From Bordetella genomosp. 7 (GTDB lineage Bacteria > Pseudomonadota > Gammaproteobacteria > Burkholderiales > Burkholderiaceae_B): DNA of 64,000 nt. The notes under the pieces were generated by a model, which saw nothing but the letters and a program-made list of their open reading frames with translations, searched no databases and was not told where the DNA came from. The stretch's first letter is position 1, and each line of letters opens with the position of its first letter. The stretch lies in NCBI RefSeq assembly GCF_002261265.1, contig NZ_NEVK01000003.1, positions 620,001 to 684,000 of the forward strand. Direction: 5' to 3'. This document shows positions 1-64,000 of this stretch, piece after piece. Made by a program: the position numbers and the translations under genes.

Positions 1-576
1 GTGCAAACCTTGATGCCGTTGCTGCAGGCCAGCCCCGGCGGCACGCTGGTACTGTGCACGACCTTGCGCGCGGTAGACCGCGTGTCGCTGCTGTTGTCCG
101 AAGCCTTCGAAGAGCAGGGGTACGAATGGCCGCTGCTCAAGCAGGGCGAGGCGACGCGGCGCGATCTGCTCGAACGGTTCTGCGCGCTACAACATCCGGT
201 ACTGGTGGGCAGCGCGAGCTTCTGGGAAGGCATTGACCTGCCGGGCGATGTGCTGACACTGGTGGCCATCGACAAGCTGCCCTTTGCCCCGCCGGACGAT
301 CCGGTCATCGAAGCAAGGCTGCGCGCCTGCCGGGTGCGTGGCGGCAACCCGTTCGCCGAATACCAATTGCCGGAAGCGGCAATTTCGCTGAAGCAGGGCG
401 CGGGCCGCCTGATACGCACGGAGCGCGATTGGGGGGTGTTGATGGTGGGCGACGCCCGCCTGGTAGAAAAACCTTATGGCAAGCGCCTGTGGCGCGGCCT
501 GCCGCCGTTTTCACGCACCCGCGACCTGAACGAGGTGCTGGCGTTCTACGCGCGCCGCCAGGCAGCAGCGGCCTGA
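1..576 (+). CDS. C-terminal part of a DinG/YoaA-type ATP-dependent DNA helicase (5' end outside the window)
   Basis: The frame is open from the first base, so this is the last 191 residues of a larger protein. Two superfamily 2 helicase motifs of the DinG/XPD group are visible. SASFWEGIDLPG at residues 71-82 of the fragment matches the motif V region, and QGAGRLIRTERDWG at 132-145 is motif VI with its arginine finger. The family unwinds DNA 5' to 3' with ATP, and its Fe-S cluster region would lie upstream of this window. The following gene, bamD, is convergent, and a repeat array separates the two. YoaA-like and DinG-like paralogues cannot be told apart from this fragment. Confidence 0.9.
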   Translation: MQTLMPLLQASPGGTLVLCTTLRAVDRVSLLLSEAFEEQGYEWPLLKQGEATRRDLLERFCALQHPVLVGSASFWEGIDLPGDVLTLVAIDKLPFAPPDDPVIEARLRACRVRGGNPFAEYQLPEAAISLKQGAGRLIRTERDWGVLMVGDARLVEKPYGKRLWRGLPPFSRTRDLNEVLAFYARRQAAAA

Positions 577-601
577 GCTGGGGCGTTGTCGCATGCCGGC
601 C

Positions 602-766
602 GGTGTCAGACACCCTGCGGGAGTCAGACACCAAAAACCACGCCGCCTGCCGCGCCAGGCAAAAACCACGCCGCATGCCGCGCCAGGTGTCAGACTCCCG
701 CAGGGTGTCTGACACCGCAACGGAGTGTCCCCGCGCGCCGCATGCCGCGCCAGGTGTCTGGACACC
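602..766. repeat. Array of GGTGTC...GACACC hairpin repeats between convergent genes
   Basis: Two 31-bp units lie at 602-632 and 686-716. They have arms GGTGTCAGAC / GTCAGACACC and a CCCTGCGGGA or TCCCGCAGGG core, so the two copies are in opposite orientation. A shortened palindrome, GGTGTCTGGACACC, lies at 753-766. Between the units, a roughly 27-bp direct repeat beginning AAAAACCACGCCGC occurs at 633-659 and again at 661-687. The same hairpin family recurs at 41859-42066. Each unit could fold on either strand, which would suit a bidirectional terminator for the two converging genes, but no T-run follows. Confidence 0.85.
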
Positions 767-789
767 GCAAAAACCACCCGCGCTGCGGC

Positions 790-1635
790 TTACTTCCAGG
801 AGAACGGGTTCCACCAGCTTTTGTCCGCCAGCAGGCTCTGCTCGGTCATCGTGCTGTTGGGGAAGTTGGCGTTCAGGACGCGTTGCGCGTCGCTTTTCAG
901 GTCGGTCATGCCCAGTTTGTCGTACGAGGCCACCATGATCACCAGCGCCTGCTCGGCCGCCGGGGCGCCTTCGAAATCGGTGATGACCGTCTGTGCCCGA
1001 TTTGCGGCAGCCACGTAGGCGCCGCGCTCGTAGTAATAGCGCGCCACATAGACTTCGTTCATGGCGATCGCGTTGACGAGCCACGTAACGCGCTTTTCGG
1101 CGTCGGGCGTGTACTTGCTGTTCGGATAGCGCTTGATCAGCTCATTGAAAGCATCGTACGACGCGCGCAAGCCCTTGGGGTCGCGTTCGGCCGGGTCCTG
1201 GCCGGTGAGATTGCTCATGAAGGCGCTGGCGGGCGTGAAGTTGATCAGCCCCTTCAGATACAACATGTAGTCCGTGCCCGGATGGTTGGGATACATCTGC
1301 TGGAACCGGTCGATGGCGGCCAGCGCCTGTTCGTTTTCGCCGTCTTTCCAGTTGACATAGGCCAGGTCGATCAGCGCCTGCTGCGCATACACGCCGAACG
1401 GGTAGCGGCTTTCGATGGCGGTCAGCCGTTCGCGCGCTTCGCCCCAGGCCCCGGCCTCGGTCTCGGCCTTTGCATCGGCGTAGAGCTGCTCGGCGGTCCA
1501 GCCGGCGGTCTTGTCGTATTTCTGGCCCGAGCCGCTGCAGCCGGCGACAACCAGGGCAACAGTCAGCGCGATGGCAGCGCGCAGGGGCCATCCGCGGGCA
1601 GGGCGGTTCGAAAGTGCAGCGGTGCGGAAAGTCAC
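790..1635 (-). CDS. bamD: Outer-membrane assembly lipoprotein BamD (ComL)
   Basis: Predicted 281-residue lipoprotein of the BAM complex, which folds beta-barrel proteins into the outer membrane. The N-terminus has a basic stretch, a hydrophobic core and a lipobox ending VAGC, as expected for lipid attachment and outer-membrane sorting. TPR-like helices follow, with typical segments such as ALIDLAYVNWKDGENEQALAAIDRF and a YPNHPGTDYMLYLKGL stretch. I chose the GTG at 1635 because AAGGAA precedes it by about 9 bases and the lipoprotein signal starts just after it. The frame stays open far upstream to 2652, but that part is antisense to rluD and not protein-like. The gene diverges from rluD across a 54-bp gap. 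Confidence 0.93.
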   Translation of the reverse strand: MTFRTAALSNRPARGWPLRAAIALTVALVVAGCSGSGQKYDKTAGWTAEQLYADAKAETEAGAWGEARERLTAIESRYPFGVYAQQALIDLAYVNWKDGENEQALAAIDRFQQMYPNHPGTDYMLYLKGLINFTPASAFMSNLTGQDPAERDPKGLRASYDAFNELIKRYPNSKYTPDAEKRVTWLVNAIAMNEVYVARYYYERGAYVAAANRAQTVITDFEGAPAAEQALVIMVASYDKLGMTDLKSDAQRVLNANFPNSTMTEQSLLADKSWWNPFSWK

Positions 1636-1689
1636 GGGATTGGTTTCCTTGGTGTTAGGATGGCACGCTGAATTATATGATCTGTCTAC

Positions 1690-2664
1690 ATGTCCCATAC
1701 AGACGCCCCGGAGGCCGCCGGCGCCAGCCTGGCGGCGGATGACGAACCGCAGTTCATCACCGTGCCGGCCGGCACGCGCGCCGACCGGCTCGACAAGGTG
1801 CTGGCCGCCTTGCTTGACGGCCATTCGCGCAGCCGGTTGCAAGGCTGGATCGAAGCCGGCTGGGTGCAGGTCAATGGCGCGCCTGCCAAAGTTCGCCAGG
1901 TTGTCGGCCCCGGCGACGTGCTGGCCGTCTGGGAACAGCCCGCACCCGAAAGCCTGGCCTTTGCGCCCGAGCCCGTCGATTTCACCGTCGTCGACGCAAG
2001 CCCCGACTGGATCGTGGTCGATAAACCGGCTGGCCTGGTGACGCATCCCGGCGCCGGCAACTGGCACGGCACGCTGCTCAACGGCCTGCTGCACCGCTAC
2101 CCCGAATTGGCGCGGGTGGCCAGGGCCGGCATCGTGCACCGCCTGGACAAAGACACCTCGGGATTGCTGGTGGTGGCCCGCAACGAATTGGCCCAGACTC
2201 ACCTGGTGCGCCAGTTGCAGGCGCGCACCATGGGTCGCGAATACCTGGCCCTGGTGCATGGCTGGATGGGCGCCGCCGGCCGGGTCGACCGGCCCATCGG
2301 GCGCGACGCGCGCCTTCCCGTGCGCATGAGCGTCGAGCGTCCCATCGCGCCCAAGCCCGCCGTGACCCACTACACACCGGTCAGACACGGCCGGGCGCCG
2401 GCCGGCGAGCCTATTACCGAACTGCTCTGCCGCCTGGAAACGGGCCGTACGCACCAGATCCGCGTGCACATGGCCAGCCTGGGGCATCCCTTGCTGGCCG
2501 ATGCGCTTTATATGGGCAAACCCGCCGCGGGGGCGCAGCGCCAGATGCTGCATGCGCGCGCCCTGCATTTCGATGATCCCGGCGGCCGGGGCCCGCTGGG
2601 CTTCCAGGCGGCGATACCGGACGACGTGCGCCGCATACAAGATATTGTGCAATGGAACGACTGA
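1690..2664 (+). CDS. rluD: 23S rRNA pseudouridine synthase of the RluD family
   Basis: 324 residues. An N-terminal S4-like RNA-binding region (about residues 28-75, ADRLDKVLAALL onward) is followed by the catalytic domain. The signature HRLDKDTSG at 150-158 contains the catalytic aspartate Asp153. Downstream ETGRTHQIRVHMASLGHPLLAD is the conserved C-terminal motif of the RluA/RluC/RluD group. By family it converts uridines of 23S rRNA helix 69 to pseudouridine. RluC-type specificity cannot be excluded, but the pairing with bamD and pgeF is the usual rluD neighbourhood. The stop overlaps the next start as TGATG, suggesting translational coupling. Confidence 0.93.
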   Translation: MSHTDAPEAAGASLAADDEPQFITVPAGTRADRLDKVLAALLDGHSRSRLQGWIEAGWVQVNGAPAKVRQVVGPGDVLAVWEQPAPESLAFAPEPVDFTVVDASPDWIVVDKPAGLVTHPGAGNWHGTLLNGLLHRYPELARVARAGIVHRLDKDTSGLLVVARNELAQTHLVRQLQARTMGREYLALVHGWMGAAGRVDRPIGRDARLPVRMSVERPIAPKPAVTHYTPVRHGRAPAGEPITELLCRLETGRTHQIRVHMASLGHPLLADALYMGKPAAGAQRQMLHARALHFDDPGGRGPLGFQAAIPDDVRRIQDIVQWND

Positions 2665-3413
2665 TGCAAATCCACGGCCTTCCGGTCATCACGGGCCCGC
2701 AATGGCCCGGCGTGCGCTACTTCTGCACGACGCGCGCGGGTGGCGTGGGCGCCGCGCCCTACGACACGCTCAACCTCGGCGCGCGCGCGGGTGACGACGC
2801 CGCGGCCGTGCACGAGAACCGCGCGCGCGTCCGCGCAGCAGTGCCGGGCGATCCGCTATGGCTGCGCCAGGTGCATGGCGCGGATGTCATCGATGCCGAC
2901 GCCTGCTCGTCCGACGAGCCGGCGGGCGACGCCAGTGTCACGGCCATGCCCGGGCGCGTGCTGGCTATCCTGGTCGCGGATTGCCTGCCTGTGTGCATTG
3001 CCGACCTGGACGGGCAAGCGTTGGGCGTCGCGCATGCCGGCTGGCGCGGCCTGGCCGGCGGCGTGCTCGAAAACACCCTGGCCCGCCTGCGGGCCAAGAC
3101 CCCCGGCGCGCGCGGCTGGCGCGCCTGGGTCGGGCCCGGCATAGGCCCCACGGCATTCGAGGTAGGCGACGACGTGCGTGCCGCGTTCGTCACCGGCGAT
3201 GCGCAAGCCGCTGCGCATTTCTCCGGGCTGGCCGGCAAGCCCGGCAAATGGCTTGCAGACTTGCCCGCGCTGGCGCTGATGCGCCTGCGGCGAGCGGGCG
3301 TGGAAGATGTGCATGCAAGCGGCCTGTGCACCGTGTCCGATCCGCGGCGCTTTTTCTCATACCGGCGCGATGGCGCGACAGGCCGCATGGCCTTGCTTGC
3401 GTGGCGCGAATAA
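2664..3413 (+). CDS. pgeF: PgeF/YfiH-type multicopper-like ('laccase domain') protein
   Basis: 249 residues. The three metal-ligand motifs of the family are present: HGADV with His71, DCLPV with Cys107 and AHAGWRG with His124. WVGPGIGPTAFEVG follows. The family has been linked to cytoplasmic peptidoglycan precursor editing and, in vitro, to purine nucleoside phosphorolysis and polyphenol oxidation. ATG 2664 is preferred because it couples to the rluD stop and has GGAA 6 bases upstream. An in-frame ATG at 2652 would add four residues but lacks a ribosome binding site. Confidence 0.88.
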   Translation: MQIHGLPVITGPQWPGVRYFCTTRAGGVGAAPYDTLNLGARAGDDAAAVHENRARVRAAVPGDPLWLRQVHGADVIDADACSSDEPAGDASVTAMPGRVLAILVADCLPVCIADLDGQALGVAHAGWRGLAGGVLENTLARLRAKTPGARGWRAWVGPGIGPTAFEVGDDVRAAFVTGDAQAAAHFSGLAGKPGKWLADLPALALMRLRRAGVEDVHASGLCTVSDPRRFFSYRRDGATGRMALLAWRE

Positions 3414-3474
3414 GCGCTGTTGCAGTGCGAGTGCAAGGCTTGTCATATGGGCCGGTTATCCTTGTATACCCGCA

Positions 3475-3503
3475 TTGACAGCCCCTATGCCGCCATGCAA
3501 CAT
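3475..3503 (+). promoter_or_regulatory. Candidate sigma-70 promoter of phaC
   Basis: A perfect TTGACA lies at 3475-3480, with CAACAT 17 bases downstream at 3498-3503 (AACATC if 18 bases). From memory, the Cupriavidus necator phaC promoter has TTGACA, 18 bases, then AACAAT, so spacing and sequence look conserved. The start codon is 75 bases further on. A second, weaker pair (TTGTCA 3440-3445, TGTATA 3463-3468) lies just upstream. Confidence 0.45.
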
Positions 3504-3578
3504 CGGGTTGTCGCGCGGTCTCAACGCCGGGTGCGGCGCGCCACCCAGGCCCGTGCCCGACTATAAAATGGTGTCGAA

Positions 3579-5201
3579 GTGAACGCCCCTCTCTCCTCTG
3601 CTTGGCCCGTCCCGGTCAGCGTGGCGCCGGACGTCCTGGCAGACATCCAGGCCGAGTTCTCGCGCGACTGGCTGCGGGTATGCGACGAAGCCCGGCGCGG
3701 CGTGCTGGCCCCGCCCGCCGACCGCCGCTTTCGCGGCCAGGCGTGGGCCGCAAGCAGCCAGCATATCGTGCTGGCGCACGCTTATCTGCTGTCGGCGCGC
3801 GTACTGACACGCATGGTCGAAGCGGCGCAAGTCAGCGAGCCCCTGCGCAACCGGTTGCGGTTTTCGGTCATGCAATGGGTGGATGCGCTGGCGCCGTCCA
3901 ATTTCCTGGCCTTCAACCCCGATGCGCAGCAGGCGGTCATCGACACGGCGGGCCGTGCGCTCAGCGACGGGCTGGCAAATCTCTGTAACGATCTGCGCAA
4001 GGGGCGTATCAGCCACACCGACGAAAGCCAGTTCGAGATCGGGCGCAACGTGGCCACGACGCCCGGCCAGGTGGTGTTCGAAAACCCGCTGTTTCAACTG
4101 ATCCAGTATGCGCCGCAAACCGCCACGGTTTACCAGCGGCCGCTGGTCATCGTGCCGCCCAACATCAACAAGTACTACATACTCGACCTGCAACCCGCCA
4201 ATTCCCTGGTGCGCTACGCGGTCGAGCAGGGCCACACTGTGTTCATGATTTCGTGGCGCAACCCCCTGGCCGCGGACGGCGACGGCATCGACACGGCTAC
4301 GTGGTCGCAATACCTGGACGACGCGGTGCTCAAGGCGCTGCAGGTGGCGGGCGACATCGCACGCCAGCCGCAGGTCAATGCGCTGGGGTTCTGCGTGGGC
4401 GGCACCATGCTGGCATCCGCCCTGGCGCTGGCGCATGCGCGCGGCCAGCGTCCGGCAGCGTCGCTGACGCTGCTGACTACGCTGCTCGATTTCCACGATA
4501 CCGGCGTGCTGCAGGTGTTCGTCGATGAAGCCCACGCACTGCTGCGGGAACGCCAGCTGGGGCAGGGCGGGCTGATGGCCGCTCGCGACCTGGCCACCAC
4601 GTTTGCGTTCCTGCGGCCCAACGAGCTGGTGTGGAACTACGTGGTGGGCAATTATCTCAAGGGGCAGACTCCCCCGCCCTTCGACCTGCTGTACTGGAAC
4701 GGCGACAGCACCAATTTGCCGGGGCCTTTCTTTACCTGGTATTTCCGCAATACCTACCTTGAAAATAATCTCAAGGTGCCCGGTCGGGCGCAGGCGGCTG
4801 GCGTGGGCCTGGACCTGACGCGGCTCGACATGCCGGCGTACCTGTACGGATCGCGCGAAGACCACATCGTGCCCTGGACGTCAGCCTATGCATCCACGCA
4901 ATTGTTGCGCGGCCCGCAACGCTTCGTGCTGGGCGCGTCCGGCCATATTGCCGGCGTCGTCAACCCGCCCTCATCGGGCAAGCGCAGCTACTGGACCAAC
5001 GACGCCCCGGCCCTGCCGGGCGATCCGGGCGCATGGCTTGCCGGCGCGCAAGAACACCCCGGCAGCTGGTGGCCCGATTGGGCCGACTGGCTGGCCGCCC
5101 ACGCTGGCGCCCGGCGCAAGGCGGCCACGCGCCTGGGCAATGCGGAATATCGCCCGACGCAGCCCGCGCCGGGCAGTTATGTAAAAGTACGAGCCACGTA
5201 G
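3579..5201 (+). CDS. phaC: Class I poly(3-hydroxyalkanoate) synthase PhaC
   Basis: 540 residues with an alpha/beta-hydrolase core. It polymerises (R)-3-hydroxybutyryl-CoA into PHB on the granule surface. The lipase-like box GFCVGG supplies the nucleophile Cys272. Asp428 (SREDHIVPW) and His456 (GASGHIAGVVNPP) complete the triad. N-terminal landmarks such as the MQWVDALAPSNFLAFNP stretch are typical of class I enzymes. It is slightly shorter than the usual 560-600 residues because the N-terminal extension is short. The start is GTG, and no good alternative exists. phaB follows after 70 bases; no phaA thiolase is in the window. Confidence 0.95.
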   Translation: MNAPLSSAWPVPVSVAPDVLADIQAEFSRDWLRVCDEARRGVLAPPADRRFRGQAWAASSQHIVLAHAYLLSARVLTRMVEAAQVSEPLRNRLRFSVMQWVDALAPSNFLAFNPDAQQAVIDTAGRALSDGLANLCNDLRKGRISHTDESQFEIGRNVATTPGQVVFENPLFQLIQYAPQTATVYQRPLVIVPPNINKYYILDLQPANSLVRYAVEQGHTVFMISWRNPLAADGDGIDTATWSQYLDDAVLKALQVAGDIARQPQVNALGFCVGGTMLASALALAHARGQRPAASLTLLTTLLDFHDTGVLQVFVDEAHALLRERQLGQGGLMAARDLATTFAFLRPNELVWNYVVGNYLKGQTPPPFDLLYWNGDSTNLPGPFFTWYFRNTYLENNLKVPGRAQAAGVGLDLTRLDMPAYLYGSREDHIVPWTSAYASTQLLRGPQRFVLGASGHIAGVVNPPSSGKRSYWTNDAPALPGDPGAWLAGAQEHPGSWWPDWADWLAAHAGARRKAATRLGNAEYRPTQPAPGSYVKVRAT

Positions 5202-5271
5202 CGGTCCGGCGGATCGCGGCATACGAGGCACCAGGCAGTATCGAGGCGCCCAGCGCGCAGGAGGAATGCAC

Positions 5272-6009
5272 ATGAGCGGGAAACTGGCATACGTGACGGG
5301 CGGCATGGGTGGTATCGGCACGGCGATCTGCCGCAGGCTCGCCAAAGACGGCTTTCGCGTCGTGGCCGGCTGCGGGCCCAGCCGCAACTATCAGCAATGG
5401 CTGGATGAGCAGGCCGCCCAGGGCTATACCTTCTATGCGTCGGTGGGCAATGTCGCCGACTGGGATTCCACCGTGGTCGCCTTCGAGCACATTACGCGCG
5501 AACTGGGTCCCGTGGATGTACTGGTGAACAACGCGGGCATCACGCGCGATGGCCTGTTCCGCAAGATGTCGGCCGACGACTGGCGCGCGGTGATCGACAC
5601 CAACCTGAACAGCCTGTTCAATGTCACCAAGCAGGTGATCGACGGCATGGTCGAGCGCCAATGGGGCCGCATCATCAACATCAGCTCGGTCAATGGGCAG
5701 AAGGGCCAGTTCGGCCAGACCAACTATTCCACGGCCAAGGCCGGCATCCACGGCTTTACCATGGCGCTGGCCCAGGAAGTCGCCAGCAAGGGCGTAACCG
5801 TGAACACCGTTTCGCCGGGCTATATCGGTACCGACATGGTGCGCGCCATCCGCCCCGACGTGCTCGAAAAAATCGTCGCGACCATCCCGGTGCGTCGCCT
5901 GGGCACACCTGAAGAAATCGCGTCGATCACGTCATGGCTCGCTTCGGACGAATCGGGGTTTGCCACCGGAGCCGACTTCTCGCTCAACGGCGGCCTGCAC
6001 ATGGGCTGA
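5272..6009 (+). CDS. phaB: Acetoacetyl-CoA reductase (PhaB/PhbB), SDR family
   Basis: 245 residues. This NADPH-dependent short-chain dehydrogenase makes (R)-3-hydroxybutyryl-CoA for PhaC. The Rossmann motif TGGMGGIG (9-16), NNAG, the INISSVNGQKGQFGQTNYSTAKAG active-site stretch with Tyr152 and Lys156, and the C-terminal FSLNGGLHMG are characteristic of PhbB. ATG 5272 is chosen because AGGAGG lies 7 bases upstream. ATG 5266 would leave a single base of spacing. It lies in the phaC-phaB-phaR order common in beta-proteobacteria. Confidence 0.95.
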   Translation: MSGKLAYVTGGMGGIGTAICRRLAKDGFRVVAGCGPSRNYQQWLDEQAAQGYTFYASVGNVADWDSTVVAFEHITRELGPVDVLVNNAGITRDGLFRKMSADDWRAVIDTNLNSLFNVTKQVIDGMVERQWGRIINISSVNGQKGQFGQTNYSTAKAGIHGFTMALAQEVASKGVTVNTVSPGYIGTDMVRAIRPDVLEKIVATIPVRRLGTPEEIASITSWLASDESGFATGADFSLNGGLHMG

Positions 6010-6018
6010 ACACCAGCA

Positions 6019-6048
6019 GCCGGAAGGGCGCCAGGCAGCCTTTCCGGC
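6019..6048 (+). terminator. Hairpin after phaB, possible transcription terminator
   Basis: GCCGGAAGG at 6019-6027 pairs with CCTTTCCGGC at 6039-6048 with one mismatch around an 11-base loop. It is followed by TTACACTTG rather than a true T-run. It falls between phaB and phaR and may separate structural genes from the regulator. Confidence 0.4.
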
Positions 6049-6102
6049 TTACACTTGTAATACTTCAAAGTTAAAAGAGATCGCCCGATCTCGGGGACCA
6101 CC

Positions 6103-6672
6103 ATGACGCAAGCACAAACCAGCGCCAGCCTACGCCTCATTAAAAAGTACCCCAACCGTCGTCTGTACGACACGCAGACCAGTACTTACATCACACTGGC
6201 CGACGTCAAGCAGTTGGTGCTGGCCAACGAAGACTTCCAGGTTGTCGACGCCAAGAGCGGCGACGATCTTACCCGCAGCATTCTTCTGCAGATCATTCTT
6301 GAAGAAGAAAGCGGCGGCATGCCCATGTTCTCGTCGAACATGCTGTCGCAGATCATCCGTTTCTATGGCCATGCCATGCAAGGCATCATGGGTTCTTACC
6401 TGGAAAAGAACATCCAGGCATTCATGGAAATCCAGCAGCGCATGGCCGAGCAGTCCAAGGGCCTGTACGGCAGCCAGTTCGGCCCCGAGGCCTGGGCGCA
6501 ATTCATGAATGTGCAGACGCCCATGCTGCAGAACATGATGAATAACTACATCGACCAGAGCAAGAATCTGTTCGTGCAGATGCAAGACCAGATGCAGGAC
6601 CAGACGCGCGCAATGTTCTCGAGCTTTCCCTTCACCCCGGGTAGCGGCACACAGGGCGGCGGCCGCAAGTAA
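6103..6672 (+). CDS. phaR: Polyhydroxyalkanoate synthesis repressor PhaR
   Basis: 189 residues. The conserved N-terminal PHB/PHA accumulation regulator domain is clear: RLIKKYPNRRLYDTQTSTYITL at about residues 11-32, then VKQLVLANEDFQVVDAKSGDDLTRSILLQII. The C-terminal half is rich in Met and Gln (MQDQMQDQ) and amphipathic, consistent with granule binding. In the family, PhaR represses phasin and its own gene and leaves DNA when it binds growing PHB granules. A short AT-rich stretch (6049-6075) upstream is the likely promoter region. Confidence 0.94.
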   Translation: MTQAQTSASLRLIKKYPNRRLYDTQTSTYITLADVKQLVLANEDFQVVDAKSGDDLTRSILLQIILEEESGGMPMFSSNMLSQIIRFYGHAMQGIMGSYLEKNIQAFMEIQQRMAEQSKGLYGSQFGPEAWAQFMNVQTPMLQNMMNNYIDQSKNLFVQMQDQMQDQTRAMFSSFPFTPGSGTQGGGRK

Positions 6673-6681
6673 ACCGGCGCG

Positions 6682-6700
6682 GGCGCCCGCAACGGGCGCC
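6682..6700 (+). terminator. Perfect 8-bp GC hairpin after phaR
   Basis: GGCGCCCG, loop CAA, CGGGCGCC, located 9 bases past the phaR stop. The stem is strong but no T-run follows, so termination may need other factors. Confidence 0.45.
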
Positions 6701-6827
6701 ACAGACGCGCACTGACCATCGCGCGGTTTGCGATATGTCAGGAGGCTGTCAGGGCCTTCACGATACAGTAATGAAAACGGTTCTTGTTTAAGGGCCGTTG
6801 TTCTTTCTGCATCATAAGGTTCTGTAT

Positions 6828-7364
6828 ATGTCGAAGAAATTGCTGGTGCTGGCACTGGGGCTGGTGTTGTCCGGCAGCGCCCTGGCCCTCGAATATCCCA
6901 TCGGCGAACCTGTCCAGAAGGCCGGCCTGGAAATCGGCGCGGTGTACCTGCAGCCCGTCGAAATGGACCCGCCGGGCATGATGCGCGCCGCCCGGGATTC
7001 CGACGTGCACCTCGAGGCCGATATCCACGCCACGGCCGACAACCCCACCGGCTTTCCCGAAGGCGAATGGGTGCCATACCTGGTGGTCCGGTACGAAATC
7101 CAGAAGTCCGGCAGCGCCAACGTGCAAAAGGGCACGTTCATGCCCATGGTGGCCAACGACGGTCCGCACTACGGCGATAACGTCAAGCTCGAAGGCCCCG
7201 GAAAGTACAAGCTCAAGTACACCATTCTGCCGCCCACGGCCGACAAAATGAGCCATTTCGGCCGCCATACCGACAAGGAAACGGGGGTCGGCCCGTGGTT
7301 CGAGCCCTTCGAGCTCGACTACGAGTTCGTATACGCCGGCACCGGCAAGAAGGGCGGATACTGA
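6828..7364 (+). CDS. ftrA: FtrA: periplasmic P19-type iron-binding protein
   Basis: 178 residues with a Sec signal peptide of about 21 residues (MSKKLLVLALGLVLSGSALA). The mature part matches the P19/Tp34 family, with His and Met ligand regions around SDVHLEADIHA, GPHYGDNV and the MSHFGRHTDKETGVGPWFEPF stretch. In Bordetella the FtrABCD system imports ferrous iron, and FtrA binds metal in the periplasm. The ATG at 6828 is preceded by AAGG at a good distance; the frame extends upstream to 6798, but that start would precede the signal peptide. The gene heads an operon with ftrBCD. I could not identify a convincing Fur box upstream. Confidence 0.92.
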   Translation: MSKKLLVLALGLVLSGSALALEYPIGEPVQKAGLEIGAVYLQPVEMDPPGMMRAARDSDVHLEADIHATADNPTGFPEGEWVPYLVVRYEIQKSGSANVQKGTFMPMVANDGPHYGDNVKLEGPGKYKLKYTILPPTADKMSHFGRHTDKETGVGPWFEPFELDYEFVYAGTGKKGGY

Positions 7365-7366
7365 TC

Positions 7367-7720
7367 GTGCGCCGTCGCCACGCAATGCTGGCTGTGCTGG
7401 CGCTGTGCGCCAGCCTGGGGGGCGCGCTGCCCGGCGCGGCGCGCGCCGAGCTGCCCACCTTCAGGCTCACCTTCAAGGCCGACGGCACGTTCGAGCCGTC
7501 GCGCCTGGAAGTGCCCGCGGGCCGCTTCAAGATTGAACTGGTCAACGAAAGCAACGAGCCCGTCGAGTTCGAGAGCATTCCCCTGCGCAAAGAGAAAGTC
7601 ATGGGGCCCGGGGTCAGTTCGTTTGTCGTGATCACCATCTCGCGGCCCGGCGAATACCCGTTCTTCGACGACTTCCACCAGGATGTGCGCGGCACGCTCG
7701 TCGTGTTGCCCAGGAACTGA
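7367..7720 (+). CDS. ftrB: FtrB: periplasmic cupredoxin-like iron-uptake protein
   Basis: 117 residues. A short basic N-terminus and hydrophobic signal peptide (MLAVLALCASLGGALPGAARA) lead into a cupredoxin-fold domain, with FEPSRLEVPAGRFKIELVNESNEPVEFES and RPGEYPFFDDFH. In the Ftr model this protein oxidises or hands over iron between FtrA and the permease FtrC. The GTG at 7367 starts 2 bases after the ftrA stop and has GGCGGA 8 bases upstream. ATG 7385 is an alternative start that still leaves a signal peptide. Confidence 0.85.
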   Translation: MRRRHAMLAVLALCASLGGALPGAARAELPTFRLTFKADGTFEPSRLEVPAGRFKIELVNESNEPVEFESIPLRKEKVMGPGVSSFVVITISRPGEYPFFDDFHQDVRGTLVVLPRN

Positions 7721-7732
7721 CCGGCCGCTTTC

Positions 7733-8569
7733 ATGGAACAGGTACTTTTTATCGTCTGGCGCGAAAGCGTCGAAGCGCTGCTCATTGTCGGCATCCTGTA
7801 TTCGTGGTTGCGCGCCAGCCCGTCGGGGCGCCGCGGCCTGCCTTACCTGTGGGGCGGTGTCGCGTGCGGCGTGGCGCTGGCGGTGGCGTTGGCAATGGTG
7901 CTGCTTGGCGTATCCGCGTGGCTCAGCGATGAGCAGCAGGAATGGTTCCAGGCAGGCATGTCCCTGGCCGCGTGCGGGCTGGTGTTGCAGATGGTTGTGT
8001 GGATGCGCGCGCACGGGCGCACACTGAAAGGCGAATTGCAGGCCGGCGCAAGCGCCTCTGTCGAACAGGGCAACTGGTGGGGGCTGCTGGTGCTGGTCAT
8101 GATCGCGGTAGCCCGCGAAGGCAGCGAAACCGTAGTGTTTCTGTACGGCAGCGTGGCGGCGGGGCAGGGGGCCGACATGGCCCTGCTGGCGCTGGCGGGG
8201 CTGGCCGGTTTTGTCGTGGCGCTGTTCACATTCTGGGTGCTGCAATTGGGCGGCCGGCTGGTTTCCTGGCGCGCATTTTTCCGCGTCACCGAAATCCTGC
8301 TGTTGCTGCTGGCCGGTGCGCTGCTGATGGGCGGCGTCGACCGGCTGATTTCCCTGGGCGTGCTGCCCACGCTCATCGACCCGGTATGGGACAGCTCGGG
8401 CCTGCTCGACGACAGCAGCGGCATCGGCAAGGTACTGGCCGACTTCGCCGGTTATCGCGCCTACCCGGCGCTGATCTCGGTGTTGTTGTGGGCGGCGTAC
8501 TGGGCCTTGGCATGGACACTGCTGCGGCGCGCCGGCCATGTGCCGGCCGCATCGCTCAGGCAGGCATGA
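7733..8569 (+). CDS. ftrC: FtrC: FTR1-family high-affinity iron permease
   Basis: 278 residues with seven or so hydrophobic helices. The two REXXE iron-binding motifs of the FTR1 family are present: RESVE at residues 10-14 and REGSE at 128-132. The protein sits in the inner membrane and moves iron from the periplasmic FtrAB pair into the cytoplasm. It starts 12 bases after ftrB. The last part contains the GIGKVLADFAGYRAYPALI stretch seen in EfeU-like permeases. Confidence 0.93.
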   Translation: MEQVLFIVWRESVEALLIVGILYSWLRASPSGRRGLPYLWGGVACGVALAVALAMVLLGVSAWLSDEQQEWFQAGMSLAACGLVLQMVVWMRAHGRTLKGELQAGASASVEQGNWWGLLVLVMIAVAREGSETVVFLYGSVAAGQGADMALLALAGLAGFVVALFTFWVLQLGGRLVSWRAFFRVTEILLLLLAGALLMGGVDRLISLGVLPTLIDPVWDSSGLLDDSSGIGKVLADFAGYRAYPALISVLLWAAYWALAWTLLRRAGHVPAASLRQA

Positions 8570-8586
8570 TGCCGCGGCGACAAGAT

Positions 8587-8608
8587 GGGCCGGCGCTTGT
8601 GCCGGCCC
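8587..8608 (+). other. Perfect hairpin between ftrC and ftrD
   Basis: GGGCCGGC (8587-8594), loop GCTTGT, GCCGGCCC (8601-8608), 20 bases before the ftrD start. An 8-bp GC stem inside an operon may act as an mRNA processing or stability element. No T-run follows. Confidence 0.5.
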
Positions 8609-8628
8609 GGGTACTTGAAGGTTGATAC

Positions 8629-10023
8629 ATGGCAGCCGCACTCGGGCGTTCTGTTGCCCGCTTCGCTGATTTCCTGCGCGACCACGCTCCGTTGCTGCGC
8701 AGGCTGCAATGGGGCATCGTCTGCATCTACGCCTTTCTGCTGGTGGTGCCGCCGCTGCTGCCGCTGCCCGGCAGCACTGCATCGGTGTTCAACCACCTGA
8801 CTATCGTGGCGCAGTTTGCGTTCTGGGGCGTGTGGTGGCCCTTCGTGCTGGTGTCCATTCCTTTGCTGGGCCGCGCGTGGTGCGGCTGGCTTTGCCCCGA
8901 AGGCATGCTTACCGAATGGGCCAGCGAGCGAGGCCAGGGGCGCTCGATACCCAAGTGGATGCGCTGGGGCGGCTGGCCGTTCGTGGCGTTCGGGCTTACG
9001 ACGGTCTACGGGCAATTGGTCAGCGTGTATCAGTATCCGCTGGCTGTGCTGGCGGTGCTGGGCGGCTCGACCATGGCCGCCATCGTCGTGGGATGGCGCT
9101 ACGGGCGCAGCAAGCGCGTCTGGTGCAAGTACCTGTGCCCGGTAAACGGTGTATTCAACCTGCTCGCCAAGCTCGCGCCCTGGCATTTCAAAGTGGACGA
9201 ACAGGCATGGCGGAATCCCGTCATCCGCATCGAGCCGGTCAATTGCGCGCCGCTGGTGGCAATGCGCCACATGAAGGGGGCGGGGGATTGCCACGTATGC
9301 GGCCGCTGCAGCGGGTATCGCGGCGCGATCACCCTGACGCCGCGCTCGCCGGAACACGAAATCCTGCATGTGGCGCAGGGCGATGCCTGGCAAACCGCGC
9401 TGATCTGTTTCGGGTTGATGGGCATCGCCATGGGGGCGTTTCTCTGGAGCGCCAGCCCGTGGTTCGTGACACTCAAACAATGGGCCGCCGTGTGGCTGGT
9501 CGAGCACGACATTCTCTGGCCCCTGCTCGACAACGCCCCGTGGTTCATCCTTACCCATTACCCGGAAATGAACGACAGCTTTTCCTGGCTGGACGGCGCC
9601 TGCATCCTGGCGTTTGTGCTGGGCAGCACGCTGGCGATCGGCGCCGCGGCATGGGTGGCGGCCTGGGCCGCCGATCGTGTCGCAGGCTCTGGCGCAGCCG
9701 GGCCGCGTCAGGCCGGGCCGCGCCAGGCCGGGCTGCACCGGCTGGCGCAGGCCTATATTCCCGTAGCCGGCGTAGGCGTGTTTCTGGGGCTGTCTGCCAC
9801 CACCATCACGCTGCTCGGACATGAAGGCGTGCCCACCGCATGGGCCGATCCGGCGCGCTTCACCTTGCTGGCATTGGCCGTCGCATGGTCGTTGCGGCTG
9901 GCGTGGCGGCTGCTCGCGCAGCGGAAGGCGGCCTGGCCACGGCAGCTTGCCGCATGGCTGTTGATGGCCGCCGGTCTTGCACCCTTCTGCGCCGCGTGGG
10001 TGCTGTTCTTCGCTGTCTGGTAA
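8629..10023 (+). CDS. ftrD: FtrD: polyferredoxin-like membrane protein of the ferrous iron system
   Basis: 464 residues, membrane-embedded. It has NapH-type cysteine motifs: CGWLCPEG from Cys85, CKYLCPVNG from Cys166 and a 4Fe-4S-like CHVCGRC at 221-227. The family passes electrons across the inner membrane; in FtrABCD it is thought to recycle FtrB or reduce iron. Helices flank the cysteine region, and a second membrane block lies near the C-terminus. A 15-bp in-frame tandem repeat (9697-9726) gives the AGPRQ-AGPRQ linker before the last helices. It is the last gene of the operon. Confidence 0.9.
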   Translation: MAAALGRSVARFADFLRDHAPLLRRLQWGIVCIYAFLLVVPPLLPLPGSTASVFNHLTIVAQFAFWGVWWPFVLVSIPLLGRAWCGWLCPEGMLTEWASERGQGRSIPKWMRWGGWPFVAFGLTTVYGQLVSVYQYPLAVLAVLGGSTMAAIVVGWRYGRSKRVWCKYLCPVNGVFNLLAKLAPWHFKVDEQAWRNPVIRIEPVNCAPLVAMRHMKGAGDCHVCGRCSGYRGAITLTPRSPEHEILHVAQGDAWQTALICFGLMGIAMGAFLWSASPWFVTLKQWAAVWLVEHDILWPLLDNAPWFILTHYPEMNDSFSWLDGACILAFVLGSTLAIGAAAWVAAWAADRVAGSGAAGPRQAGPRQAGLHRLAQAYIPVAGVGVFLGLSATTITLLGHEGVPTAWADPARFTLLALAVAWSLRLAWRLLAQRKAAWPRQLAAWLLMAAGLAPFCAAWVLFFAVW

Positions 10024-10074
10024 ATAGGCGTGCGCGGTATCATCCAATTACCGCCCGACCGTCACGCGCCATTC

Positions 10075-10953
10075 ATGAACTACGCTTTCCGCCTGCTCAA
10101 TGTCTTTGCCGAAACGACTTTCGGCGGCAACCCCCTTTGTGTATTCGAAGACGCGCGCGGCCTGACAGACCAGAACATGCTCGACCTGGCGCGGCAGTTC
10201 AATCTGTCCGAAACCACCTTTGTGTTGCCCGGCGCCCAGGCAACCGCCAGGGTGCGCATCTTTACCCCTGGGTACGAAATGCGCTTCGCCGGCCATCCCA
10301 CCTTGGGCACCGCACATGTTGTGCGCGGCCTGACGCGAGCCGGCGACCAGCTCACGCTCGAATTTGCGGCCGGCGTCGTGCCCGTGCGCGCGCAAGGCGA
10401 CCTGTGGACCTTCACCGCGCCTGCCGGCGGCGCGCCCCGTACTGCCGCGCCGGCATTGCCGGCGGCCGAAATCGCCAGCCAATTGGGCCTGCGCGCCGAC
10501 GATCTGCTGGATGCACCCCTGTGGGTGGATACGGGCGCCGACCAGTTGCTGGTGCCGCTGAAGTCGGTGCAAGCCGTGCAGCGCGCACAGCCCGACAGCA
10601 GCCAGCTGCATCGTTGGCAACCCAGCAGCCTGGGACGCAAGACGGCTTATGTGTTTGCCTTTGATGGGGGCGCGTCAGCCGCCGACGGCATGCAGGTCGT
10701 GCATGCCCGCTACTTCTTCACTAAAGACGGCGGAGGCGTCGCCGAAGATCCCGGAACAGGATCCGCGTGCGCCAATCTGGGAGGCTGGCTGTGGGCGCAC
10801 GGCAAGGCGCCCGCGCGAGTGGTGGTGCACCAGGGCGACCAGATCGGCCGCCCATGCCGCCTGCGTCTGCAAGTGAGCGCCGACGGCGAGATCCAGGTGG
10901 GGGGCAATGTGATCGAATTGGGCGGGGGAACCATCCGCCTGCCCAGGGAATAG
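10075..10953 (+). CDS. PhzF-family isomerase/epimerase-like protein
   Basis: 292 residues. The duplicated diaminopimelate-epimerase-like fold of the PhzF family is indicated by VFAETTFGGNPLCVF, NLSETTFV with the catalytic Glu46, RFAGHPTLGTAHV and the C-terminal EDPGTGSACANLGGWL. No phenazine genes are nearby, so this is a generic PhzF homologue of unknown substrate. ATG 10075 is chosen because the family N-terminus (MNYAFRLLNVF) begins there; the frame runs back to 10030. It lies 51 bases after ftrD, possibly in the same transcript by read-through. Confidence 0.88.
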   Translation: MNYAFRLLNVFAETTFGGNPLCVFEDARGLTDQNMLDLARQFNLSETTFVLPGAQATARVRIFTPGYEMRFAGHPTLGTAHVVRGLTRAGDQLTLEFAAGVVPVRAQGDLWTFTAPAGGAPRTAAPALPAAEIASQLGLRADDLLDAPLWVDTGADQLLVPLKSVQAVQRAQPDSSQLHRWQPSSLGRKTAYVFAFDGGASAADGMQVVHARYFFTKDGGGVAEDPGTGSACANLGGWLWAHGKAPARVVVHQGDQIGRPCRLRLQVSADGEIQVGGNVIELGGGTIRLPRE

Positions 10954-10982
10954 GTCGATCGGGGCCGCGCAGTTCGGGCCAC

Positions 10983-11024
10983 GTAGGCCGCCCCGCGCAG
11001 GCCGCCCCGCGTAGGCCGCCCCGC
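10983..11024. repeat. Three tandem 14-bp units, GYAGGCCGCCCCGC
   Basis: Units at 10983-10996, 10997-11010 and 11011-11024 differ only at the second base (T, C, T). They fill the gap between the convergent phzF-like and BON genes. Confidence 0.9.
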
Positions 11025-11025
11025 G

Positions 11026-11370
11026 TTACTGCTGCTTCCTGGCCTTGGACGGATCGACCTTGATGTCGTTGCTGACCTGCTTCACCCCTTCGATGTCGCG
11101 GGCCACGCGGGCAGCCTGTTCGACTTCGGCTTCGGTGCCCACCGTGCCGGTCAGGGTAACGACGCCGTCATTGGTTTCAACGGCAATATCGAGCGCGCTG
11201 AGGGTGTCGTCGGCCACAAACGCCGCCTTCACCTTGGTGGTCACCATCGCATCCGAGGCATATTCGCCCACCGACTGCTTGGGTGCCTCTGCGTCGGCGG
11301 CAAAGGCGCCGGCGCTGAACAACACGCTGGCGCCCAAGGCGGTGGCCGTCATCAGCTTGCGCGTTCTCAT
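11026..11370 (-). CDS. Periplasmic BON-domain protein (OsmY-like)
   Basis: 114 residues with a signal peptide ending AGAFA-AD at about residue 24. One BON domain covers roughly residues 37-108, with ALDIAVETNDGVVTLTGTVGTEAEVEQAARVARDIEGVKQVSNDIKV. BON proteins such as OsmY stabilise the envelope under osmotic stress. It is the last gene of a minus-strand set with DUF1328 and CsbD genes, both also stress-linked families. Its own ribosome binding site is AGGAGA about 6 bases upstream. Confidence 0.9.
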   Translation of the reverse strand: MRTRKLMTATALGASVLFSAGAFAADAEAPKQSVGEYASDAMVTTKVKAAFVADDTLSALDIAVETNDGVVTLTGTVGTEAEVEQAARVARDIEGVKQVSNDIKVDPSKARKQQ

Positions 11371-11432
11371 GACATTCTCCTTGTGGTTGCCGGGGGCCGA
11401 AGCGAGCGCCGTCTGGCGCTCGCGCCGCCCGG

Positions 11433-11597
11433 TTATTTCTTCCTGAATGCGCCGCTGAAGATGGACAAGAGCGCCAGGATCAGGAATACGAAGAACAGAA
11501 TCTTCGCGATGCCGGCCGCGCCGGCGGCGATACCGCCGAAACCCAGTACCGCGGCGATGATCGCAATGACGAAGAACACAACGGCGTAATAGAGCAT
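11433..11597 (-). CDS. Small DUF1328 (YtjA-like) membrane protein
   Basis: 54 residues, [20 protein letters not shown] followed by [20 protein letters not shown] and ending GAFRKK. The two hydrophobic helices separated by a Gly/Ala-rich turn are the DUF1328/UPF0391 signature. Function is unknown in the family; it is often in stress or plasmid-free inner-membrane sets. AGGAGA precedes the start. Spacing to csbD is 24 bases, so co-transcription is likely. Confidence 0.9.
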
Positions 11598-11621
11598 ATC
11601 GGTTCTCCTGCTTGGTTACGG

Positions 11622-11822
11622 TCAGCGGTTGGCGTCGAAGAAAGCGCGCACTTCTTTTTCGGCTTCTTCCTTGGTCTTGCCATAGCGTTCCTGGATCAAT
11701 CCGGCCAACTGTTCCGCGTTGCCTTCGGTGCGGGTCAGTTCGTCATCGGTCAGGTCGCCCCACGCCGCCTTCGCCTTGCCAGTCAGTTGCTTCCATTTGC
11801 CTGCAACGATGTCGTTGTTCAT
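11622..11822 (-). CDS. CsbD-family stress-response protein
   Basis: 66 residues, highly charged. MNNDIVAGKWKQLTGKAKAAWGDLTDD and GNAEQLAGLIQERYGKTKEEAEKEV are the CsbD (YjbJ) signature. The family is abundant in stationary phase and osmotic stress, with no defined biochemical role. AAGGAGT lies upstream. It is the first gene of the three-gene minus-strand stress cassette and has the best promoter candidate. Confidence 0.93.
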   Translation of the reverse strand: MNNDIVAGKWKQLTGKAKAAWGDLTDDELTRTEGNAEQLAGLIQERYGKTKEEAEKEVRAFFDANR

Positions 11823-11855
11823 GGTGCTGACTCCTTGGTTGTTGAGCGTGTTTCT

Positions 11856-11884
11856 ACCCTACGAGCGCGCACCACGAGTGTCAA
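11856..11884 (-). promoter_or_regulatory. Candidate promoter of the csbD-DUF1328-BON cassette
   Basis: On the minus strand a perfect TTGACA (plus 11879-11884) is followed after 17 bases by TAGGGT (plus 11856-11861), about 34 bases upstream of the csbD start. The -10 box is weak (3 of 6), which is common for stress promoters. The remaining 196 bases to the cphA end (11885-12080) show no gene or clear signal. Confidence 0.5.
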
Positions 11885-12080
11885 ACACCGCTGTAGGCAA
11901 ATGTAAACGCCGCCCACTTCCGTCCCGTGCGGGCGTGCGTGCACGGTTTAAGCTGGAAGCGGAGTTACAGTTGAGTAAAGTTTTGAGCCGCTTTGACGGG
12001 CAGTCGTAACCTGCGCGAAACGGGCGGGCACGCGTGGGCATGCCGGCCCCATGTGTGCCGACGAGAGCCCTGCCATCACG

Positions 12081-14666
12081 TCAGGCGCGGGCGGCTGCGC
12101 CTGCTATGCGCTGCTGCAGATGCGCCAGCGCAGCCTGCACCTGGTCTACCAGCACCAGGCAAAGATCGCCCGGCGACAGGCGCGCCAGCGCCGTGTCGAT
12201 AGCCAGGAACTCTCCGCGCACTTCATCGACACGGCGCGTGCGCGGCGCGTGCGCGAGGCCTTGCCGCAGCAGCGCCAGCACTTCGCCGTCGGCGCGTCCG
12301 CGTTGGCACTGGTCTTCATAGAGCACCACGTCGTCGAATGCGGCGCCCAGAATCTCGGTCTGGCGGCGCAGGTCTTCGTCGCGTCGGTCGCCTGCGCCGC
12401 TTATCACTACGCTGCGCCGTGCGGCGGGCAAGGCATCTACCGCACGTACCAATGCCTGGATGGCGTCGGGGTTGTGGCCATAGTCGGCAACGATGGTGGC
12501 GCCCTGGTAGTCGAATACATTGAAGCGGCCCGGCACGGTATGGGCATCGCTGACGAACGTGGCAAGGCCACGCCGGATGGCGTCCCATTCAATACCCAGC
12601 GACCAGGCCGCGGCGATGGCCGCCATCGCATTGTCGACCTGAAAGGCGATGGCGCCGCCGCGGGTCAGCGGGATGTCGCACAGATCGATGCGGATTTCTT
12701 CTCCTCCCTGCGCGGCCACGATGGCAGCCGCGTCGCGGTACACGACCCGATGGCCTTGCGCGCGGTGCGTGCCGATAAGGGGATGTGCGGCGTCGCTGGA
12801 AAAGAACGCTACGGAACCGGGGCAGGCGCCAGCCATGTCGGCCACCATGGGGTCCGTGGCGTTGAGTACCGCCGTGCCGCCGGCATGCACGTACTGCACG
12901 ATGACCCGCTTGACGACAGCCAGGTCTTCGACGGTGCTGATATAGCCCAGCCCCAGGTGGTCGCCCATTCCAAGGTTGGTCACGATAGCGACATCGCAAC
13001 GGTCGAAGGCCAGGCCCTCGCGCAGTACCCCGCCGCGCGCCGTTTCGAACACCGCCGCGTCCACGCCAGGGTGCGCCAGCACGCGGCGAGCGCTGCGCGG
13101 CCCGCTGCAGTCGCCCGTGTCGATGCATTGCGCGCCGATATATACGCCATCGGAATTTGTCATCCCGACGCGTTGGCCGGCCGCCGACAGCAAGTGGGCG
13201 GCAAGCCGCACGGTGGTGGTCTTGCCGTTGGTGCCCGCGACGGCCACGACGGGAATACGCCCATCTTCGCCTTCGGCGAACATGCTGTTGATGATGGCCT
13301 CGCCCACCGCGCGGCCCTTGCCGAACGAGGGATTCAGGTGCATCCGCAGGCCGGGCGCCGCGTTGACCTCCACCACGCCCCCATGCTGCGCTTCGAGCGG
13401 CAGGTGCACCGTGGTTGCCACGATGTCGACCCCGCAGATGTCGAGCCCCACCATGCGCGCAGCCGTCACCGCGCGGGCTGCGAGTTCGGGGTGCACTTCG
13501 TCGGTCACGTCGGTGGCCGAGCCGCCCGTGCTCAGGTTGGCGTTGTGGCGTAGCGCCACCAGCGCGCCGGCCGCAGGCACCGACTCGGCGCCGTAGCCTT
13601 GCTTTTGCAATGTCGCAAGCGCGATATCGTCAAAGCGGATTTTTGTCAGCGACGTGGCGTGGCCGTCGCCGCGCAACGGGTCGGCATTGACCTTGTCCAC
13701 CAGTTCCCGGATCGTGTGCCGGCCGTCGCCCGTCACCTGGGGCGGATCGCGGCGCGCTGCCGCGACCATGGCGTTGCCCACCACCAGCAAGCGGAAGTCG
13801 TGGCCGGGGATATAGCGCTCGATGATCACTTCGCTGCTGATCCCGGCCGCCGCATGGAAAGCCGCGATGACCTGCTCGCGTGTTTCGATATTGACGGCCA
13901 CGCCGCGCCCCTGGCTGCCATCGCGCGGTTTCACCACCACTGGCCCGCGCAGTTCGCATGCCGCTTTCCATGCGGCGTCGGGATCGGCCACGCTGCGGCC
14001 CATCGGCACGGGCACGCCGGCCGCATCGAGCAGCATCTTGGTCAGGTCTTTGTCCTGGGCAATAGATTCGGCGATGGCGCTGGTGGCGTCGGTTTCCGCC
14101 GCCTGGATGCGACGCTGGCGGCTTCCCCATCCAAGCTGCACCATACTGCCCTGCGTCAGGCGGCGAAAGGGAATGTTGCGCGCCAGCGCCGCATTGACAA
14201 TGGCGCCCGTGCTGGGCCCCAGGCGCAGGTCTTCATCTAGCTCGCGCAGCCGTGCCAGCGCTTCGGCCAGTTCGAACGGCGTGTCGACCAGCGCGGCCTG
14301 CAGCAGTTGAGCGGCCTGTTCCATGGCCAGCTTTCCCACCGCTTCTTCACTGTATTCCACCACGACCTGGAACACGCCCGGTTCCACCGTAGCGGCCGTG
14401 CGCCCGAAAGTGACCGGGCAGCCGGCGTGCGCCTGCAGCGCAAGCGCGCAGGCCTGCAATACGTGCGCAATAGACAGCGGTTCGAGCTGGCCTTCCGGAC
14501 GCAGCCGGCCGATCTGCGGAAAGCGCGCCCTGAGGCGGCCTTCGAATTCGGGCAGGTGTGCATCGACGTCGCATTCGACGTCGGAGCAATGGACGATGGC
14601 TTCAATAGCGGTATTGCGGCTCCACAGATTGGGGCCGCGCAGCGCCCGGACACGGTTGAGTTCCAT
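12081..14666 (-). CDS. cphA: Cyanophycin synthetase, second gene of a tandem pair
   Basis: 861 residues. The architecture is that of CphA: N-terminal domain, ATP-grasp domain (VVVKPRDGSQGRGV, VIIERYIPGHDFRLLVV) adding aspartate, and Mur-ligase-like domain (P-loop GTNGKT at 478-483, VADYGHNPDAI) adding arginine. The product is multi-L-arginyl-poly-L-aspartate, a nitrogen store. The N-terminal HxxEH site seen in its neighbour is replaced here by HVLQA (68-72). AGGAGA lies 8 bases before the ATG. It follows the upstream cphA homologue by 30 bases, so one transcript is likely. No cyanophycinase gene is visible here. Confidence 0.93.
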   Translation of the reverse strand: MELNRVRALRGPNLWSRNTAIEAIVHCSDVECDVDAHLPEFEGRLRARFPQIGRLRPEGQLEPLSIAHVLQACALALQAHAGCPVTFGRTAATVEPGVFQVVVEYSEEAVGKLAMEQAAQLLQAALVDTPFELAEALARLRELDEDLRLGPSTGAIVNAALARNIPFRRLTQGSMVQLGWGSRQRRIQAAETDATSAIAESIAQDKDLTKMLLDAAGVPVPMGRSVADPDAAWKAACELRGPVVVKPRDGSQGRGVAVNIETREQVIAAFHAAAGISSEVIIERYIPGHDFRLLVVGNAMVAAARRDPPQVTGDGRHTIRELVDKVNADPLRGDGHATSLTKIRFDDIALATLQKQGYGAESVPAAGALVALRHNANLSTGGSATDVTDEVHPELAARAVTAARMVGLDICGVDIVATTVHLPLEAQHGGVVEVNAAPGLRMHLNPSFGKGRAVGEAIINSMFAEGEDGRIPVVAVAGTNGKTTTVRLAAHLLSAAGQRVGMTNSDGVYIGAQCIDTGDCSGPRSARRVLAHPGVDAAVFETARGGVLREGLAFDRCDVAIVTNLGMGDHLGLGYISTVEDLAVVKRVIVQYVHAGGTAVLNATDPMVADMAGACPGSVAFFSSDAAHPLIGTHRAQGHRVVYRDAAAIVAAQGGEEIRIDLCDIPLTRGGAIAFQVDNAMAAIAAAWSLGIEWDAIRRGLATFVSDAHTVPGRFNVFDYQGATIVADYGHNPDAIQALVRAVDALPAARRSVVISGAGDRRDEDLRRQTEILGAAFDDVVLYEDQCQRGRADGEVLALLRQGLAHAPRTRRVDEVRGEFLAIDTALARLSPGDLCLVLVDQVQAALAHLQQRIAGAAARA

Positions 14667-14696
14667 GGGCGAGTCTCCTGGTGCGGTGTCGCTTGT

Positions 14697-17312
14697 TTAT
14701 TGTTGTTGGATCCAGCGCCGCACGCGATCGATCGTGGGGCCGGAATTGGCTTCGTCGGATTGCAGCAATACGAAATCGCCGGGCCGGATATGGCCAAGCA
14801 CCGTGTCGATGGCGCTGGCGTGGTCGGGTTCGTCGTGCACCTGCGGCCGCCGGCCATGTTGCCCGATCCCCTGGCGCAGCAGGGCGCGGGCTTGGCCCGG
14901 CGCACGCCTGCTGGCCACCGTGACGTCGTCGTACAGCACGATGCGGTCGAAGGCGCCGGCAAGCAGCCCGCCTTGTTCGATGAGCTCGGCATCGCGGCGA
15001 TCGGCGCCGGCGGCGTATACGGCGTGGCGCCGGGCAGCCGGAAACTGCGCCACCGCATCCAGCAAGGCGCGCAGTGCCGACGCATTGTGCGCGGCGTCGA
15101 CCACCACCGTGGCGCCGCCCCGCTCGAACAATGTGAACTGCCACGGCGCATCGGCCTGTTCGCTGTCGAACGCCTCGATACCCGCGCGGATGATGGCTTC
15201 GGGAACATCCAGCGCCCAGGCCGCCGCTACGGCGGCCAGTACGTTTTCCACCTGGAACGCCACGCGCGCGCCATGTGTCAGGGGCACGGACGCAATATCG
15301 GCCAGCGCCGCCTCGTGGCTGCCCGCGGCCAGCACGATGGCGCCCGCCCGCAGGAAGACGGCGCGCCTGCCCTGGGCGAGCTGCGCGGCGATGGCCGGCA
15401 ATGCCGGGTCTCTGCCGAAGAAGATCACCTCGCCGTCGCACAGCGGCGCCATTTCGGCCACCGCCGGATCCTGGGCGTTGAGCACGGCCACGCCGCCGGG
15501 CAGCACCACGTCTACCTGGGTGCGGAATGCATTGGCCAGGCGTTCGGTGTCCTGGATGTCGTAATCGCCCAGGTGGTCGCCCTGGCCGATGTTCGTCACC
15601 ACGCCCACCTGGCAGCGGTCGTAGGGCAGTCCCTGGCCCAGGATGACGCCGCTGTCGTTTTCGATGACTGCGGCGTCGACACTGCGGTTCACCAGCAGGC
15701 GGCGTCCGCCCGCCCAATTGGCCTGGTCGCCGCCCTGCACCAGGCGTGCGCCCAGGTACAGCCCTTCGCTGCAGGCCAGGCCGGTATGCCGGCCCGACAG
15801 CGCCAGCAGCCGCGCCAGCAGCCGCGCAACCACCGTCTTGCCATTGGTGCCCGTAATGCCCACCGCCGGGATGCGGCCGTCATCGCCCTCGGGAAACAGA
15901 TGGTGCACGATGGCGCGCCCGACCGGGCGCGGCGGCCCGTCGGCCGGCCTCAGGTGCATCAACAGCCCGGGTCCAGCATTTACCTCGACAATGGCGCCGG
16001 CCTGCGCCGCCAGCGGCTGGGATATGTCTTCGGCCACCAGGTCAACGCCCGCCACGTCCAGGCCCACCACGCGTGCGGCCAGCACCACGTCCGCCACCGT
16101 ATCCGGGTGCACGCGGTCTGTGACGTCGAAGGCCACATTGCCATTGCGCTGGATCAGCACGCGACGGCCGTCGGCCGGGATGCTGTCGGCCTGCAGGCCC
16201 TGCCGCGTCAGTTCCAGGCGCGCCGCCGAATCCAGGCGCACGACATTGAGAGGGTGGTTTTCGGTGCGGCCCCGGCGCGGGTCGCTGTTGATCTGCAGAT
16301 CGACTAGTTGTTGTACCGTATGGCGGCCATCGCCGGTGATCCATGCCGGCTCGCCCGCGGCCGCCGCGACCATCCGGTCGCCCACCACCAGCAGGCGGTG
16401 CTCGTTGCCGGGCACGAAGCGTTCCACCAGCACGCCGCTGCCTTCCTGCACCGCAACCTCGTAGGCGGCCAGCACTTCGGCTTGCGTGGCCAGGTTGGTG
16501 AACACGCCGCGGCCGTGGTTGCCGTCGCGGGGCTTTACGACCACGGGCAGGCCGATGTCCTGTGCGGCCTGCCAGGCATCCGCCGGGCTGTCGACATCCC
16601 GCCCTTGCGGGACGGGCACGCCGCAGTCCGACAGCAGGGCCTTGGTCAGCTCCTTGTCGCGCGATATGCCTTCGGCGATGGCGCTGGTGCTGTCGGTTTC
16701 CGCTGTCCAGATACGCCGCTGGCGCGAGCCGTATCCCAGCTGCACTAGATTGCCCTCGAAGAGGCGGATGCACGGAATATCGCGGTCGTCGGCGGCGTCG
16801 ACAATGCACGCGGTGCTGGGCCCCAGGCAATGCGTGTCGGCCACTTCGCGCAGGCGGGCGACGGCGCGTTCTACGTCATAGGGGCGATCCTGGATGGCGG
16901 CCAGCACCAGCTCGCGGCCATGTTCCAGCGCGGCGCGCGCCACGTGTTCTTCCCAGGCCCGCACCACCACCTTGTAGACGCCGCGCTCCGAGGTTTCGCG
17001 GGCCTTGCCGAAACCGCCTGGCAGGCCGGCCAGCGTCTGCAGTTCGAGCGTCACGTGTTCAAGGATGTGGCCGGGCCAGGTGCCCTCGCGCAGGCGCTGC
17101 AGAAAGCCGCCCCGCACGCCAGGGCTGCACCGGTGTTCGATCAGGCCCGGCAGCCAGGACGACAGCCTTTCGTACAACCCCGCAATGGTGTTGGACGGGT
17201 AGTCTTCAAGCGCGCCGATATCGACCCAGGCTTCGAGCACCGGCCGGTACGTCCAAATGTTCGGGCCGCGCAAAGCCACGACATCGCGAAATACAATGTC
17301 TTTGTCTCTCAT
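14697..17312 (-). CDS. Cyanophycin synthetase homologue, first gene of the pair (CphA'-type)
   Basis: 871 residues with the same three-domain plan as its downstream neighbour. The N-domain keeps a metallopeptidase-like HILEH at 82-86. The ATP-grasp domain has VVVKPRDGNHGRGV and VLVERFVPGNEHRLLVV. The Mur-like P-loop GTNGKT is at 488-493 but is followed by VVARLL rather than the usual TTxxL. The pair probably acts together in making cyanophycin, as in other beta-proteobacteria with two cphA genes; which polymerises and which helps cannot be read from sequence. No good ribosome binding site precedes ATG 17312. The gene diverges from the ABC transporter gene across 231 bases. Confidence 0.9.
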   Translation of the reverse strand: MRDKDIVFRDVVALRGPNIWTYRPVLEAWVDIGALEDYPSNTIAGLYERLSSWLPGLIEHRCSPGVRGGFLQRLREGTWPGHILEHVTLELQTLAGLPGGFGKARETSERGVYKVVVRAWEEHVARAALEHGRELVLAAIQDRPYDVERAVARLREVADTHCLGPSTACIVDAADDRDIPCIRLFEGNLVQLGYGSRQRRIWTAETDSTSAIAEGISRDKELTKALLSDCGVPVPQGRDVDSPADAWQAAQDIGLPVVVKPRDGNHGRGVFTNLATQAEVLAAYEVAVQEGSGVLVERFVPGNEHRLLVVGDRMVAAAAGEPAWITGDGRHTVQQLVDLQINSDPRRGRTENHPLNVVRLDSAARLELTRQGLQADSIPADGRRVLIQRNGNVAFDVTDRVHPDTVADVVLAARVVGLDVAGVDLVAEDISQPLAAQAGAIVEVNAGPGLLMHLRPADGPPRPVGRAIVHHLFPEGDDGRIPAVGITGTNGKTVVARLLARLLALSGRHTGLACSEGLYLGARLVQGGDQANWAGGRRLLVNRSVDAAVIENDSGVILGQGLPYDRCQVGVVTNIGQGDHLGDYDIQDTERLANAFRTQVDVVLPGGVAVLNAQDPAVAEMAPLCDGEVIFFGRDPALPAIAAQLAQGRRAVFLRAGAIVLAAGSHEAALADIASVPLTHGARVAFQVENVLAAVAAAWALDVPEAIIRAGIEAFDSEQADAPWQFTLFERGGATVVVDAAHNASALRALLDAVAQFPAARRHAVYAAGADRRDAELIEQGGLLAGAFDRIVLYDDVTVASRRAPGQARALLRQGIGQHGRRPQVHDEPDHASAIDTVLGHIRPGDFVLLQSDEANSGPTIDRVRRWIQQQ

Positions 17313-17543
17313 GTTTTAGTTAGTGTTTGCGCGACGGCAGACAGGAAGCCCCGGGGAAAGAGCGGACGGGGATGTCGTGCGGGAAGCAGGGCCGAAGCGT
17401 GGGTCGGTTGGTATTCCTAGTATGGAAATGGGGTGTACCGGCTGCTACTATACGCCGCCTTTACACGCCAACAAACTTGCGCTGTTGTAAGGAAGGGACA
17501 CGTTCGGCAGAGCCGACAACTCGGTCATGGCGGATCGCCATCC

Positions 17544-19811
17544 ATGCAAAAAAAACCGCTTCAATCCGGCTGTTGCGCGCCGGGCCGGGTCGTCCCTCAT
17601 GACGCGCTGCAAGCCCGCCTTGCGCCCGGAGAAACCGTGCTGGCGCGCCTGGAAACCGACCTGGACGAGCGCCTGGCGTTCCGCCCCGGGCTGGTGGCGC
17701 TTACCGGCAGCCGTATCCTCGCTTGGTCGGCCGACGACGGCGTGTGGCGCGATTGGCCGTGCGCCAGCGGCTTGCGCCTGCAGCTGCACGACCATGCGGG
17801 CGCCGCGACGCTCGAACTCTTCCAGGGCGCGGTCCGGTTGGCGGCCTGGCGGTTTACCCTGGCGCGCAACCCCGCCGCCTTGCGGTTGCTGGCCGCATTC
17901 GACGCGCTGCAGGCGGGTGGCGCGGGCGATGCACCCGCCTGTCCGGATTGCCATTTGCCGCTGCCGCCGGGGCAGGACGAATGCCCGGCCTGCACCCGGG
18001 AACCGGCGCAGCCTCCGTCGGGCTGGGCGCTGCTGCGGCTATGGCGTTTCGCCCGGCCATACCGGGGTACGTTGGCCGCCGGCTTCCTGCTGACCATCCT
18101 GGCCACCGCCGCCACATTGGTGCCGCCGTATCTGACGATGCCCTTGATGGACAGGGTGCTCATCCCGTTCCAGAACGGTGCGCCCATCGACTACGCGCTG
18201 GTGCGCCTGCTCCTGGCGGGGCTGCTGGCTTCGGCCGCCCTGGCATGGGCGCTGGGATGGGCGCGCACGTATATCCTGGCGTGGGTCAGCGAACGCATCG
18301 GCGCCGACTTGCGCACCACGACCTACGAGCACCTGCAGCAGTTGTCGCTGCAGTACTTCGGCGGAAAGCGCACCGGCGACCTGATGTCGCGCATCGGCAG
18401 CGAAACCGACCGCATATGTATTTTTCTGTCGGTGCACCTGCTCGATTTCGCCACCGATGTGCTGGTGATCGCGATGACGGCCGCGATACTCGTGTCGATC
18501 AATCCCTGGCTGGCCTTGGCCACGCTGGCGCCGCTGCCGGCCATTGTATGGATGATCCATGCCGTGCGTGACCGCCTGCGCCACGGCTTCGAAAAGGTCG
18601 ACCGCATCTGGGCCGAGATCACCAACGTACTGGCCGACACGATACCCGGCATACGGGTGGTGAAGGCGTTCGCCCAGGAAAAGCGCGAGGTGCAGCGCTT
18701 TCGCGCAGCCAACCAGCGCAATCTTGAAGTCAACGACCGCGTCAACAGCCTGTGGTCGCTGTTCTCGCCCACGGTTACGCTGCTGACCGAAATCGGCTTG
18801 CTGGTGGTGTGGGTGTTCGGCATCTGGCAGGTGGCCAACCGGCAGATCACCGTGGGCGTGCTGGCTGCCTTCCTGGCCTATATCGGGCGCTTTTATACGC
18901 GCCTGGATTCCATGAGCCGCATTGTGTCTGTCACCCAGAAGGCGGCTGCCGGGGCCAAGCGCATCTTCGATATCCTGGATCATGTGTCCAGTGTGCCGGA
19001 GCCTGTCGTACCGACGAGCCTGGGCCGGGTGCAGGGCCGCATAGAACTGCGCCGCGTGGGCTTTCGCTACGGCAATCGGGCGGTCATTCATGGCCTGGAT
19101 CTGTCGATAGCGCCAGGCGAAATGATAGGCCTGGCGGGGCATAGCGGGTCGGGCAAGAGCACGCTCATCAACCTGATCTGCCGTTTCTACGATGTGTCCG
19201 AAGGCGCCATCCTGGTCGACGGAACCGACATCCGCAGTCTGCGTATCGCCGACTACCGGCGCAACATCGGACTCGTGCTGCAGGAACCCTTCCTGTTCTT
19301 CGGCACGATCGCGGAAAACATCGCGTACGGGCGGCCCGACGCCACGCGCGCCGAGATCGTGGCTGCCGCGCGCGCGGCGCACGCCCACGAGTTCATCCTG
19401 CGCTTGCCGCATGGCTACGATTCGCTGGTGGGCGAGCGCGGCCAGGCGCTGTCGGGCGGAGAACGCCAGCGGATCTCCATCGCGCGAGCCCTGCTTATCG
19501 ATCCGCGCATCCTGATACTGGACGAGGCCACCTCGTCGGTAGACACCGCAACCGAGAAAGAAATCCAGAAAGCGCTGGACAATCTCGTGCGCGGGCGCAC
19601 CACCATTGCCATCGCGCACCGCCTCAGCACGTTGCGCAAGGCCGACCGCCTGGTCGTGCTCGACCACGGCCGGGTGGTCGAGCAGGGCCGTCACGAAACA
19701 CTGATGGCCAGGCAGGGCGCATACTATCGCCTGTACCAGGCCCAGGCGCGCGGCGAGGCCGGGCTGCACGACGAGGCCGGCGAAGATGACCGCGCCACGC
19801 TCGCGCACTGA
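17544..19811 (+). CDS. Cyanophycin-locus ABC transporter, fused permease and ATPase
   Basis: 755 residues. An N-terminal, non-membrane domain (about 20-125) ends in a zinc ribbon with Cys133/136 and Cys147/150. Six transmembrane helices follow, then an ABC ATPase with Walker A GHSGSGKST, signature LSGGERQRISIARALL and Walker B ILILDEATSSVD. The fused layout is that of an exporter half-transporter working as a homodimer. Homologues of this N-domain plus exporter, next to DUF1854 genes and cphA, recur in beta-proteobacteria, but substrate and role are not known to me. ATG 17544 is chosen; the frame is open from 17433. The 231-base gap to cphA' has no clear promoter I trust. Confidence 0.88.
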   Translation: MQKKPLQSGCCAPGRVVPHDALQARLAPGETVLARLETDLDERLAFRPGLVALTGSRILAWSADDGVWRDWPCASGLRLQLHDHAGAATLELFQGAVRLAAWRFTLARNPAALRLLAAFDALQAGGAGDAPACPDCHLPLPPGQDECPACTREPAQPPSGWALLRLWRFARPYRGTLAAGFLLTILATAATLVPPYLTMPLMDRVLIPFQNGAPIDYALVRLLLAGLLASAALAWALGWARTYILAWVSERIGADLRTTTYEHLQQLSLQYFGGKRTGDLMSRIGSETDRICIFLSVHLLDFATDVLVIAMTAAILVSINPWLALATLAPLPAIVWMIHAVRDRLRHGFEKVDRIWAEITNVLADTIPGIRVVKAFAQEKREVQRFRAANQRNLEVNDRVNSLWSLFSPTVTLLTEIGLLVVWVFGIWQVANRQITVGVLAAFLAYIGRFYTRLDSMSRIVSVTQKAAAGAKRIFDILDHVSSVPEPVVPTSLGRVQGRIELRRVGFRYGNRAVIHGLDLSIAPGEMIGLAGHSGSGKSTLINLICRFYDVSEGAILVDGTDIRSLRIADYRRNIGLVLQEPFLFFGTIAENIAYGRPDATRAEIVAAARAAHAHEFILRLPHGYDSLVGERGQALSGGERQRISIARALLIDPRILILDEATSSVDTATEKEIQKALDNLVRGRTTIAIAHRLSTLRKADRLVVLDHGRVVEQGRHETLMARQGAYYRLYQAQARGEAGLHDEAGEDDRATLAH

Positions 19812-19829
19812 GCCGCAGCGGAATCCGTC

Positions 19830-20300
19830 ATGACTTATCCCGCATTCGAGCTGTATCGCAACGAACAAGGCCGCCTGGTCTATGTGGCGGCGCACGGCCG
19901 GCCGCACGAGGGCGTGCAGGTGGTTCGTGCATTTCCGATCAGCGCGCCCGGCGATGGGGTATCCATCCTGGACGCCCAGGGGCATGAACTGCTGTGGCTC
20001 GACCGTCCAGGCGACTTGCCATCCGACACGCTGCGGCAAATCGAAGACGCGCTCGCCGGCCGCGAGTTCATGCCGGAAATCCGGCGCATCGATGCGGTGT
20101 CACGGGCGGCCACGCCCACCGTGTGGCAGGTCCGCACCGACCGCGGGCCCACCGAATTCACGCTGAAGGGCGAAGAAGACATACGGCGCCTGGCCGGCAA
20201 CGCATTGCTGATTGCCGACAGTCATGGCATTCACTATCTGGTGCGCGACGTCGCGGCGCTCGACCGGCACAGCCGCCGGCTGCTGGATCACTTCTTGTAG
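19830..20300 (+). CDS. DUF1854 protein of the cyanophycin locus
   Basis: 156 residues, cytoplasmic, with no signal or membrane segment. It matches DUF1854: FELYRNEQGRLVYVAA, HELLWLDRPGDLP, a REFMPEIRRIDAVSR stretch and the core TVWQVRTDRGPTEFTLKGEEDIRRL, then LLIADSHGIHYLVRD. It lies 18 bases after the ABC transporter, so the two are probably one operon. The N-domain of that transporter may be related in fold. Function is unknown. The 3' end overlaps the convergent acyltransferase gene by 13 bases. Confidence 0.87.
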   Translation: MTYPAFELYRNEQGRLVYVAAHGRPHEGVQVVRAFPISAPGDGVSILDAQGHELLWLDRPGDLPSDTLRQIEDALAGREFMPEIRRIDAVSRAATPTVWQVRTDRGPTEFTLKGEEDIRRLAGNALLIADSHGIHYLVRDVAALDRHSRRLLDHFL

Positions 20301-21427
20301 GAGCGCCGGAACGGCGTATGGGCTTCCAGTTCGCCCATATAGCTGTTTATCGCAGCGCTCTCGCGCTCCAGGAAGTCCTCGACCGCCGCGGCGAACCGGG
20401 CATCGGCGATCCAGTGCGCCGACCAGGTGGGGGCGGGCAGCAGGCCGCGCGCCATCTTGTGTTCACCTTGTGCGCCGCCTTCGAAGCAGGCCAGCCGTTC
20501 TTCAATGCAGTAGGCGATGGACTGCGCGTAGCAAGTCTCGAAATGCAGGCCCGGCACGAACTCCAGCGCGCCCCAATACCGGCCGTACAGCGTGTCGCCG
20601 CCTTGCATGTTCAACGCCGCGGCAATGGGCGCGCCGTCGCGCATGGCGACAATCAGCACCAGGGCGTGCGGCAGCCGTGCCCGCAGCCGCTGGAAGAAAG
20701 CCTGGCTCAGATACGGCGGATTGCCGTGGGTGAAGTATGTGTGGCAATAGCACCGATAAAAGAATGCCAGCATGTCATCGTCGATCTGCGCGCCGCGCAG
20801 CCACCGGAAAGTCACGCCGGCATTGCGGACTTTCTTGCTGTCCTGGCGGATCTTCTTGCGCTTATCGTGGTTCAGCGCCGCGAGAAACTCGTCCAGGTGC
20901 GCATAGCCGGCGTTGCGCCAATGGAACTGCACGCCCTCGCGCACCATGTAGCCGGCCTTGCGCAATGCTTGCAGGTCGTCATCGTCGGGAAACAACACGT
21001 GCAGCGAAGATACCTGCAGGCCCTGTGCCAGTTCGATAAGGCCGCGCGCGAGTTCCAGGCGGTCCTGTGCGTTGCCGGCCAGCAGGCGCGGCCCGGCAAC
21101 GGGGGTGAAGGGCACTGCGGCCAGCAGCTTGGGGTAATACCGCAGCCCGTGGCGCTCGAATGCATCGGCCCACGCATAATCAAAAACATACTCGCCGCGC
21201 GAGTGCGTTTTAAGATATAGCGGCGCAGCGCCGGCCAGCCGGCCGTCGCGTCGCAATACCAGATAGTACGGAGTCCAGCCCGTGGATGGCGCCGCGCAAC
21301 CCGTGTCATGCAGGGCCGACAGGAACTCATGGCGTAAAAACGGCTGCGTGCCTGCCAAGGCATTCCATTGCTGCGCATCCACATGGGCCAACGAGGTTTC
21401 GATACCAAGACGGGCAGAAGAGCTCAT
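20288..21427 (-). CDS. GNAT/FemAB-like N-acyltransferase (DUF482, 'peptidogalycan biosynthesis')
   Basis: 379 residues. Conserved DUF482 stretches include PFLRHEFLSALHDTGCA near residue 30, TPYYLVLRRDGRLAGAAPLYLKTHSRGEYVFDYAWADAFERHG, and CYCHTYFTHGNPPYLSQAFF. The C-terminal GLHFETCYAQSIAYCIEERL and GEHKMARGLLPAPTWSAHWI are also conserved. The fold resembles FemAB amino-acyl transferases, but the substrate is unknown. The start is ATG 21427; the frame remains open to 21766 across the next divergent gene. It overlaps DUF1854 tail to tail. Confidence 0.85.
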   Translation of the reverse strand: MSSSARLGIETSLAHVDAQQWNALAGTQPFLRHEFLSALHDTGCAAPSTGWTPYYLVLRRDGRLAGAAPLYLKTHSRGEYVFDYAWADAFERHGLRYYPKLLAAVPFTPVAGPRLLAGNAQDRLELARGLIELAQGLQVSSLHVLFPDDDDLQALRKAGYMVREGVQFHWRNAGYAHLDEFLAALNHDKRKKIRQDSKKVRNAGVTFRWLRGAQIDDDMLAFFYRCYCHTYFTHGNPPYLSQAFFQRLRARLPHALVLIVAMRDGAPIAAALNMQGGDTLYGRYWGALEFVPGLHFETCYAQSIAYCIEERLACFEGGAQGEHKMARGLLPAPTWSAHWIADARFAAAVEDFLERESAAINSYMGELEAHTPFRRSYKK

Positions 21428-21488
21428 GGCGCAATGATAAAGTGTAGGGCGGCGCAGCGCTCGCGCCGCCGCTGGACACCTTGCCTGC

Positions 21489-22289
21489 ATGACCGCCCCG
21501 ACTCCTTCCGATTCGCTCCGCCACCTGGCCCTGGCCGCTCTGGCCGAACGCAGTTGGCCCGCCAAGCTGGCTGCCGTGCGCGCCATCGGCGACGCCGCGC
21601 ATGTCGATCCCGCCGCATGCCTCGACGCGCCGCCCGCGCTGCCCGGCCGGCCGGATATGCCGCCGTTGGTGCCGCCCTCGCAGGTCAGGCAAAGGTCGGT
21701 CCAATCCGTCGAAGGCCGGGCTGCCCTGCTGCACGCCCTGGCGCATATCGAATTCAACGCGATCAACCTCGCCCTGGATGCCGTCTGGCGCTACACCGCC
21801 ATGCCAGCGGAGTTCTACCTGGACTGGCTGCGCGTGGCGCGCGAAGAAGCCTATCACTTCGAATTGCTCAACGATCACCTGGGTTCGCTGGGCTACGCCT
21901 ATGGCGACTTCCCGGCCCATAACGGGCTATGGGAAATGGCAGAAAAAACGTGCGACGATCTGCTGGCGCGGCTGGCCCTGGTGCCGCGCACGCTCGAAGC
22001 GCGCGGCCTGGACGCTTCGCCGCTGATTCGCGACAAGCTGGCCGGCGCCGGCGATGCGGCCGGCGCCGCCATTCTTGAAATCATCCTGCGCGACGAGATC
22101 GGCCACGTTGCCATCGGCAACCGGTGGTATCGGCACCTGTGCGCGCAACGCCAGCTCGATCCGCTGGCGTGCTACGCCGAAATGGCCGAACGCTACGGCG
22201 CGCCCCGGTTGCGCGGCCCCTTCAACCTTGCGGCGCGGCGGCAGGCGGGATTCGACGAGGCCGAGTTGCAGGCGCTGCAGCAGGGCTAG
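21489..22289 (+). CDS. DUF455 ferritin-like protein
   Basis: 266 residues, mostly helical. HALAHIEFNAINLALDAVWRY with EEAYHFELL and LRDEIGHVAIGNRWY provide repeated Glu and His residues that would form a di-iron site, as in ferritin-like and MiaE-like proteins. The DUF455 family has no settled function. It diverges from the acyltransferase gene with a 61-base gap. The ATG at 21489 is the first start that keeps the family N-terminus. Confidence 0.85.
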   Translation: MTAPTPSDSLRHLALAALAERSWPAKLAAVRAIGDAAHVDPAACLDAPPALPGRPDMPPLVPPSQVRQRSVQSVEGRAALLHALAHIEFNAINLALDAVWRYTAMPAEFYLDWLRVAREEAYHFELLNDHLGSLGYAYGDFPAHNGLWEMAEKTCDDLLARLALVPRTLEARGLDASPLIRDKLAGAGDAAGAAILEIILRDEIGHVAIGNRWYRHLCAQRQLDPLACYAEMAERYGAPRLRGPFNLAARRQAGFDEAELQALQQG

Positions 22290-22364
22290 CGCGCGTTACA
22301 GCACGATACTTACGCGCAGGCGCCGCGAATCTTTGCGGTATGCGCCTGCCTTAGAATCGTGCCC

Positions 22365-23618
22365 ATGACACGTCGATACTGTTCCGCGCTTTGCCTTTCC
22401 GTCCTGATGGGCGGCCTGCATGCCGCTCCGGCGCCCAGCGGGGCCAGCGCCGCCGATACCGCTGCGTTTGCCGATTGTCTTGCGCAGTTGCGCGGCCAGG
22501 CGCTCCAGCAAGGCGTGTCGGCCGGCACCTATGATGCGCACACGCAGGGCCTGACGCCCGATATGAGCGTCATCGCGTCGCTCGATGCGCAGCCCGAGTT
22601 CAAGACCCCCATCTGGGATTACCTGGCGGCGCTTGTCGATGACGAACGCGTTGCCGACGGACGCCAGGCCTTGCAGCAGTGGCGGCCCGAACTGGACCGC
22701 GCGCAACAGCAGTTCGGCGTCGATCCGGCTACGGTGGCAGCGGTATGGGGCGTCGAAAGCAATTTCGGCCGGCAGCTGGGCGGTCGGCCGCTGCTGACAT
22801 CGTTATCGACCTTGTCGTGCTTCGGGCGCCGCCAGGCATATTTCCGGGGCGAATTCTTTTCCACCCTGAAGATCATCCAGCAGGAACATCTCAGCCCGGA
22901 TCGCCTGAACGGGTCCTGGGCCGGCGCCTTCGGCCAGACGCAATTCATGCCTTCGACCTATCTGCGCCTGGCCATCGATTTCGACGGCGACGGACGTCGC
23001 GATCTGGTCGACAGCGTCCCCGATGCGCTGGCGTCCACCGCCAACTTCCTGAAACGAGCCGGGTGGAAGCCCGACCTGCCATGGGGCTTCGAGGTGGTGT
23101 TGCCCGCGGGGCTCGATACCAGCGGCGCGGGCCGGCGCAACAAGCGGCCCATGTCGGCGTGGGCGGCCCAGGGCGTGGCGCGCGCCGACGGCCAGCCGCT
23201 GCCGGCGGGCGACATGCAGGCGGGCCTGTTGCTGCCCGCCGGCCCCCAAGGGCCGGCCTTCCTGGTCACGCGCAACTTCGACGCCGTGTATTCCTATAAC
23301 GCCGCCGAAAGCTATGCGTTGGCCATCGTGCACCTGGCCGACCGGCTGCGCGGCGGCGGGCCCTTCGTACGCGCATGGCCCACCGACGACCCCGGTCTTT
23401 CGCGCGCCGAGCGGCGCGAATTGCAGTCGCTGCTGATCGCGCGCGGCCACGATATCGGCAAGCCGGACGGCATTATCGGCGCACGGACCCGGGCGGCGCT
23501 GCAGGCGGTGCAGCGCGAGGCTGGCCTGCCGGCCGACGGGCGGGCGGGCCAGAAAACCCTGGTGTGGCTGCGCAATAGTCCTGAGACCGCAGCCGCTAAG
23601 CCAGCGCCGGCGCCTTGA
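22365..23618 (+). CDS. Lytic murein transglycosylase of the MltB type with peptidoglycan-binding domain
   Basis: 417 residues with a Sec signal peptide (about 1-22, ending GLHA). The catalytic domain contains VWGVESNFGR with the catalytic Glu, then LNGSWAGAFGQTQFMPSTYLRLAIDFDGDGRRDL, characteristic of MltB. A C-terminal peptidoglycan-binding domain (about 340-400, LQSLLIARGHDIGKPDGIIGARTRAALQ) follows. It cleaves glycan strands to anhydromuramic ends in the periplasm. No lipobox is seen, so it is probably soluble. ATG 22365 is preferred over GTG 22359. The 3' end overlaps the convergent dioxygenase gene by 23 bases. Confidence 0.93.
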   Translation: MTRRYCSALCLSVLMGGLHAAPAPSGASAADTAAFADCLAQLRGQALQQGVSAGTYDAHTQGLTPDMSVIASLDAQPEFKTPIWDYLAALVDDERVADGRQALQQWRPELDRAQQQFGVDPATVAAVWGVESNFGRQLGGRPLLTSLSTLSCFGRRQAYFRGEFFSTLKIIQQEHLSPDRLNGSWAGAFGQTQFMPSTYLRLAIDFDGDGRRDLVDSVPDALASTANFLKRAGWKPDLPWGFEVVLPAGLDTSGAGRRNKRPMSAWAAQGVARADGQPLPAGDMQAGLLLPAGPQGPAFLVTRNFDAVYSYNAAESYALAIVHLADRLRGGGPFVRAWPTDDPGLSRAERRELQSLLIARGHDIGKPDGIIGARTRAALQAVQREAGLPADGRAGQKTLVWLRNSPETAAAKPAPAP

Positions 23619-24387
23619 ACACGTAGGCGTCCATAGACAGCACGCCATGAGTGACGCCGCCGTCCAGCACTTGCACTTCGGCGTGCGGCGCGGCGGCTCC
23701 GGCGGCGATGAGCAGCGGCAGATAATGCTCTGGCGTGGGATGGGCGCGGCGGGCCTGGGGCGCGGATTGCAGGTAGTTCACCAGGGCATCGCGATCGTGC
23801 GCCCGCACGGCTGCGCGCGCCCAGTTCGTGAAATCACGCACATACGCCTCATCCGCGCCACCGCTTTGCCGGAACTCGTACAGGTTATGTGTCAGGCTGC
23901 CCGATCCGATGATCAGCACGCCCTCGGCCGACAGCGGCGCCAGGTGGCGGCCCAGTTCGCACGCCGATGCGGGTTCGATCGACGCGGGAAGCGACAGCTG
24001 GAGCACGGGCACGTCATGGTCGGGAAACATGTGCAGCAGCGGCACCCAGGCCCCATGGTCCAGTCCGCGCTCCGGATCCAGCCGCACCGGGTAGCCGGAC
24101 GCGCCCAGCAGGTCGGCGACGCGCGCGGCCAGCGCCGGGTTGCCGGGCGCGGGATACTGCAGCGCATACAGCGCCGCCGGAAAGCCGCCGAAATCATGAA
24201 TGGTCTGCGGATGAAGCGCGGCGGTAACCGCCAGGTCCCGGGTCATCCAATGCGGCGACACCACCACGATGGCCTGCGGCCTGGGCAGCTGCCGGCCAAG
24301 CTCTGCCAGCAGGGGGCCGGCAGCGCCCGGTTCGATTGCGAAAGTTGGTGCGCCGTGCGATACAAAAAGAGTAGGCTGAGCTTGCAT
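23596..24387 (-). CDS. Class III extradiol dioxygenase family protein (YgiD/DODA-like)
   Basis: 263 residues. FVSHGAP near the start, VVVSPHWMTR, LDHGAWVPLLHMFPD and GSLTHNLYEF carry the conserved His residues that bind a single metal ion in this family. Bacterial YgiD converts DOPA to a semialdehyde in vitro, but the physiological substrate is unclear. It diverges from a LysR gene (123-base gap), which may regulate it. The coding region overlaps the end of the lytic transglycosylase gene. Confidence 0.9.
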   Translation of the reverse strand: MQAQPTLFVSHGAPTFAIEPGAAGPLLAELGRQLPRPQAIVVVSPHWMTRDLAVTAALHPQTIHDFGGFPAALYALQYPAPGNPALAARVADLLGASGYPVRLDPERGLDHGAWVPLLHMFPDHDVPVLQLSLPASIEPASACELGRHLAPLSAEGVLIIGSGSLTHNLYEFRQSGGADEAYVRDFTNWARAAVRAHDRDALVNYLQSAPQARRAHPTPEHYLPLLIAAGAAAPHAEVQVLDGGVTHGVLSMDAYVFKAPALA

Positions 24388-24510
24388 GATCGAAGTCCGT
24401 GATGTAGGTATGCCGGGATAGGTCCGGCGAGCAATGCCTTACTGTAATTGCGCATTGCTTCGAGATAAACAGCCCATTCGTGGACACATTGTTCCAATTT
24501 GGTGGTCAAT

Positions 24511-25410
24511 ATGGACCGGTTCGAAGAAATGCGGGTATTCACGGCCGTGGTCGAGGCGGGCAGCTTCGTCAAGGCCGCCGAAGCCTTGCGCATGTCCAAG
24601 GCGGGCGTTTCGCGCCATGTCACCGAGCTCGAGACGCGGCTGGGCGTGCGCTTGATGCAACGGACCACGCGCCGCCAGTCCCTGACCGAAGAGGGGCAGT
24701 TGTTCTACGAGCGATGCAAGGTGTTGCTGGCCGAAGTCGAAGATGCCGAAACCGAAGTCAACAGCCGCAGCGCCGAGGTAGGCGGCCTGTTGCGCATCAA
24801 TGCCCCCCTGACGTTCGGCGTATGCCACCTGGCGCCGCTGTGGGCCGAGTTCAAGGCGCACCATCCCAGGCTTGTCCTCGATATCACCCTCTCGGACCGG
24901 CTCGTCGATCTGGTCGACGAGGGCTACGACGTGGCGGTGCGGATCTCCCAGTTGCCCGATTCCACGCTTGTGAGCCGCCGCCTGGCGTCCACGCGCATGG
25001 TGCTGTGCGCATCGCCCGATTACATCCGCGAGCATGGCATGCCGGAGCATCCCCGCGAGCTGGTGACGCATTCGACTATCGCCTACAGTTACTGGTCCGG
25101 CCGAGACGAATGGCGCTTCCATGGCCCCGAGGGCGAGGTCAGCGTCCGCATCCAGCCCATCATGCGCGCCAACAATGGCGACACCTGCGTGGCAGCCGCG
25201 CTGGCACGGCTGGGCATCGTTTTCCAGCCTACCTTCCTGGTAGGAGACGCCTTGCGCAAAGGCACGCTGCTGGAGCTGATGCCGCAATATCGCGGCGCCG
25301 AGCTCGGCATATACGCCGTATATCCCACCAGGCGGCATGTCCCTCCGCGAGTGCGGGCGGTGCTGGACTTCCTGGCGGCGCACTTTGCCCAGGCGCGCTG
25401 GCCCGATTAG
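24511..25410 (+). CDS. LysR-family transcriptional regulator
   Basis: 299 residues. The N-terminal winged helix-turn-helix (MDRFEEMRVFTAVVEAGSFVKAAEALRMSKAGVSRHVTELE) is followed by a substrate-binding domain starting about residue 90. It resembles the DsdC/AaeR-like subgroup that acts on neighbouring divergent genes, here the extradiol-dioxygenase gene. ATG 24511 gives the family N-terminus; TTG/GTG codons upstream add only four residues. Just upstream, ATTG (24488-24491) and CAAT (24507-24510) form a possible dyad around the start. Confidence 0.92.
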   Translation: MDRFEEMRVFTAVVEAGSFVKAAEALRMSKAGVSRHVTELETRLGVRLMQRTTRRQSLTEEGQLFYERCKVLLAEVEDAETEVNSRSAEVGGLLRINAPLTFGVCHLAPLWAEFKAHHPRLVLDITLSDRLVDLVDEGYDVAVRISQLPDSTLVSRRLASTRMVLCASPDYIREHGMPEHPRELVTHSTIAYSYWSGRDEWRFHGPEGEVSVRIQPIMRANNGDTCVAAALARLGIVFQPTFLVGDALRKGTLLELMPQYRGAELGIYAVYPTRRHVPPRVRAVLDFLAAHFAQARWPD

Positions 25411-25420
25411 CGGCGCGTGC

Positions 25421-26332
25421 TCAGTGGGGGCGGGCCGCGGCGGGCAGCGCCGCCGCGCGCAGATAGTCGAGCAGCTGCACGGCGTAGGCAGGCAGGTCGT
25501 CGGCGCGCAGCACGCACAGAAGCAAGTTGCGCCGCGCCCACGGCGCATCCAGGGGCACCGCCCTGATGCCTGCCTTGCGTGCGCAACGGCGGGCCGCCGC
25601 GTCCGGCACAATCCCCACGCCCACGCCGCGCCCCACCAGGTGGCATACGGCATCGAAGCTGCGCAGCCGTATGCGGGTGTTCAGCACAACGCCGGCGCGG
25701 CGCGCATGCTGGGCGATGTGGTCCTGCAAGGCGCTGCCTTCGGCAAGGCCGACAAAGTCCAGCCCGGCCAGGTCGGAAAGGGCCACATGGCGGCGCGCCG
25801 CCAGGGGATGGCCTCGCGGCGCTACCACCACCAGGGGGTCGGGGCGGAACGGGTAGGCCTGCAAGCCCTGTATATCGGCAGAATCCGCCACGATGCCGAT
25901 ATCAGCGGCTCCCTCGCGCAGCGCGTGTGCGATGTCCGTGCTGGTTTTTTCGTCTACGTCTGCCGAAACCCGGGGGTGCTGCAACAGGAAGCCGCCCAGC
26001 AGATCGGGCAGATGTTCACTCAGCGCGGCGGTATTGCACAAGAGCCTGACGTGCCCCTTCAGACCTTGGCCGAACTGGTCGAGGTCGCCGCGCATGCGAT
26101 CTACATGGGCCAGTACGTTGCGCGCGTGATGCAGCAAAGCGCGGCCCGCGGCCGTGGGGTGCACGCCGTGCCGCTGACGTGTCAGCAGCGGCACGCCCAG
26201 ATCCTGTTCCATGCCGCGCACCCTTTCACTGGCCGACGCCAGCGTCATGTGGCAACGCTGGGCACCGCCGGTTATGGTGCCGGCTTCGTATATGGCCAGG
26301 AACAGCCGCAGGTCGGTCAGGTCGAAGCGCAT
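25421..26332 (-). CDS. LysR-family transcriptional regulator
   Basis: 303 residues. HTH domain MRFDLTDLRLFLAIYEAGTITGGAQRCHMTLASASERVRGME, then a type 2 periplasmic-binding-like effector domain (VRLLCNTAALSEHLPDLL onward). It converges with the preceding LysR gene with a 10-base gap and diverges from the TauE/SafE permease gene (146 bases apart), the likely target. The inducer is unknown. Confidence 0.92.
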   Translation of the reverse strand: MRFDLTDLRLFLAIYEAGTITGGAQRCHMTLASASERVRGMEQDLGVPLLTRQRHGVHPTAAGRALLHHARNVLAHVDRMRGDLDQFGQGLKGHVRLLCNTAALSEHLPDLLGGFLLQHPRVSADVDEKTSTDIAHALREGAADIGIVADSADIQGLQAYPFRPDPLVVVAPRGHPLAARRHVALSDLAGLDFVGLAEGSALQDHIAQHARRAGVVLNTRIRLRSFDAVCHLVGRGVGVGIVPDAAARRCARKAGIRAVPLDAPWARRNLLLCVLRADDLPAYAVQLLDYLRAAALPAAARPH

Positions 26333-26478
26333 GCGGCGATGCTAGCACGCCAGTATCAGGTTTAGCCTGAGCCTGGATGCGGCACATCCGCATTGGCAGC
26401 CGCATGCCTGCAGGCAAGAATGGCCATCATCCGCCTATTTTCAAACGCGGCGCGGATGGCGCCGCCTACGCCTGTTCC

Positions 26479-27252
26479 ATGAACTTTGCTGATTTTCTGC
26501 CGGGCTTCGCGCCCGGACTGCTGGCCGCCGTGGCCGCCGTGTTCTTGCTGGCCGGCATGATCAAGGGAGTGGTGGGCCTGGGCCTACCCACGATTTCCAT
26601 GGCGTTGTTGGCGCTATTCATGCCCCCGGCCACGGCGGCGGCGCTGCTGGTGGTGCCGTCGCTCATTACCAACCTGTGGCAGGCGGGGCCCGTGCGCAGG
26701 CTGGCGCCGCTGCTGCAGCGCATCGGCACTTTGCAACTGGGCGTCTGCGCGGGCACGCTGGCGGGCGCGGCTCTCTTCGGGCCGCCGGCGGGCGCCTGGG
26801 GCGCTGCGGCGCTGGGCGCGGCGCTGCTTGCCTATGCAGGCTGGGGGCTGTTCGGCACGCCGCCCGCGCTGCCGGCCCGCGCCGAGCCCTGGCTGGGCCC
26901 TTGCGCCGGGCTGCTGACCGGTGTGATCACCGCATTGACCGGGGTGTTCGTGGTGCCCGCCGTGCCTTACCTGCAATCGCTGGGGCTGAACAAAGACGAC
27001 CTGATCCAGGCCATGGGCGTGTCGTTCACGGTGTCTACAGTGGCGCTGGCCGTCGGCCTGTGGCTCAACGGCAGCTATGGCGCGGGGGCGGCGGGCGTCT
27101 CGTTTGCCATGCTGGCGCCGGCGCTGCTGGGCATGGCCGCCGGCCAGCGCCTGCGTCGCGTGCTGTCGCCGCGGATGTTCCGCCTGTGTTTCATGCTCAG
27201 CCTGGCTGCGCTGGGCGCCTACCAACTGGCCGAAGGTCTGCTGTCACGCTGA
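26479..27252 (+). CDS. TauE/SafE-family membrane permease
   Basis: 257 residues with about eight hydrophobic helices. The two halves carry the family pattern: AGMIKGVVGLGLPTISMALLALFMPP in the first and CAGLLTGVITALTGVFVVPAVPYLQSLGL in the second. Members export sulfite, sulfoacetate or other organic anions. The divergent LysR gene probably regulates it. ATG 26479 starts the first helix block; the frame is open to 26377. A dehydrogenase gene follows after 75 bases and may be co-transcribed. Confidence 0.88.
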   Translation: MNFADFLPGFAPGLLAAVAAVFLLAGMIKGVVGLGLPTISMALLALFMPPATAAALLVVPSLITNLWQAGPVRRLAPLLQRIGTLQLGVCAGTLAGAALFGPPAGAWGAAALGAALLAYAGWGLFGTPPALPARAEPWLGPCAGLLTGVITALTGVFVVPAVPYLQSLGLNKDDLIQAMGVSFTVSTVALAVGLWLNGSYGAGAAGVSFAMLAPALLGMAAGQRLRRVLSPRMFRLCFMLSLAALGAYQLAEGLLSR

Positions 27253-27327
27253 ATCGCCGGCGCAGCAGTGGTATCTGCATCGCGAAACCGGCAAACTGGC
27301 GGCTTGGGTGTGGCCGGGAGAATCAGC

Positions 27328-28248
27328 ATGAATCAAACGACAGACAGCCGCGCGCGGGTATCGGTGCTGGGCGCGGGACTGATGGGGCATGGCATTGCGC
27401 AGGCATTCATGGTGGCGGGGTTTCAGGTGGCCATCTGGGATCCGAACCCCGCCGTGCGCGCCGACGTGCCACGCCGTATTGCCGGTCACCTCGAGCTGCT
27501 GGGCCAGAGCCGGCCCGTGGACGTGCGCATCAGCGACACGCTGGAGCAGTGTGTCGAAGACTGCGACCTGGTCGTAGAGGCCGCGCCCGAAAAGCTCGAC
27601 ATCAAGCGCGAACTGGTGCGGGCCATCGACGCCGCCAATCCGCACTGCATCGTTGCCTCGAATACCTCGGTGCTGCGCATCACCGAAATCGCCGCGGGCT
27701 CCGCGCTGGCGTCGCGCATCGTAGGCACGCACTGGTGGAACCCGCCGTATCTGATGCCCCTGGTCGAAGTCGTGCATGGCGAACAGACCGACAAGCGCGT
27801 CGTACAGCGCGTCATCGCATGGCTGGAGCAGGCCGGCAAGATCCCGGTAGAGGTGTATCGCGACGTGCCGGGGTTTGTGGGCAATCGCATGCAGTTCGCG
27901 CTGGTGCGCGAGGCGGCGCACATTGTCGAACAAGGCATCTGCGCGCCCGAAACCGTAGACCTGGTGGCCCGCCTGACTTTCGGGCGCCGGCTGCCCGAGA
28001 TCGGCCCGCTCAGAAACGCCGATTTCATCGGGCTGGACCTTACCAGCGACATCATGGACTACCTGGCGCCCTCGCTCAGCAATGTTGGGCAGGCGCCGCG
28101 CATGTTCCGCGAAAAAGTCGAAGCCGGCAATATCGGCGCCAAGTCCGGGCAGGGCACCTATGCCTGGCAGCCATCCGAGCGCGACGCCACCGAGCGCAGG
28201 CTGCTCGAACACCTTATCGCCGTCAGCCGGCAAGAAAAAACCGAGTAG
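27328..28248 (+). CDS. 3-hydroxyacyl-CoA dehydrogenase-family NAD-dependent dehydrogenase
   Basis: 306 residues, a single 3HCDH unit. The NAD-binding motif GAGLMGHGIAQAF is at residues 16-28. The catalytic His is in GTHWWNPPYLMPLVEVV, and the C-terminal domain has VPGFVGNRMQFALVREAAHIVEQG. The WWNPP stretch is seen in dehydrogenases acting on small 3-hydroxy acids (carnitine- or gulonate-like) as well as acyl-CoA, so the substrate is open. GGGAG lies 8 bases before ATG 27328. The gene converges with the ferredoxin reductase gene. Confidence 0.87.
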   Translation: MNQTTDSRARVSVLGAGLMGHGIAQAFMVAGFQVAIWDPNPAVRADVPRRIAGHLELLGQSRPVDVRISDTLEQCVEDCDLVVEAAPEKLDIKRELVRAIDAANPHCIVASNTSVLRITEIAAGSALASRIVGTHWWNPPYLMPLVEVVHGEQTDKRVVQRVIAWLEQAGKIPVEVYRDVPGFVGNRMQFALVREAAHIVEQGICAPETVDLVARLTFGRRLPEIGPLRNADFIGLDLTSDIMDYLAPSLSNVGQAPRMFREKVEAGNIGAKSGQGTYAWQPSERDATERRLLEHLIAVSRQEKTE

Positions 28249-28275
28249 CCGCCTTCCGGCACGGCGGCCGGGCGT

Positions 28276-29481
28276 TCAGAGATGGGCCTTCAAAGGTATG
28301 GCCGGGTCGGCCAGCACCGCCTGGTCGGGAAGCTGGTCTTTTTCCAGCAGCTTGCGCGCGGCAATATGATCGACCGGCGCATTGATCGATTCCACGCAAG
28401 CCAGCCTGCCCTGGGCGAAATGCAGTATCGAAAAGCTGCCCGGCTTGGCGCCGGGCCGCGTCACGCATTCGGCGCCCTGGGGGGCCAGGCCGGCCATCTG
28501 CAGGCGCAGGCTGCCCAGGTCGGACCAGAACCAGGGCAGGGCGGCGTAGGGCGCCGGCTGCTGTCCCGCCAGCAGCGCCGCGAGCGTGCGCGCCTGGTCG
28601 TTGGCATTCTGCACCGATTCCAGGCGCAGGCGCCGGTTCCAGCGGGCATAGGGAAAACTCACGCAATCGCCAATTGCATAGATGTGCGCGGCGGATGTCC
28701 GCATATGGCCATCGACGGCGATACCGTTATCGATGGCCAGGCCCGCAGACTGGGCCAGCGCGGTGTCGGGCTCGGCGCCGATGCCGGCCACCAGCAGGTC
28801 GGCGGCGTGCGTCTCGCCCTGGCAGATCAGCGCATCCACGCGCTGCTGCTGGCACAGGAACTCGATCGGCCCGCAATTGCGCTGCAAGGTGATGCCGGCC
28901 TGCAGCAGCGTGTTTGCGACATGCTCGGAAACATCGGGCGAGACCGCGCGGGCCAGCAGCCGGTCGGCCATCTCGAAGACCGTGACGCGCTTGCCCAGCG
29001 CCGCCGCGGTCGCGGCGATCTCCAGGCCGATGAATCCGCCGCCAAGCACGGTGACGGACTTTGCCTCGGCTAACGACACGCGCAGGCGCAGCGCATCGTC
29101 GATGGTGCGCAGATAGTGCAGGTTGTCCAACGCCGCGGGCAATCCGGGCAGGCGCCTGGGGCGGGTGCCGGTGGCAAGCACCAGGGCGTCGTAGGGCAGG
29201 ACCCTGCCATCACTGAGCGTGACCTTGCGGGCCTCGGCATCGATATGTTCGGCGCGCGTGCGCAGGTGCAGGGTCATCCCCTCGTAGGCCGACTCGGGGC
29301 GCAGCAACTGGGGCTCGGCCTGGGGGTCTTTGAGGTATCCCTTGGACAGCGGGGGGCGGTGATAAGGCAGATGGGCCTCGGCGCTTACCAGGGTGACGCC
29401 GGTTCGAAGCCCGGCCTCGGCGAGGCTGGCACAAAGTTGCGAGGCGGCATGGCCGCCTCCCACGATGACGATACGCTGCAT
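28276..29481 (-). CDS. FAD-dependent ferredoxin reductase (putidaredoxin-reductase type) for the P450 island
   Basis: 401 residues. FAD motif IVIVGGGHAASQLC at the N-terminus, LPYHRPPLSKGYL, LATGTRPRRLPG, NAD motif VTVLGGGFIGLEIA, and IYAIGDCVSF for the FAD ribityl site. C-terminal PWFWSDLGSLRLQMAG is typical of rhodocoxin/putidaredoxin reductases. It would take electrons from NADH to the [2Fe-2S] ferredoxin at 39189-39512 and on to the two P450s. It is transcribed away from the ABC-P450 operon. The 288-base shared region has operator-like repeats and a TATTAT -10 (29507-29512, minus strand). Confidence 0.92.
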   Translation of the reverse strand: MQRIVIVGGGHAASQLCASLAEAGLRTGVTLVSAEAHLPYHRPPLSKGYLKDPQAEPQLLRPESAYEGMTLHLRTRAEHIDAEARKVTLSDGRVLPYDALVLATGTRPRRLPGLPAALDNLHYLRTIDDALRLRVSLAEAKSVTVLGGGFIGLEIAATAAALGKRVTVFEMADRLLARAVSPDVSEHVANTLLQAGITLQRNCGPIEFLCQQQRVDALICQGETHAADLLVAGIGAEPDTALAQSAGLAIDNGIAVDGHMRTSAAHIYAIGDCVSFPYARWNRRLRLESVQNANDQARTLAALLAGQQPAPYAALPWFWSDLGSLRLQMAGLAPQGAECVTRPGAKPGSFSILHFAQGRLACVESINAPVDHIAARKLLEKDQLPDQAVLADPAIPLKAHL

Positions 29482-29514
29482 GAGGCCCGCTCACAGTGTG
29501 GAAAAAATAATACG

Positions 29515-29535
29515 CCGTATCTTTAGTCGATACGG
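29515..29535. promoter_or_regulatory. Perfect inverted repeat, likely operator of the ferredoxin-reductase promoter
   Basis: CCGTATC (29515-29521), 7-base spacer, GATACGG (29529-29535). It ends right next to a TATTAT -10 box on the minus strand, so it covers the expected -35 region of the reductase promoter. A near-identical site lies at 29693-29711. A role for the IclR regulator encoded at 39561-40364 is my inference. Confidence 0.65.
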
Positions 29536-29692
29536 ACGAATTGTATATCGATGCGACATGTTGCGGTTCCGTCGGCCAAAAAATGCCCGCACAAGGCCGG
29601 GTTAACCCTTAATTTCCTTATTAATCAAGGGTTTTCCCGGTCAAGAAAATTATTGCCCGCGGCCTTTTCTCGGTTCATTATTTAAATACGGT

Positions 29693-29711
29693 CGTATCGT
29701 TGTGCAATACG
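29693..29711. promoter_or_regulatory. Second copy of the operator-like repeat, upstream of the ABC-P450 operon
   Basis: CGTATC (29693-29698), 7-base spacer, AATACG (29706-29711), differing from the 29515 site by one arm base. It lies 58 bases before the substrate-binding-protein start. A 12-bp palindrome, ATACGGTCGTAT (29686-29697), overlaps its left arm. Elsewhere in the intergenic region, AACCCTT (29604-29610) and AAGGGTT (29627-29633) form another inverted repeat. Confidence 0.6.
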
Positions 29712-29769
29712 ATGATTGATTAGTCATCGAATTCGGATACCTGTTCGATATACAAACTAGGGGGCTTCC

Positions 29770-30921
29770 ATGTCCAGGATTTCTCGTCGTCATATGCTCG
29801 GGTTGCTTGGGGCTGGCCTTGCGCTGCCGGTTCTGGTCAAAGCGCAAGACTCGTCGCCCATACGCATAGGCTGCATGTTGCCCCTGTCGGGTAACGGTTC
29901 CATCGAAGGCAATCAAGTTTTCAAGGGCGTCAAGTTCGCCGTCGCCGAAGCCAACGCCGCGGGCGGTGTGCTGGGGCGCAAGATCGAACTCGCGGTCGAG
30001 GACGACGAAAGCAATACCTCCAAGGGGGTGTTGGCGGTTCGCAAGCTCATTGAGCAGGAAAAGGTGCCTCTCATCATCGGCACTTATGCTTCCGCCGTGG
30101 TCGTTGCCAGCATGAAGGTGGCCAAAGAACTCAAGGTGCCCATGCTGACGGGCGGCTCCACCGGCGCGATCGCCACGGACGCCAACACGCCGGGAGATCC
30201 CTGGTTCTTCCGCTTCTTTGCCGACAGCACGGGCCAGGGTAACGACACCGCGAACGCGATCGTCCACAAATTCAAGGCCAAGCGCGTCGCCATCCTGCAC
30301 GACACGACGGGCTACGGCACCGACCTGGCCCAGCAGACCTCCGACGTGGTGAAGGCCGCGGGCGGCGAGATCGTGGCCAAAGAGTCGTACAACATTGGCG
30401 ACCAGGACTTCTCTACCATCCTGACCCGGATCCGCACCCTCAAGCCCGACGTGGTGTACATCGGCGGCTGGGCGGCGGACGGAGCCACCATCGTGCGCCA
30501 GGCCGCGTCGGTGGGCCTGCGTACCCAGTTCGTGGGTTCCGGTTCGATGCTGAGCGACGATTTCATCAAGCTGGCGGGCCCGGCGTCCGAGAACTTCGCG
30601 GTCGCCACCGCCTACGAGGCCAGCACGCCCAACAAAGTCGGCCGCGCCTTTGGCGAGCGCTTCCGCAAGGAATACGGCCACGACCCCGGCATGCTCAACG
30701 CCCTTGGTTATTACTCGGCAGCCATCGGCATCGAGGCACTGCGCCGCGTGGGCAAGCCCGACGGCGCCGCGATCCAGCAGATGCTGGCCAATGGTATGAA
30801 AGACTTCCCAATTGGCCTGGGGCCCGAAGGAACCACGGCGGACTTCAATGAAAAGGGCAGTGTCGACTATCCCTATTTCATTGCGATCATCAAGAACGGC
30901 AAACGCGTTCTCGACTATTGA
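29770..30921 (+). CDS. ABC-transporter substrate-binding protein, LivJ/branched-chain amino acid type
   Basis: 383 residues. The N-terminus SRRHMLGLLGAGLALPVLVKA carries twin arginines and is a Tat-like or Sec-like signal peptide. The mature part begins IRIGCMLPLSGNGSIEGNQVFKGVKFAVAEANAAGGVLGRKIEL, the leucine-binding-protein fold (periplasmic binding protein type 1). Such proteins also bind aromatic acids and amides in catabolic islands, so the ligand here is likely the substrate of the downstream P450 pathway. First gene of a long plus-strand operon. Confidence 0.92.
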   Translation: MSRISRRHMLGLLGAGLALPVLVKAQDSSPIRIGCMLPLSGNGSIEGNQVFKGVKFAVAEANAAGGVLGRKIELAVEDDESNTSKGVLAVRKLIEQEKVPLIIGTYASAVVVASMKVAKELKVPMLTGGSTGAIATDANTPGDPWFFRFFADSTGQGNDTANAIVHKFKAKRVAILHDTTGYGTDLAQQTSDVVKAAGGEIVAKESYNIGDQDFSTILTRIRTLKPDVVYIGGWAADGATIVRQAASVGLRTQFVGSGSMLSDDFIKLAGPASENFAVATAYEASTPNKVGRAFGERFRKEYGHDPGMLNALGYYSAAIGIEALRRVGKPDGAAIQQMLANGMKDFPIGLGPEGTTADFNEKGSVDYPYFIAIIKNGKRVLDY

Positions 30922-30942
30922 TCAATCGAGGCAGAAGCGATC

Positions 30943-31815
30943 GTGGACCTTCTACTGCAATATCTCGCCAACGGCATCGTCAACGGCAGCAACTATGTGC
31001 TGGTGGCTGTCGGGCTGACGCTGGTGTTCGGCATCCTGGGCGTCGTCAACTTTGCCCATGGCGAGTTCTACATGCTGGGCGCCTACACGGGGCTGATCCT
31101 GGTTATCAACTATGGCCTGCCGATCTGGGCAGCCCTGGGCGGCGTGCTGGTGGTGGCCATCATTCTGGGGCTGGGCGCCGAAGGGCTGCTGAACAAGATG
31201 CTCAAAGAGCGCGACGCAACCAGTTCCATTATTGCGTCGTTCGGCTTGGCGGTAGTGCTGCAGAACTCGGCCCTGATCGGCTTCGGTCCCAGCCCCATGC
31301 TGATGCAAACCCAGTACTCCACCATCGGCGTCGAAATAGGGCCCGTCTACCTGCCGCTGCAGCAATTGCTGATTCCGGTGGCCATGGTGGCGCTGATTTC
31401 GGTGCTGTACCTGGTGCTGCGCTACACGTGGACGGGGCGCAGCCTGCGCGCCATGGCCCAGCATGCCATGGTGGCCCGGATGTGCGGCGTGCGCGTGCAG
31501 CGGGTTGCCGTCATTACCTTCATCGTGTCGGCGCTGCTGGCAGGCATCGCGGGCTTCATGATGTCATCGGTGTACATGGTGTACCCCATCATCGGCAACA
31601 TGATCGTGCTCAAGGCATTCACGGTCGTCATTCTGGGGGGCATGGGCAATGTGGCCGGCGCGGCCGCGGCTGGCCTGCTGCTGGGTATCGTCGAATCCCT
31701 TACCTCGGCCTACCTGGGCAACGGCTTGCGCGACATCGTCGGATTCGTGATCGTCATCGCCGTCCTGCTGCTGCGTCCGCAGGGTCTGTTCGGAAGGACG
31801 TTCCAACGCTCATGA
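30943..31815 (+). CDS. ABC-transporter permease, LivH type
   Basis: 290 residues, about eight helices. LQYLANGIVNGSNYVLVAVGLTLVFGILGVVNFAHGEFYMLGAY is the LivH signature, and the KAFTVVILGGMGNVAGAAAAGLLLGIVE loop is the EAA-like ATPase contact region. Inner-membrane channel half of the importer. Start codon is GTG. The stop overlaps the next ATG as ATGA. Confidence 0.93.
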   Translation: MDLLLQYLANGIVNGSNYVLVAVGLTLVFGILGVVNFAHGEFYMLGAYTGLILVINYGLPIWAALGGVLVVAIILGLGAEGLLNKMLKERDATSSIIASFGLAVVLQNSALIGFGPSPMLMQTQYSTIGVEIGPVYLPLQQLLIPVAMVALISVLYLVLRYTWTGRSLRAMAQHAMVARMCGVRVQRVAVITFIVSALLAGIAGFMMSSVYMVYPIIGNMIVLKAFTVVILGGMGNVAGAAAAGLLLGIVESLTSAYLGNGLRDIVGFVIVIAVLLLRPQGLFGRTFQRS

Positions 31816-32765
31816 AGAAAAATCTCTCCCTCCTCATTCTGGTGCTGCTGCTCGCGGCGGTGCCATTCCTTGTGCAGGGCAGCTATATCGTGTCGCTGCT
31901 GCTGCTGATGCTGGTGTACGTGATCCTGACGACCGGGTTGAACCTGGTCACCGGGTTCTGCGGGCAGTTTTCGTTCGCCCAGGGGGCGTTCTTCGGAATC
32001 GGCGCCTATACCGCCGGCATCATGTCGCGCGACCTGGGTACCGGCTTCTGGGTGCACCTGCCGGCCGGAATGATCATCACCGGGCTGTGCGGCCTGCTGC
32101 TGGGCGTTCCCGCGCTGCGTCTGAAAGGGCACTTCCTGGCTATCGTGACCATCGCCTTCCAGACCATCGTCTATCTGGGGCTGGTGCAGTGGACGTCTTT
32201 TACCGGGGGGCAGAATGGCCTGCCGGTGGAACCGGTGGGCGATGTCTCGTTGTTCGGCGCGCACTTGTTCACGATCGACGGCTTGAGGGCCAACTATTGG
32301 CTGATTCTGACGGCGACGGTCGTGCTGGTGGCGGTGGCCGAACGGCTGGTGAAGTCGCGGCTGGGGCGCGAATGGGTGGCGGTGCGCGATGACGAGGTTC
32401 TGGCCTCGGCCATCGGCCTGAACGCCACCCGTGCCAAGCTGACCGCTTTCGTCGCATCGGCGGCGTTTGCCGGCGCGGCGGGCGTGCTCATGGCCCACTA
32501 CATGGGCAACATCGCCCCCGACGACTACACCATCTGGATATCCTGCACGATCGTGGCAATGATGATCATCGGCGGCAAAGGCTCGTTCTATGGGCCCATA
32601 TTGGGCGTGGCGCTCTTGACCCTTCTGCCCGAGATGCTGGGCGACTGGGCCCGCTACCGCATGCTGTTCTTCGGCGTGCTGCTGATATTGGCCATTGCCC
32701 TGATGCCCGAAGGCATCGCGGGCCGCGTACGCAAGCTGCGCGCCACCAAGGAGGCCCAGGCATGA
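31812..32765 (+). CDS. ABC-transporter permease, LivM type
   Basis: 317 residues, nine or so helices. YVILTTGLNLVTGFCGQFSFAQGAFFGIGAYTAGIM and the C-terminal IVAMMIIGGKGSFYGPILGVALLTLLPE are LivM signatures. It forms the membrane channel with the LivH-type partner. The frame is open far upstream across livH, but ATG 31812 overlaps the livH stop by 4 bases (ATGA) and begins the first helix. Confidence 0.93.
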   Translation: MKKNLSLLILVLLLAAVPFLVQGSYIVSLLLLMLVYVILTTGLNLVTGFCGQFSFAQGAFFGIGAYTAGIMSRDLGTGFWVHLPAGMIITGLCGLLLGVPALRLKGHFLAIVTIAFQTIVYLGLVQWTSFTGGQNGLPVEPVGDVSLFGAHLFTIDGLRANYWLILTATVVLVAVAERLVKSRLGREWVAVRDDEVLASAIGLNATRAKLTAFVASAAFAGAAGVLMAHYMGNIAPDDYTIWISCTIVAMMIIGGKGSFYGPILGVALLTLLPEMLGDWARYRMLFFGVLLILAIALMPEGIAGRVRKLRATKEAQA

Positions 32766-33553
32766 GCACTGCTCCCATTCTGGAAGCCCGAGGGATTCAT
32801 CGCCGGTTCGGCGGCGTGGTGGCGGTCAAGGATGTCAGCCTGTCGGTCGGCGTCGGCGAAATCGTCGGCCTGATCGGGCCCAACGGTTCGGGCAAGTCCA
32901 CGATGGTCAACCTGATCACGGGCGAGCTCGAAACCAATGGCGGATCGTTCCTGTTCGGCGGGCAGGACGTCACGGCCCTGCCGCCCTACAAGCGGGCACG
33001 CCTGGGCATGGCGCGCAGTTTTCAGATGATTCGATTGTTCGGCTCGCTGAGCGTCGAAGAAAACCTGCTGCTCGCGCATCACATCCGCATGCAATCCAGC
33101 ACTCTGGACACCATCCTGGGACGCGCGCAGGCCGTCCGGGAAGAAGACGCGGTGCGGGCCAAGGCGCGTGAACTGCTGCAGTGGTTCGAGTTGGAACAAT
33201 TCGCGAAACGGCCGGCGACCGACCTGTCTATCGGGCAGCAACGCATGGTGGAACTTGCGCGCGGGCTCATCAGCATGCCCAAGCTGTTCCTGCTCGATGA
33301 ACCGGCGGCCGGCCTGTCGCCTCCGAATGTCGACAGGCTGATCAGCATCATCCGCAGGATGCGCGACGAATTCGGCATGAGCATTCTGCTGGTCGAGCAC
33401 GATATGCGCGTAGTGCGCGAACTGTGCGACCAGGTGGTGGTGCTCGATAGCGGGGTCATGATCGCCCACGGGCACCCGGAGACCGTGGTCAACGACCCGG
33501 TCGTGGTCGAGGCTTATATCGGTTCAGGATGGAAGCGCCGTGCTAAAGCTTAA
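32762..33553 (+). CDS. ABC-transporter ATPase, LivG type
   Basis: 263 residues. Walker A GPNGSGKST, Q-loop region ARSFQMIRLFGSLSVEENLL, signature LSIGQQRMVELARGL (C-loop with SIGQ in place of SGGQ) and Walker B LFLLDEPAAGLSP. LivG-type spacing and the VEHDM switch motif are present. Start overlaps the livM stop (ATGA). Confidence 0.93.
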   Translation: MSTAPILEARGIHRRFGGVVAVKDVSLSVGVGEIVGLIGPNGSGKSTMVNLITGELETNGGSFLFGGQDVTALPPYKRARLGMARSFQMIRLFGSLSVEENLLLAHHIRMQSSTLDTILGRAQAVREEDAVRAKARELLQWFELEQFAKRPATDLSIGQQRMVELARGLISMPKLFLLDEPAAGLSPPNVDRLISIIRRMRDEFGMSILLVEHDMRVVRELCDQVVVLDSGVMIAHGHPETVVNDPVVVEAYIGSGWKRRAKA

Positions 33554-34259
33554 CAATATCATCGCGGGCTACGGCCGCACGCGCATATTGCATGGCGTGA
33601 CGCTGGATGTGCCCAAGGGCGGGCTGGTTGCGCTGCTGGGCGGCAATGGCACGGGTAAATCCACCACCCTGAAAAGCATCGTGGGCCTGGTGTCATTGCA
33701 GGAAGGCAACATCGTCTTCGACGGCAAGGACATCGACGACGTCCCGGTCGAGCGCCGCGCCGCCATGGGCCTGTCGCTGGTGCCGCAAGGCAAGGAAGTC
33801 TTCGCGGGCATGAGCGTCCAGGAAAACCTGCTGATGGGGGCCTATCACCGCCGCCGCGACAAGGCCGGCATCGCCGAAGACCTCGAAGGTGTTTACCAGC
33901 GCTTCAAACGCCTGCGAGAGCGCCGCAATGTGGCGGCCGGCATGCTCTCCGGCGGCGAACGCCAGATGCTGGCCATCGGCCGCTCGCTCATGTCGCGTCC
34001 TTCCATGCTGCTGCTGGACGAGCCGTCGGCCGCGCTGGCGCCCAGAGTCGTGGAAGAAATCGCCGAGGCGATTCTCGCCTTGCGCGAACTGGGCCTGACG
34101 CTGCTGCTGGTGGAGCAGAACGTCGGGATGGCGCTGGACATCGCGGACTACATCTATGTGATCCGCGGCGGGCGTATCGCTTATGAGCGCGAGGTCGGCG
34201 ATGGCGTGGCCATGGACGAACTGCGCGAATTCTATCTGGGAGGTAAAGAGCATGTCTGA
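33540..34259 (+). CDS. ABC-transporter ATPase, LivF type
   Basis: 239 residues. Walker A GGNGTGKST, LVPQGKEVFAGMSVQENLLMGAY, signature LSGGERQMLAIGRSLM and Walker B MLLLDEPSAALAP. It pairs with the LivG-type subunit. The GTG start overlaps the livG end by 14 bases, and its own end overlaps the SDR start by 8 bases, so the operon is tightly coupled. Confidence 0.93.
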   Translation: MLKLNNIIAGYGRTRILHGVTLDVPKGGLVALLGGNGTGKSTTLKSIVGLVSLQEGNIVFDGKDIDDVPVERRAAMGLSLVPQGKEVFAGMSVQENLLMGAYHRRRDKAGIAEDLEGVYQRFKRLRERRNVAAGMLSGGERQMLAIGRSLMSRPSMLLLDEPSAALAPRVVEEIAEAILALRELGLTLLLVEQNVGMALDIADYIYVIRGGRIAYEREVGDGVAMDELREFYLGGKEHV

Positions 34260-35022
34260 ATCGCGCTTTCAGGGCCGCGTGGCGTTCGTCACCGGAGCGG
34301 CCTCGGGATTGGGCAAGGCCAGTGCCTTGAGGCTGGCCCGCGACGGCGCGAAGCTGATGCTGTTCGACCGCGACGCAGCCGGCCTGGAAGCGCTCCGGGC
34401 CTCATGCCCCGACGCCGTCACTTACGTGGGCGACGCATCGCTGGCGGCGGACGTGAATGCGGCCGCGGAACTGTCGCGCCAGACTTTCGGCCCCGCCGAG
34501 TTTCTCGTGGCCTCGGCGGGCATCAACGGCATTCCCAAGCCCGCCATCGACTACACCGAAGAAGAGTGGGACAGGCTCTTCGATGTCAACGTCAAGGGGG
34601 CCTGGCTGGCCGTCAAGGCGCTCGTTCCGCAGATGCGCGAGCTCGGCAAGGGGTCGATCGTGCTGTTCTCATCCACCGCCGGCCTGGGCGGTTCGGGCTT
34701 TCTGCCCGCGTACTCGGCTTCCAAGGGCGCCGTGGCGCTGCTGGCGCGCAGCCTGGCGCTGAATCACGCGCGCGAAGGCATCCGGGTCAATTGCGTATGC
34801 CCGGGCACCATAGACACTCCCATGGCGCAGGAAATGTTCGTGAAAGCAAGCGAGCTGGGAGGCGCCGCGCCGCCGACGGTCGATGTCATGCGTAACCGCA
34901 TTCCGATGGGAAGGTTCGGCCAGGCCGACGAGATCGCCGACGCCGTCATGTATTTCCTGAGCGACGCAGCCAGCTACACCACGGGCGTGACAATGCCCGT
35001 CGATGGGGGGTTGAAGGCCTGA
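34252..35022 (+). CDS. Short-chain dehydrogenase/reductase
   Basis: 256 residues. Cofactor motif TGAASGLG (near residue 14), an ASAGINGIPK variant of the NNAG motif, SSTAGLGGSGFLPAYSASKGA with catalytic Tyr and Lys, and the PVDGGLKA C-terminus. Classical NAD(P)-dependent SDR. The NNAG motif reads ASAG, which is unusual but seen. Likely role: oxidising an alcohol intermediate in the island's pathway. ATG 34252 overlaps the livF stop; a longer frame from 34183 is antisense-like extension. Confidence 0.9.
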   Translation: MSESRFQGRVAFVTGAASGLGKASALRLARDGAKLMLFDRDAAGLEALRASCPDAVTYVGDASLAADVNAAAELSRQTFGPAEFLVASAGINGIPKPAIDYTEEEWDRLFDVNVKGAWLAVKALVPQMRELGKGSIVLFSSTAGLGGSGFLPAYSASKGAVALLARSLALNHAREGIRVNCVCPGTIDTPMAQEMFVKASELGGAAPPTVDVMRNRIPMGRFGQADEIADAVMYFLSDAASYTTGVTMPVDGGLKA

Positions 35023-35073
35023 CGGCCTGACGAGCAAGTTGATCCAGCACCAGTCCAGAAAAGGAACCAGGCC

Positions 35074-36282
35074 ATGACCCAAGTCGCGGTTGCAGTCGCG
35101 GCTCCCGAGCTCGACATCGATCCTTACGACGATGCCGTGCTCGAGTCGCCGTTTGCCATGTTCGACCAGCTCCGCCAGGCGCCGGCGGTGTATCTCAAGC
35201 GCTACGGCGTCTACGCCATCGGGCGTTATCGGCAGGTGCGCGACGCGATGAAAGATTGGGAGACTTTCTCGTCTTCCGGCGGCATCGGCCTGACCGACGT
35301 GCGCGAGCCGGACACCTGGCGCGCCCGAAGTCCCATAGGCGACGTGGATCCGCCCGAACATACGCAGGTGCGCACGGTCATACAGCGCATTCTGTCGCCG
35401 CAGGTCATCCGTGGCTGGCGCGCGGGGTTCGAAGAAGAGGCCGAGCGGCTGATCGGCGAAATGGTCGAGAGAGAATACGTGGACGGCGTGCAAGACCTGG
35501 CGGAAGCCTATGTTTCCACGTCGTTTCCCAAGGCCATGGGTATTCGGCATACGCCTGAGCTGCGCGCGAACTGGTACCTGATGGGCGAGCTCAACTTCGA
35601 TAGTCAGGGGCCGCGCAATGCCCGCTACCTGGCTACGCAGCAGCGCGCCGACGCGCTCATCAAGGATTGGCAGCAGGCCAGCATGCAGCGCGAAAGCCTG
35701 ATGCCCGGCGGCTTCGGGATCAAGATCTTCGAGGCGGCCGATGCCGGCCAGATGGCGCCGGAGCTGGCTCCGTTGCTGATCCGTTCTTTCCTGCGCGGCG
35801 GCCTGGACACGACGACCGCCATGATTTCCTCGGTGCTGTATTACCTGGCCCGCGATCCTTCCCAGTATGCCCGGCTGCGCGAAGATCCCTCGTTGGCCCG
35901 CCCGGCGCTGGACGAAACCATGCGCCTGGAAAGTCCGTCGCAGACGGCCTACCGGCTCACCATGCGCGATGCGGTGGTGGACGGCGTGACGATTCCGGCA
36001 AACAAGAAAGTGATGCTGCAACTGGGTGCAGCCAACCGTGATCCGGCCTTCTGGGACCGGCCCGACGAATTCGACATTGCGCGCAACCCCGTGGGCCACC
36101 TGGCGCTGGGGCACGGCGTGCATATGTGCGTAGGCCAGATGATCGCCCGCCTGGAAGGCGAATGCGTACTCAATGCCCTGATCAAGCGAGTCGGCAAGTT
36201 GAGCCTGGAAGGGCCCACGACGCAGCGGCTGAATAACGCCCTGCGCAGTCTGAAAACCCTGCCGCTGCGCCTGCAGGCCTGA
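35074..36282 (+). CDS. Cytochrome P450, CYP199-like (first of two)
   Basis: 402 residues, soluble class I bacterial P450. I-helix FLRGGLDTTTA with Asp245, ExxR motif EXXR at Glu281-Arg284 and heme ligand Cys352 in LGHGVHMCVG. The usual Phe seven residues before the Cys is Leu345. The N-terminal half (LKRYGVYAIGRYRQV, SSSGGIGLTDVREP, DPPEHTQVR, MPGGFG) strongly resembles, from memory, CYP199A enzymes that O-demethylate para-substituted benzoates. Electrons would come from the ferredoxin at 39189 and the reductase at 28276. AAGGA precedes the ATG. Confidence 0.9.
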   Translation: MTQVAVAVAAPELDIDPYDDAVLESPFAMFDQLRQAPAVYLKRYGVYAIGRYRQVRDAMKDWETFSSSGGIGLTDVREPDTWRARSPIGDVDPPEHTQVRTVIQRILSPQVIRGWRAGFEEEAERLIGEMVEREYVDGVQDLAEAYVSTSFPKAMGIRHTPELRANWYLMGELNFDSQGPRNARYLATQQRADALIKDWQQASMQRESLMPGGFGIKIFEAADAGQMAPELAPLLIRSFLRGGLDTTTAMISSVLYYLARDPSQYARLREDPSLARPALDETMRLESPSQTAYRLTMRDAVVDGVTIPANKKVMLQLGAANRDPAFWDRPDEFDIARNPVGHLALGHGVHMCVGQMIARLEGECVLNALIKRVGKLSLEGPTTQRLNNALRSLKTLPLRLQA

Positions 36283-36307
36283 GGCGGGGCGCACTTACGG
36301 AGCAAGC

Positions 36308-37066
36308 ATGGCCACGATGCGGCGGTTCGAGGGAAAGACCATTATCGTCACGGGTGCGGCGCGCGGTATCGGCGCGGCGACCGCCCGGCGGTTTGCCGAC
36401 GAAGGGGCATCGGTGCTGTGGGTCGATGTGTTGCCCGAAGTCGTTGAAACCGCCCATTCTGCGGGCGGCGAGGGGCTGGCGGTAGACGTCGCCGCGCCGG
36501 AAGCGGGGCAGCTTATCGTCGCCGCCGCGCTCGAGGCGTTCGGGCGCATCGATGTGCTGGTCAATAATGCCGGCGTCGGAGGATCCCGGCGGCTGGAAGA
36601 TTCTGACGACGCACTGCTCGCGCGCATCGTCGACATCAACCTGGTGTCGCTCATGCGCATCACGCGGGCCGTGCTGCCGCACCTGCCCAGGCCGGGCGGC
36701 AGCATCGTCAACCTGTCATCGATCTTCGGCCTGGTGGGGTACCCCGGCACCACCGCCTACGCTGTGGCCAAGGCCGGAGTGACCCAGTTCACGCAGCAAC
36801 TGACCAGCGAGGTCGCTCACCAGGGAATCCGGGTCAACGCCATTGCCCCGGGCGTCGTGGTGACGCCGATGACCGAAGCGCATCTGCAGAATCCCAACTA
36901 CGTCAAGCTGATGGTGTCTTCCACTCCGATGGCCCGCGTCTGCCAGCCCGAAGAGCAGGCCGCGGCGATTGCGTTCCTGGCCTCGGACGATGCTTCGTTT
37001 GTGTGCGGCGTGACCTTGCCCGTCGACGGCGGCTATTTGTCCGCCCGATACATTCCCAACTACTGA
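36308..37066 (+). CDS. Short-chain dehydrogenase/reductase (second in the island)
   Basis: 252 residues. TGAARGIGAATARRFADEG for cofactor, NNAGVGG, SSIFGLVGYPGTTAYAVAKAGV with active-site Tyr and Lys, and PVDGGYLSARYIPNY at the end. Lies between the first P450 and the deacetylase-like hydrolase gene. GGAGC before ATG 36308. Substrate unknown; the family includes 3-oxoacyl and aryl-alcohol dehydrogenases. Confidence 0.9.
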   Translation: MATMRRFEGKTIIVTGAARGIGAATARRFADEGASVLWVDVLPEVVETAHSAGGEGLAVDVAAPEAGQLIVAAALEAFGRIDVLVNNAGVGGSRRLEDSDDALLARIVDINLVSLMRITRAVLPHLPRPGGSIVNLSSIFGLVGYPGTTAYAVAKAGVTQFTQQLTSEVAHQGIRVNAIAPGVVVTPMTEAHLQNPNYVKLMVSSTPMARVCQPEEQAAAIAFLASDDASFVCGVTLPVDGGYLSARYIPNY

Positions 37067-37102
37067 TTCACGAGCGGCGTGTCGCATGCGCCAGGAGTAC
37101 CA

Positions 37103-37939
37103 ATGATGAAACATGACATGAGTGTCAAATGGCCCGGCGGAGCGCGTTGCGCCGTCATGCTGACCTTTGATTTCGACGCGGAAACCCTGTGGACGTCGCG
37201 CGACCCGGCCAACGCCAGGCGGCCGGGCATAGTCAGCCAGGGCGCCTACGGCGCCAAGGTGGGTGTGCCCAAGATCTGCGAGCTGCTCCATGAAGAAGAG
37301 GTCAAGGCCTCGTTCTACGTGCCGGGCTGGACTGCCGAACACCACACCGACAAGGTCGAGCTGATCCTGAAGGGCGGCCATGAGGTCGGCCACCATAGCT
37401 ATTCGCATCGCTGGTCCGACGGCGACGACGATGCCGAGATCGAAGAAATGGAAAAGGGGCTGGAGGCGCTCAAGCGCACGGTGGGCGTGGTGCCCAAAGG
37501 CTATCGCTCGCCGGCGGGCGAGGTCAGCCCCTTGCTGTTCGAGCTGCTCAAGAAGCACGGCTTTCTGTATGACACGTCGCTGATGGACGATATCAATCCG
37601 TATCGCCACACAATGCCGGACGGCAGCAAGGGCGTCGTCGAGCTTCCGTGGCACTGGAGCCTGGACGACGCGCCGTATGCGCTGTTCTCGATCAAGAACC
37701 CCCGCACCATCTGCTCGAACGCCCATATGGCCGATATCTTCAAGGCCGAGTTCCGCGAAATATACCGGTGGGGCGGGCTGTACGACCTGGTGATGCATCC
37801 GCAGGTCACGGGGCGGCCGGGCCGCATTGCGCTGCTGCGCGAAATGATCCAGTACATCAAGACCTTCCCGGGCGTGTGGTTCGCCACCGGGGCGGAAGTC
37901 GCCCAGGCCTGGATCGATCTCAACGAGAATAGCCAGTAA
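37103..37939 (+). CDS. Cytosolic polysaccharide-deacetylase-like metal hydrolase
   Basis: 278 residues with no signal peptide. NodB-like motifs: TFDFDAE (motif 1), HEVGHHSYSH with paired His (motif 2) and RSPAGEVSP (motif 3). The sequence resembles cytosolic PgdA/PuuE-type hydrolases from memory, many of which cleave cyclic or linear amides (allantoin-like, N-carbamoyl, imides) rather than glycans. Location in a catabolic operon with an amidase supports a small-molecule C-N hydrolase. ATG 37103 has AGGAG 6 bases upstream; GTG 37079 would be an alternative. Confidence 0.8.
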   Translation: MMKHDMSVKWPGGARCAVMLTFDFDAETLWTSRDPANARRPGIVSQGAYGAKVGVPKICELLHEEEVKASFYVPGWTAEHHTDKVELILKGGHEVGHHSYSHRWSDGDDDAEIEEMEKGLEALKRTVGVVPKGYRSPAGEVSPLLFELLKKHGFLYDTSLMDDINPYRHTMPDGSKGVVELPWHWSLDDAPYALFSIKNPRTICSNAHMADIFKAEFREIYRWGGLYDLVMHPQVTGRPGRIALLREMIQYIKTFPGVWFATGAEVAQAWIDLNENSQ

Positions 37940-37948
37940 GAGTTGATA

Positions 37949-39166
37949 ATGACTGACGCCATCGCCGACACCCCCAGGCAGGCTCCCGAACTGACCCTCG
38001 ACCCCTACGCCGAAGACGTGCTGCACTCGCCCTATGCGATGCACGCGGCCATGCGGCAGGCCGGGCCGGTGGCCTTCCTGCCCAAGTACGACATGTACGT
38101 CATGGGTCGCCATCGCGACGTGCACCCCGCCCTCAAAGACTGGAAGACCTATTCGTCCACCGGCGGCTCGGGCGTGGCCGACATCCGCAAGCCCGGCAAT
38201 TGGCGGCCCGCCAGTGCCATCGTCGAGGTCGATCCGCCACGGCACACCTACGTGCGCTCGGCCATGCAGAAAGCGATGTCGCCCCAGCTGATCCGTTCTT
38301 GGCGCGAGACCTTCGCCAAAGAAGCGGAGCGCCTGGTCGACGAGCTGCTGCAGCGCGAATACGTAGATGGGGTCTACGATCTGGCCGAGCAGTATATTTC
38401 CACGACCTTTCCGCCGGCCCTGGGCCTGGAAGTCACGCCGGAAACCCGCGACAACCTGTTCCTGCTCGGGGCGCTCAATTTCGACGCGCAAGGCCCCAAG
38501 AACGACCGCTACGAAGCGACGCAGAAGCGCGCCGACGCAATCATGCCGTGGCACGACGCCATGATGCGACGCGAGAACCTGCTGCCGGGCGGTTTCGGCG
38601 ACCGCCTGTACCAGGCCGTCGACGCGGGCGAACTCGAACCCGAACTCGCGCCGTTGCTGGTGCGGTCATTCTTGCGCGGCGGGCTGGACACCACCAGCAG
38701 CGCCATTTCGGCCGCGCTGTGGTACCTGGCCATGAATCCGTCGCAGTATGCGCTGTTGCGCGACGACCCCGGCCAGGCACGGCCCGCCCTGGAAGAGGCC
38801 ATGCGGCTCGAAACCCCCATCCAGACGGTCGGGCGCCTGACGATGTGCGATGTCATCGTGGACGGCACACGCATTCCCGCCGACAGGAAGGTCATGATGT
38901 TCCTGGCGTCGGCAAACCGAGATCCCGATTTCTGGGACCGCCCGGATGACTACGACATGACGCGTTCCCGCCTGGGGCACGTCGCCCTTGGCAACGGTAT
39001 TCACATGTGCATCGGCCAGATGATCGCGCGCCTGGAAGGCGAATGCATCCTGACGGCCATTGCCCAGCGCGTGCGCGAAATCAGTCTCGAAGGGGAGCCC
39101 GTGCGCCGCATCAACAATGTGTTGCGCAGCCTCAAGCATCTGCCCTTGCGTTTGAAGGCTGCCTGA
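37949..39166 (+). CDS. Cytochrome P450, CYP199-like (second of two)
   Basis: 405 residues. I-helix FLRGGLDTTSSA with Asp247, heme ligand Cys354 in LGNGIHMCIG, and Leu347 in place of the usual Phe at minus 7. It is clearly a paralogue of the first P450 (same LAPLLVRSFLRGGLDTT, LLPGGFG and HMCIGQMIARLEGEC blocks), so the pair looks like an ancient duplication with divergence. The ferredoxin gene follows after 22 bases. A TTG at 37943 is less likely than ATG 37949. Confidence 0.9.
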   Translation: MTDAIADTPRQAPELTLDPYAEDVLHSPYAMHAAMRQAGPVAFLPKYDMYVMGRHRDVHPALKDWKTYSSTGGSGVADIRKPGNWRPASAIVEVDPPRHTYVRSAMQKAMSPQLIRSWRETFAKEAERLVDELLQREYVDGVYDLAEQYISTTFPPALGLEVTPETRDNLFLLGALNFDAQGPKNDRYEATQKRADAIMPWHDAMMRRENLLPGGFGDRLYQAVDAGELEPELAPLLVRSFLRGGLDTTSSAISAALWYLAMNPSQYALLRDDPGQARPALEEAMRLETPIQTVGRLTMCDVIVDGTRIPADRKVMMFLASANRDPDFWDRPDDYDMTRSRLGHVALGNGIHMCIGQMIARLEGECILTAIAQRVREISLEGEPVRRINNVLRSLKHLPLRLKAA

Positions 39167-39188
39167 CCTCTCTACAGGAAAATTCTTC

Positions 39189-39512
39189 ATGCCGAAAATA
39201 ATCTTCATCGATGCCCAGGCGTCCAGCACCCAGGTCGAGGCGGCCAGCGGCGAGAGTGTGATGCTCGCTGCGCTGGGCGCTCATGTAAAAGGAATCCTGG
39301 GCGAATGCGGCGGCTCGTTGGCCTGTGCCACCTGCCACGTTTATGTAGACGAGGCCTGGCTGGATAAACTGCCTTCCGTATCCGACCTGGAAAACGAAAT
39401 GCTCGACGCGACCGTCTGCGAGCGCCGCCCGAACAGTCGCTTGTGCTGCCAGATCGAAATGTCGAACGCGCTGGATGGCCTGACGGTCCGCTTGCCCGAC
39501 GCGCAGATATGA
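39189..39512 (+). CDS. [2Fe-2S] ferredoxin of the putidaredoxin type
   Basis: 107 residues. Cluster ligands Cys40, Cys46, Cys49 (CGGSLACATC, CX5CX2C) and Cys86 in RLCCQIE, the adrenodoxin/putidaredoxin spacing. CHVYVDEAWLDKLPSVSDLENEMLD matches the family's partner-binding helix. Single copy shared by both P450s; its reductase is encoded divergently at 28276-29481. AGGAAA lies before the ATG. Confidence 0.94.
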   Translation: MPKIIFIDAQASSTQVEAASGESVMLAALGAHVKGILGECGGSLACATCHVYVDEAWLDKLPSVSDLENEMLDATVCERRPNSRLCCQIEMSNALDGLTVRLPDAQI

Positions 39513-39560
39513 CGCTTCGACGCATCTGGCCGGCGCAGGCCCATTCAGCAGGAATGAACC

Positions 39561-40364
39561 ATGAGCATCAAACACCGCTTCCCTCCTATCGATGACCGCC
39601 TGCTGCTGCAATCCGTATCCCGGACGCTGGACGTCCTGGAGGCCTTCGCCGAGAAGCCGGACGCTAAATCCCTGAGCGAGATCGCGGCGGCGGCGGGTAT
39701 CAATAAGAGTGCCGCGCAGCGCATCAGCCAGACCTTGCTCAATCGGGGCTATCTCGAGCAGACCGAGCGCGGGGGCCTGATGCTGGGTCGTTTGTTGCTG
39801 GATAGGGCGTTCGATTACCTGCGATCCAATCCGCTGATCGAAAAGGCGGCGCCGATTCTCAGCGACTTGCGCACCACCACCGGCGAGCGCGTGGATCTGA
39901 GCCTGTTCGATGCCGAGCACGACAACCTGACCATCGTGTATGCCGCGCGCATGCAGAGCAAGCGCGAACGTTTCTACGCGACCTTGCCCGGAAGGCGCAT
40001 GCCGACGTGCGTGGCAACGGGAGGGCGGGCCTGCATGGCCGCGTTGCCCGACGAGGTCGTCGAACAGATCATCGCCGACTCCGAACTGACGCTGATTACG
40101 CCCAAGACCCGGATAGATCGTGAATACATCTGGGAAAAAGTGCACGCCGCGCGCCGCGATGGCTATTCCTCTCAAGAAGAAGAAACGCTGTTGGGCGAAG
40201 TCGTGCTGGCCGCCGCTATCCGCGACCACGACGGCGTACCGGTGGGCGCCATTCATATCGCCGGGTCGCTCAGCGACTGGAACGCCGACGTGTTCTGCAA
40301 ACGCTTCAGTCCACTGGCCATCGAGGCCGCTCGCGCCCTGAGCCAGTGGAATCCGCATCAATGA
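39561..40364 (+). CDS. IclR-family transcriptional regulator of the P450 island
   Basis: 267 residues. HTH domain SVSRTLDVLEAFAEKPDAKSLSEIAAAAGINKSAAQRISQTLLNRGYLE, then the GAF-like IclR effector domain (LSLFDAEHDNLTIV..., IRDHDGVPVGAIHIAGSL). It lies inside the operon, between ferredoxin and amidase genes. IclR members are often repressors or activators of the adjacent aromatic or acid catabolic genes. The CGTATC-N7-GATACG repeats at 29515 and 29693 are candidate targets by position; IclR sites have no strict consensus. Confidence 0.9.
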   Translation: MSIKHRFPPIDDRLLLQSVSRTLDVLEAFAEKPDAKSLSEIAAAAGINKSAAQRISQTLLNRGYLEQTERGGLMLGRLLLDRAFDYLRSNPLIEKAAPILSDLRTTTGERVDLSLFDAEHDNLTIVYAARMQSKRERFYATLPGRRMPTCVATGGRACMAALPDEVVEQIIADSELTLITPKTRIDREYIWEKVHAARRDGYSSQEEETLLGEVVLAAAIRDHDGVPVGAIHIAGSLSDWNADVFCKRFSPLAIEAARALSQWNPHQ

Positions 40365-40386
40365 GCCAGCTACATTAAGGACAATC

Positions 40387-41832
40387 ATGACGGAAAACGA
40401 GTACCAGGACCTGGATGGACTGGCCCTGGCGGACCTGCTCCAGAAAAAGGCGGTGTCGTCGCCGGAACTGATGGAGCATGCGGTCGCCTTGTCGCGTACG
40501 CGCGGCGCGGCGCTCAATGCCATTCGCTACGAGAAGTACGACGATGCGCTGCAATGGGCCCGGCAGTGGCGGCATCAAGGGCAGTTCCAGGGTATTCCTT
40601 TCTTGCTCAAGGACTCCAGCCTGGCGTCCGTGCGCTTGCCCATGAGCCTGGGGTCGAATCTGTTCACCGACACGTCGTTCACTTTCGACGCCACCCTGAC
40701 GCAACGCTTCGAGGCCGCGGGGCTGATTCCCTTTGCGCGGACGTCGGTGCCCGAGTTCTGCATGGCGCCCACCACCGAGGCCGTGGCCAATGGCGCGGTA
40801 ACGCTCAACCCCTGGGACGAAACACGTTCGGCCGGCGGCTCCAGCGGCGGGGCCGCCGCGGCGGTTGCCGCGCGCGTGGTGCCGCTCGCCCATGGCAGCG
40901 ATGGCGGCGGGTCCATTCGCATCCCGGCATCGTGCTGCGGGTTGTACGGGTTCAAGGCAACACGAGGCCGCGTGCCGACCGGGCCGACCAAGGGCGAGAT
41001 CTGGGGCGGAATGGGCACGGACGGTGTGCTGAGCCGCAGCGTGCGAGACACGGCCGCCGCCATGGACGCAATATGCGGCCGGGAAGCGGGCGCGCCCTAT
41101 GACTCGGCGCCGCCGAACGCATCATTCATGTCGGCCGTCACCGAAGCCCGGCGCGCTCCGCTGCGCATCGCGGTCTGGACGTCGGCCTGGGACGGCATCC
41201 CGCTGGCGCCCGAGTGCCTGGATGCAGTCCGCTACGCGGCGAGCCTGTGCAAAGACATGGGCCACGAGATCATCGAGGCCGCGCCGCCGCCCCTGGACTA
41301 CCAGCAGTTCTTCCAGTCGCACTTGCAGGTCCTGGAGGCGAACATCGTCGCCTCGGTGCATGCCCGGCTGGCGGGCCTGAAGCGCTCGCTGCGCGATGAC
41401 GACCTCGAGCCGGCGATGCGCGACGGCTATGAACAGGGCTTGCGCCTGACCGCCGAAGACTATGTCAACGCGATCAACACGTTTCACCACGTGGGTCGCG
41501 TGTTGCAGACGGACATCGCCCGCTTCGACCTGATCCTTACCCCCATGCTGGCGCAACCGCCCGCGCCCCTGGGGTACCTGGCCATGCAAGGGCCGTTCCG
41601 CGAGTTCCGCTACAAGGTGGCTCAGTACGCGGTTTTCTCGGCCATCATGAACGCGTCGGGCCAGCCGGCCGCGAGCGTGCCGGTGTACTGGACCGAAGCC
41701 GGGTTGCCTATCGGCGTGCAGATCATGGGGCAGTTCGGGCGGGACGACCTGGTGCTGCGGCTGTCGGCCGAGCTCGAGCGCGCCGCGCCGTGGGCCGGCC
41801 GCATCCCGGCACGCTTCAAACAGGCGGCATGA
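40387..41832 (+). CDS. Amidase-signature hydrolase
   Basis: 481 residues. Catalytic Lys75 in IPFLLKDSS, the GGSSGG motif with cis-Ser152, and nucleophile Ser176 in GSDGGGSIRIPAS. The amidase signature is complete, so it should cleave a C-N amide of unknown substrate. AAGGA precedes the ATG. Last gene of the island; the convergent ModA-like gene and a repeat array follow. Confidence 0.9.
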   Translation: MTENEYQDLDGLALADLLQKKAVSSPELMEHAVALSRTRGAALNAIRYEKYDDALQWARQWRHQGQFQGIPFLLKDSSLASVRLPMSLGSNLFTDTSFTFDATLTQRFEAAGLIPFARTSVPEFCMAPTTEAVANGAVTLNPWDETRSAGGSSGGAAAAVAARVVPLAHGSDGGGSIRIPASCCGLYGFKATRGRVPTGPTKGEIWGGMGTDGVLSRSVRDTAAAMDAICGREAGAPYDSAPPNASFMSAVTEARRAPLRIAVWTSAWDGIPLAPECLDAVRYAASLCKDMGHEIIEAAPPPLDYQQFFQSHLQVLEANIVASVHARLAGLKRSLRDDDLEPAMRDGYEQGLRLTAEDYVNAINTFHHVGRVLQTDIARFDLILTPMLAQPPAPLGYLAMQGPFREFRYKVAQYAVFSAIMNASGQPAASVPVYWTEAGLPIGVQIMGQFGRDDLVLRLSAELERAAPWAGRIPARFKQAA

Positions 41833-41858
41833 CGGCTGCGACCGGCCCGTTCTTGCGC

Positions 41859-42066
41859 CAGGTGTCAGGCACCCTGCGGGAGCCTGACACCGCCGTGCCC
41901 AAGTCCCAGATACCAGAGACACCAGGCGCCCAGCTCCCGCAGGGCGCCTGACACCGCCATGCGCAAGTTCGAGACACCAGGTGTCTGGCTCCCGCAGGGC
42001 GCCTGACACCGCTATGCGCAAGTTCGAGACACCAGGTGTCTGGCTCCCGCAGGGTGCCTGACACCG
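41859..42066. repeat. Second hairpin-repeat array, with 55-bp tandem units
   Basis: One 31-bp unit (41861-41891) with GGTGTCAGGC / GCCTGACACC arms and a CCCTGCGGGA core is followed by about 2.6 tandem units of 55 bp starting at 41922, 41977 and 42032. Each of those has a TCCCGCAGGG core, CCTGACACC and, in the first two, a GCGCAAGTTCGAGACA linker. The core is the same family as 602-766, and the first unit is again reversed relative to the rest. It lies between convergent genes, like the first array. Confidence 0.88.
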
Positions 42067-42091
42067 CAATGGTTTCCGACGCACGTCGCGT

Positions 42092-42865
42092 TCAACGATG
42101 GAATCCGTGCGAGCGCATGACCTGGGCGACTTTCGGCCCTTTCAGATAGAACAGAAACGACCTTGCGGCCATATTGTCTGCGCCGGAACGCAGCAGTACC
42201 GCGTCCAGCCGCAGGGGGTCGTACAGCGAGGTCGGCACGATCCACGCCGACCCGTGCTCGATACGGCTGTTTTTATACACATACGAAAGCGATACGAACC
42301 CCAGCTCCGTGTTTTCGCCGGATACGAAACGACGCGTGTCGGACACGCCGTGCCTTTCCACCAGCTTGCCCGCGATCGACTCGCGCAGCCCCAGCCTTTC
42401 GAGCACTTGCAAGGCCGAGCGACCATAAGGCTGCACATCGGGGCTCAGGATAGACAGGCGCTTGAACTGGTTGGACTTCAAGACTTCGCCCTGCGGGTCG
42501 ACATAACCTTTGTGCGGCGACCATAGCGCCAGCACGCGCGTCGCATAGGTATAGCGGGTGCCGGGCACGGCCTTGCGTGTTGCCTCCAGGCGCGCGGGCA
42601 GCACGTCGTTGCCGGCCACTAGCACATCGTAGCGGGCGCCTTGTTCGATCTCGACGTACAGCTTGCTGGTGGGCGCCACGGTAAGGCGGACTTCATTGCC
42701 CGTCTTGCGCTGGAATTCTTCGGCGACCATGCGGATGGGCGCCGCGACACCGGAGGCCACGGCCACCCGGACTTCGCCAGCGTGCGCAGTCATGCCAAAG
42801 ATGCTGGCAAGCATGGCGGCAATCAAATATTTGAGGCATGCGCTCATAGGGCGCGATTTGACCAT
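42092..42865 (-). CDS. ModA-like periplasmic substrate-binding protein
   Basis: 257 residues from ATG 42865; other in-frame starts are 42922 and 42847. A signal peptide (LKYLIAAMLASIFGMTAHA) precedes EVRVAVASGVAAPIRMVAEEFQRKTGNEVRLTVAPTSKLYVEIEQGARYDVLVAGNDVLPARL, a ModA (molybdate-binding) pattern. No ModBC genes are adjacent, so it is an orphan binding protein. Ligand could be molybdate, tungstate or another oxyanion. The nearby molybdopterin enzyme makes molybdate an attractive but unproven guess. Confidence 0.78.
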   Translation of the reverse strand: MVKSRPMSACLKYLIAAMLASIFGMTAHAGEVRVAVASGVAAPIRMVAEEFQRKTGNEVRLTVAPTSKLYVEIEQGARYDVLVAGNDVLPARLEATRKAVPGTRYTYATRVLALWSPHKGYVDPQGEVLKSNQFKRLSILSPDVQPYGRSALQVLERLGLRESIAGKLVERHGVSDTRRFVSGENTELGFVSLSYVYKNSRIEHGSAWIVPTSLYDPLRLDAVLLRSGADNMAARSFLFYLKGPKVAQVMRSHGFHR

Positions 42866-43010
42866 ATTCCGGCATCCATGCACATCCCGCCCGGCCAGGC
42901 CAATCCTGCGGGAAACGGCCATAACGGTGCGCTATTGGGCCGAATCGGGCGGGCGACAAAAGCGTCAAATCTTTTTTCGCGCTACTGACCCCTCACTCTT
43001 GGAGCATCTC

Positions 43011-43076
43011 ATGAACGAACAGACGTCCGCGCCCGTGCCCATGCGCTGGCCCAGCGATTTTCCGGCCAAGCACTGA
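43011..43076 (+). CDS. Possible small peptide gene (21 residues) upstream of the dehydrogenase genes
   Basis: ATG 43011 with GGAG 6 bases upstream opens a 21-codon frame to TGA 43074-43076, ending PMRWPSDFPAKH. The peptide is rich in proline and has no signal or membrane segment. A GC hairpin (43085-43101) follows. It may be a leader peptide or a real microprotein; PqqA is excluded because the Glu and Tyr pair needed for PQQ is missing. The rest of the 300-base region 42866-43222 shows no other convincing gene. Confidence 0.4.
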   Translation: MNEQTSAPVPMRWPSDFPAKH

Positions 43077-43222
43077 GCCGTTGCACGCGCGGCGCGTGCG
43101 CGTAGGATTTACACGCGCCGGGCAACAAAGGGGCATGCTGCCGCGAAATTCGGTGGATTCCGGGGCAGGCATGCGGTTTGCGCGGGGGCGCGGGTCTTCA
43201 GGCCCACCCGCGAGATGCCGTC

Positions 43223-43960
43223 ATGCCCGATCGTACCGATCCGCCCCGCCGCCTGTTCCTGAAACGCACCATTGCCCTGGTGCCCGCCAGCGCGCTGGCC
43301 ACTAGCGCCGCGCCGGCCGCCGCCGAAAGCCGCCACCCTGAACCGGCGCCCAAGGCGTCCCCCGCCAGTTCGCCAGCCTCGCACTATCAACCCCGATACT
43401 TCAGCGCCAGCGAATGGAAGTTCATCCACGCCGCATGCGACAGGTTGATCCCCGAGGACGATATCGGCCCAGGCGCGCTCAGCCTGCGCGTTCCCGAGTT
43501 CATCGACCGCGAACTCGAGGGCGGATTCGGGCATGCGGCGCGATGGTATATGCAGGGACCGTTCCGGGAAGACGCCCCGCCGGAGCTGGGCTACCAGTCG
43601 CGCCAGACGCCTCGCGAAGTCTATCGGCGCGCCATCGCCGCCATTGACGCCGAGTGCGAGCGTCGCTATGGCCGGCCCTTCGCGCAACTGGATGGGGGCG
43701 CGCAGGACCAGGTGCTCGACGCCTGTTCCACCAACCGGTTCGGGCCTGGGCAAGAGCGGCTGGACCGCTTCTTCAGTTTTCTTTGGCAGAACGTAAAAGA
43801 AGGCTATTTCGCCGATCCCATCCATGGCGGCAACCACGGGATGGGCAGCTGGCAGATGATGGGCTTTACCGGCGCGCGCGCCAGTTACCTCGAATGGGCC
43901 GAGCGGCACAACCAGCCGTATCCGCTGGGGCCGGTCAGCATCACCGGGCAGCGGCTCTGA
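43223..43960 (+). CDS. Gluconate-2-dehydrogenase-type subunit 3 (small subunit)
   Basis: 245 residues. N-terminal RRLFLKRTIALVPASALATSAAPA is a twin-arginine signal. The family core (YFSASEWKFIHAACDRLIPEDDIGPGALSLRVPEFIDRELEG, and YRRAIAAIDAEC, GSWQMMGFTGARASYLEWAE) matches subunit 3 of membrane FAD dehydrogenases, needed to assemble or export the flavoprotein. ATG 43223 gives a complete Tat signal; the frame is open from 43178. The large subunit starts 2 bases after the stop. Confidence 0.9.
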   Translation: MPDRTDPPRRLFLKRTIALVPASALATSAAPAAAESRHPEPAPKASPASSPASHYQPRYFSASEWKFIHAACDRLIPEDDIGPGALSLRVPEFIDRELEGGFGHAARWYMQGPFREDAPPELGYQSRQTPREVYRRAIAAIDAECERRYGRPFAQLDGGAQDQVLDACSTNRFGPGQERLDRFFSFLWQNVKEGYFADPIHGGNHGMGSWQMMGFTGARASYLEWAERHNQPYPLGPVSITGQRL

Positions 43961-43961
43961 T

Positions 43962-45737
43962 ATGGCGCAGCAACGAAAACCTGTCGATGTGGTGCTGGTG
44001 GGATTCGGCTGGACTGGCGCCATCATGGCCAAAGAGCTCACTGATGCCGGGCTGCAAGTGCTGGCGCTGGAACGCGGCGAGCCGCGCGACACCAACCCGG
44101 ACTTTTCCTTTCCGCGCATTGCCGATGAACTGACGTATGCCGTGCGGCATCGGCTTTTCCAGGACTTGTCTCGTGAAACGCTGACAATACGGCACCGCAT
44201 GGACCAGCAGGCGCTGCCGTACCGGCAATTGGGTTCCTTCCTGCCGGGCGACGGCGTGGGCGGCGCGGGCGTGCACTGGAACGGCGTGCATTGGCGAGCC
44301 TATGCCGAAGAGCTGCGCCTGCGCTCGCATATCACGGAACGCTACGGCGCCGGATTCATTCCCCCGGACATGACCATCCAGGACTGGGGCGTGACGTACG
44401 AAGAACTCGAGCCCTTTTACGATCATTTTGAACGGGTGTGCGGCACGTCGGGGCAGGCGGGCAACGTGCAGGGCCGCCTGATCGAGGGCGGCAACCCGTT
44501 CGAAGCGCCGCGCAGCAGCGACTATCCGCTGCCCGCGCTGGATGCCTTGTATGACAGCGCGTTATTCGCGCAGGCGGCCGCAGACCTGGGGTATCACCCG
44601 TTTCCGCGCCCGGCCTCGAATGCGTCCGCCCCCTATACCAATCCGTATGGCGTGCAACTGGGCGAATGCAGCTTCTGCGGCTATTGCGAGCGTTTCGGCT
44701 GCTACAACTATTCGAAGGCATCGCCGCAGTCCACCATACTGCCGGTGCTGGTGCGGCGCGACAACTTCGAGCTGCGCACGCAGTGCTATGTCACGCGGGT
44801 CAACCTGGACAGCGATCGCCGGCAGGCCACCGGCGTTACCTATATCGACGGCACGGGTAATGAAGTCGATCAGCCCGCGCAACTGGTGATCCTGTGCGCT
44901 TACCAACTTCACAACGTGCGGCTGATGCTGCTGTCGGGCATCGGCCAACCCTATGATCCCGTGACCGGTGCGGGCGTGGTGGGCAAGAACTATTCGTACC
45001 AGATCATGGGCAGTGTCGATCTGTTCTATGGCGAGGACAAGATATTCAATCCGTTCATCGGTGCGGGCGGCGCCGGGCACGTCATCGACGACTTCAACGC
45101 CGACAACTTCGATCACGGGCCGCTGGGATTCATAGGCGGCGCCTACATCGGCCCGGGCCGCACCGGCGGGCGTCCGATCCAGCAGCTGACGCTCCCGTCG
45201 GATGCGCCGGCCTGGGGGTCGGGCTGGAAGCGTGCCGTAAAGAATCACTACCTGCACACCATGTCCATCAGTACGCATGGCACTGTCATGTCGTACCGCG
45301 ACTGTTACCTGGATCTGGATCCCACGTACCGCGACGCAATGGGCTTGCCGCTGTTGCGCATGACCTTCGACTGGAAAGACAACGACCTGCGCATGACGCG
45401 CTACGTGACAGAACAGGCTGCCCGCATCGCGCGCCACATGCGCCCGCAGAAAATGGAGGTGTCGTACATTCAGCCTGGCAGCCATTACGATACGCGGCCG
45501 TACCAGACCACGCATAACGTGGGCGGCGCCATCATGGGCAGCGACCCGCGCAGCAGCGCGTTGAACAAGTTCCTGCAGAGCTGGGACGTGCCCAACGTGT
45601 TCGTCATGGGGGCGGGCGCCTTTCCGCAGAACCTGGGGTACAACCCTACCGGCACGGTGGGGGCGCTGGCGTATTTCTCGGCGCACGCCATCCGTACGCA
45701 GTACCTGTGCAATCCCGGGCCCTTGGTGGCGGCATGA
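43962..45737 (+). CDS. GMC-type FAD dehydrogenase, large subunit of a gluconate-dehydrogenase-like complex
   Basis: 591 residues. FAD motif VLVGFGWTGAIMAKELTDAGLQVLALERG at the N-terminus, and a C-terminal TTHNVGGAIMGSDP and GAGAFPQNLGYNPTGTVGALAY block with the active-site His. It has no signal of its own and probably travels with the Tat-signalled small subunit. Oxidises a sugar acid or alcohol in the periplasm, passing electrons to the cytochrome encoded next. Stop overlaps the next ATG (ATGA). Confidence 0.92.
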   Translation: MAQQRKPVDVVLVGFGWTGAIMAKELTDAGLQVLALERGEPRDTNPDFSFPRIADELTYAVRHRLFQDLSRETLTIRHRMDQQALPYRQLGSFLPGDGVGGAGVHWNGVHWRAYAEELRLRSHITERYGAGFIPPDMTIQDWGVTYEELEPFYDHFERVCGTSGQAGNVQGRLIEGGNPFEAPRSSDYPLPALDALYDSALFAQAAADLGYHPFPRPASNASAPYTNPYGVQLGECSFCGYCERFGCYNYSKASPQSTILPVLVRRDNFELRTQCYVTRVNLDSDRRQATGVTYIDGTGNEVDQPAQLVILCAYQLHNVRLMLLSGIGQPYDPVTGAGVVGKNYSYQIMGSVDLFYGEDKIFNPFIGAGGAGHVIDDFNADNFDHGPLGFIGGAYIGPGRTGGRPIQQLTLPSDAPAWGSGWKRAVKNHYLHTMSISTHGTVMSYRDCYLDLDPTYRDAMGLPLLRMTFDWKDNDLRMTRYVTEQAARIARHMRPQKMEVSYIQPGSHYDTRPYQTTHNVGGAIMGSDPRSSALNKFLQSWDVPNVFVMGAGAFPQNLGYNPTGTVGALAYFSAHAIRTQYLCNPGPLVAA

Positions 45738-47104
45738 AGCGCAAAGGCATCCTTATCGCAGGGGCGCTCATTGCGGTGACGGGCGCCGGCGCCTTTGCCG
45801 CATGGCTGTTTCACCCCGAGCCCGGCCCGGCTGCCCCGCATATTGCGCCCGCGTTGCCGCCGTCTATGGGCGCAAGCGCGCCGGTCCAGTCACAGGCCAT
45901 GCTGCTGCGCGGCCAGTATCTGGCGCGTGCGGCCGACTGCGCGGCCTGCCACACCGCCAGGGGAGGCACCCCCTATGCAGGCGGCCTGCGCATGAACACT
46001 CCATTTGGCGCAATCCATTCCACCAACATCACGCCCCATGTGGTGCATGGCATTGGCGCCTATACCTATGAAGAGTTCGACCGTGCCGTGCGGCACGGCA
46101 TACGCCGTGACGGCAAGTATCTTTATCCCGCGATGCCGTATCCGGAATACGCCGGCATTTCCGATGAAGACATGCAGGCGCTGTATGCGTATTTCATGAA
46201 CGGCGTGCAGCCCAGCGCCGAAGCCAATCTCGACAATGCGTTGCCGTGGCCTTTCAGTGTCCGGGCCGGCCTGCGCGCGTGGAACGCGTGGTTCAAGCCC
46301 CCGGCGCCGCCCGCGCCGGATCCCGGCCGCGATCCGGACTGGCGGCGCGGCGCGTACCTGGTGCGCACCCTGGGGCATTGCGGGTCGTGCCATACGCCGC
46401 GCGGCATGTTGGGCCAGCCCAAGGCCATGTCGGAGGAGGACGGCGCCGATTACCTGGGCGGCGCCGTCCTCGACGACTGGTACGCACCCGGCCTGGCACG
46501 GTCGCTGAAAACCGGCGCGCGCACCTGGACGGAGGATGACATCGTCACCTACCTGGAGACGGGCCGCACCGAACACAAGGCGGCGTTCGGTCCCATGAGC
46601 GAGGTCGTGCAGCACAGCACACAATACCTGACCGACGCCGATCGGCGCGCCATCGCGGTTTACCTGCTGTCGCTGCCCGTGCCCGAAGACGACGATAAAG
46701 ACACGGAACGCCTTGCCCAGCCCACGCAGGCATCCAGTGAGCTGGCGAACGCGACGCCGCGCAGCCTGGGTGCGCGCCTGTACCTGGACAACTGCATCGG
46801 CTGCCATCGCGCCGATGGACAAGGCGATCCGCGCACCTTTCCCGCGCTTGCCGGCAATAGCGCAATCATCAGTGACGACGCCACGTCGCTGATCCACATC
46901 ATTCTGGCCGGATCGGCCATGCCGGCCACCGAACGCGCGCCCACGCCGCTGTCCATGCCCGGCTTCGCCTGGCGGCTGAGCGATGCGGAAGTCGCCGAAC
47001 TGGCCAGCTATGTGCGCAGCAACTGGGGCAATGGGGCCAAGCCGGTATCGGCAGACGAAGTGGCCCAGGTGCGACGCAGCACCGGGTTGCCCGGGGCCCG
47101 CTGA
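45734..47104 (+). CDS. Triheme cytochrome c subunit of the FAD dehydrogenase
   Basis: 456 residues. An N-terminal hydrophobic segment (ILIAGALIAVTGAGAFAAWLF) is a signal or anchor. Three heme-c sites: CAACH, CGSCH and CIGCH, in three cytochrome-c domains. It takes electrons from the FAD subunit to ubiquinone, as in gluconate and alcohol dehydrogenases. ATG 45734 overlaps the large-subunit stop. Confidence 0.93.
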   Translation: MKRKGILIAGALIAVTGAGAFAAWLFHPEPGPAAPHIAPALPPSMGASAPVQSQAMLLRGQYLARAADCAACHTARGGTPYAGGLRMNTPFGAIHSTNITPHVVHGIGAYTYEEFDRAVRHGIRRDGKYLYPAMPYPEYAGISDEDMQALYAYFMNGVQPSAEANLDNALPWPFSVRAGLRAWNAWFKPPAPPAPDPGRDPDWRRGAYLVRTLGHCGSCHTPRGMLGQPKAMSEEDGADYLGGAVLDDWYAPGLARSLKTGARTWTEDDIVTYLETGRTEHKAAFGPMSEVVQHSTQYLTDADRRAIAVYLLSLPVPEDDDKDTERLAQPTQASSELANATPRSLGARLYLDNCIGCHRADGQGDPRTFPALAGNSAIISDDATSLIHIILAGSAMPATERAPTPLSMPGFAWRLSDAEVAELASYVRSNWGNGAKPVSADEVAQVRRSTGLPGAR

Positions 47105-47173
47105 AACGTTCGGGCCGTTCCTAATCGCCGCCGTATCTCCAGATCCATCTACGCGTTTATCCCTATATTGTAA

Positions 47174-47192
47174 GTAGCGCGTGACACACTAC
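47174..47192. promoter_or_regulatory. GntR-type operator site 1 upstream of the molybdopterin fusion operon
   Basis: GTAGCGCGTGACACACTAC, a 19-bp near-palindrome with GTAG / CTAC ends. It recurs with one change at 53774-53792, ahead of the GntR gene, and as a variant at 47209-47227. GTGACA inside it looks like a -35 box; a TATATT lies just upstream at 47164-47169. Confidence 0.75.
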
Positions 47193-47208
47193 TATGCAGT
47201 GCAGTTAT

Positions 47209-47227
47209 GTAGCGCGTCACGCATTAC
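47209..47227. promoter_or_regulatory. GntR-type operator site 2, touching the start codon
   Basis: GTAGCGCGTCACGCATTAC, ending one base before ATG 47229. Center-to-center distance to site 1 is 35 bp. Its position over the expected ribosome binding region suggests a short-leader or leaderless message. Confidence 0.7.
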
Positions 47228-47228
47228 A

Positions 47229-50200
47229 ATGGATACAACTCTCTCGATACCCGGGTACTGCACCTTATGCCGGTCGCGCTGCGGCGCGGTGAACCATGTC
47301 GAGCGCGGCCGCTTGGTGGCGGTGACTCCCCTGACAACTCATCCCACGGGGGGCGCGCTATGCGCAAAGGGGCGCGCTGCGCCCGAGATGGTCGGCGGAA
47401 CCGGCCGCTTGCTGCGACCGATGCGGCGCACCAACCCCCGCGGCGCCGCCGATCCCGGCTGGCGCGAAATCAGCTGGACGGATGCGCTGGACGAGATTGC
47501 CGCGCGGCTGGCCGCCGCCCGCGACCAGCACGGAGCCGAGAGCGTCGCCTTCGCCGTTACCACGCCCAGCGGGACCCCCATGGTCGACAGTTTCGAGTGG
47601 GTGGAGCGGTTCATCCGCTTGTTCGGCAGCCCGAACCTCATTTATGCGGTGGAAGTCTGTGGCTGGCACAAGGACTACGCCCACGCGCTGACGTTTGGCC
47701 GAGGCATCGGCGTGCCGGACCTCGAACATACCGAGACCGTGCTGCTGTGGGGCCACAACCCCGCTCGTACCTGGCTGGCCCAGGCGTCGCGCATCGGCGC
47801 GGCGCGGCAGCGCGGAGCCAAGGTCGTGGTGGTTGATCCCCAGCGCGAAGGTTCCGGCCAGCAGGCAGACCTGTGGTTGCGGGTGCGTCCGGGCTCGGAC
47901 GCTGCCCTTGCCTTGGGCGCCATACGCCATTTGTTGCGCTCACAGTGCTTTGACCGCGATTTCGTCGCGCGCTGGACGAACGGGCCGTGCCTGGTCGACC
48001 AGCAGACCGGGGCCCTGCTTCGCGCGCGCGACCTGTGGCCTGATGCGTCGGCGTCGGCACGCGTGGTCATGAGCGATGGCCGTCCCGTCGCCCAGGAGCC
48101 GGGCGCCGACCCGAGTCAGGTTGAACTGTTCGGCGCTTGGCCTGTGCAGGGGCATGACGGCCGCCGCTACGAGTGCGTCACCGTGCTGCAGATGCTGGCC
48201 GCCGCGGTGGACCACTACACCCCGGACACGGTGGCGGCGCTGGCGTGGCTCGACGAGGCCGACATAGCGCGGTTCAACGCGGTGTTCGAGAACTCGCCCC
48301 GCCTGTCATACCACGCGTGGACGGGGGTGGGGCAGCACACCAACGCGACGCAGACCGAACGGGCAATTGCTACGTTGTACGCCCTGACGGGGGCGTGCGA
48401 CCGCCAGGGAGGCAACCTGTGGACAGTGGCGCCTCCTTATCGGGCCGTCAATACCTACGGCGATCTGCTGCCGCCAGGCCAGCGGGCAAAGGCGCTGGGG
48501 CTGGACGAGTTGCCACTTGGGCCGCCGGGCATGGGCTGGATCACCTCGCGCGATTTCGCCCGCGCCGTCCTGCAGCACGATCCTTATCCGGTGCGCACGC
48601 TGATGAGCTTCGGCACGAACCTGCTTGTCTCGCAGGCCGACACCGAGCGAAATCAGCAGGCCTTGCAGGCGCTGGATTTTCACGTGCATGTCGACATGTA
48701 CATGAATCCCACAGCCTCGAACGCCGATATCGTGCTTCCGGCAAGCATGCCGTGGGAGCGCGAAGCGCTGAAGCTGGGCTTCGAGATTACTCAACACGCG
48801 GTTGAACATGTGCAGTTGCGTCCGCGCGCGCTCAACGCAATGGGCGAGTCGCGCGCGGACTACGAAATCGTGCTCGAGTTGGCAAAGCGCCTGGGCCTGC
48901 AAGACGAATTCTTCGGAGGCGACATCGAGGCGTGCTGGAATCACCAGCTCGAACCCCTGGGCATCACGGTACAGACATTGCGGCAGCATCCCGAAGGGAT
49001 GCGATTTCCACAGGCGTTTGCGTACCGGAAATACGAAGCGCCCGTCGCCGGGCAACCGGCCGGTTTCCCTACGCCCGATCGGCGGGTGCAGCTATATTCC
49101 GAAGCCCTGCACCAGATCGGCCAGCCGGCCCTGCCCGCGTACGTCGAACCGGCCGATACGCCGGCGGGCCGTGCTGGCGAGTATCCGCTGGTTCTCACAA
49201 CCGCAAAGAGCGGTTGGTTCGTGCACACCTCGCATCGTTACGTGGCATCGTTGCGGCGTAAATCCCCAGAGCCGCAGGCCACGATCAGCGCGGAACTCGC
49301 CCGGCTGCGGGGGATTGCGGCCGGCGATTGGCTGCGGATAAGCACGCCGTACGGCTCGGCCCGTCTGCGCGCCCGGATCAGCGACGACCTTCATGCAGGC
49401 GTTGTCATCGCCGAGTTTGGCTGGTGGCAGGCCTGCGAGGCCCTGGGACGGACGGGCATGCCCATTCTGGGCCCGCAGTCCAGCAGCATCAACGGTGCGC
49501 TGTCTGATTGCCACCGCGACCCGGTCAGCGGCTCGGTGCCGTTGCGCGCCATCGCCTGCCGGATCGAGCGCGAGCACCGACACCCTGTGGATGGCTGGGC
49601 GGGTGAGCGCGCCTTTCACATAACCCGGAAGCGGATCTTGTCGCAAGACGTGGCCGAATTCCGGCTGTCGCCTTGCGACGGGCAGCCGCTTGCCGATTTT
49701 CTGCCGGGGCAGCACGTCATTGTGTCGCTGCCCGGCACGGGCTTGCGGCGCGCCTATTCGCTCACGGGGCCTGATCGTGCGCCCCCGTATTTTTCTATCG
49801 CGGTGCGCAGGGTGTGCGGCGGGCCGGGGCCGGATGGCCAGGTGTCCACCGCGTTGCACCAGTTGGAAGAGGGCGCGCGTCTCCTGCTGAGCACACCCGC
49901 GGGGGTATTCACGCCGCCCCTGGATACCCGACGCCCCGTCATCCTGATGGCCAGCGGCATCGGCATCACGCCGTTTCGCGGATACCTGAAGGCGCTTGCG
50001 CATCGCGACGTTGCGCCGCCGTCCGTATGGCTGGTGCATGCGTGCCGCGACGGCGCCGCGCACCCTTACGGCGCGGATCTCGTCCGGCTCGCCGCTCGTG
50101 TCGGCACGGTGCGCCTGCACACCGTCTACGCACATCCCGCCGAGGGCGATGTGCTCGGGCGCGACTTCCACCACAGCGGACAACTGGCCTTCGACTGGCT

Positions 50201-50609
50201 GGCTCCAGCGCTGGTCGCGCAGCGGCCGCTGGTCTACCTGTGCGGATCCGACGGGTTCCTGGATCACTGCAGACAAGCGCTGGCGGCGCGCGGCATTCCG
50301 GGGTTCGACATCTTCACCGAAACCTTTCATAGCGAAACGCGCGTGCCGCCCACGCTGCAACCGCAGCCTGTCCAGATCGCCGGCGACGGCCTGCACTACA
50401 GCTGGAAGCCGGCCGACGGTTCCTTGCTGGATGCCGCAGAGCGCGCCGGCGTGCCGCTGCCCAGCGGCTGCCGGGTGGGGCAGTGCGAAAGCTGCGCCAT
50501 GCGCATTGTGTCCGGCCAGGTCGTTCACCTGAGCGGTTTCGATGGTCCCTCTGACATCTGCCTGACCTGCCAGGCAGTGCCGATTACTCCCCTGGTTTTG
50601 CGCAGGTAA
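47229..50609 (+). CDS. Molybdopterin oxidoreductase fused to ferredoxin reductase and plant-type 2Fe-2S domains
   Basis: 1126 residues. N-terminal 4Fe-4S motif (Cys11, 14, 18, 45) and the molybdopterin-bis-PGD body, with Cys144 (VEVCGWHKD) the likely Mo ligand. From about residue 790 a ferredoxin-NAD(P)H reductase module follows (RAYSLTGPD for FAD, GIGITPF for NAD). The C-terminal 2Fe-2S domain has Cys1081, 1086, 1089 and Cys1111 (a further Cys1114). The fusion can wire NAD(P)H to the Mo site in one chain. Substrate is unknown; the co-directional carrier and P5C-dehydrogenase-like genes suggest a small acid or amino-acid derivative. GTG 47181 is an alternative start. Confidence 0.9.
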   Translation: MDTTLSIPGYCTLCRSRCGAVNHVERGRLVAVTPLTTHPTGGALCAKGRAAPEMVGGTGRLLRPMRRTNPRGAADPGWREISWTDALDEIAARLAAARDQHGAESVAFAVTTPSGTPMVDSFEWVERFIRLFGSPNLIYAVEVCGWHKDYAHALTFGRGIGVPDLEHTETVLLWGHNPARTWLAQASRIGAARQRGAKVVVVDPQREGSGQQADLWLRVRPGSDAALALGAIRHLLRSQCFDRDFVARWTNGPCLVDQQTGALLRARDLWPDASASARVVMSDGRPVAQEPGADPSQVELFGAWPVQGHDGRRYECVTVLQMLAAAVDHYTPDTVAALAWLDEADIARFNAVFENSPRLSYHAWTGVGQHTNATQTERAIATLYALTGACDRQGGNLWTVAPPYRAVNTYGDLLPPGQRAKALGLDELPLGPPGMGWITSRDFARAVLQHDPYPVRTLMSFGTNLLVSQADTERNQQALQALDFHVHVDMYMNPTASNADIVLPASMPWEREALKLGFEITQHAVEHVQLRPRALNAMGESRADYEIVLELAKRLGLQDEFFGGDIEACWNHQLEPLGITVQTLRQHPEGMRFPQAFAYRKYEAPVAGQPAGFPTPDRRVQLYSEALHQIGQPALPAYVEPADTPAGRAGEYPLVLTTAKSGWFVHTSHRYVASLRRKSPEPQATISAELARLRGIAAGDWLRISTPYGSARLRARISDDLHAGVVIAEFGWWQACEALGRTGMPILGPQSSSINGALSDCHRDPVSGSVPLRAIACRIEREHRHPVDGWAGERAFHITRKRILSQDVAEFRLSPCDGQPLADFLPGQHVIVSLPGTGLRRAYSLTGPDRAPPYFSIAVRRVCGGPGPDGQVSTALHQLEEGARLLLSTPAGVFTPPLDTRRPVILMASGIGITPFRGYLKALAHRDVAPPSVWLVHACRDGAAHPYGADLVRLAARVGTVRLHTVYAHPAEGDVLGRDFHHSGQLAFDWLAPALVAQRPLVYLCGSDGFLDHCRQALAARGIPGFDIFTETFHSETRVPPTLQPQPVQIAGDGLHYSWKPADGSLLDAAERAGVPLPSGCRVGQCESCAMRIVSGQVVHLSGFDGPSDICLTCQAVPITPLVLRR

Positions 50610-50639
50610 CCCTGTTTCTCCTTCTTATTGGAGCGCACC

Positions 50640-52103
50640 ATGTCAAATGAGCAACTCATGGCCGGCACGGCCGTCGGAAGACAGCAGCCATCCGGCAGTT
50701 TCGTAGAACGTTTCTCGCAGGCCGTTGTCGCCTGGTCTGAAAAGTGGTTTCCCGACGCCTATGTCTTCGTCGTGGTGGCCTGCGCGGTTGTCGGCGTGGG
50801 CGCCATACAGCACGGCGGCGATCCCCTGGCCGTCAGCCAGGCATTTGGAGAAGGGTTCTGGAGCATTATTCCGTTCACAATGCAGATGGCGCTGGTGGCG
50901 ATCACCGGCTATGTCCTGGCAATGTCGCCGCCGGTCGCATGGATGCTGCGCGCGCTTGCGCGCGTGCCGTCCACATCGCGCGGCGCGGTCGTCTTCATCG
51001 GCACGCTCAGCATACTGTTGTCGCTGGTCAACTGGGGGCTGAGCCTGATCTTCTCGGGATTGCTGGTGCGCGAGATGGCGCGCCGGACAGATCTCCGGCT
51101 GGATTACCGGGCTGCGGGCGCGGCGGGCTATCTGGGCCTGGGGTGTGGCTTCACGCTGGGGATGAGCTCCTCGGCGGCACAGCTGCAGGCCACGCCTGCA
51201 AGCATTCCGGCGTCGCTCATGCCGATTACCGGCGTAATCGAATTTTCGCAAACCATCCTGACGTGGCAGAACCTGGTGGTGGTAGTTCTGGTGACGGCCG
51301 TTTCCGCGCTGGTGTGCTACTTCACGACCCCCAGCGCCGAAAACACCAAGACAGCGCAGGACCTGGGCGTGGACCTGACCCAGGACAAGCTGGCCGCCGC
51401 GCAGCGCCAGCGCCCCGGCGACTACCTGGAATTCAGCCCCTTGTTGACCATTGCTGTGCTTCTGCTGGCCGCCGGCTGGCTGTACGGCAAGTTCAGCAGC
51501 GGCAATCCGCTTATCACCTTGTCGCAGCTGAATACCTATAACTTCGTATTCCTGCTGCTGGGCCTGCTGTTGCATTGGCGGCCCCGCAGCTTTCTGGAAA
51601 GCTTCGGCCGGGCGATGCCCAGCATCGGCGGTGTACTGCTGCAGTTCCCTTTTTATGGCGGCATCGGCTATGTGCTTACTAAAGTGGTGAACACACACGG
51701 CCACACGCTGTCGGATGCGATCGCGACGTGGTTTGTAAGCCTTGCACACGACAGCACGATATTCACCATCCTGGTGAGCATCTACTCGGCGTTCCTGGGC
51801 TTCTTCATTCCCTCGGCCGGCGGCAAATGGGTGATCGAGGCGCCGTACATCATGGACGCGGCAAACCAGATCCAGGCGCACCTGGGTTGGACGGTGATGG
51901 TCTACAACATCGCCGAAACGCTGCCGAACTTCATCAATCCGTTCTGGATGCTGCCGCTGTTGGGCATTCTGCGGCTGAAATCCAAAGATCTGGTGGGGTA
52001 CACCGCCATGCAGTTCCTGGTGCATTTCCCGATCGTGATCGCCGTCGCTGCCATCCTCATGCACACCTTCACCTACATCCCGCCCGTCATCCCGGGTCAG
52101 TGA
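50640..52103 (+). CDS. AtoE-type short-chain fatty acid transporter family membrane protein
   Basis: 487 residues, about twelve helices. It matches the TIGR00366/AtoE group: FPDAYVFVVVACAVVGVG, FGEGFWSIIPFTMQMALVAITGYVLAMSPPV and FFIPSAGGKWVIEAPYIMDAANQIQ. It is an inner-membrane uptake permease for a small carboxylate. GGAG 6 bases before ATG 50640. The preceding gene ends 30 bases upstream. Confidence 0.87.
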   Translation: MSNEQLMAGTAVGRQQPSGSFVERFSQAVVAWSEKWFPDAYVFVVVACAVVGVGAIQHGGDPLAVSQAFGEGFWSIIPFTMQMALVAITGYVLAMSPPVAWMLRALARVPSTSRGAVVFIGTLSILLSLVNWGLSLIFSGLLVREMARRTDLRLDYRAAGAAGYLGLGCGFTLGMSSSAAQLQATPASIPASLMPITGVIEFSQTILTWQNLVVVVLVTAVSALVCYFTTPSAENTKTAQDLGVDLTQDKLAAAQRQRPGDYLEFSPLLTIAVLLLAAGWLYGKFSSGNPLITLSQLNTYNFVFLLLGLLLHWRPRSFLESFGRAMPSIGGVLLQFPFYGGIGYVLTKVVNTHGHTLSDAIATWFVSLAHDSTIFTILVSIYSAFLGFFIPSAGGKWVIEAPYIMDAANQIQAHLGWTVMVYNIAETLPNFINPFWMLPLLGILRLKSKDLVGYTAMQFLVHFPIVIAVAAILMHTFTYIPPVIPGQ

Positions 52104-52122
52104 CTTTTCGCTTTGCAGAGCC

Positions 52123-53739
52123 ATGAATACACAGCATATCGTCAACGAACCCATTCTCGATTACCGGCCGGAAAGCCCGGAACGCAGGCATCTGGAGCAG
52201 GCACTCGAAACGCTGCGCGGAGGCGACGCGAAAGTCCCGCTCGTGATCGGGGGGCAACGCATGTTGGGCGCCCGATCACGCGTGCTGACATGTCCGCACG
52301 AACACGCGCGCGCGTTGTGCACGGTGGGTCAGGCCGATGCGCAACTGGCTGCCACCGCCGTGCAGGCCGCGCTACGGGCGCAGCCCGCATGGTCGGCCAT
52401 GCCATTTAACGAGCGGGCCGCAATCTTCCTGAGGGCCGCCGAACTGCTTGCGGGGCCCTGGCGGCAGAAGCTCAATGCGGCCACCATGGCCGGCCAGAGC
52501 AAGACCGTGCACCAGGCAGAGATCGATTCGGCCTGCGAACTGATCGATTTTCTGCGCTTCAACGTGGTCTTCGCCGAGCGCCTTCAGCAGATTCAGCCTC
52601 TATCGGTAAACAGCGCCAGCAACTCGCTGGAATATCGGCCGCTCGAAGGGTTTGTCTATGCAGTGTCGCCGTTCAACTTCACCGCCATCGGCGGCAACCT
52701 GCCATGTGCGCCAGCGCTCATGGGCAATACCGTGGTCTGGAAACCCGCGTTTTCAGCGTCGTTGAGCAACTACCTGATAATGGAATTGCTCGAGGCGGCG
52801 GGCCTGCCGCCCGGCGTCATCAACTTCGTGCCGGGCGATTCGTCCGCGGTCTCTGCCGCAGTGTTGCGGTCCGCCGATTTCGCCGGATTGCACTTCACCG
52901 GATCGACAGCTGTGTTCGATGCCTTGTGGCAACAGGTTGCCCGGAATCTGCCGGAGTATCGAACGTATCCCCGGCTGGTGGGCGAAACGGGCGGCAAGGA
53001 CTTCGTAGTGGCGCATGCCTCGGCCGATGCGCGGGAATTGGCCGTGGCGCTGTTGCGCGGCGCGTTCGAATACCAGGGCCAGAAGTGCAGCGCGGCCTCG
53101 CGCGCCTATATCCCGGCTACCCTGTGGCCGCGCGTCAAAGAGGCCCTGCTGGACGACCTGGCCACCGTGCGCATGGGTGACGTGGCCGATTTCGGGGTGT
53201 TCATGGGAGCCGTCATCGACCGCAAGGCGTACGAGCGCATCATGGGCCATATCGATCGCGCGCCCGCGCAGGGAAGCACCGTACTGGCCGGCGGCAAAGG
53301 CGACGACCGGGTGGGCTATTTCATCGAGCCGACGGTCATCCAGGTATCCGACCCCAAAGCCATCACCATGCAGGAAGAGATCTTCGGGCCGGTGTTGTCG
53401 GTGTACGTGTATCCCGACGAGCGCTGGCACGACGTCATCGAACTGGTGGATCAGACCAGCCCGTACGCGCTGACCGGCGCCGTCTTCGCCAACGATCGCC
53501 ATGCCATTGCACAGGCGCGCGCCGGCTTGCGGCATGCGGCCGGCAACTTCTACATCAACGACAAACCCACCGGCGCGGTGGTCGGCCAACAGCCGTTCGG
53601 CGGCGCCCGGCGCAGTGGCACCAATGATAAAGCCGGCTCGATGCTCAACCTGCAGCGATGGGTGTCGCCGCGCACGATCAAGGAAACCTGGGTGCCGCCG
53701 ATGCAATACGGCTACCCGTCCATGGGCGATGCGGGATAG
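52123..53739 (+). CDS. Aldehyde dehydrogenase of the 1-pyrroline-5-carboxylate dehydrogenase type
   Basis: 538 residues. SPFNFTAIGGNLPCAPALMGN and VWKPAFSASLSNYLIMELLEAAGLPPGVINFVPG, catalytic Glu in LVGETGGKDF and catalytic Cys in YQGQKCSAASR. This sub-group converts glutamate semialdehyde (P5C) to glutamate with NAD. It could act on another semialdehyde. It lies 19 bases after the AtoE gene, so both belong to the molybdopterin operon. Confidence 0.9.
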   Translation: MNTQHIVNEPILDYRPESPERRHLEQALETLRGGDAKVPLVIGGQRMLGARSRVLTCPHEHARALCTVGQADAQLAATAVQAALRAQPAWSAMPFNERAAIFLRAAELLAGPWRQKLNAATMAGQSKTVHQAEIDSACELIDFLRFNVVFAERLQQIQPLSVNSASNSLEYRPLEGFVYAVSPFNFTAIGGNLPCAPALMGNTVVWKPAFSASLSNYLIMELLEAAGLPPGVINFVPGDSSAVSAAVLRSADFAGLHFTGSTAVFDALWQQVARNLPEYRTYPRLVGETGGKDFVVAHASADARELAVALLRGAFEYQGQKCSAASRAYIPATLWPRVKEALLDDLATVRMGDVADFGVFMGAVIDRKAYERIMGHIDRAPAQGSTVLAGGKGDDRVGYFIEPTVIQVSDPKAITMQEEIFGPVLSVYVYPDERWHDVIELVDQTSPYALTGAVFANDRHAIAQARAGLRHAAGNFYINDKPTGAVVGQQPFGGARRSGTNDKAGSMLNLQRWVSPRTIKETWVPPMQYGYPSMGDAG

Positions 53740-53773
53740 CCCGGGGCAGGGTGCTGCCGGTCGGGGCCGGCCG

Positions 53774-53792
53774 GCAGCGCGTGACACACTAC
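53774..53792. promoter_or_regulatory. GntR-type operator, third copy, ahead of the GntR gene
   Basis: GCAGCGCGTGACACACTAC, identical to site 1 (47174-47192) except at the second base. It lies 59 bases before the regulator start, as expected for autoregulation. Confidence 0.75.
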
Positions 53793-53850
53793 CTTGTGGG
53801 GTTTGCTAAAGTACGGGTCCAGGAAGTTCGCACCACACGGAGGTAGCTGC

Positions 53851-54516
53851 ATGGCCCGGATGGCGCCGCCCGCTAATCTTAGGGAATCGGTAATCGCACA
53901 GTTGCGCTCGCAGATCGTCACGGGCGCCGTGGCGCCGGGCAAGATCTATTCGGTTCCCAGCCTGGCCAGCGAGCTGGGCATCTCGACCACGCCGGTGCGC
54001 GAGGCACTGCTCGAGCTCAGCCGCGCCGGCCTGGTAGAACCTATGCGCAATCGCGGCTTCCGTGTCCAGGAAATCACCGAACAGGACCTGGAAAACCATT
54101 TTGACGTGCGCGTCATGCTCGAGTCAGGCGCCCTGGTTGCCCTGGCGCGCAAAGGCCTTACAGATACCGGGCCGCTGGTGGCATTGGCCGACGATGTCGC
54201 CCGGGCGGTGCGGGACGAAAACGTGGGCGAATACATCGAAACCGACCGACGTTTCCACGAGGCGCTGGTGGCGCGTGCCGGCAATCCGCTGTTGACGCGC
54301 ATGATCATGGACTTGCGCGCCGACATGCGGCTGTATGGCATCAATTCGGCAGAAGGGCGCGAGCGCCAGCGCGCATCCGTCGACGAGCACTACCAGATGA
54401 TCGAGCTGGCAGCGCAGCGCCGATGCGATGACATCGCCGAACTGATCACGCGTCACATACAGTCGTGGAAACCGCTGTTCGCCACCGCCTTGCAAAGGGG
54501 GTCTGCCGACCGCTGA
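53851..54516 (+). CDS. GntR-family (FCD type) regulator of the molybdopterin operon
   Basis: 221 residues. Winged HTH ([55 protein letters not shown]) and a C-terminal FCD helical domain ([45 protein letters not shown]). FCD proteins bind acid effectors with a metal. Start ATG 53851 has GGAGG 7 bases upstream; the longer frame from 53794 would start inside the promoter. Target sites are the 19-bp repeats at 47174, 47209 and 53774. Confidence 0.92.
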
Positions 54517-54616
54517 GCCGGCCCGGATGGCCCCGGCGCCGCTCCCGGCCCGCCGTGCCCCTGAAGCAGTTGCTAGAATGCGTGCCGGCTTTTTTTCCAT
54601 ACACCGGCTCGCAACC

Positions 54617-55174
54617 ATGAATCAATCGTCTTCTCCCCGCCTGGGCATCCTGCCCGGGCTGATCTTCAGTTCCCGCTGGCTCCAGTTGCCTCTGTACCTG
54701 GGCCTCATCGTCGCGCAGGGCGTCTATGTATTCCTGTTCCTGAAAGAGCTCTGGCATCTCGTCACCCATACCCAGAGCTTTGGTGAACTGGACGTCATGC
54801 TCATCGTCCTGGGCCTGATCGATGTCGTCATGATCTCGAACCTGCTCGTCATGGTGATCGTGGGAGGCTACGAAACCTTTGTATCGCGCCTGCGCCTGCA
54901 AGGGCATCCCGACCAGCCCGAATGGCTAAGTCACGTCAATGCCAGCGTGCTCAAGGTGAAGCTCGCCATGGCCATCATCGGCATTTCTTCCATCCACCTG
55001 CTGCGCACGTTCATCGAAGCCGGCAACATCGGCGCGCCCGGCGCCCGACTGACCGAATCCGGCGTCATGTGGCAGACCATCATCCACGTGGTGTTCATCC
55101 TGTCGGCAGTCGGCATTGCCTACGTCGACAAGCTGATGGCCCGGCTGGGCGGCAACGGCCATGCTGCCCATTAA
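54617..55174 (+). CDS. UPF0114 (YqhA/TIGR00645) membrane protein
   Basis: 185 residues, about four helices. The family stretches [28 protein letters not shown] and [28 protein letters not shown] and [17 protein letters not shown] are clear. Function unknown. ATG 54617 gives the family N-terminus. The gene sits alone between the GntR gene and the convergent hydrolase gene. Confidence 0.92.
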
Positions 55175-55198
55175 CTAACGCGGGCGGGAGCAGGGCGT

Positions 55199-56035
55199 CT
55201 ACCCGGCCACGAGTGCCGACAGGCGGCCGCCCAGGTGTCCGCCCGGGTCGGCGAGGTCCAGCACGATGTCCATATGGTTGCGTCGCGCGACAGGTACGAG
55301 TTCCGCGGGCTGGCCGGTTTCGCGCAGCTTCCGGTACAGGGCGTGCGCCTGTCTCGTGAACGGGGGCGTCTCGTCCATGCCGTAAGCGATGACGCGCAGG
55401 GGGCCTTCATGCTGGACCGCATCCATCGGCGTCCAGGTGCGCGCTTCGGCGTGCGTCATCTGCGCTTCGTCTTTGAGGAAACTGTCAGGAATGCCGGATA
55501 GGTCATAAATGCCACTGACCAGCAGCATGCCGCGCAACGAAGGAAGCCGCGTGCCCGCGGGTTCGCAGGTGCCCGTGGCGGCGAGATAAGAAACCAGATG
55601 TGCACCGGCCGAATGTCCACTGGCCGTCATCCTGTCTGGCGCGGCGCCGAATGCCTCGGCATGGTCCTGCAGCCAGCAGGCGGCGCGGCGCACCTGGTCC
55701 ACGATCGCCGGCAGGCGCACGCCGGGCATGAGGTCATATTCGACGAGGGCTGCAATTCCGCCTGCCGCAATAACTGGCGCGGCCACCAGTCGGTAGTTCA
55801 CTTTTTCTCCGGAGCGCCAATAGCCCCCGTGGACCAATATGTGCAAGGGGGCGCCCGCTTGCGGGCTGCCGGGAAACACCAGATCCAGCGTTTCGCGCTT
55901 TCCCGTTCCGTAAGGAACATCGGGGCGCACGGTGCAACGCGAGCCTAGCGCTTGACTGCGCTCGGCGAACTCCGAGGCGATGTTGTCGAAGTCGGGCACG
56001 AAGTCCCGGATGCGATAGGCGTCGGTGCCTGTCAT
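55199..56035 (-). CDS. Alpha/beta hydrolase, arylformamidase-like
   Basis: 278 residues. VHGGYWRSGEKVNY (oxyanion-hole HGG), GHSAGAHLVSYLA with the nucleophile Ser, and a C-terminal RRNHMDIVLDL with catalytic His. The HGGYW pattern is seen in kynurenine formamidases and carboxylesterases. Third gene of the minus-strand set with the aldehyde and alcohol dehydrogenases (43-base gap), so it may hydrolyse an ester, amide or lactone in that pathway. Confidence 0.85.
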   Translation of the reverse strand: MTGTDAYRIRDFVPDFDNIASEFAERSQALGSRCTVRPDVPYGTGKRETLDLVFPGSPQAGAPLHILVHGGYWRSGEKVNYRLVAAPVIAAGGIAALVEYDLMPGVRLPAIVDQVRRAACWLQDHAEAFGAAPDRMTASGHSAGAHLVSYLAATGTCEPAGTRLPSLRGMLLVSGIYDLSGIPDSFLKDEAQMTHAEARTWTPMDAVQHEGPLRVIAYGMDETPPFTRQAHALYRKLRETGQPAELVPVARRNHMDIVLDLADPGGHLGGRLSALVAG

Positions 56036-56078
56036 TCCTGTCTCCGCAGCGTTCCGTAACCGATTGGGACGTCGAAGG

Positions 56079-57539
56079 CTAGAAGTCTACGGCGTAATAC
56101 TTGGGTTCGGTGAATTCCAGAATACCCGTGACGCCGCCTTCGCGCCCGAGTCCGCTCTGTTTTACTCCACCAAAAGGGGCGGCGGGGTCGGACACCAGGC
56201 CGCGGTTGATGCCCAGCATGCCGGTTTCCAGTCGCTTCCCCAGCCGCATCGCGCGCGGAATATCGCGCGTGTACAGGTAGGCCGCCAGTCCGTATTCGGT
56301 GTTATTGGCCATGGTCACCATCTCGTCTTCCGTGTCGAACCGGTAAACGGGCGCCACAGGGCCAAAGATCTCTTCCTGTGAGATGGCGGCGGCGGCGGGC
56401 ACGTTGACCAGCACGGTGGGTGGATAAAAGAAGCCGGGGCCCTGCAGCGGGGCCCCTCCGGTGGTGGCCTGCGCGCCATGGCGCACCGCCGACGACACCA
56501 GGCGGTCTATCTTCTGGACGGCCGCGGGCGTGATCATGGGGCCGCATTGGGTTCGCGGATCATAGCCGGCGCCGACCCGCAAGCGCGCCATGCGGGCGGT
56601 CAACCCTTCGACGAACGCATCGTGGATGCCAGCCTGCACATAGAAGCGGTTGGCCGCTGTGCAGGCTTCGCCGGCATTGCGCATTTTGGCCACCATTGCG
56701 CCGTCCAACGCCGCGTCAAGATCCGCATCGTCCATGATGATGAACGGCGCGTTGCCGCCCAGCTCCATCGAGCAGCTGATTACGTGCCTGCCGGCTTCTG
56801 CCAGCAACAGTCGCCCCACCGAGGTCGAGCCCGTAAACGACAGCTTGCGCACCCGGGCGTCCGCCAGCATGGCGTTGGTGAGCTCGCCCGGCGATTGAGT
56901 GGTCAGGACATTGACGACCCCCGGCGGCACCCCGGCCTCTTCGCCCAGCCGCGCCATTGCGCAGGCAGTCAGGGGGGTCTCCAGCGCGGGTTTTAGCACC
57001 ACGGTACAGCCTGCCGCCAGGGCCGGAGCAATCTTGCGGGCGGCCATGGCTGCCGGAAAATTCCAGGGTGTGATGAGCACGGCTATGCCGATGGGCTCGT
57101 GGTCGACCAATATGGTGTGTGATCCGGAAGGTGTGCGGCGATACTCGCCCTGGATGCGCGACGCTTCTTCCGAATACCAGCGGAAGAATTCGGCCGCGTA
57201 GGCCACTTCGCCACGCGCATCGGCCAGGGTCTTGCCATTTTCCAGCGAAATCAGCGTAGCAAGGGCGTCGGCATGTTCGGTCATCAGATGGAACCAGCGG
57301 CGCAGGATCTCCGCGCGGTGGCGCGCTGGCGTGGCGCGCCAGCCCGGGGCTGCCCCCGCTGCTGCATCGATAGCCGCCGTGGCATCTGCGATGCCGGCGT
57401 CCGCGATCTCTGTCAGCGTATCCCCAGTGGACGGATTTACCACCGGAACGCCGCGGCGTGGCAACCACTGCCCGTCGATGTACAGGCCTTGGGAATGCAG
57501 CAGGGGGTCGGCGTAGCCGGTCAGTTCGGGCAAAGGCAT
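56079..57539 (-). CDS. NAD(P)-dependent aldehyde dehydrogenase, succinate-semialdehyde-dehydrogenase-like
   Basis: 486 residues. ITPWNFPAAMAARKIAPALAAGCTVVLKPA, catalytic Glu in CSMELGGNAPF, catalytic Cys in NAGEACTAANR and C-terminal PFGGVKQSGLGREGG. The GabD group is the nearest by eye. ATG 57539 has a GGAGA upstream; the frame is open to 57596. It follows the iron-type alcohol dehydrogenase (40-base gap), so the pair may turn an alcohol into an acid, for example 4-hydroxybutyrate to succinate. Confidence 0.87.
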   Translation of the reverse strand: MPLPELTGYADPLLHSQGLYIDGQWLPRRGVPVVNPSTGDTLTEIADAGIADATAAIDAAAGAAPGWRATPARHRAEILRRWFHLMTEHADALATLISLENGKTLADARGEVAYAAEFFRWYSEEASRIQGEYRRTPSGSHTILVDHEPIGIAVLITPWNFPAAMAARKIAPALAAGCTVVLKPALETPLTACAMARLGEEAGVPPGVVNVLTTQSPGELTNAMLADARVRKLSFTGSTSVGRLLLAEAGRHVISCSMELGGNAPFIIMDDADLDAALDGAMVAKMRNAGEACTAANRFYVQAGIHDAFVEGLTARMARLRVGAGYDPRTQCGPMITPAAVQKIDRLVSSAVRHGAQATTGGAPLQGPGFFYPPTVLVNVPAAAAISQEEIFGPVAPVYRFDTEDEMVTMANNTEYGLAAYLYTRDIPRAMRLGKRLETGMLGINRGLVSDPAAPFGGVKQSGLGREGGVTGILEFTEPKYYAVDF

Positions 57540-57579
57540 GATGCGCGGATCTCCAGACGGTAAGTGCATGATCAAAAGG

Positions 57580-58767
57580 TCATCGCGTGCCGGCATAGGC
57601 GACGTTGATCAGGCTGCGCATGTCTTCCGGCGGCAGGGCACGGGGGTTGTTCTGCACCAGTCGCGCAATGCTGCAACTCTGTTGCGCTACCCAGTCGATG
57701 TCGTGTTCCGCCAGCCCAAGGTCGCGCAGCGTGGGCGGAATGCCGATGCGTTCAAAGAGCCCGGCAATGGCCGGAATGACAGCGTGCTCATCCGGCAGGC
57801 GCAGGGTCTGGGCGATCTGGCGCAACTCAGTTTGGATGGCGGGCGTGTTCCACGCCATGACGTATGGAATCAGGCAGGCCACCCCTGCGCCGTGGGCTGT
57901 ATGAGTCAGCGCGCCGACGGGGTACTGTATGGCATGCGCGGCCGCAGTGCCGGCGGCGCCGAACGCCAGCCCTGCCAGGGTTGCGCCCATCATGAGCTTG
58001 GCGCGCGCCTGGCGGTCCGATCCGTCGCGGTACGCCGCTTCCAACCCTTCCCAAAGCAGCGCCATCGCACGCAATGCAAAGTGGTCGGACAAGGCGTTCT
58101 TGCCGACGAATACCCGCTCTTGCGCTATGCCTGGCGTGGCCTCGCGCGTGATCGCCGTAAATGCCTCGATGGCGTGCGTCATGGCGTCCGCGCCGGAAAT
58201 CGCTGTCAACCCGGGCGGGCAGCTTAGCGTGAGCTCGGGATCGCAAAGCGCGACGGTGGGCACCAGATAGGGGCTGGAAATACCCACCTTGAGGCTGCGT
58301 TCGCTATCGGACAGCACGGCGACCGGCGTGACTTCGGAGCCCGTGCCCGCGGTGGTGGGAAGGGCGATGACGGGCCGTATAGGGCCCGGCACCAGATGTT
58401 CGCCGTAGTAATCCTGCGGCGCACCGCCATGGGCGAGCAGAGTGGCCACGCATTTCGCCATGTCCAGGCACGATCCGCCTCCCACGCCGATCACCACCTC
58501 GGGCGCAAAATCGCGTGCCGCAGCGGCGCTGGCCTGGGCCGACTCCACGGGGACATCGGGCAGGGTGCTGCTATCAACTCGTACCGCCAGACCTTCCTGT
58601 TCGAGCTGCGCGACCATACCGTGCAGATCGTTATCGGCGGCGAGCCGTGCGTCGGTGATAAGTAGTGCCTTACGCCCCAATTTGCGGGCGATGCGCCCAA
58701 GCGCGTGCCGCTGGCCGTAGCCGAATATCAGCTCGCGGGGCGCCCGGACGGTGCCGTGCAGATTCAT
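57580..58767 (-). CDS. Iron-containing alcohol dehydrogenase
   Basis: 395 residues. NAD region VIGVGGGSCLDMAKCVA, PTTAGTGSEVTPVAVLSD and metal-binding GADAMTHAIEAF, and HAIQYPVGALTHTAHGAGVACL with the His ligands. Family III Fe-dependent dehydrogenase; 4-hydroxybutyrate or lactaldehyde dehydrogenases are near by look. ATG 58767 has GAGGAG 6 bases upstream; the frame is open to 58863. First gene of the minus-strand operon, divergent from the GntR gene. Confidence 0.9.
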   Translation of the reverse strand: MNLHGTVRAPRELIFGYGQRHALGRIARKLGRKALLITDARLAADNDLHGMVAQLEQEGLAVRVDSSTLPDVPVESAQASAAAARDFAPEVVIGVGGGSCLDMAKCVATLLAHGGAPQDYYGEHLVPGPIRPVIALPTTAGTGSEVTPVAVLSDSERSLKVGISSPYLVPTVALCDPELTLSCPPGLTAISGADAMTHAIEAFTAITREATPGIAQERVFVGKNALSDHFALRAMALLWEGLEAAYRDGSDRQARAKLMMGATLAGLAFGAAGTAAAHAIQYPVGALTHTAHGAGVACLIPYVMAWNTPAIQTELRQIAQTLRLPDEHAVIPAIAGLFERIGIPPTLRDLGLAEHDIDWVAQQSCSIARLVQNNPRALPPEDMRSLINVAYAGTR

Positions 58768-58822
58768 GAATAGCTCCTCGGGTGGCAACACGTGACGCCG
58801 CGATACTTCCGGCGCAAAAAAA

Positions 58823-58871
58823 ATCGTATATCGGATCGTATATGATATTTTATTTGACATCAAATATCATA
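58823..58871. promoter_or_regulatory. Palindromic operator with divergent promoters, GntR locus
   Basis: A perfect inverted repeat TATGATATTT (58841-58850) / AAATATCATA (58862-58871) is preceded by two direct copies of ATCGTATAT (58823-58831, 58835-58843). A minus-strand promoter TTGATG (58858-58863), 17 bases, TACGAT (58835-58840) overlaps the palindrome. A plus-strand TTGACA (58854-58859) has no good -10. The AT-rich block stands out in GC-rich DNA. Confidence 0.7.
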
Positions 58872-58916
58872 TCTGCAAAAATGCGGCCGCATAGAACGCA
58901 GTATCAGGAGATAAAC

Positions 58917-59603
58917 GTGGGATATGCAGCAGAACGACTGAACAAGCCAGCCGGCTTGCGGCCTGCCAGCATGGTTGACAATGTGTACGAGCACATCTAC
59001 CACAAGCTTATGGCGCTGGAGATCGCTCCAGGCGCGCGCATTCCCATCGATGTCCTGGCGCGTGAAATGGGGGTGTCGCAGACCCCGGTGCGCGAAGCGC
59101 TGAACCGGCTCGAACGCGAAGGCCTGGTGCGCAAGGAACATCTCATTGGCTATAGCGCCGCCCCGCAATGGACGCGCAAGCAGTTCGAGGATCTCTACGC
59201 CTTTCGCCTGTTGCTCGAACCCCAGGCTGCCAGGCTCGCGGCCAAGAACATGACACCCGAGGCACTGGAATCGCTGGAGCGGTCGGCGGCCGATATGGGT
59301 CATGGCGAGCCGCCGGTCGACCGCAACACGCGGTATTCGAGGTTTGCCCGGGCCGACGCGAACTTTCACGACGAAATCATGCAGATCGCCGGCAACGAGG
59401 TGATCCGCTCGACCTTGTTCAACCTGCATGTGCACCTGCACATTTTCCGTCTGATGTTCCATACACGCGTGACGCAGGAAGCCCTGCAGGAGCACGAGAC
59501 GCTGCTTTCCGCCTTCCGGGCCAACGACCCCGACGCAGCGCATTCGGCTATGTACGAGCACATACTCCGTTCGCGCGACAGGCTTCTTTCGGCTTTCGAA
59601 TGA
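58917..59603 (+). CDS. GntR-family (FadR/FCD) regulator
   Basis: 228 residues. HTH region VDNVYEHIYHKLMALEIAPGARIPIDVLAREMGVSQTPVREALNRLEREGLV, then an FCD helical domain. GTG 58917 is chosen: AGGAGA is 5 bases upstream, and an in-frame ATG at 58881 lies too close to the operator. Stop overlaps the ATG of the ABC ATPase (ATGA), so the regulator is the first gene of the transporter operon and probably represses both divergent sides via the palindrome at 58841-58871. Confidence 0.9.
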   Translation: MGYAAERLNKPAGLRPASMVDNVYEHIYHKLMALEIAPGARIPIDVLAREMGVSQTPVREALNRLEREGLVRKEHLIGYSAAPQWTRKQFEDLYAFRLLLEPQAARLAAKNMTPEALESLERSAADMGHGEPPVDRNTRYSRFARADANFHDEIMQIAGNEVIRSTLFNLHVHLHIFRLMFHTRVTQEALQEHETLLSAFRANDPDAAHSAMYEHILRSRDRLLSAFE

Positions 59604-61219
59604 ACGCGCACGCGCCCCCGCCTTTCGCCGCGGCCGGCACCGTACCGGTCGGCCCCGCCTTGCGGGCCGACAGCCTGGGCAAGGTTTACGGCGCCATCAC
59701 GGTGCTTGCGGACATCTCGCTCGAACTAAAGGCCGGCGAAGTGCACGCCGTAATCGGCGAGAACGGCGCCGGCAAGTCCACGCTGATGAAGCTGCTGTCG
59801 GGCCACGCTGCGCCAACTACGGGCCAGCTATTCATGGATGGCAAGCCCGTGGCGTTTCCCGACGCCGTCGCGGCCGAGCAGGCGGGGATCGTGCTGATAC
59901 ACCAGGAGATCCTCCTGGCGCCAGACCTGACGGTGGCGCAGAACCTGTTCCTCGGGCGCGAAGTCGTGCGTGGACTGTCTGTCGACGACCGCTATATGAA
60001 CCAGCGCGCCGCGCAACTGCTTGCCAGGGTGGGATCCGCTGCGCGGCCTCGCGACAGGGTGGGGCAGCTGCCGCTGGCACAGCGGCAGCTGGTACAGATC
60101 GCCCGCGCTCTGCTGGACGAACGCAAGCTTGTCATTTTCGATGAGCCTACGGCGGTCCTGGCGCACGGCGAAGTTTCCGCCCTCTTGGACATCGTCCGCA
60201 GCCTGCGCCACCATGGCGTCGCGGTGCTGTATATCTCGCATCGCCTGGACGAGGTGCAGGCGGTGGCGGACACCGTTACTGTTCTGCGTGACGGCCGCCT
60301 GGTGGGCACCTGGCCCGCAGCAGGAATGGGCCAGCGCCAGATGGCCGAACTTATGGTGGGGCGTTCGCTGGATATGCTTTATCCGCCTCGCCGACAGGTG
60401 CCCGGCGCGCCGCCCATTCTCTCGGTCACCGGCTTGGAGGTCGATGGAGGACTGCGCGCCGCGTCCTTTTGTGTCAGGCCTGGCGAGGTGCTCGGGCTGG
60501 CCGGCATGGTAGGGGCCGGACGCACCGAGCTGATGGAAGGCTTGATGGGCTTGCGGCCTTCGCGCGCACAAAGGGTGGAACTCAATGGCCGCGAAGTCCC
60601 GCTGCGGTCGGTTTCCACGATGATGGACGCCGGGCTCGTCTACCTGACCGAAGACCGCAAGGGCAAAGGCCTGCTGCTGAACGAAAGGCTGGGCCCCAAC
60701 CTGACCTTGCACGCGCTGGATCGCGTCAATCCGTCTTTCATTATCGACCGGCAGGCCGAGACCTCCACCCTGCGCAAGGCGGTCTCTGACTTCGATATCC
60801 GGGTCCGCGCCCTGACGCTCGAGGCGGGAAAGCTCTCGGGCGGCAACCAGCAGAAACTGCTGCTGGCAAAGGTGATGCTGGCAAATCCGTCTGTGGTCAT
60901 CATCGATGAGCCCACTCGTGGCGTGGACATCGGCAACAAGAGCCAGATATACGAAATCATCGATGCGTTGGTCAGCGCGGGCAAGGCCTGCATTGTCATC
61001 TCGTCGGAAATGCAAGAACTGGTTGGCCTGTCGGACCGGGTTCTGGTGATGCGCGCGGGGCGCATCGTCGCCGAGTTCGCGGGCGATGACATCAACGAAG
61101 AGAACATTGTGTACGCCGCCACGACCGGTGGCATGGGAACACAAGGGGAGACATCACATGGCCACTGCGACCGCCACGATCGCCGCCAACGAAGGCGGCC
61201 GCCGCATCCGCTGGGCTGA
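59600..61219 (+). CDS. Sugar-type ABC-transporter ATPase with two ABC domains (RbsA/XylG class)
   Basis: 539 residues with two nucleotide-binding domains. Domain 1: GENGAGKST, degenerate signature LPLAQRQLVQIARAL, FDEPTAVLAHG. Domain 2: GMVGAGRTEL, LSGGNQQKLLLAKVM, IDEPTRGVDIG. The C-terminal 20 residues run past the normal family end and overlap the permease gene by 62 bases. ATG 59600 overlaps the GntR stop. Confidence 0.92.
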   Translation: MNAHAPPPFAAAGTVPVGPALRADSLGKVYGAITVLADISLELKAGEVHAVIGENGAGKSTLMKLLSGHAAPTTGQLFMDGKPVAFPDAVAAEQAGIVLIHQEILLAPDLTVAQNLFLGREVVRGLSVDDRYMNQRAAQLLARVGSAARPRDRVGQLPLAQRQLVQIARALLDERKLVIFDEPTAVLAHGEVSALLDIVRSLRHHGVAVLYISHRLDEVQAVADTVTVLRDGRLVGTWPAAGMGQRQMAELMVGRSLDMLYPPRRQVPGAPPILSVTGLEVDGGLRAASFCVRPGEVLGLAGMVGAGRTELMEGLMGLRPSRAQRVELNGREVPLRSVSTMMDAGLVYLTEDRKGKGLLLNERLGPNLTLHALDRVNPSFIIDRQAETSTLRKAVSDFDIRVRALTLEAGKLSGGNQQKLLLAKVMLANPSVVIIDEPTRGVDIGNKSQIYEIIDALVSAGKACIVISSEMQELVGLSDRVLVMRAGRIVAEFAGDDINEENIVYAATTGGMGTQGETSHGHCDRHDRRQRRRPPHPLG

Positions 61220-62156
61220 CCTGGCGCCATTCATCGCGCTGGCCGTCATCCTGATACTGGGCGCACTGATCAACCCAAATTTCATTTCGCCCGCGAACCT
61301 GGCCAACGTCGTCACCCGCAGCGCTTTCATCGCGATCATTGCGGTGGGCGCAACCTTCGTGATTTCTTCGGGCGGGCTCGACCTGTCGGTCGGTTCGATG
61401 ATGGCGTTCGTGACCGGCATCATGATCATGACCATGAACGCCCTGGAACCGGCATTCGGCAATTGGGCCATTCCGCTGGGAGCGTGCATGGCCATCGTCG
61501 TGGGATTGCTCTGCGGCCTGTTCAACGGGCTGATCGTGACGGTGGGGCGCATCGAGCCATTTATCGTGACGCTTGGAACGATGGGAATTTTCCGCGCGCT
61601 GATCACCTTCATGACCAATGGCGGCTCGCTGCCTATCGATCGCAGCCTGCGCGAGGCCTACCGGCCCGTTTACTTCGGCAATTTTCTGGGGGTGCCATAC
61701 CCGGTGCTGATCACACTGGTTGTGGTAATTGCGGGCGCGTTCCTGCTCTACCGGACCAAGTACGGGCGCCACTTGACATCGGTAGGCTCCAACGCCGAAG
61801 TCGCGCGTTTCTCCGGGGTCAACGTCAACCGCGTGCGCACAATGGCGTTTGCGCTGCAGGGCCTGTGCGTTGCGGTGGCCGCAATCTGCTATGTGCCCAG
61901 GTTGGGAGCCGCGACCCCCACTACAGGCCAGCTCTGGGAACTGCAGGTCATCACGGCCGTCGTCATCGGCGGAACACTGCTCAAGGGTGGAAAAGGCCGC
62001 GTCTTGGGCACGGTAGCCGGTGCCGTCATCCTTGAAGTCATTGCCAATGTCATGGTCCTGTCCGACCTGGTGTCCGAATATCTTATTGCCGCGGTGCAGG
62101 GGGCGATCATCATCATTGCCATGCTGGCCCATCGATTTACCAACAGCCGCTCATAA
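61158..62156 (+). CDS. Sugar-type ABC-transporter permease (RbsC class)
   Basis: 332 residues with eight to ten helices. GATFVISSGGLDLSVGSMMAFVTGIMIM and LLCGLFNGLIVTVGRIEPFIVTLGTMGIFR and GSNAEVARFSGVNVNRVR match the RbsC family. GGGGAG precedes ATG 61158 by 7 bases. It overlaps the 3' end of the ATPase gene. Confidence 0.93.
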   Translation: MATATATIAANEGGRRIRWADLAPFIALAVILILGALINPNFISPANLANVVTRSAFIAIIAVGATFVISSGGLDLSVGSMMAFVTGIMIMTMNALEPAFGNWAIPLGACMAIVVGLLCGLFNGLIVTVGRIEPFIVTLGTMGIFRALITFMTNGGSLPIDRSLREAYRPVYFGNFLGVPYPVLITLVVVIAGAFLLYRTKYGRHLTSVGSNAEVARFSGVNVNRVRTMAFALQGLCVAVAAICYVPRLGAATPTTGQLWELQVITAVVIGGTLLKGGKGRVLGTVAGAVILEVIANVMVLSDLVSEYLIAAVQGAIIIIAMLAHRFTNSRS

Positions 62157-62181
62157 GGCGTAGTCCATAACGGAGGAAGAC

Positions 62182-63135
62182 ATGAAAGCAATCAAGGCAT
62201 TGTCGGCCGCGACACTTGCGGCCGGCCTGGCGATGGGTAGCGCGCCGGCGCACGCCAAAGACGTCACGATCGCCGTTTCCATACCCGCAGCCACCCACGG
62301 CTGGACCGGTGGCGTGGTGTACCACGCCGAACAGGCCGCCAAGGAAATCGAGAAAGCGTTCCCCCACATCGACGTGGTCGTGTCCACGGCACAATCGGCG
62401 ACCGCACAAGTGTCCGCACTCGAAGATCTGTCGGCCACCCGTAAGCTCGACGCGCTCGTGATTCTTCCGTTCACGTCCGAAGAGTTGACGGGGCCGGTGT
62501 CGCAGTTGAAGGCCAAGGGCACCTTCATTTCGGTAGTGGACCGTGGGCTTACCGATCCGTCAGTACAGGATCTCTACGTGGCTGGCGACAACATCGCCGT
62601 CGGGGCGAACACCGCTCGCTGGCTTGCCGAGCAGTTGGGCGGCAAGGGACAGATCGTCGTGCTGCGTGGCATCCCCACCGTGATCGACGACGAGCGTATC
62701 AAGGGTTTTTCGGACGTCATCGCCAAGACCGATATCAAGATCCTCGACATCCAGTATGCCAATTGGAACCAGGACGAGGCGTTTCGGCTGATGCAGGACT
62801 ATCTGTCTAAGTATCCCAAGATCGATGCCGTCTGGGCCAACGACGACGACATGCTGCTGGGCGTCATCGAGGCGGTCGATCAGGCGCGCCGCACCGACAT
62901 CAAGTACGCGCTGGGCGGTAACGGCATGAAGCAGGTCATCGAAATGGTCAAGGCCGGGGACAAGCGCACCCCCATTTCCACGCCGTATCCGCCCTCAATG
63001 ATCAAGTCGGCGATGTACATGACGGCAAGCCAATTTGCGGGGCAGGCGCCCATGCGTGGTTCGTTCCTGCTGGATGCGCCGCTGATCACGAGCCAGAACG
63101 CCGACCAGTTTTATTTCCCGAAATCGCCGTTCTGA
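62182..63135 (+). CDS. Sugar-type ABC-transporter substrate-binding protein (RbsB class)
   Basis: 317 residues, Sec signal ending APAHA-KD at about residue 22. VTIAVSIPAATHGWTGGVVYHAEQAAKEIEKAFPHIDVVVST and LDALVILPFTSEELTGPVSQLKAKG follow the periplasmic type 1 binding fold. Ligand is unknown: a sugar, polyol or small aldehyde-yielding compound by context. A weak GC hairpin (63153-63170) follows. Confidence 0.9.
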   Translation: MKAIKALSAATLAAGLAMGSAPAHAKDVTIAVSIPAATHGWTGGVVYHAEQAAKEIEKAFPHIDVVVSTAQSATAQVSALEDLSATRKLDALVILPFTSEELTGPVSQLKAKGTFISVVDRGLTDPSVQDLYVAGDNIAVGANTARWLAEQLGGKGQIVVLRGIPTVIDDERIKGFSDVIAKTDIKILDIQYANWNQDEAFRLMQDYLSKYPKIDAVWANDDDMLLGVIEAVDQARRTDIKYALGGNGMKQVIEMVKAGDKRTPISTPYPPSMIKSAMYMTASQFAGQAPMRGSFLLDAPLITSQNADQFYFPKSPF

Positions 63136-63201
63136 TCTGAAACCTGCGTTCTGCCGCGGCGGGACGCGGCTTTCGAACCATCACCCATCAGGAGACAAGC
63201 T

Positions 63202-63786
63202 ATGGGCAAGAAGATTCTTATGCTCACCGGTGAATTCACCGAAGAATATGAGATCTACGTGTTCCAGCAGGGCATGCAGGCGGTCGGGCACGTCGTGCAT
63301 GTCGTCTGCCCGGACAAAAAAGCCGGCGATCGCATCAAGACCTCGTTGCACGACTTCGAGGGTGACCAGACCTATACGGAAAAACTGGGTCACTACGCCG
63401 ACATCAACAAGACATTTTCGGAGGTCAATGTCGAGGAGTACGACGCGATCTACGCGGCGGGCGGCCGCGGCCCGGAATACATCCGCACCGATCCACGCGT
63501 GCAGGCAATGGTGCGCCACTTCCATGAAAGCGGCAAACCGATTTTCACGATCTGCCATGGGGTGCAGATCCTGATGGCGGTGCCGGGTGTCCTGAAAGGC
63601 CGCAAGGTGGCCGGCCTGGGCGCGTGCGAACCCGAGGTCACCGCCGTTGGCGGTACCTTCATCGACGTCAAACCTGATGAAGCATACGTAGATGGCAACA
63701 TGGTGTCGGCCAAGGGCTGGACAGGCCTGGCCGCGTTCATGCGCGAATGCCTGAAGGTCCTGGGCACGCGGATCTTGCACGACTGA
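63202..63786 (+). CDS. DJ-1/PfpI family protein
   Basis: 194 residues. The class I amidotransferase-like fold has the nucleophile Cys in the elbow FTICHGVQIL and an N-terminal LMLTGEFTEEYEIYVFQQGMQAVGHVVHVVCPDKKAG stretch with a conserved Glu. Members are peptidases, glyoxalase III or stress proteins. Position at the end of the ABC operon suggests a role in handling the imported compound or its aldehyde. AGGAGA 9 bases before the ATG. Confidence 0.85.
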   Translation: MGKKILMLTGEFTEEYEIYVFQQGMQAVGHVVHVVCPDKKAGDRIKTSLHDFEGDQTYTEKLGHYADINKTFSEVNVEEYDAIYAAGGRGPEYIRTDPRVQAMVRHFHESGKPIFTICHGVQILMAVPGVLKGRKVAGLGACEPEVTAVGGTFIDVKPDEAYVDGNMVSAKGWTGLAAFMRECLKVLGTRILHD

Positions 63787-63868
63787 GCGCACTTCCGCTG
63801 CGCGCGCCGACCGCATCACCGCTCGGCATCACTCGCCTGCGCACGCGGATCGCAGGCCGTGGTTAAAA

Positions 63869-63900
63869 AAATAGCCAGCACCCCAGGGTGCTGGCTATTT
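63869..63900 (-). terminator. Rho-independent terminator of the tmRNA gene
   Basis: AAATAGCCAGCACCC and GGGTGCTGGCTATTT form a perfect 15-bp stem around CA. On the minus strand it is followed by a T-run (plus-strand AAAAAA at 63865-63870), so it ends the tmRNA transcript; it could also stop the plus-strand operon. Confidence 0.85.
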
Positions 63901-63923
63901 ACGACGGCAAACTGCGGAAATTC

Positions 63924-64000
63924 TGGTGGAGCCGGGGGGAATTGAACCCCCGTCCGCAAGCCCTCCGCAACCAGTTCTACATGCTTAGTCGGCCTATTTG
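63924..64000 (-). ncRNA. ssrA: tmRNA (ssrA), 3' part; gene continues past the right edge
   Basis: Read on the minus strand, the sequence ends GGCTCCACCA with the CCA tail at 63924-63926. It contains the T-arm GGTTCAATTCCC and the upstream CGACTAAGCATGTAGAACTG element typical of tmRNA 3' ends. tmRNA rescues stalled ribosomes. Only the last 77 bases are in the window. Confidence 0.93.

Follow-up and report, generated by a model that had tools for sequence, protein, structure and literature searches.

What kind of substrate could be handled by an importer, two P450s, two short-chain dehydrogenases (SDRs) and two unlike amide-type hydrolases encoded side by side? The question is raised by a 13.6-kb block at positions 28276-41832 of a 64-kb stretch of Bordetella genomosp. 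7 DNA, the whole of which is called the window here. A preliminary description had regarded the block as a self-contained catabolic island acting on a nitrogen-containing aromatic compound.

Content, control and mobility of the block

Pfam searches located all the parts that had been named: the importer (binding protein, 2.4e-75; ATPases, 1.1e-30 and 4.6e-30), two P450s (7.9e-25 and 3.7e-25), ferredoxin (1.5e-08), ferredoxin reductase (7.7e-64), two SDRs (8.7e-56 and 1.7e-63), the amidase (5.3e-88) and the "NodB-like" hydrolase (Polysacc_deac_1, 4.5e-17). That inventory was sound except for an IclR-family regulator, which had been overlooked. The features are:

27268..28248, + strand, 3-hydroxyacyl-CoA dehydrogenase-like gene, within the inserted stretch
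28276..29481, - strand, NAD(P)H-dependent ferredoxin reductase (Pyr_redox_2 and Reductase_C; Pfam)
29482..29769, divergent promoter region with two palindromes, CGTAT-N9-ATACG (29516-29534 and 29693-29711)
29770..30921, + strand, periplasmic substrate-binding protein of a branched-chain-amino-acid/amide (HAAT) type importer (Pfam)
30943..31815, + strand, permease 1, LivH type (BPD_transp_2, 1.5e-39)
31812..32765, + strand, permease 2, LivM type, its start overlapping the permease 1 stop (ATGA)
32762..33553, + strand, ABC ATPase, LivG type (Pfam)
33540..34259, + strand, ABC ATPase, LivF type (Pfam)
34252..35022 (start approximate), + strand, SDR1, short-chain dehydrogenase
35074..36282, + strand, P450a, CYP199-family paralogue
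36308..37066, + strand, SDR2, short-chain dehydrogenase
37103..37939, + strand, polysaccharide-deacetylase-fold hydrolase of the PuuE/HP0310/imidase branch, putative cyclic-imide hydrolase
37949..39166, + strand, P450b, CYP199 family
39189..39512, + strand, [2Fe-2S] ferredoxin (Pfam)
39561..40364, + strand, IclR-family regulator
40387..41832, + strand, amidase-signature amidase

The description of a self-contained catabolic unit was supported. The HAAT ABC importer is complete, comprising a Peripla_BP_6 binding protein, two BPD_transp_2 permeases and two ATPases. A LivH-LivM fusion (615-aa ORF, 30918-32765) was rejected as a frame artefact, since Pfam recognises nothing in its first half but does match an overlapping 290-aa frame. 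The hydrolase was taken to start at about 37103, where an ATG stands after AGGAG; its ORF opens at 37079.

The term "island" was also upheld. Four of the six relatives whose flank was fetched have an empty site, at which the flanking genes nearly touch, and in one of these four the same block is present at another place (92-93% identical in nucleotides). Bordetella petrii BT 1 9.2 keeps the block between different flanks, at 93-99% protein identity (a range that leaves out the misread permease ORF, 91%). Judged from these genome comparisons, the block has been inserted here and passes from genome to genome as a unit. In this genome, the insertion takes in the gene at 27268-28248 as well, which probably lies outside the pathway unit.

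Both copies of the palindrome CGTAT-N9-ATACG that the window contains lie in the divergent promoter of the block, and 100 shuffles had none. The whole 4.13-Mb genome has five copies, and the other three all lie within long open frames, so that no further regulon members were found there. In related clusters, the same palindrome stands ahead of operons encoding the importer, the P450, SDR and hydrolase, and an acylase, and for this reason the genes look like one regulon; the shared putative operator argues for co-induction of the block genes. We infer that it is bound by the IclR protein, whose best NCBIfam model is PcaR/PcaU/PobR, with a score below the cut-off of that model. A scan for promoters and terminators gave counts close to those in shuffles (3 versus 2.8 and 12 versus 9.7).

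The P450s and their substrate pocket

By the rule of P450 nomenclature, a protein belongs to a CYP family from 40% identity to one of its named members upwards, and to a subfamily above 55%. P450a and P450b are 60% identical to each other; with CYP199A4 they share 43% (167/389) and 45% (174/390) identity, values that place both in the CYP199 family and outside the CYP199A subfamily. The carboxylate grip of CYP199A4 (R92, S95, R243 and S244) is kept in both P450s and in 15/15 clade members, as are, in the two P450s, F182, T252 and C358. The family assignment made in the preliminary description thus holds. The ring pocket is different: apart from F182, the hydrophobic residues L98, F185, A248, V295 and F298 of CYP199A4 are replaced in both proteins (L98G/V, F185Q, A248G, V295S/I and F298A/V, the change of V295 in P450b being to Ile only), S247 is replaced as well (S247R), and Q185, R247 and G248 are identical in all 15 P450s of the clade. 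Counting homologues at one threshold within the fetched stretches of 24 related loci, we found P450b orthologues with a near-identical pocket in 11 (T252 being Ser in two), and the P450a type in only two, both from Bordetella.

These residues bear on the possibility that an aromatic amide is imported, that the amidase frees a para-substituted benzoate which the P450s demethylate or hydroxylate, and that side chains are left to the SDRs and the NodB-like hydrolase. Family membership and the carboxylate grip would agree with it, as would the PcaR/PobR-class model of the regulator, and importers of the HAAT type often serve aromatic acids. The changed pocket, with Q185 and R247 fixed in the clade, speaks against it; PbdA and CYP199A4, by contrast, have F185, A248 and F298 in common, according to the PbdA literature. 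Furthermore, no ring-cleavage or PobA-type gene was found inside the block, a LigB-type gene lying outside it (23596-24387), and the SDR-hydrolase core persists in most clusters that lack P450s. We consider the aromatic-amide route quite unlikely. Since the ring pocket differs so from that of CYP199A4 (positions 185, 247, 248 and 298), plain demethylation of methoxybenzoates by these P450s is unlikely as well. What survives of the substrate first proposed is a probable nitrogen-containing acid, without aromatic O-demethylation of methoxybenzoates.

The hydrolase and the recurring core

The structure of the hydrolase ranked best, by Z score, against 3rxz, 3qbu, 3s6o, 1z7a and PuuE, above classical deacetylases, and the sequence ranking agreed, the classical enzymes standing far below 3rxz, HP0310 and the PuuE allantoinase group. 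On both rankings, the protein called NodB-like groups with a small-molecule branch (PuuE, HP0310 and imidases) and not with typical sugar deacetylases; a polysaccharide deacetylase proper was set aside on the structure ranking. The earlier suggestion of an imide hydrolase is compatible with this placement. The nearest solved structure, 3rxz, is a protein without known function, and sequence kinship to imidases could be traced only through 3qbu. We propose that the protein is a cyclic-imide hydrolase. Against this, its more distant relatives (41-54% identity) have quite different neighbours in Sinorhizobium and on a plasmid of Bosea.

In SDR1, Ser-Tyr-Lys and an Asp are invariant across the aligned rows, the Asp being of the type that usually favours NAD. 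The amidase has K75, S152 and S176, which we take to be its catalytic triad, invariant in 6/6 aligned rows, and its closest solved structure is 6-aminohexanoate cyclic dimer hydrolase.

P450s are present in 11 of the 24 related loci and missing from 13, and precisely these 11 have a ferredoxin reductase homologue of half length or more; a ferredoxin homologue reached the count threshold in five. Neither amide-hydrolase type was found in the fetched stretches of 13 loci, and neither SDR in those of four. That most P450-free clusters retain the SDR-hydrolase pair points to a core of SDRs and imidase-like hydrolase, with the P450s as an add-on. Since P450s, amide hydrolases or SDRs did not show in the fetched stretches of these loci, this core may serve several substrates. 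An old-yellow-enzyme (OYE) reductase is encoded in sister clusters L012, L014, L026 and L030, in some cases near the same palindrome; the window has no OYE match, and the best one elsewhere in its own genome is 45% identical, with no orthologue above that. GABA transaminase genes lie beside L014, L022 and L023, which would also be consistent with a product bearing a free amine.

Alternatively, the hydrolase could be a small-molecule N-deacetylase or deformylase, the SDRs oxidising side-chain alcohols of an acid resembling an amino alcohol or amino sugar, and no cyclic imide would be formed. Its fold and metal triad (an aligned aspartate and two histidines, all kept) are as in deacetylases, a deacetylase function is reported for HP0310, a member of this branch, the best NCBIfam models of the SDRs include 2,3-butanediol dehydrogenase (below cut-off), and sarcosine-oxidase-type genes neighbour L008, L009 and L013. 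Against this stand the two rankings described above, and OYE and molybdenum-hydroxylase partners would be odd for such a route, which we regard as unlikely.

Paired P450s and SDRs are also common in biosynthesis, and the block might tailor a secondary metabolite without degrading anything. It contains no synthase, ligase or exporter, having instead a high-affinity-type importer and an IclR gene, and several genera have the core combined with differing first enzymes; we hold this to be very improbable.

A proposed imide route and its known parallels

The above findings on gene content, carboxylate grip, altered ring pocket, hydrolase branch, shared palindrome and block insertion lead us to favour, at slightly less than an even chance, a catabolic regulon that has moved horizontally and serves to degrade, via a cyclic imide, a small acid, either a carboxylated lactam or an N-heterocyclic (amide-bearing) one. 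The imide intermediate, the order of steps and the substrate are what we infer. The HAAT-type importer would take up the acid, and the P450s, both supplied by the one ferredoxin and one reductase, would grip its carboxylate and introduce a hydroxyl group, ideally adjoining the ring nitrogen. The two SDRs would oxidise the carbinol(s) to carbonyls, giving the cyclic imide; the deacetylase-fold hydrolase would open this to a half-amide, from which the amidase would release the nitrogen, so that a dicarboxylic acid enters central metabolism. Control of the divergent reductase/importer promoter would lie with the IclR protein, acting through the two operators. We argue for the second half of this route by analogy with a fungal pathway. 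Counting against the route are the missing OYE of the window cluster, the uneven gene content of the related loci, the GABA transaminase neighbours, and the nearest relatives of the hydrolase, namely 3rxz with no known function and HP0310 with its reported deacetylase activity.

More tentatively, the whole could be the bacterial equivalent of the imide route known from fungi, spread as a cassette in which a core (importer, two SDRs, cyclic imidase, and IclR with its own operator) is joined to lineage-specific amide hydrolases and first enzymes, the latter being a new CYP199 subfamily with polar pocket and carboxylate grip, an OYE reductase or a molybdenum hydroxylase. The P450 clade would then be, to our knowledge, the first to act on N-heterocyclic or lactam acids in preparation for the opening of an imide. 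If the imide route is correct, it gives a function and a substrate class to a gene set recurring in Bordetella, Bosea, Phreatobacter, Microvirga, Bradyrhizobium and others, corrects the label "polysaccharide deacetylase" for a catabolic hydrolase, and defines a CYP199 branch with an acid substrate, probably not a methoxybenzoate; the palindrome offers a handle for finding further pathway genes in any genome. A literature search on the gene set or imidases returned no title or abstract describing this gene set.

In Sinomonas, cyclohexanecarboxylate is reportedly degraded through a P450 (ChcA) and SDRs (ChcB1/ChcB2). Para-hydroxylation of a ring acid by a P450, followed by SDR oxidation, is the likeness; the imidase-type hydrolase and amidase of our block are the difference. 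With NCBIfam scores of 170.7 and 173.7 bits against a ChcB2 cut-off of 350, the SDRs allow this route as an analogy only, and a literature search on it yielded no useful title or abstract.

CYP199A4, CYP199A2 and PbdA resemble our P450s in the identity to CYP199A4, the carboxylate grip and the conserved F182, T252 and C358, but the ring pocket is replaced here and the genes are linked to imide-type genes. PbdA has one cognate reductase, PbdB, whereas the block has separate ferredoxin and reductase genes.

The PuuE allantoinase and HP0310 share with our hydrolase the fold and the small-substrate branch of the polysaccharide deacetylase family. HP0310 is inactive on allantoin, its peptidoglycan deacetylase activity being reported on crude peptidoglycan. 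PuuE is reported to bind no metal (PMC3084791), whereas the hydrolase keeps the aspartate and two histidines and has another genomic setting.

The closest parallel to the second half is the lower part of the Hxn nicotinate pathway of Aspergillus nidulans, which comprises the OYE HxnT, the SDR HxnW, the cyclic imidase HxnM and the amidase HxnN (PMC9304392). That pathway uses molybdenum and flavin hydroxylases, where the bacterial block has P450s, a HAAT importer and an IclR gene; an OYE is present in some of the sister bacterial clusters but not in that of the window. The likeness lies in an SDR, a deacetylase-fold imidase-type hydrolase and an amidase-signature amidase occurring together.

Gene content and insertion of the block

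The block comprises a ferredoxin reductase gene divergent from 13 co-directional genes, in the order binding protein, two permeases, two ATPases, SDR1, P450a, SDR2, deacetylase-fold hydrolase, P450b, ferredoxin, IclR regulator and amidase. Intergenic gaps are short and several gene pairs overlap. The preliminary description had this gene list right except for the IclR gene, which it left out. A permease fusion in a mechanical list of open reading frames was rejected as a frame artefact, the permeases being two genes. In the open-access literature searched, none of the titles, abstracts and passages covered describes this gene set.

23596-24387 (-): LigB-type aromatic ring-opening dioxygenase gene, upstream of the block
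27268-28248: extra gene
28276-41832: the block, with the reductase gene (-) and the 13-gene run (+)
35074-36282 (+): P450a
37103-37939 (+): deacetylase-fold hydrolase
37949-39166 (+): P450b
41878-42071: 55-bp repeat, about three copies, directly past the amidase gene, where the insertion has its right-hand edge
42092-42922: solute-binding-protein gene

The block is a moved unit. In this genome (4.13 Mb, 8 contigs), 14.8 kb lies between a TauE-like gene (end 27252) and the solute-binding-protein gene, giving an inserted span of 27253-42091. Matches to these two genes lie only about 10-40 bases apart in four of the six relatives with a fetched stretch (G001, G002, G003 and G008); in the stretches of G004 and G006, no TauE match was present. 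G002 carries both the empty site and, about 54 kb off, the same block, which is 92-93% identical in nucleotides to window 28267-41817, the flanks on both sides of the site being 76-83% identical. The match of another relative, G007, is limited to the block (window 28298-41793). Among the block's genes, Pfam revealed no integrase or transposase. By block locus, the closest kin are Bordetella petrii BT 1 9.2 (L004) and Bordetella sp. 02P26C-1 (L005), and the hydrolase was found at E <= 1e-60 in three of nine genus genomes, including the window's own. The extra gene is matched in 2/9 genomes; its G002 copy, 93% identical, stands away from the block, with about 2.6 kb separating it from the empty site. 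This gene is probably outside the pathway. The LigB-type gene is not in the insertion, since it was matched in the stretches of five of the six relatives.

Related clusters and their shared palindrome

Twenty-four loci carrying a hydrolase relative (handles beginning with L) were scored for 17 genes, a match covering half the length or more; they had been picked via short patterns of the window hydrolase, so the sample is biased. SDR1 and SDR2 were each found in 20/24 loci, as was IclR; both queries match one gene in L027, so that two SDRs are present in 19, and neither was found in L019, L020, L021 and L025. The binding protein occurs in 15 loci (once at 27% identity), a P450 in 11, the ferredoxin reductase in the identical 11, and ferredoxin in five. 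The amidase (5/24) and a penicillin-acylase type hydrolase (6/24) never occur together, and 13 loci have neither. OYE was scored in three loci. P450a is present in two, between SDR1 and SDR2 in both. L012 (B. hinzii) has the gene order of those two loci minus P450a, and an OYE gene separates its reductase and binding-protein genes. In L006 and L007, a reductase fragment sits at the extreme edge of what was fetched, so that their P450 may be located beyond it. In L018 (Bradyrhizobium, 4066-10834), molybdopterin-type hydroxylase and luciferase-type monooxygenase genes precede SDR2 and the hydrolase, and no P450 was found in the fetched stretch. These counts and variant front ends point to a core of importer, SDRs, hydrolase and regulator; among the front ends seen added to it, the P450 system is the most frequent. 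Sinorhizobium and a Bosea plasmid carry farther hydrolase relatives (41-54%) among different neighbour genes; the wider family therefore has more than one job.

GABA transaminase genes lie near the core cluster in L014 (15753-18569), L022 (13672-14934) and L023 (625-2022), accompanied in L014 by a succinate-semialdehyde dehydrogenase gene. The penicillin-acylase-family gene takes the amidase's place in L006, L007, L014, L019, L026 and L027; two of the encoded N-termini (L007, L026), inspected by eye, lack an obvious signal peptide.

The window holds two copies of the palindrome CGTAT-N9-ATACG, each within the 288-bp divergent promoter; 100 shuffles gave none. The whole genome holds five copies, the three outside this promoter all being inside long open frames; a reversed control pattern also occurs three times. 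Across the 24 loci (473,485 bases), a spacer of 9 gave 20 sites in 14 loci and the 20 other spacers within 0-20 gave four in sum; ten first-order Markov resamples gave no site in nine and one in the tenth. The palindrome precedes the importer in L010 and, with a divergent gene, in L004 and L005 (reductase), L006, L007, L014 and L026 (penicillin acylase) and L012 (OYE). In L008, L009, L011 and L013 it precedes the P450, with a second copy before the SDR operon; it lies ahead of the hydrolase gene in L020 and between the IclR and luciferase-type genes in L018. The exact palindrome is absent from ten loci, namely seven with more distant hydrolases (62-71%) and L015, L016 and L017, of which L015 and L016 carry one-mismatch sites and L017 none. 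One-mismatch palindromes stand ahead of the IclR gene in eight loci. These placements link P450, SDRs and hydrolase to a single signal in lineages that apparently transcribe them separately, and the genes look like one regulon, with IclR as the presumed binder of the palindrome. In L008 (2938-4188), L009 and L013, a sarcosine-oxidase-beta type gene and the P450 are transcribed away from each other, and the palindrome lies between the two.

The P450 substrate pocket

The closest solved relatives of the window P450s are CYP199A2, CYP199A4 and PbdA. In CYP199A4 simulations, Arg92, Ser95 and Ser244 hold the substrate carboxylate, with Arg243 as an alternative (PMC11854964). In PbdA crystals, the carboxylate is held by Arg84, Ser87 and Ser237 together with a water molecule that Arg236 and Ser237 order, specificity being decided by Arg84, Ser87 and Ser237 (PMC11530827). 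When aligned to CYP199A4, both window P450s keep the four carboxylate-grip positions; F182, the heme Cys and the Thr of the I helix are conserved as well. The ring pocket is largely replaced (L98 to G/V, F185 to Q, A248 to G, V295 to S/I, F298 to A/V), as is its neighbour S247 (to R), which the passages cited from PMC11854964 and PMC11530827 do not name. In a tree of 15 clade members with CYP199A4 and PbdA, support for the split of the clade from the latter two is 100/100. Positions 98, 185, 247, 248, 295 and 298 are V, Q, R, G, I, V in each of the 12 P450b-type rows and G, Q, R, G, S, A in each of the three P450a rows; L015 and L016 have Ser in place of T252. Judged from these residues, the kept grip makes an acid substrate very likely, the uniform P450b pocket suggests a substrate probably unchanged from Bordetella to Phreatobacter, and the divergent P450a may have acquired a different one. 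Plain methoxybenzoate chemistry is not naturally to be expected.

Proposed route and its fungal parallel

The substrate would be imported, hydroxylated by P450 and oxidized by an SDR to an imide, whose ring would then be opened before hydrolysis of the resulting amide. The Hxn nicotinate pathway of A. nidulans uses an OYE for ring reduction and an SDR to convert hydroxy-lactam to imide; an imidase opens the imide and an amidase then releases the nitrogen (PMC9304392). Its SDR, imidase and amidase activities are matched in the window by family. The fungal OYE step has a counterpart in some sister bacterial clusters, whereas the window is OYE-free, and the second P450 of its lineage might, as a conjecture, fit a saturated (lactam) substrate needing no ring reduction.
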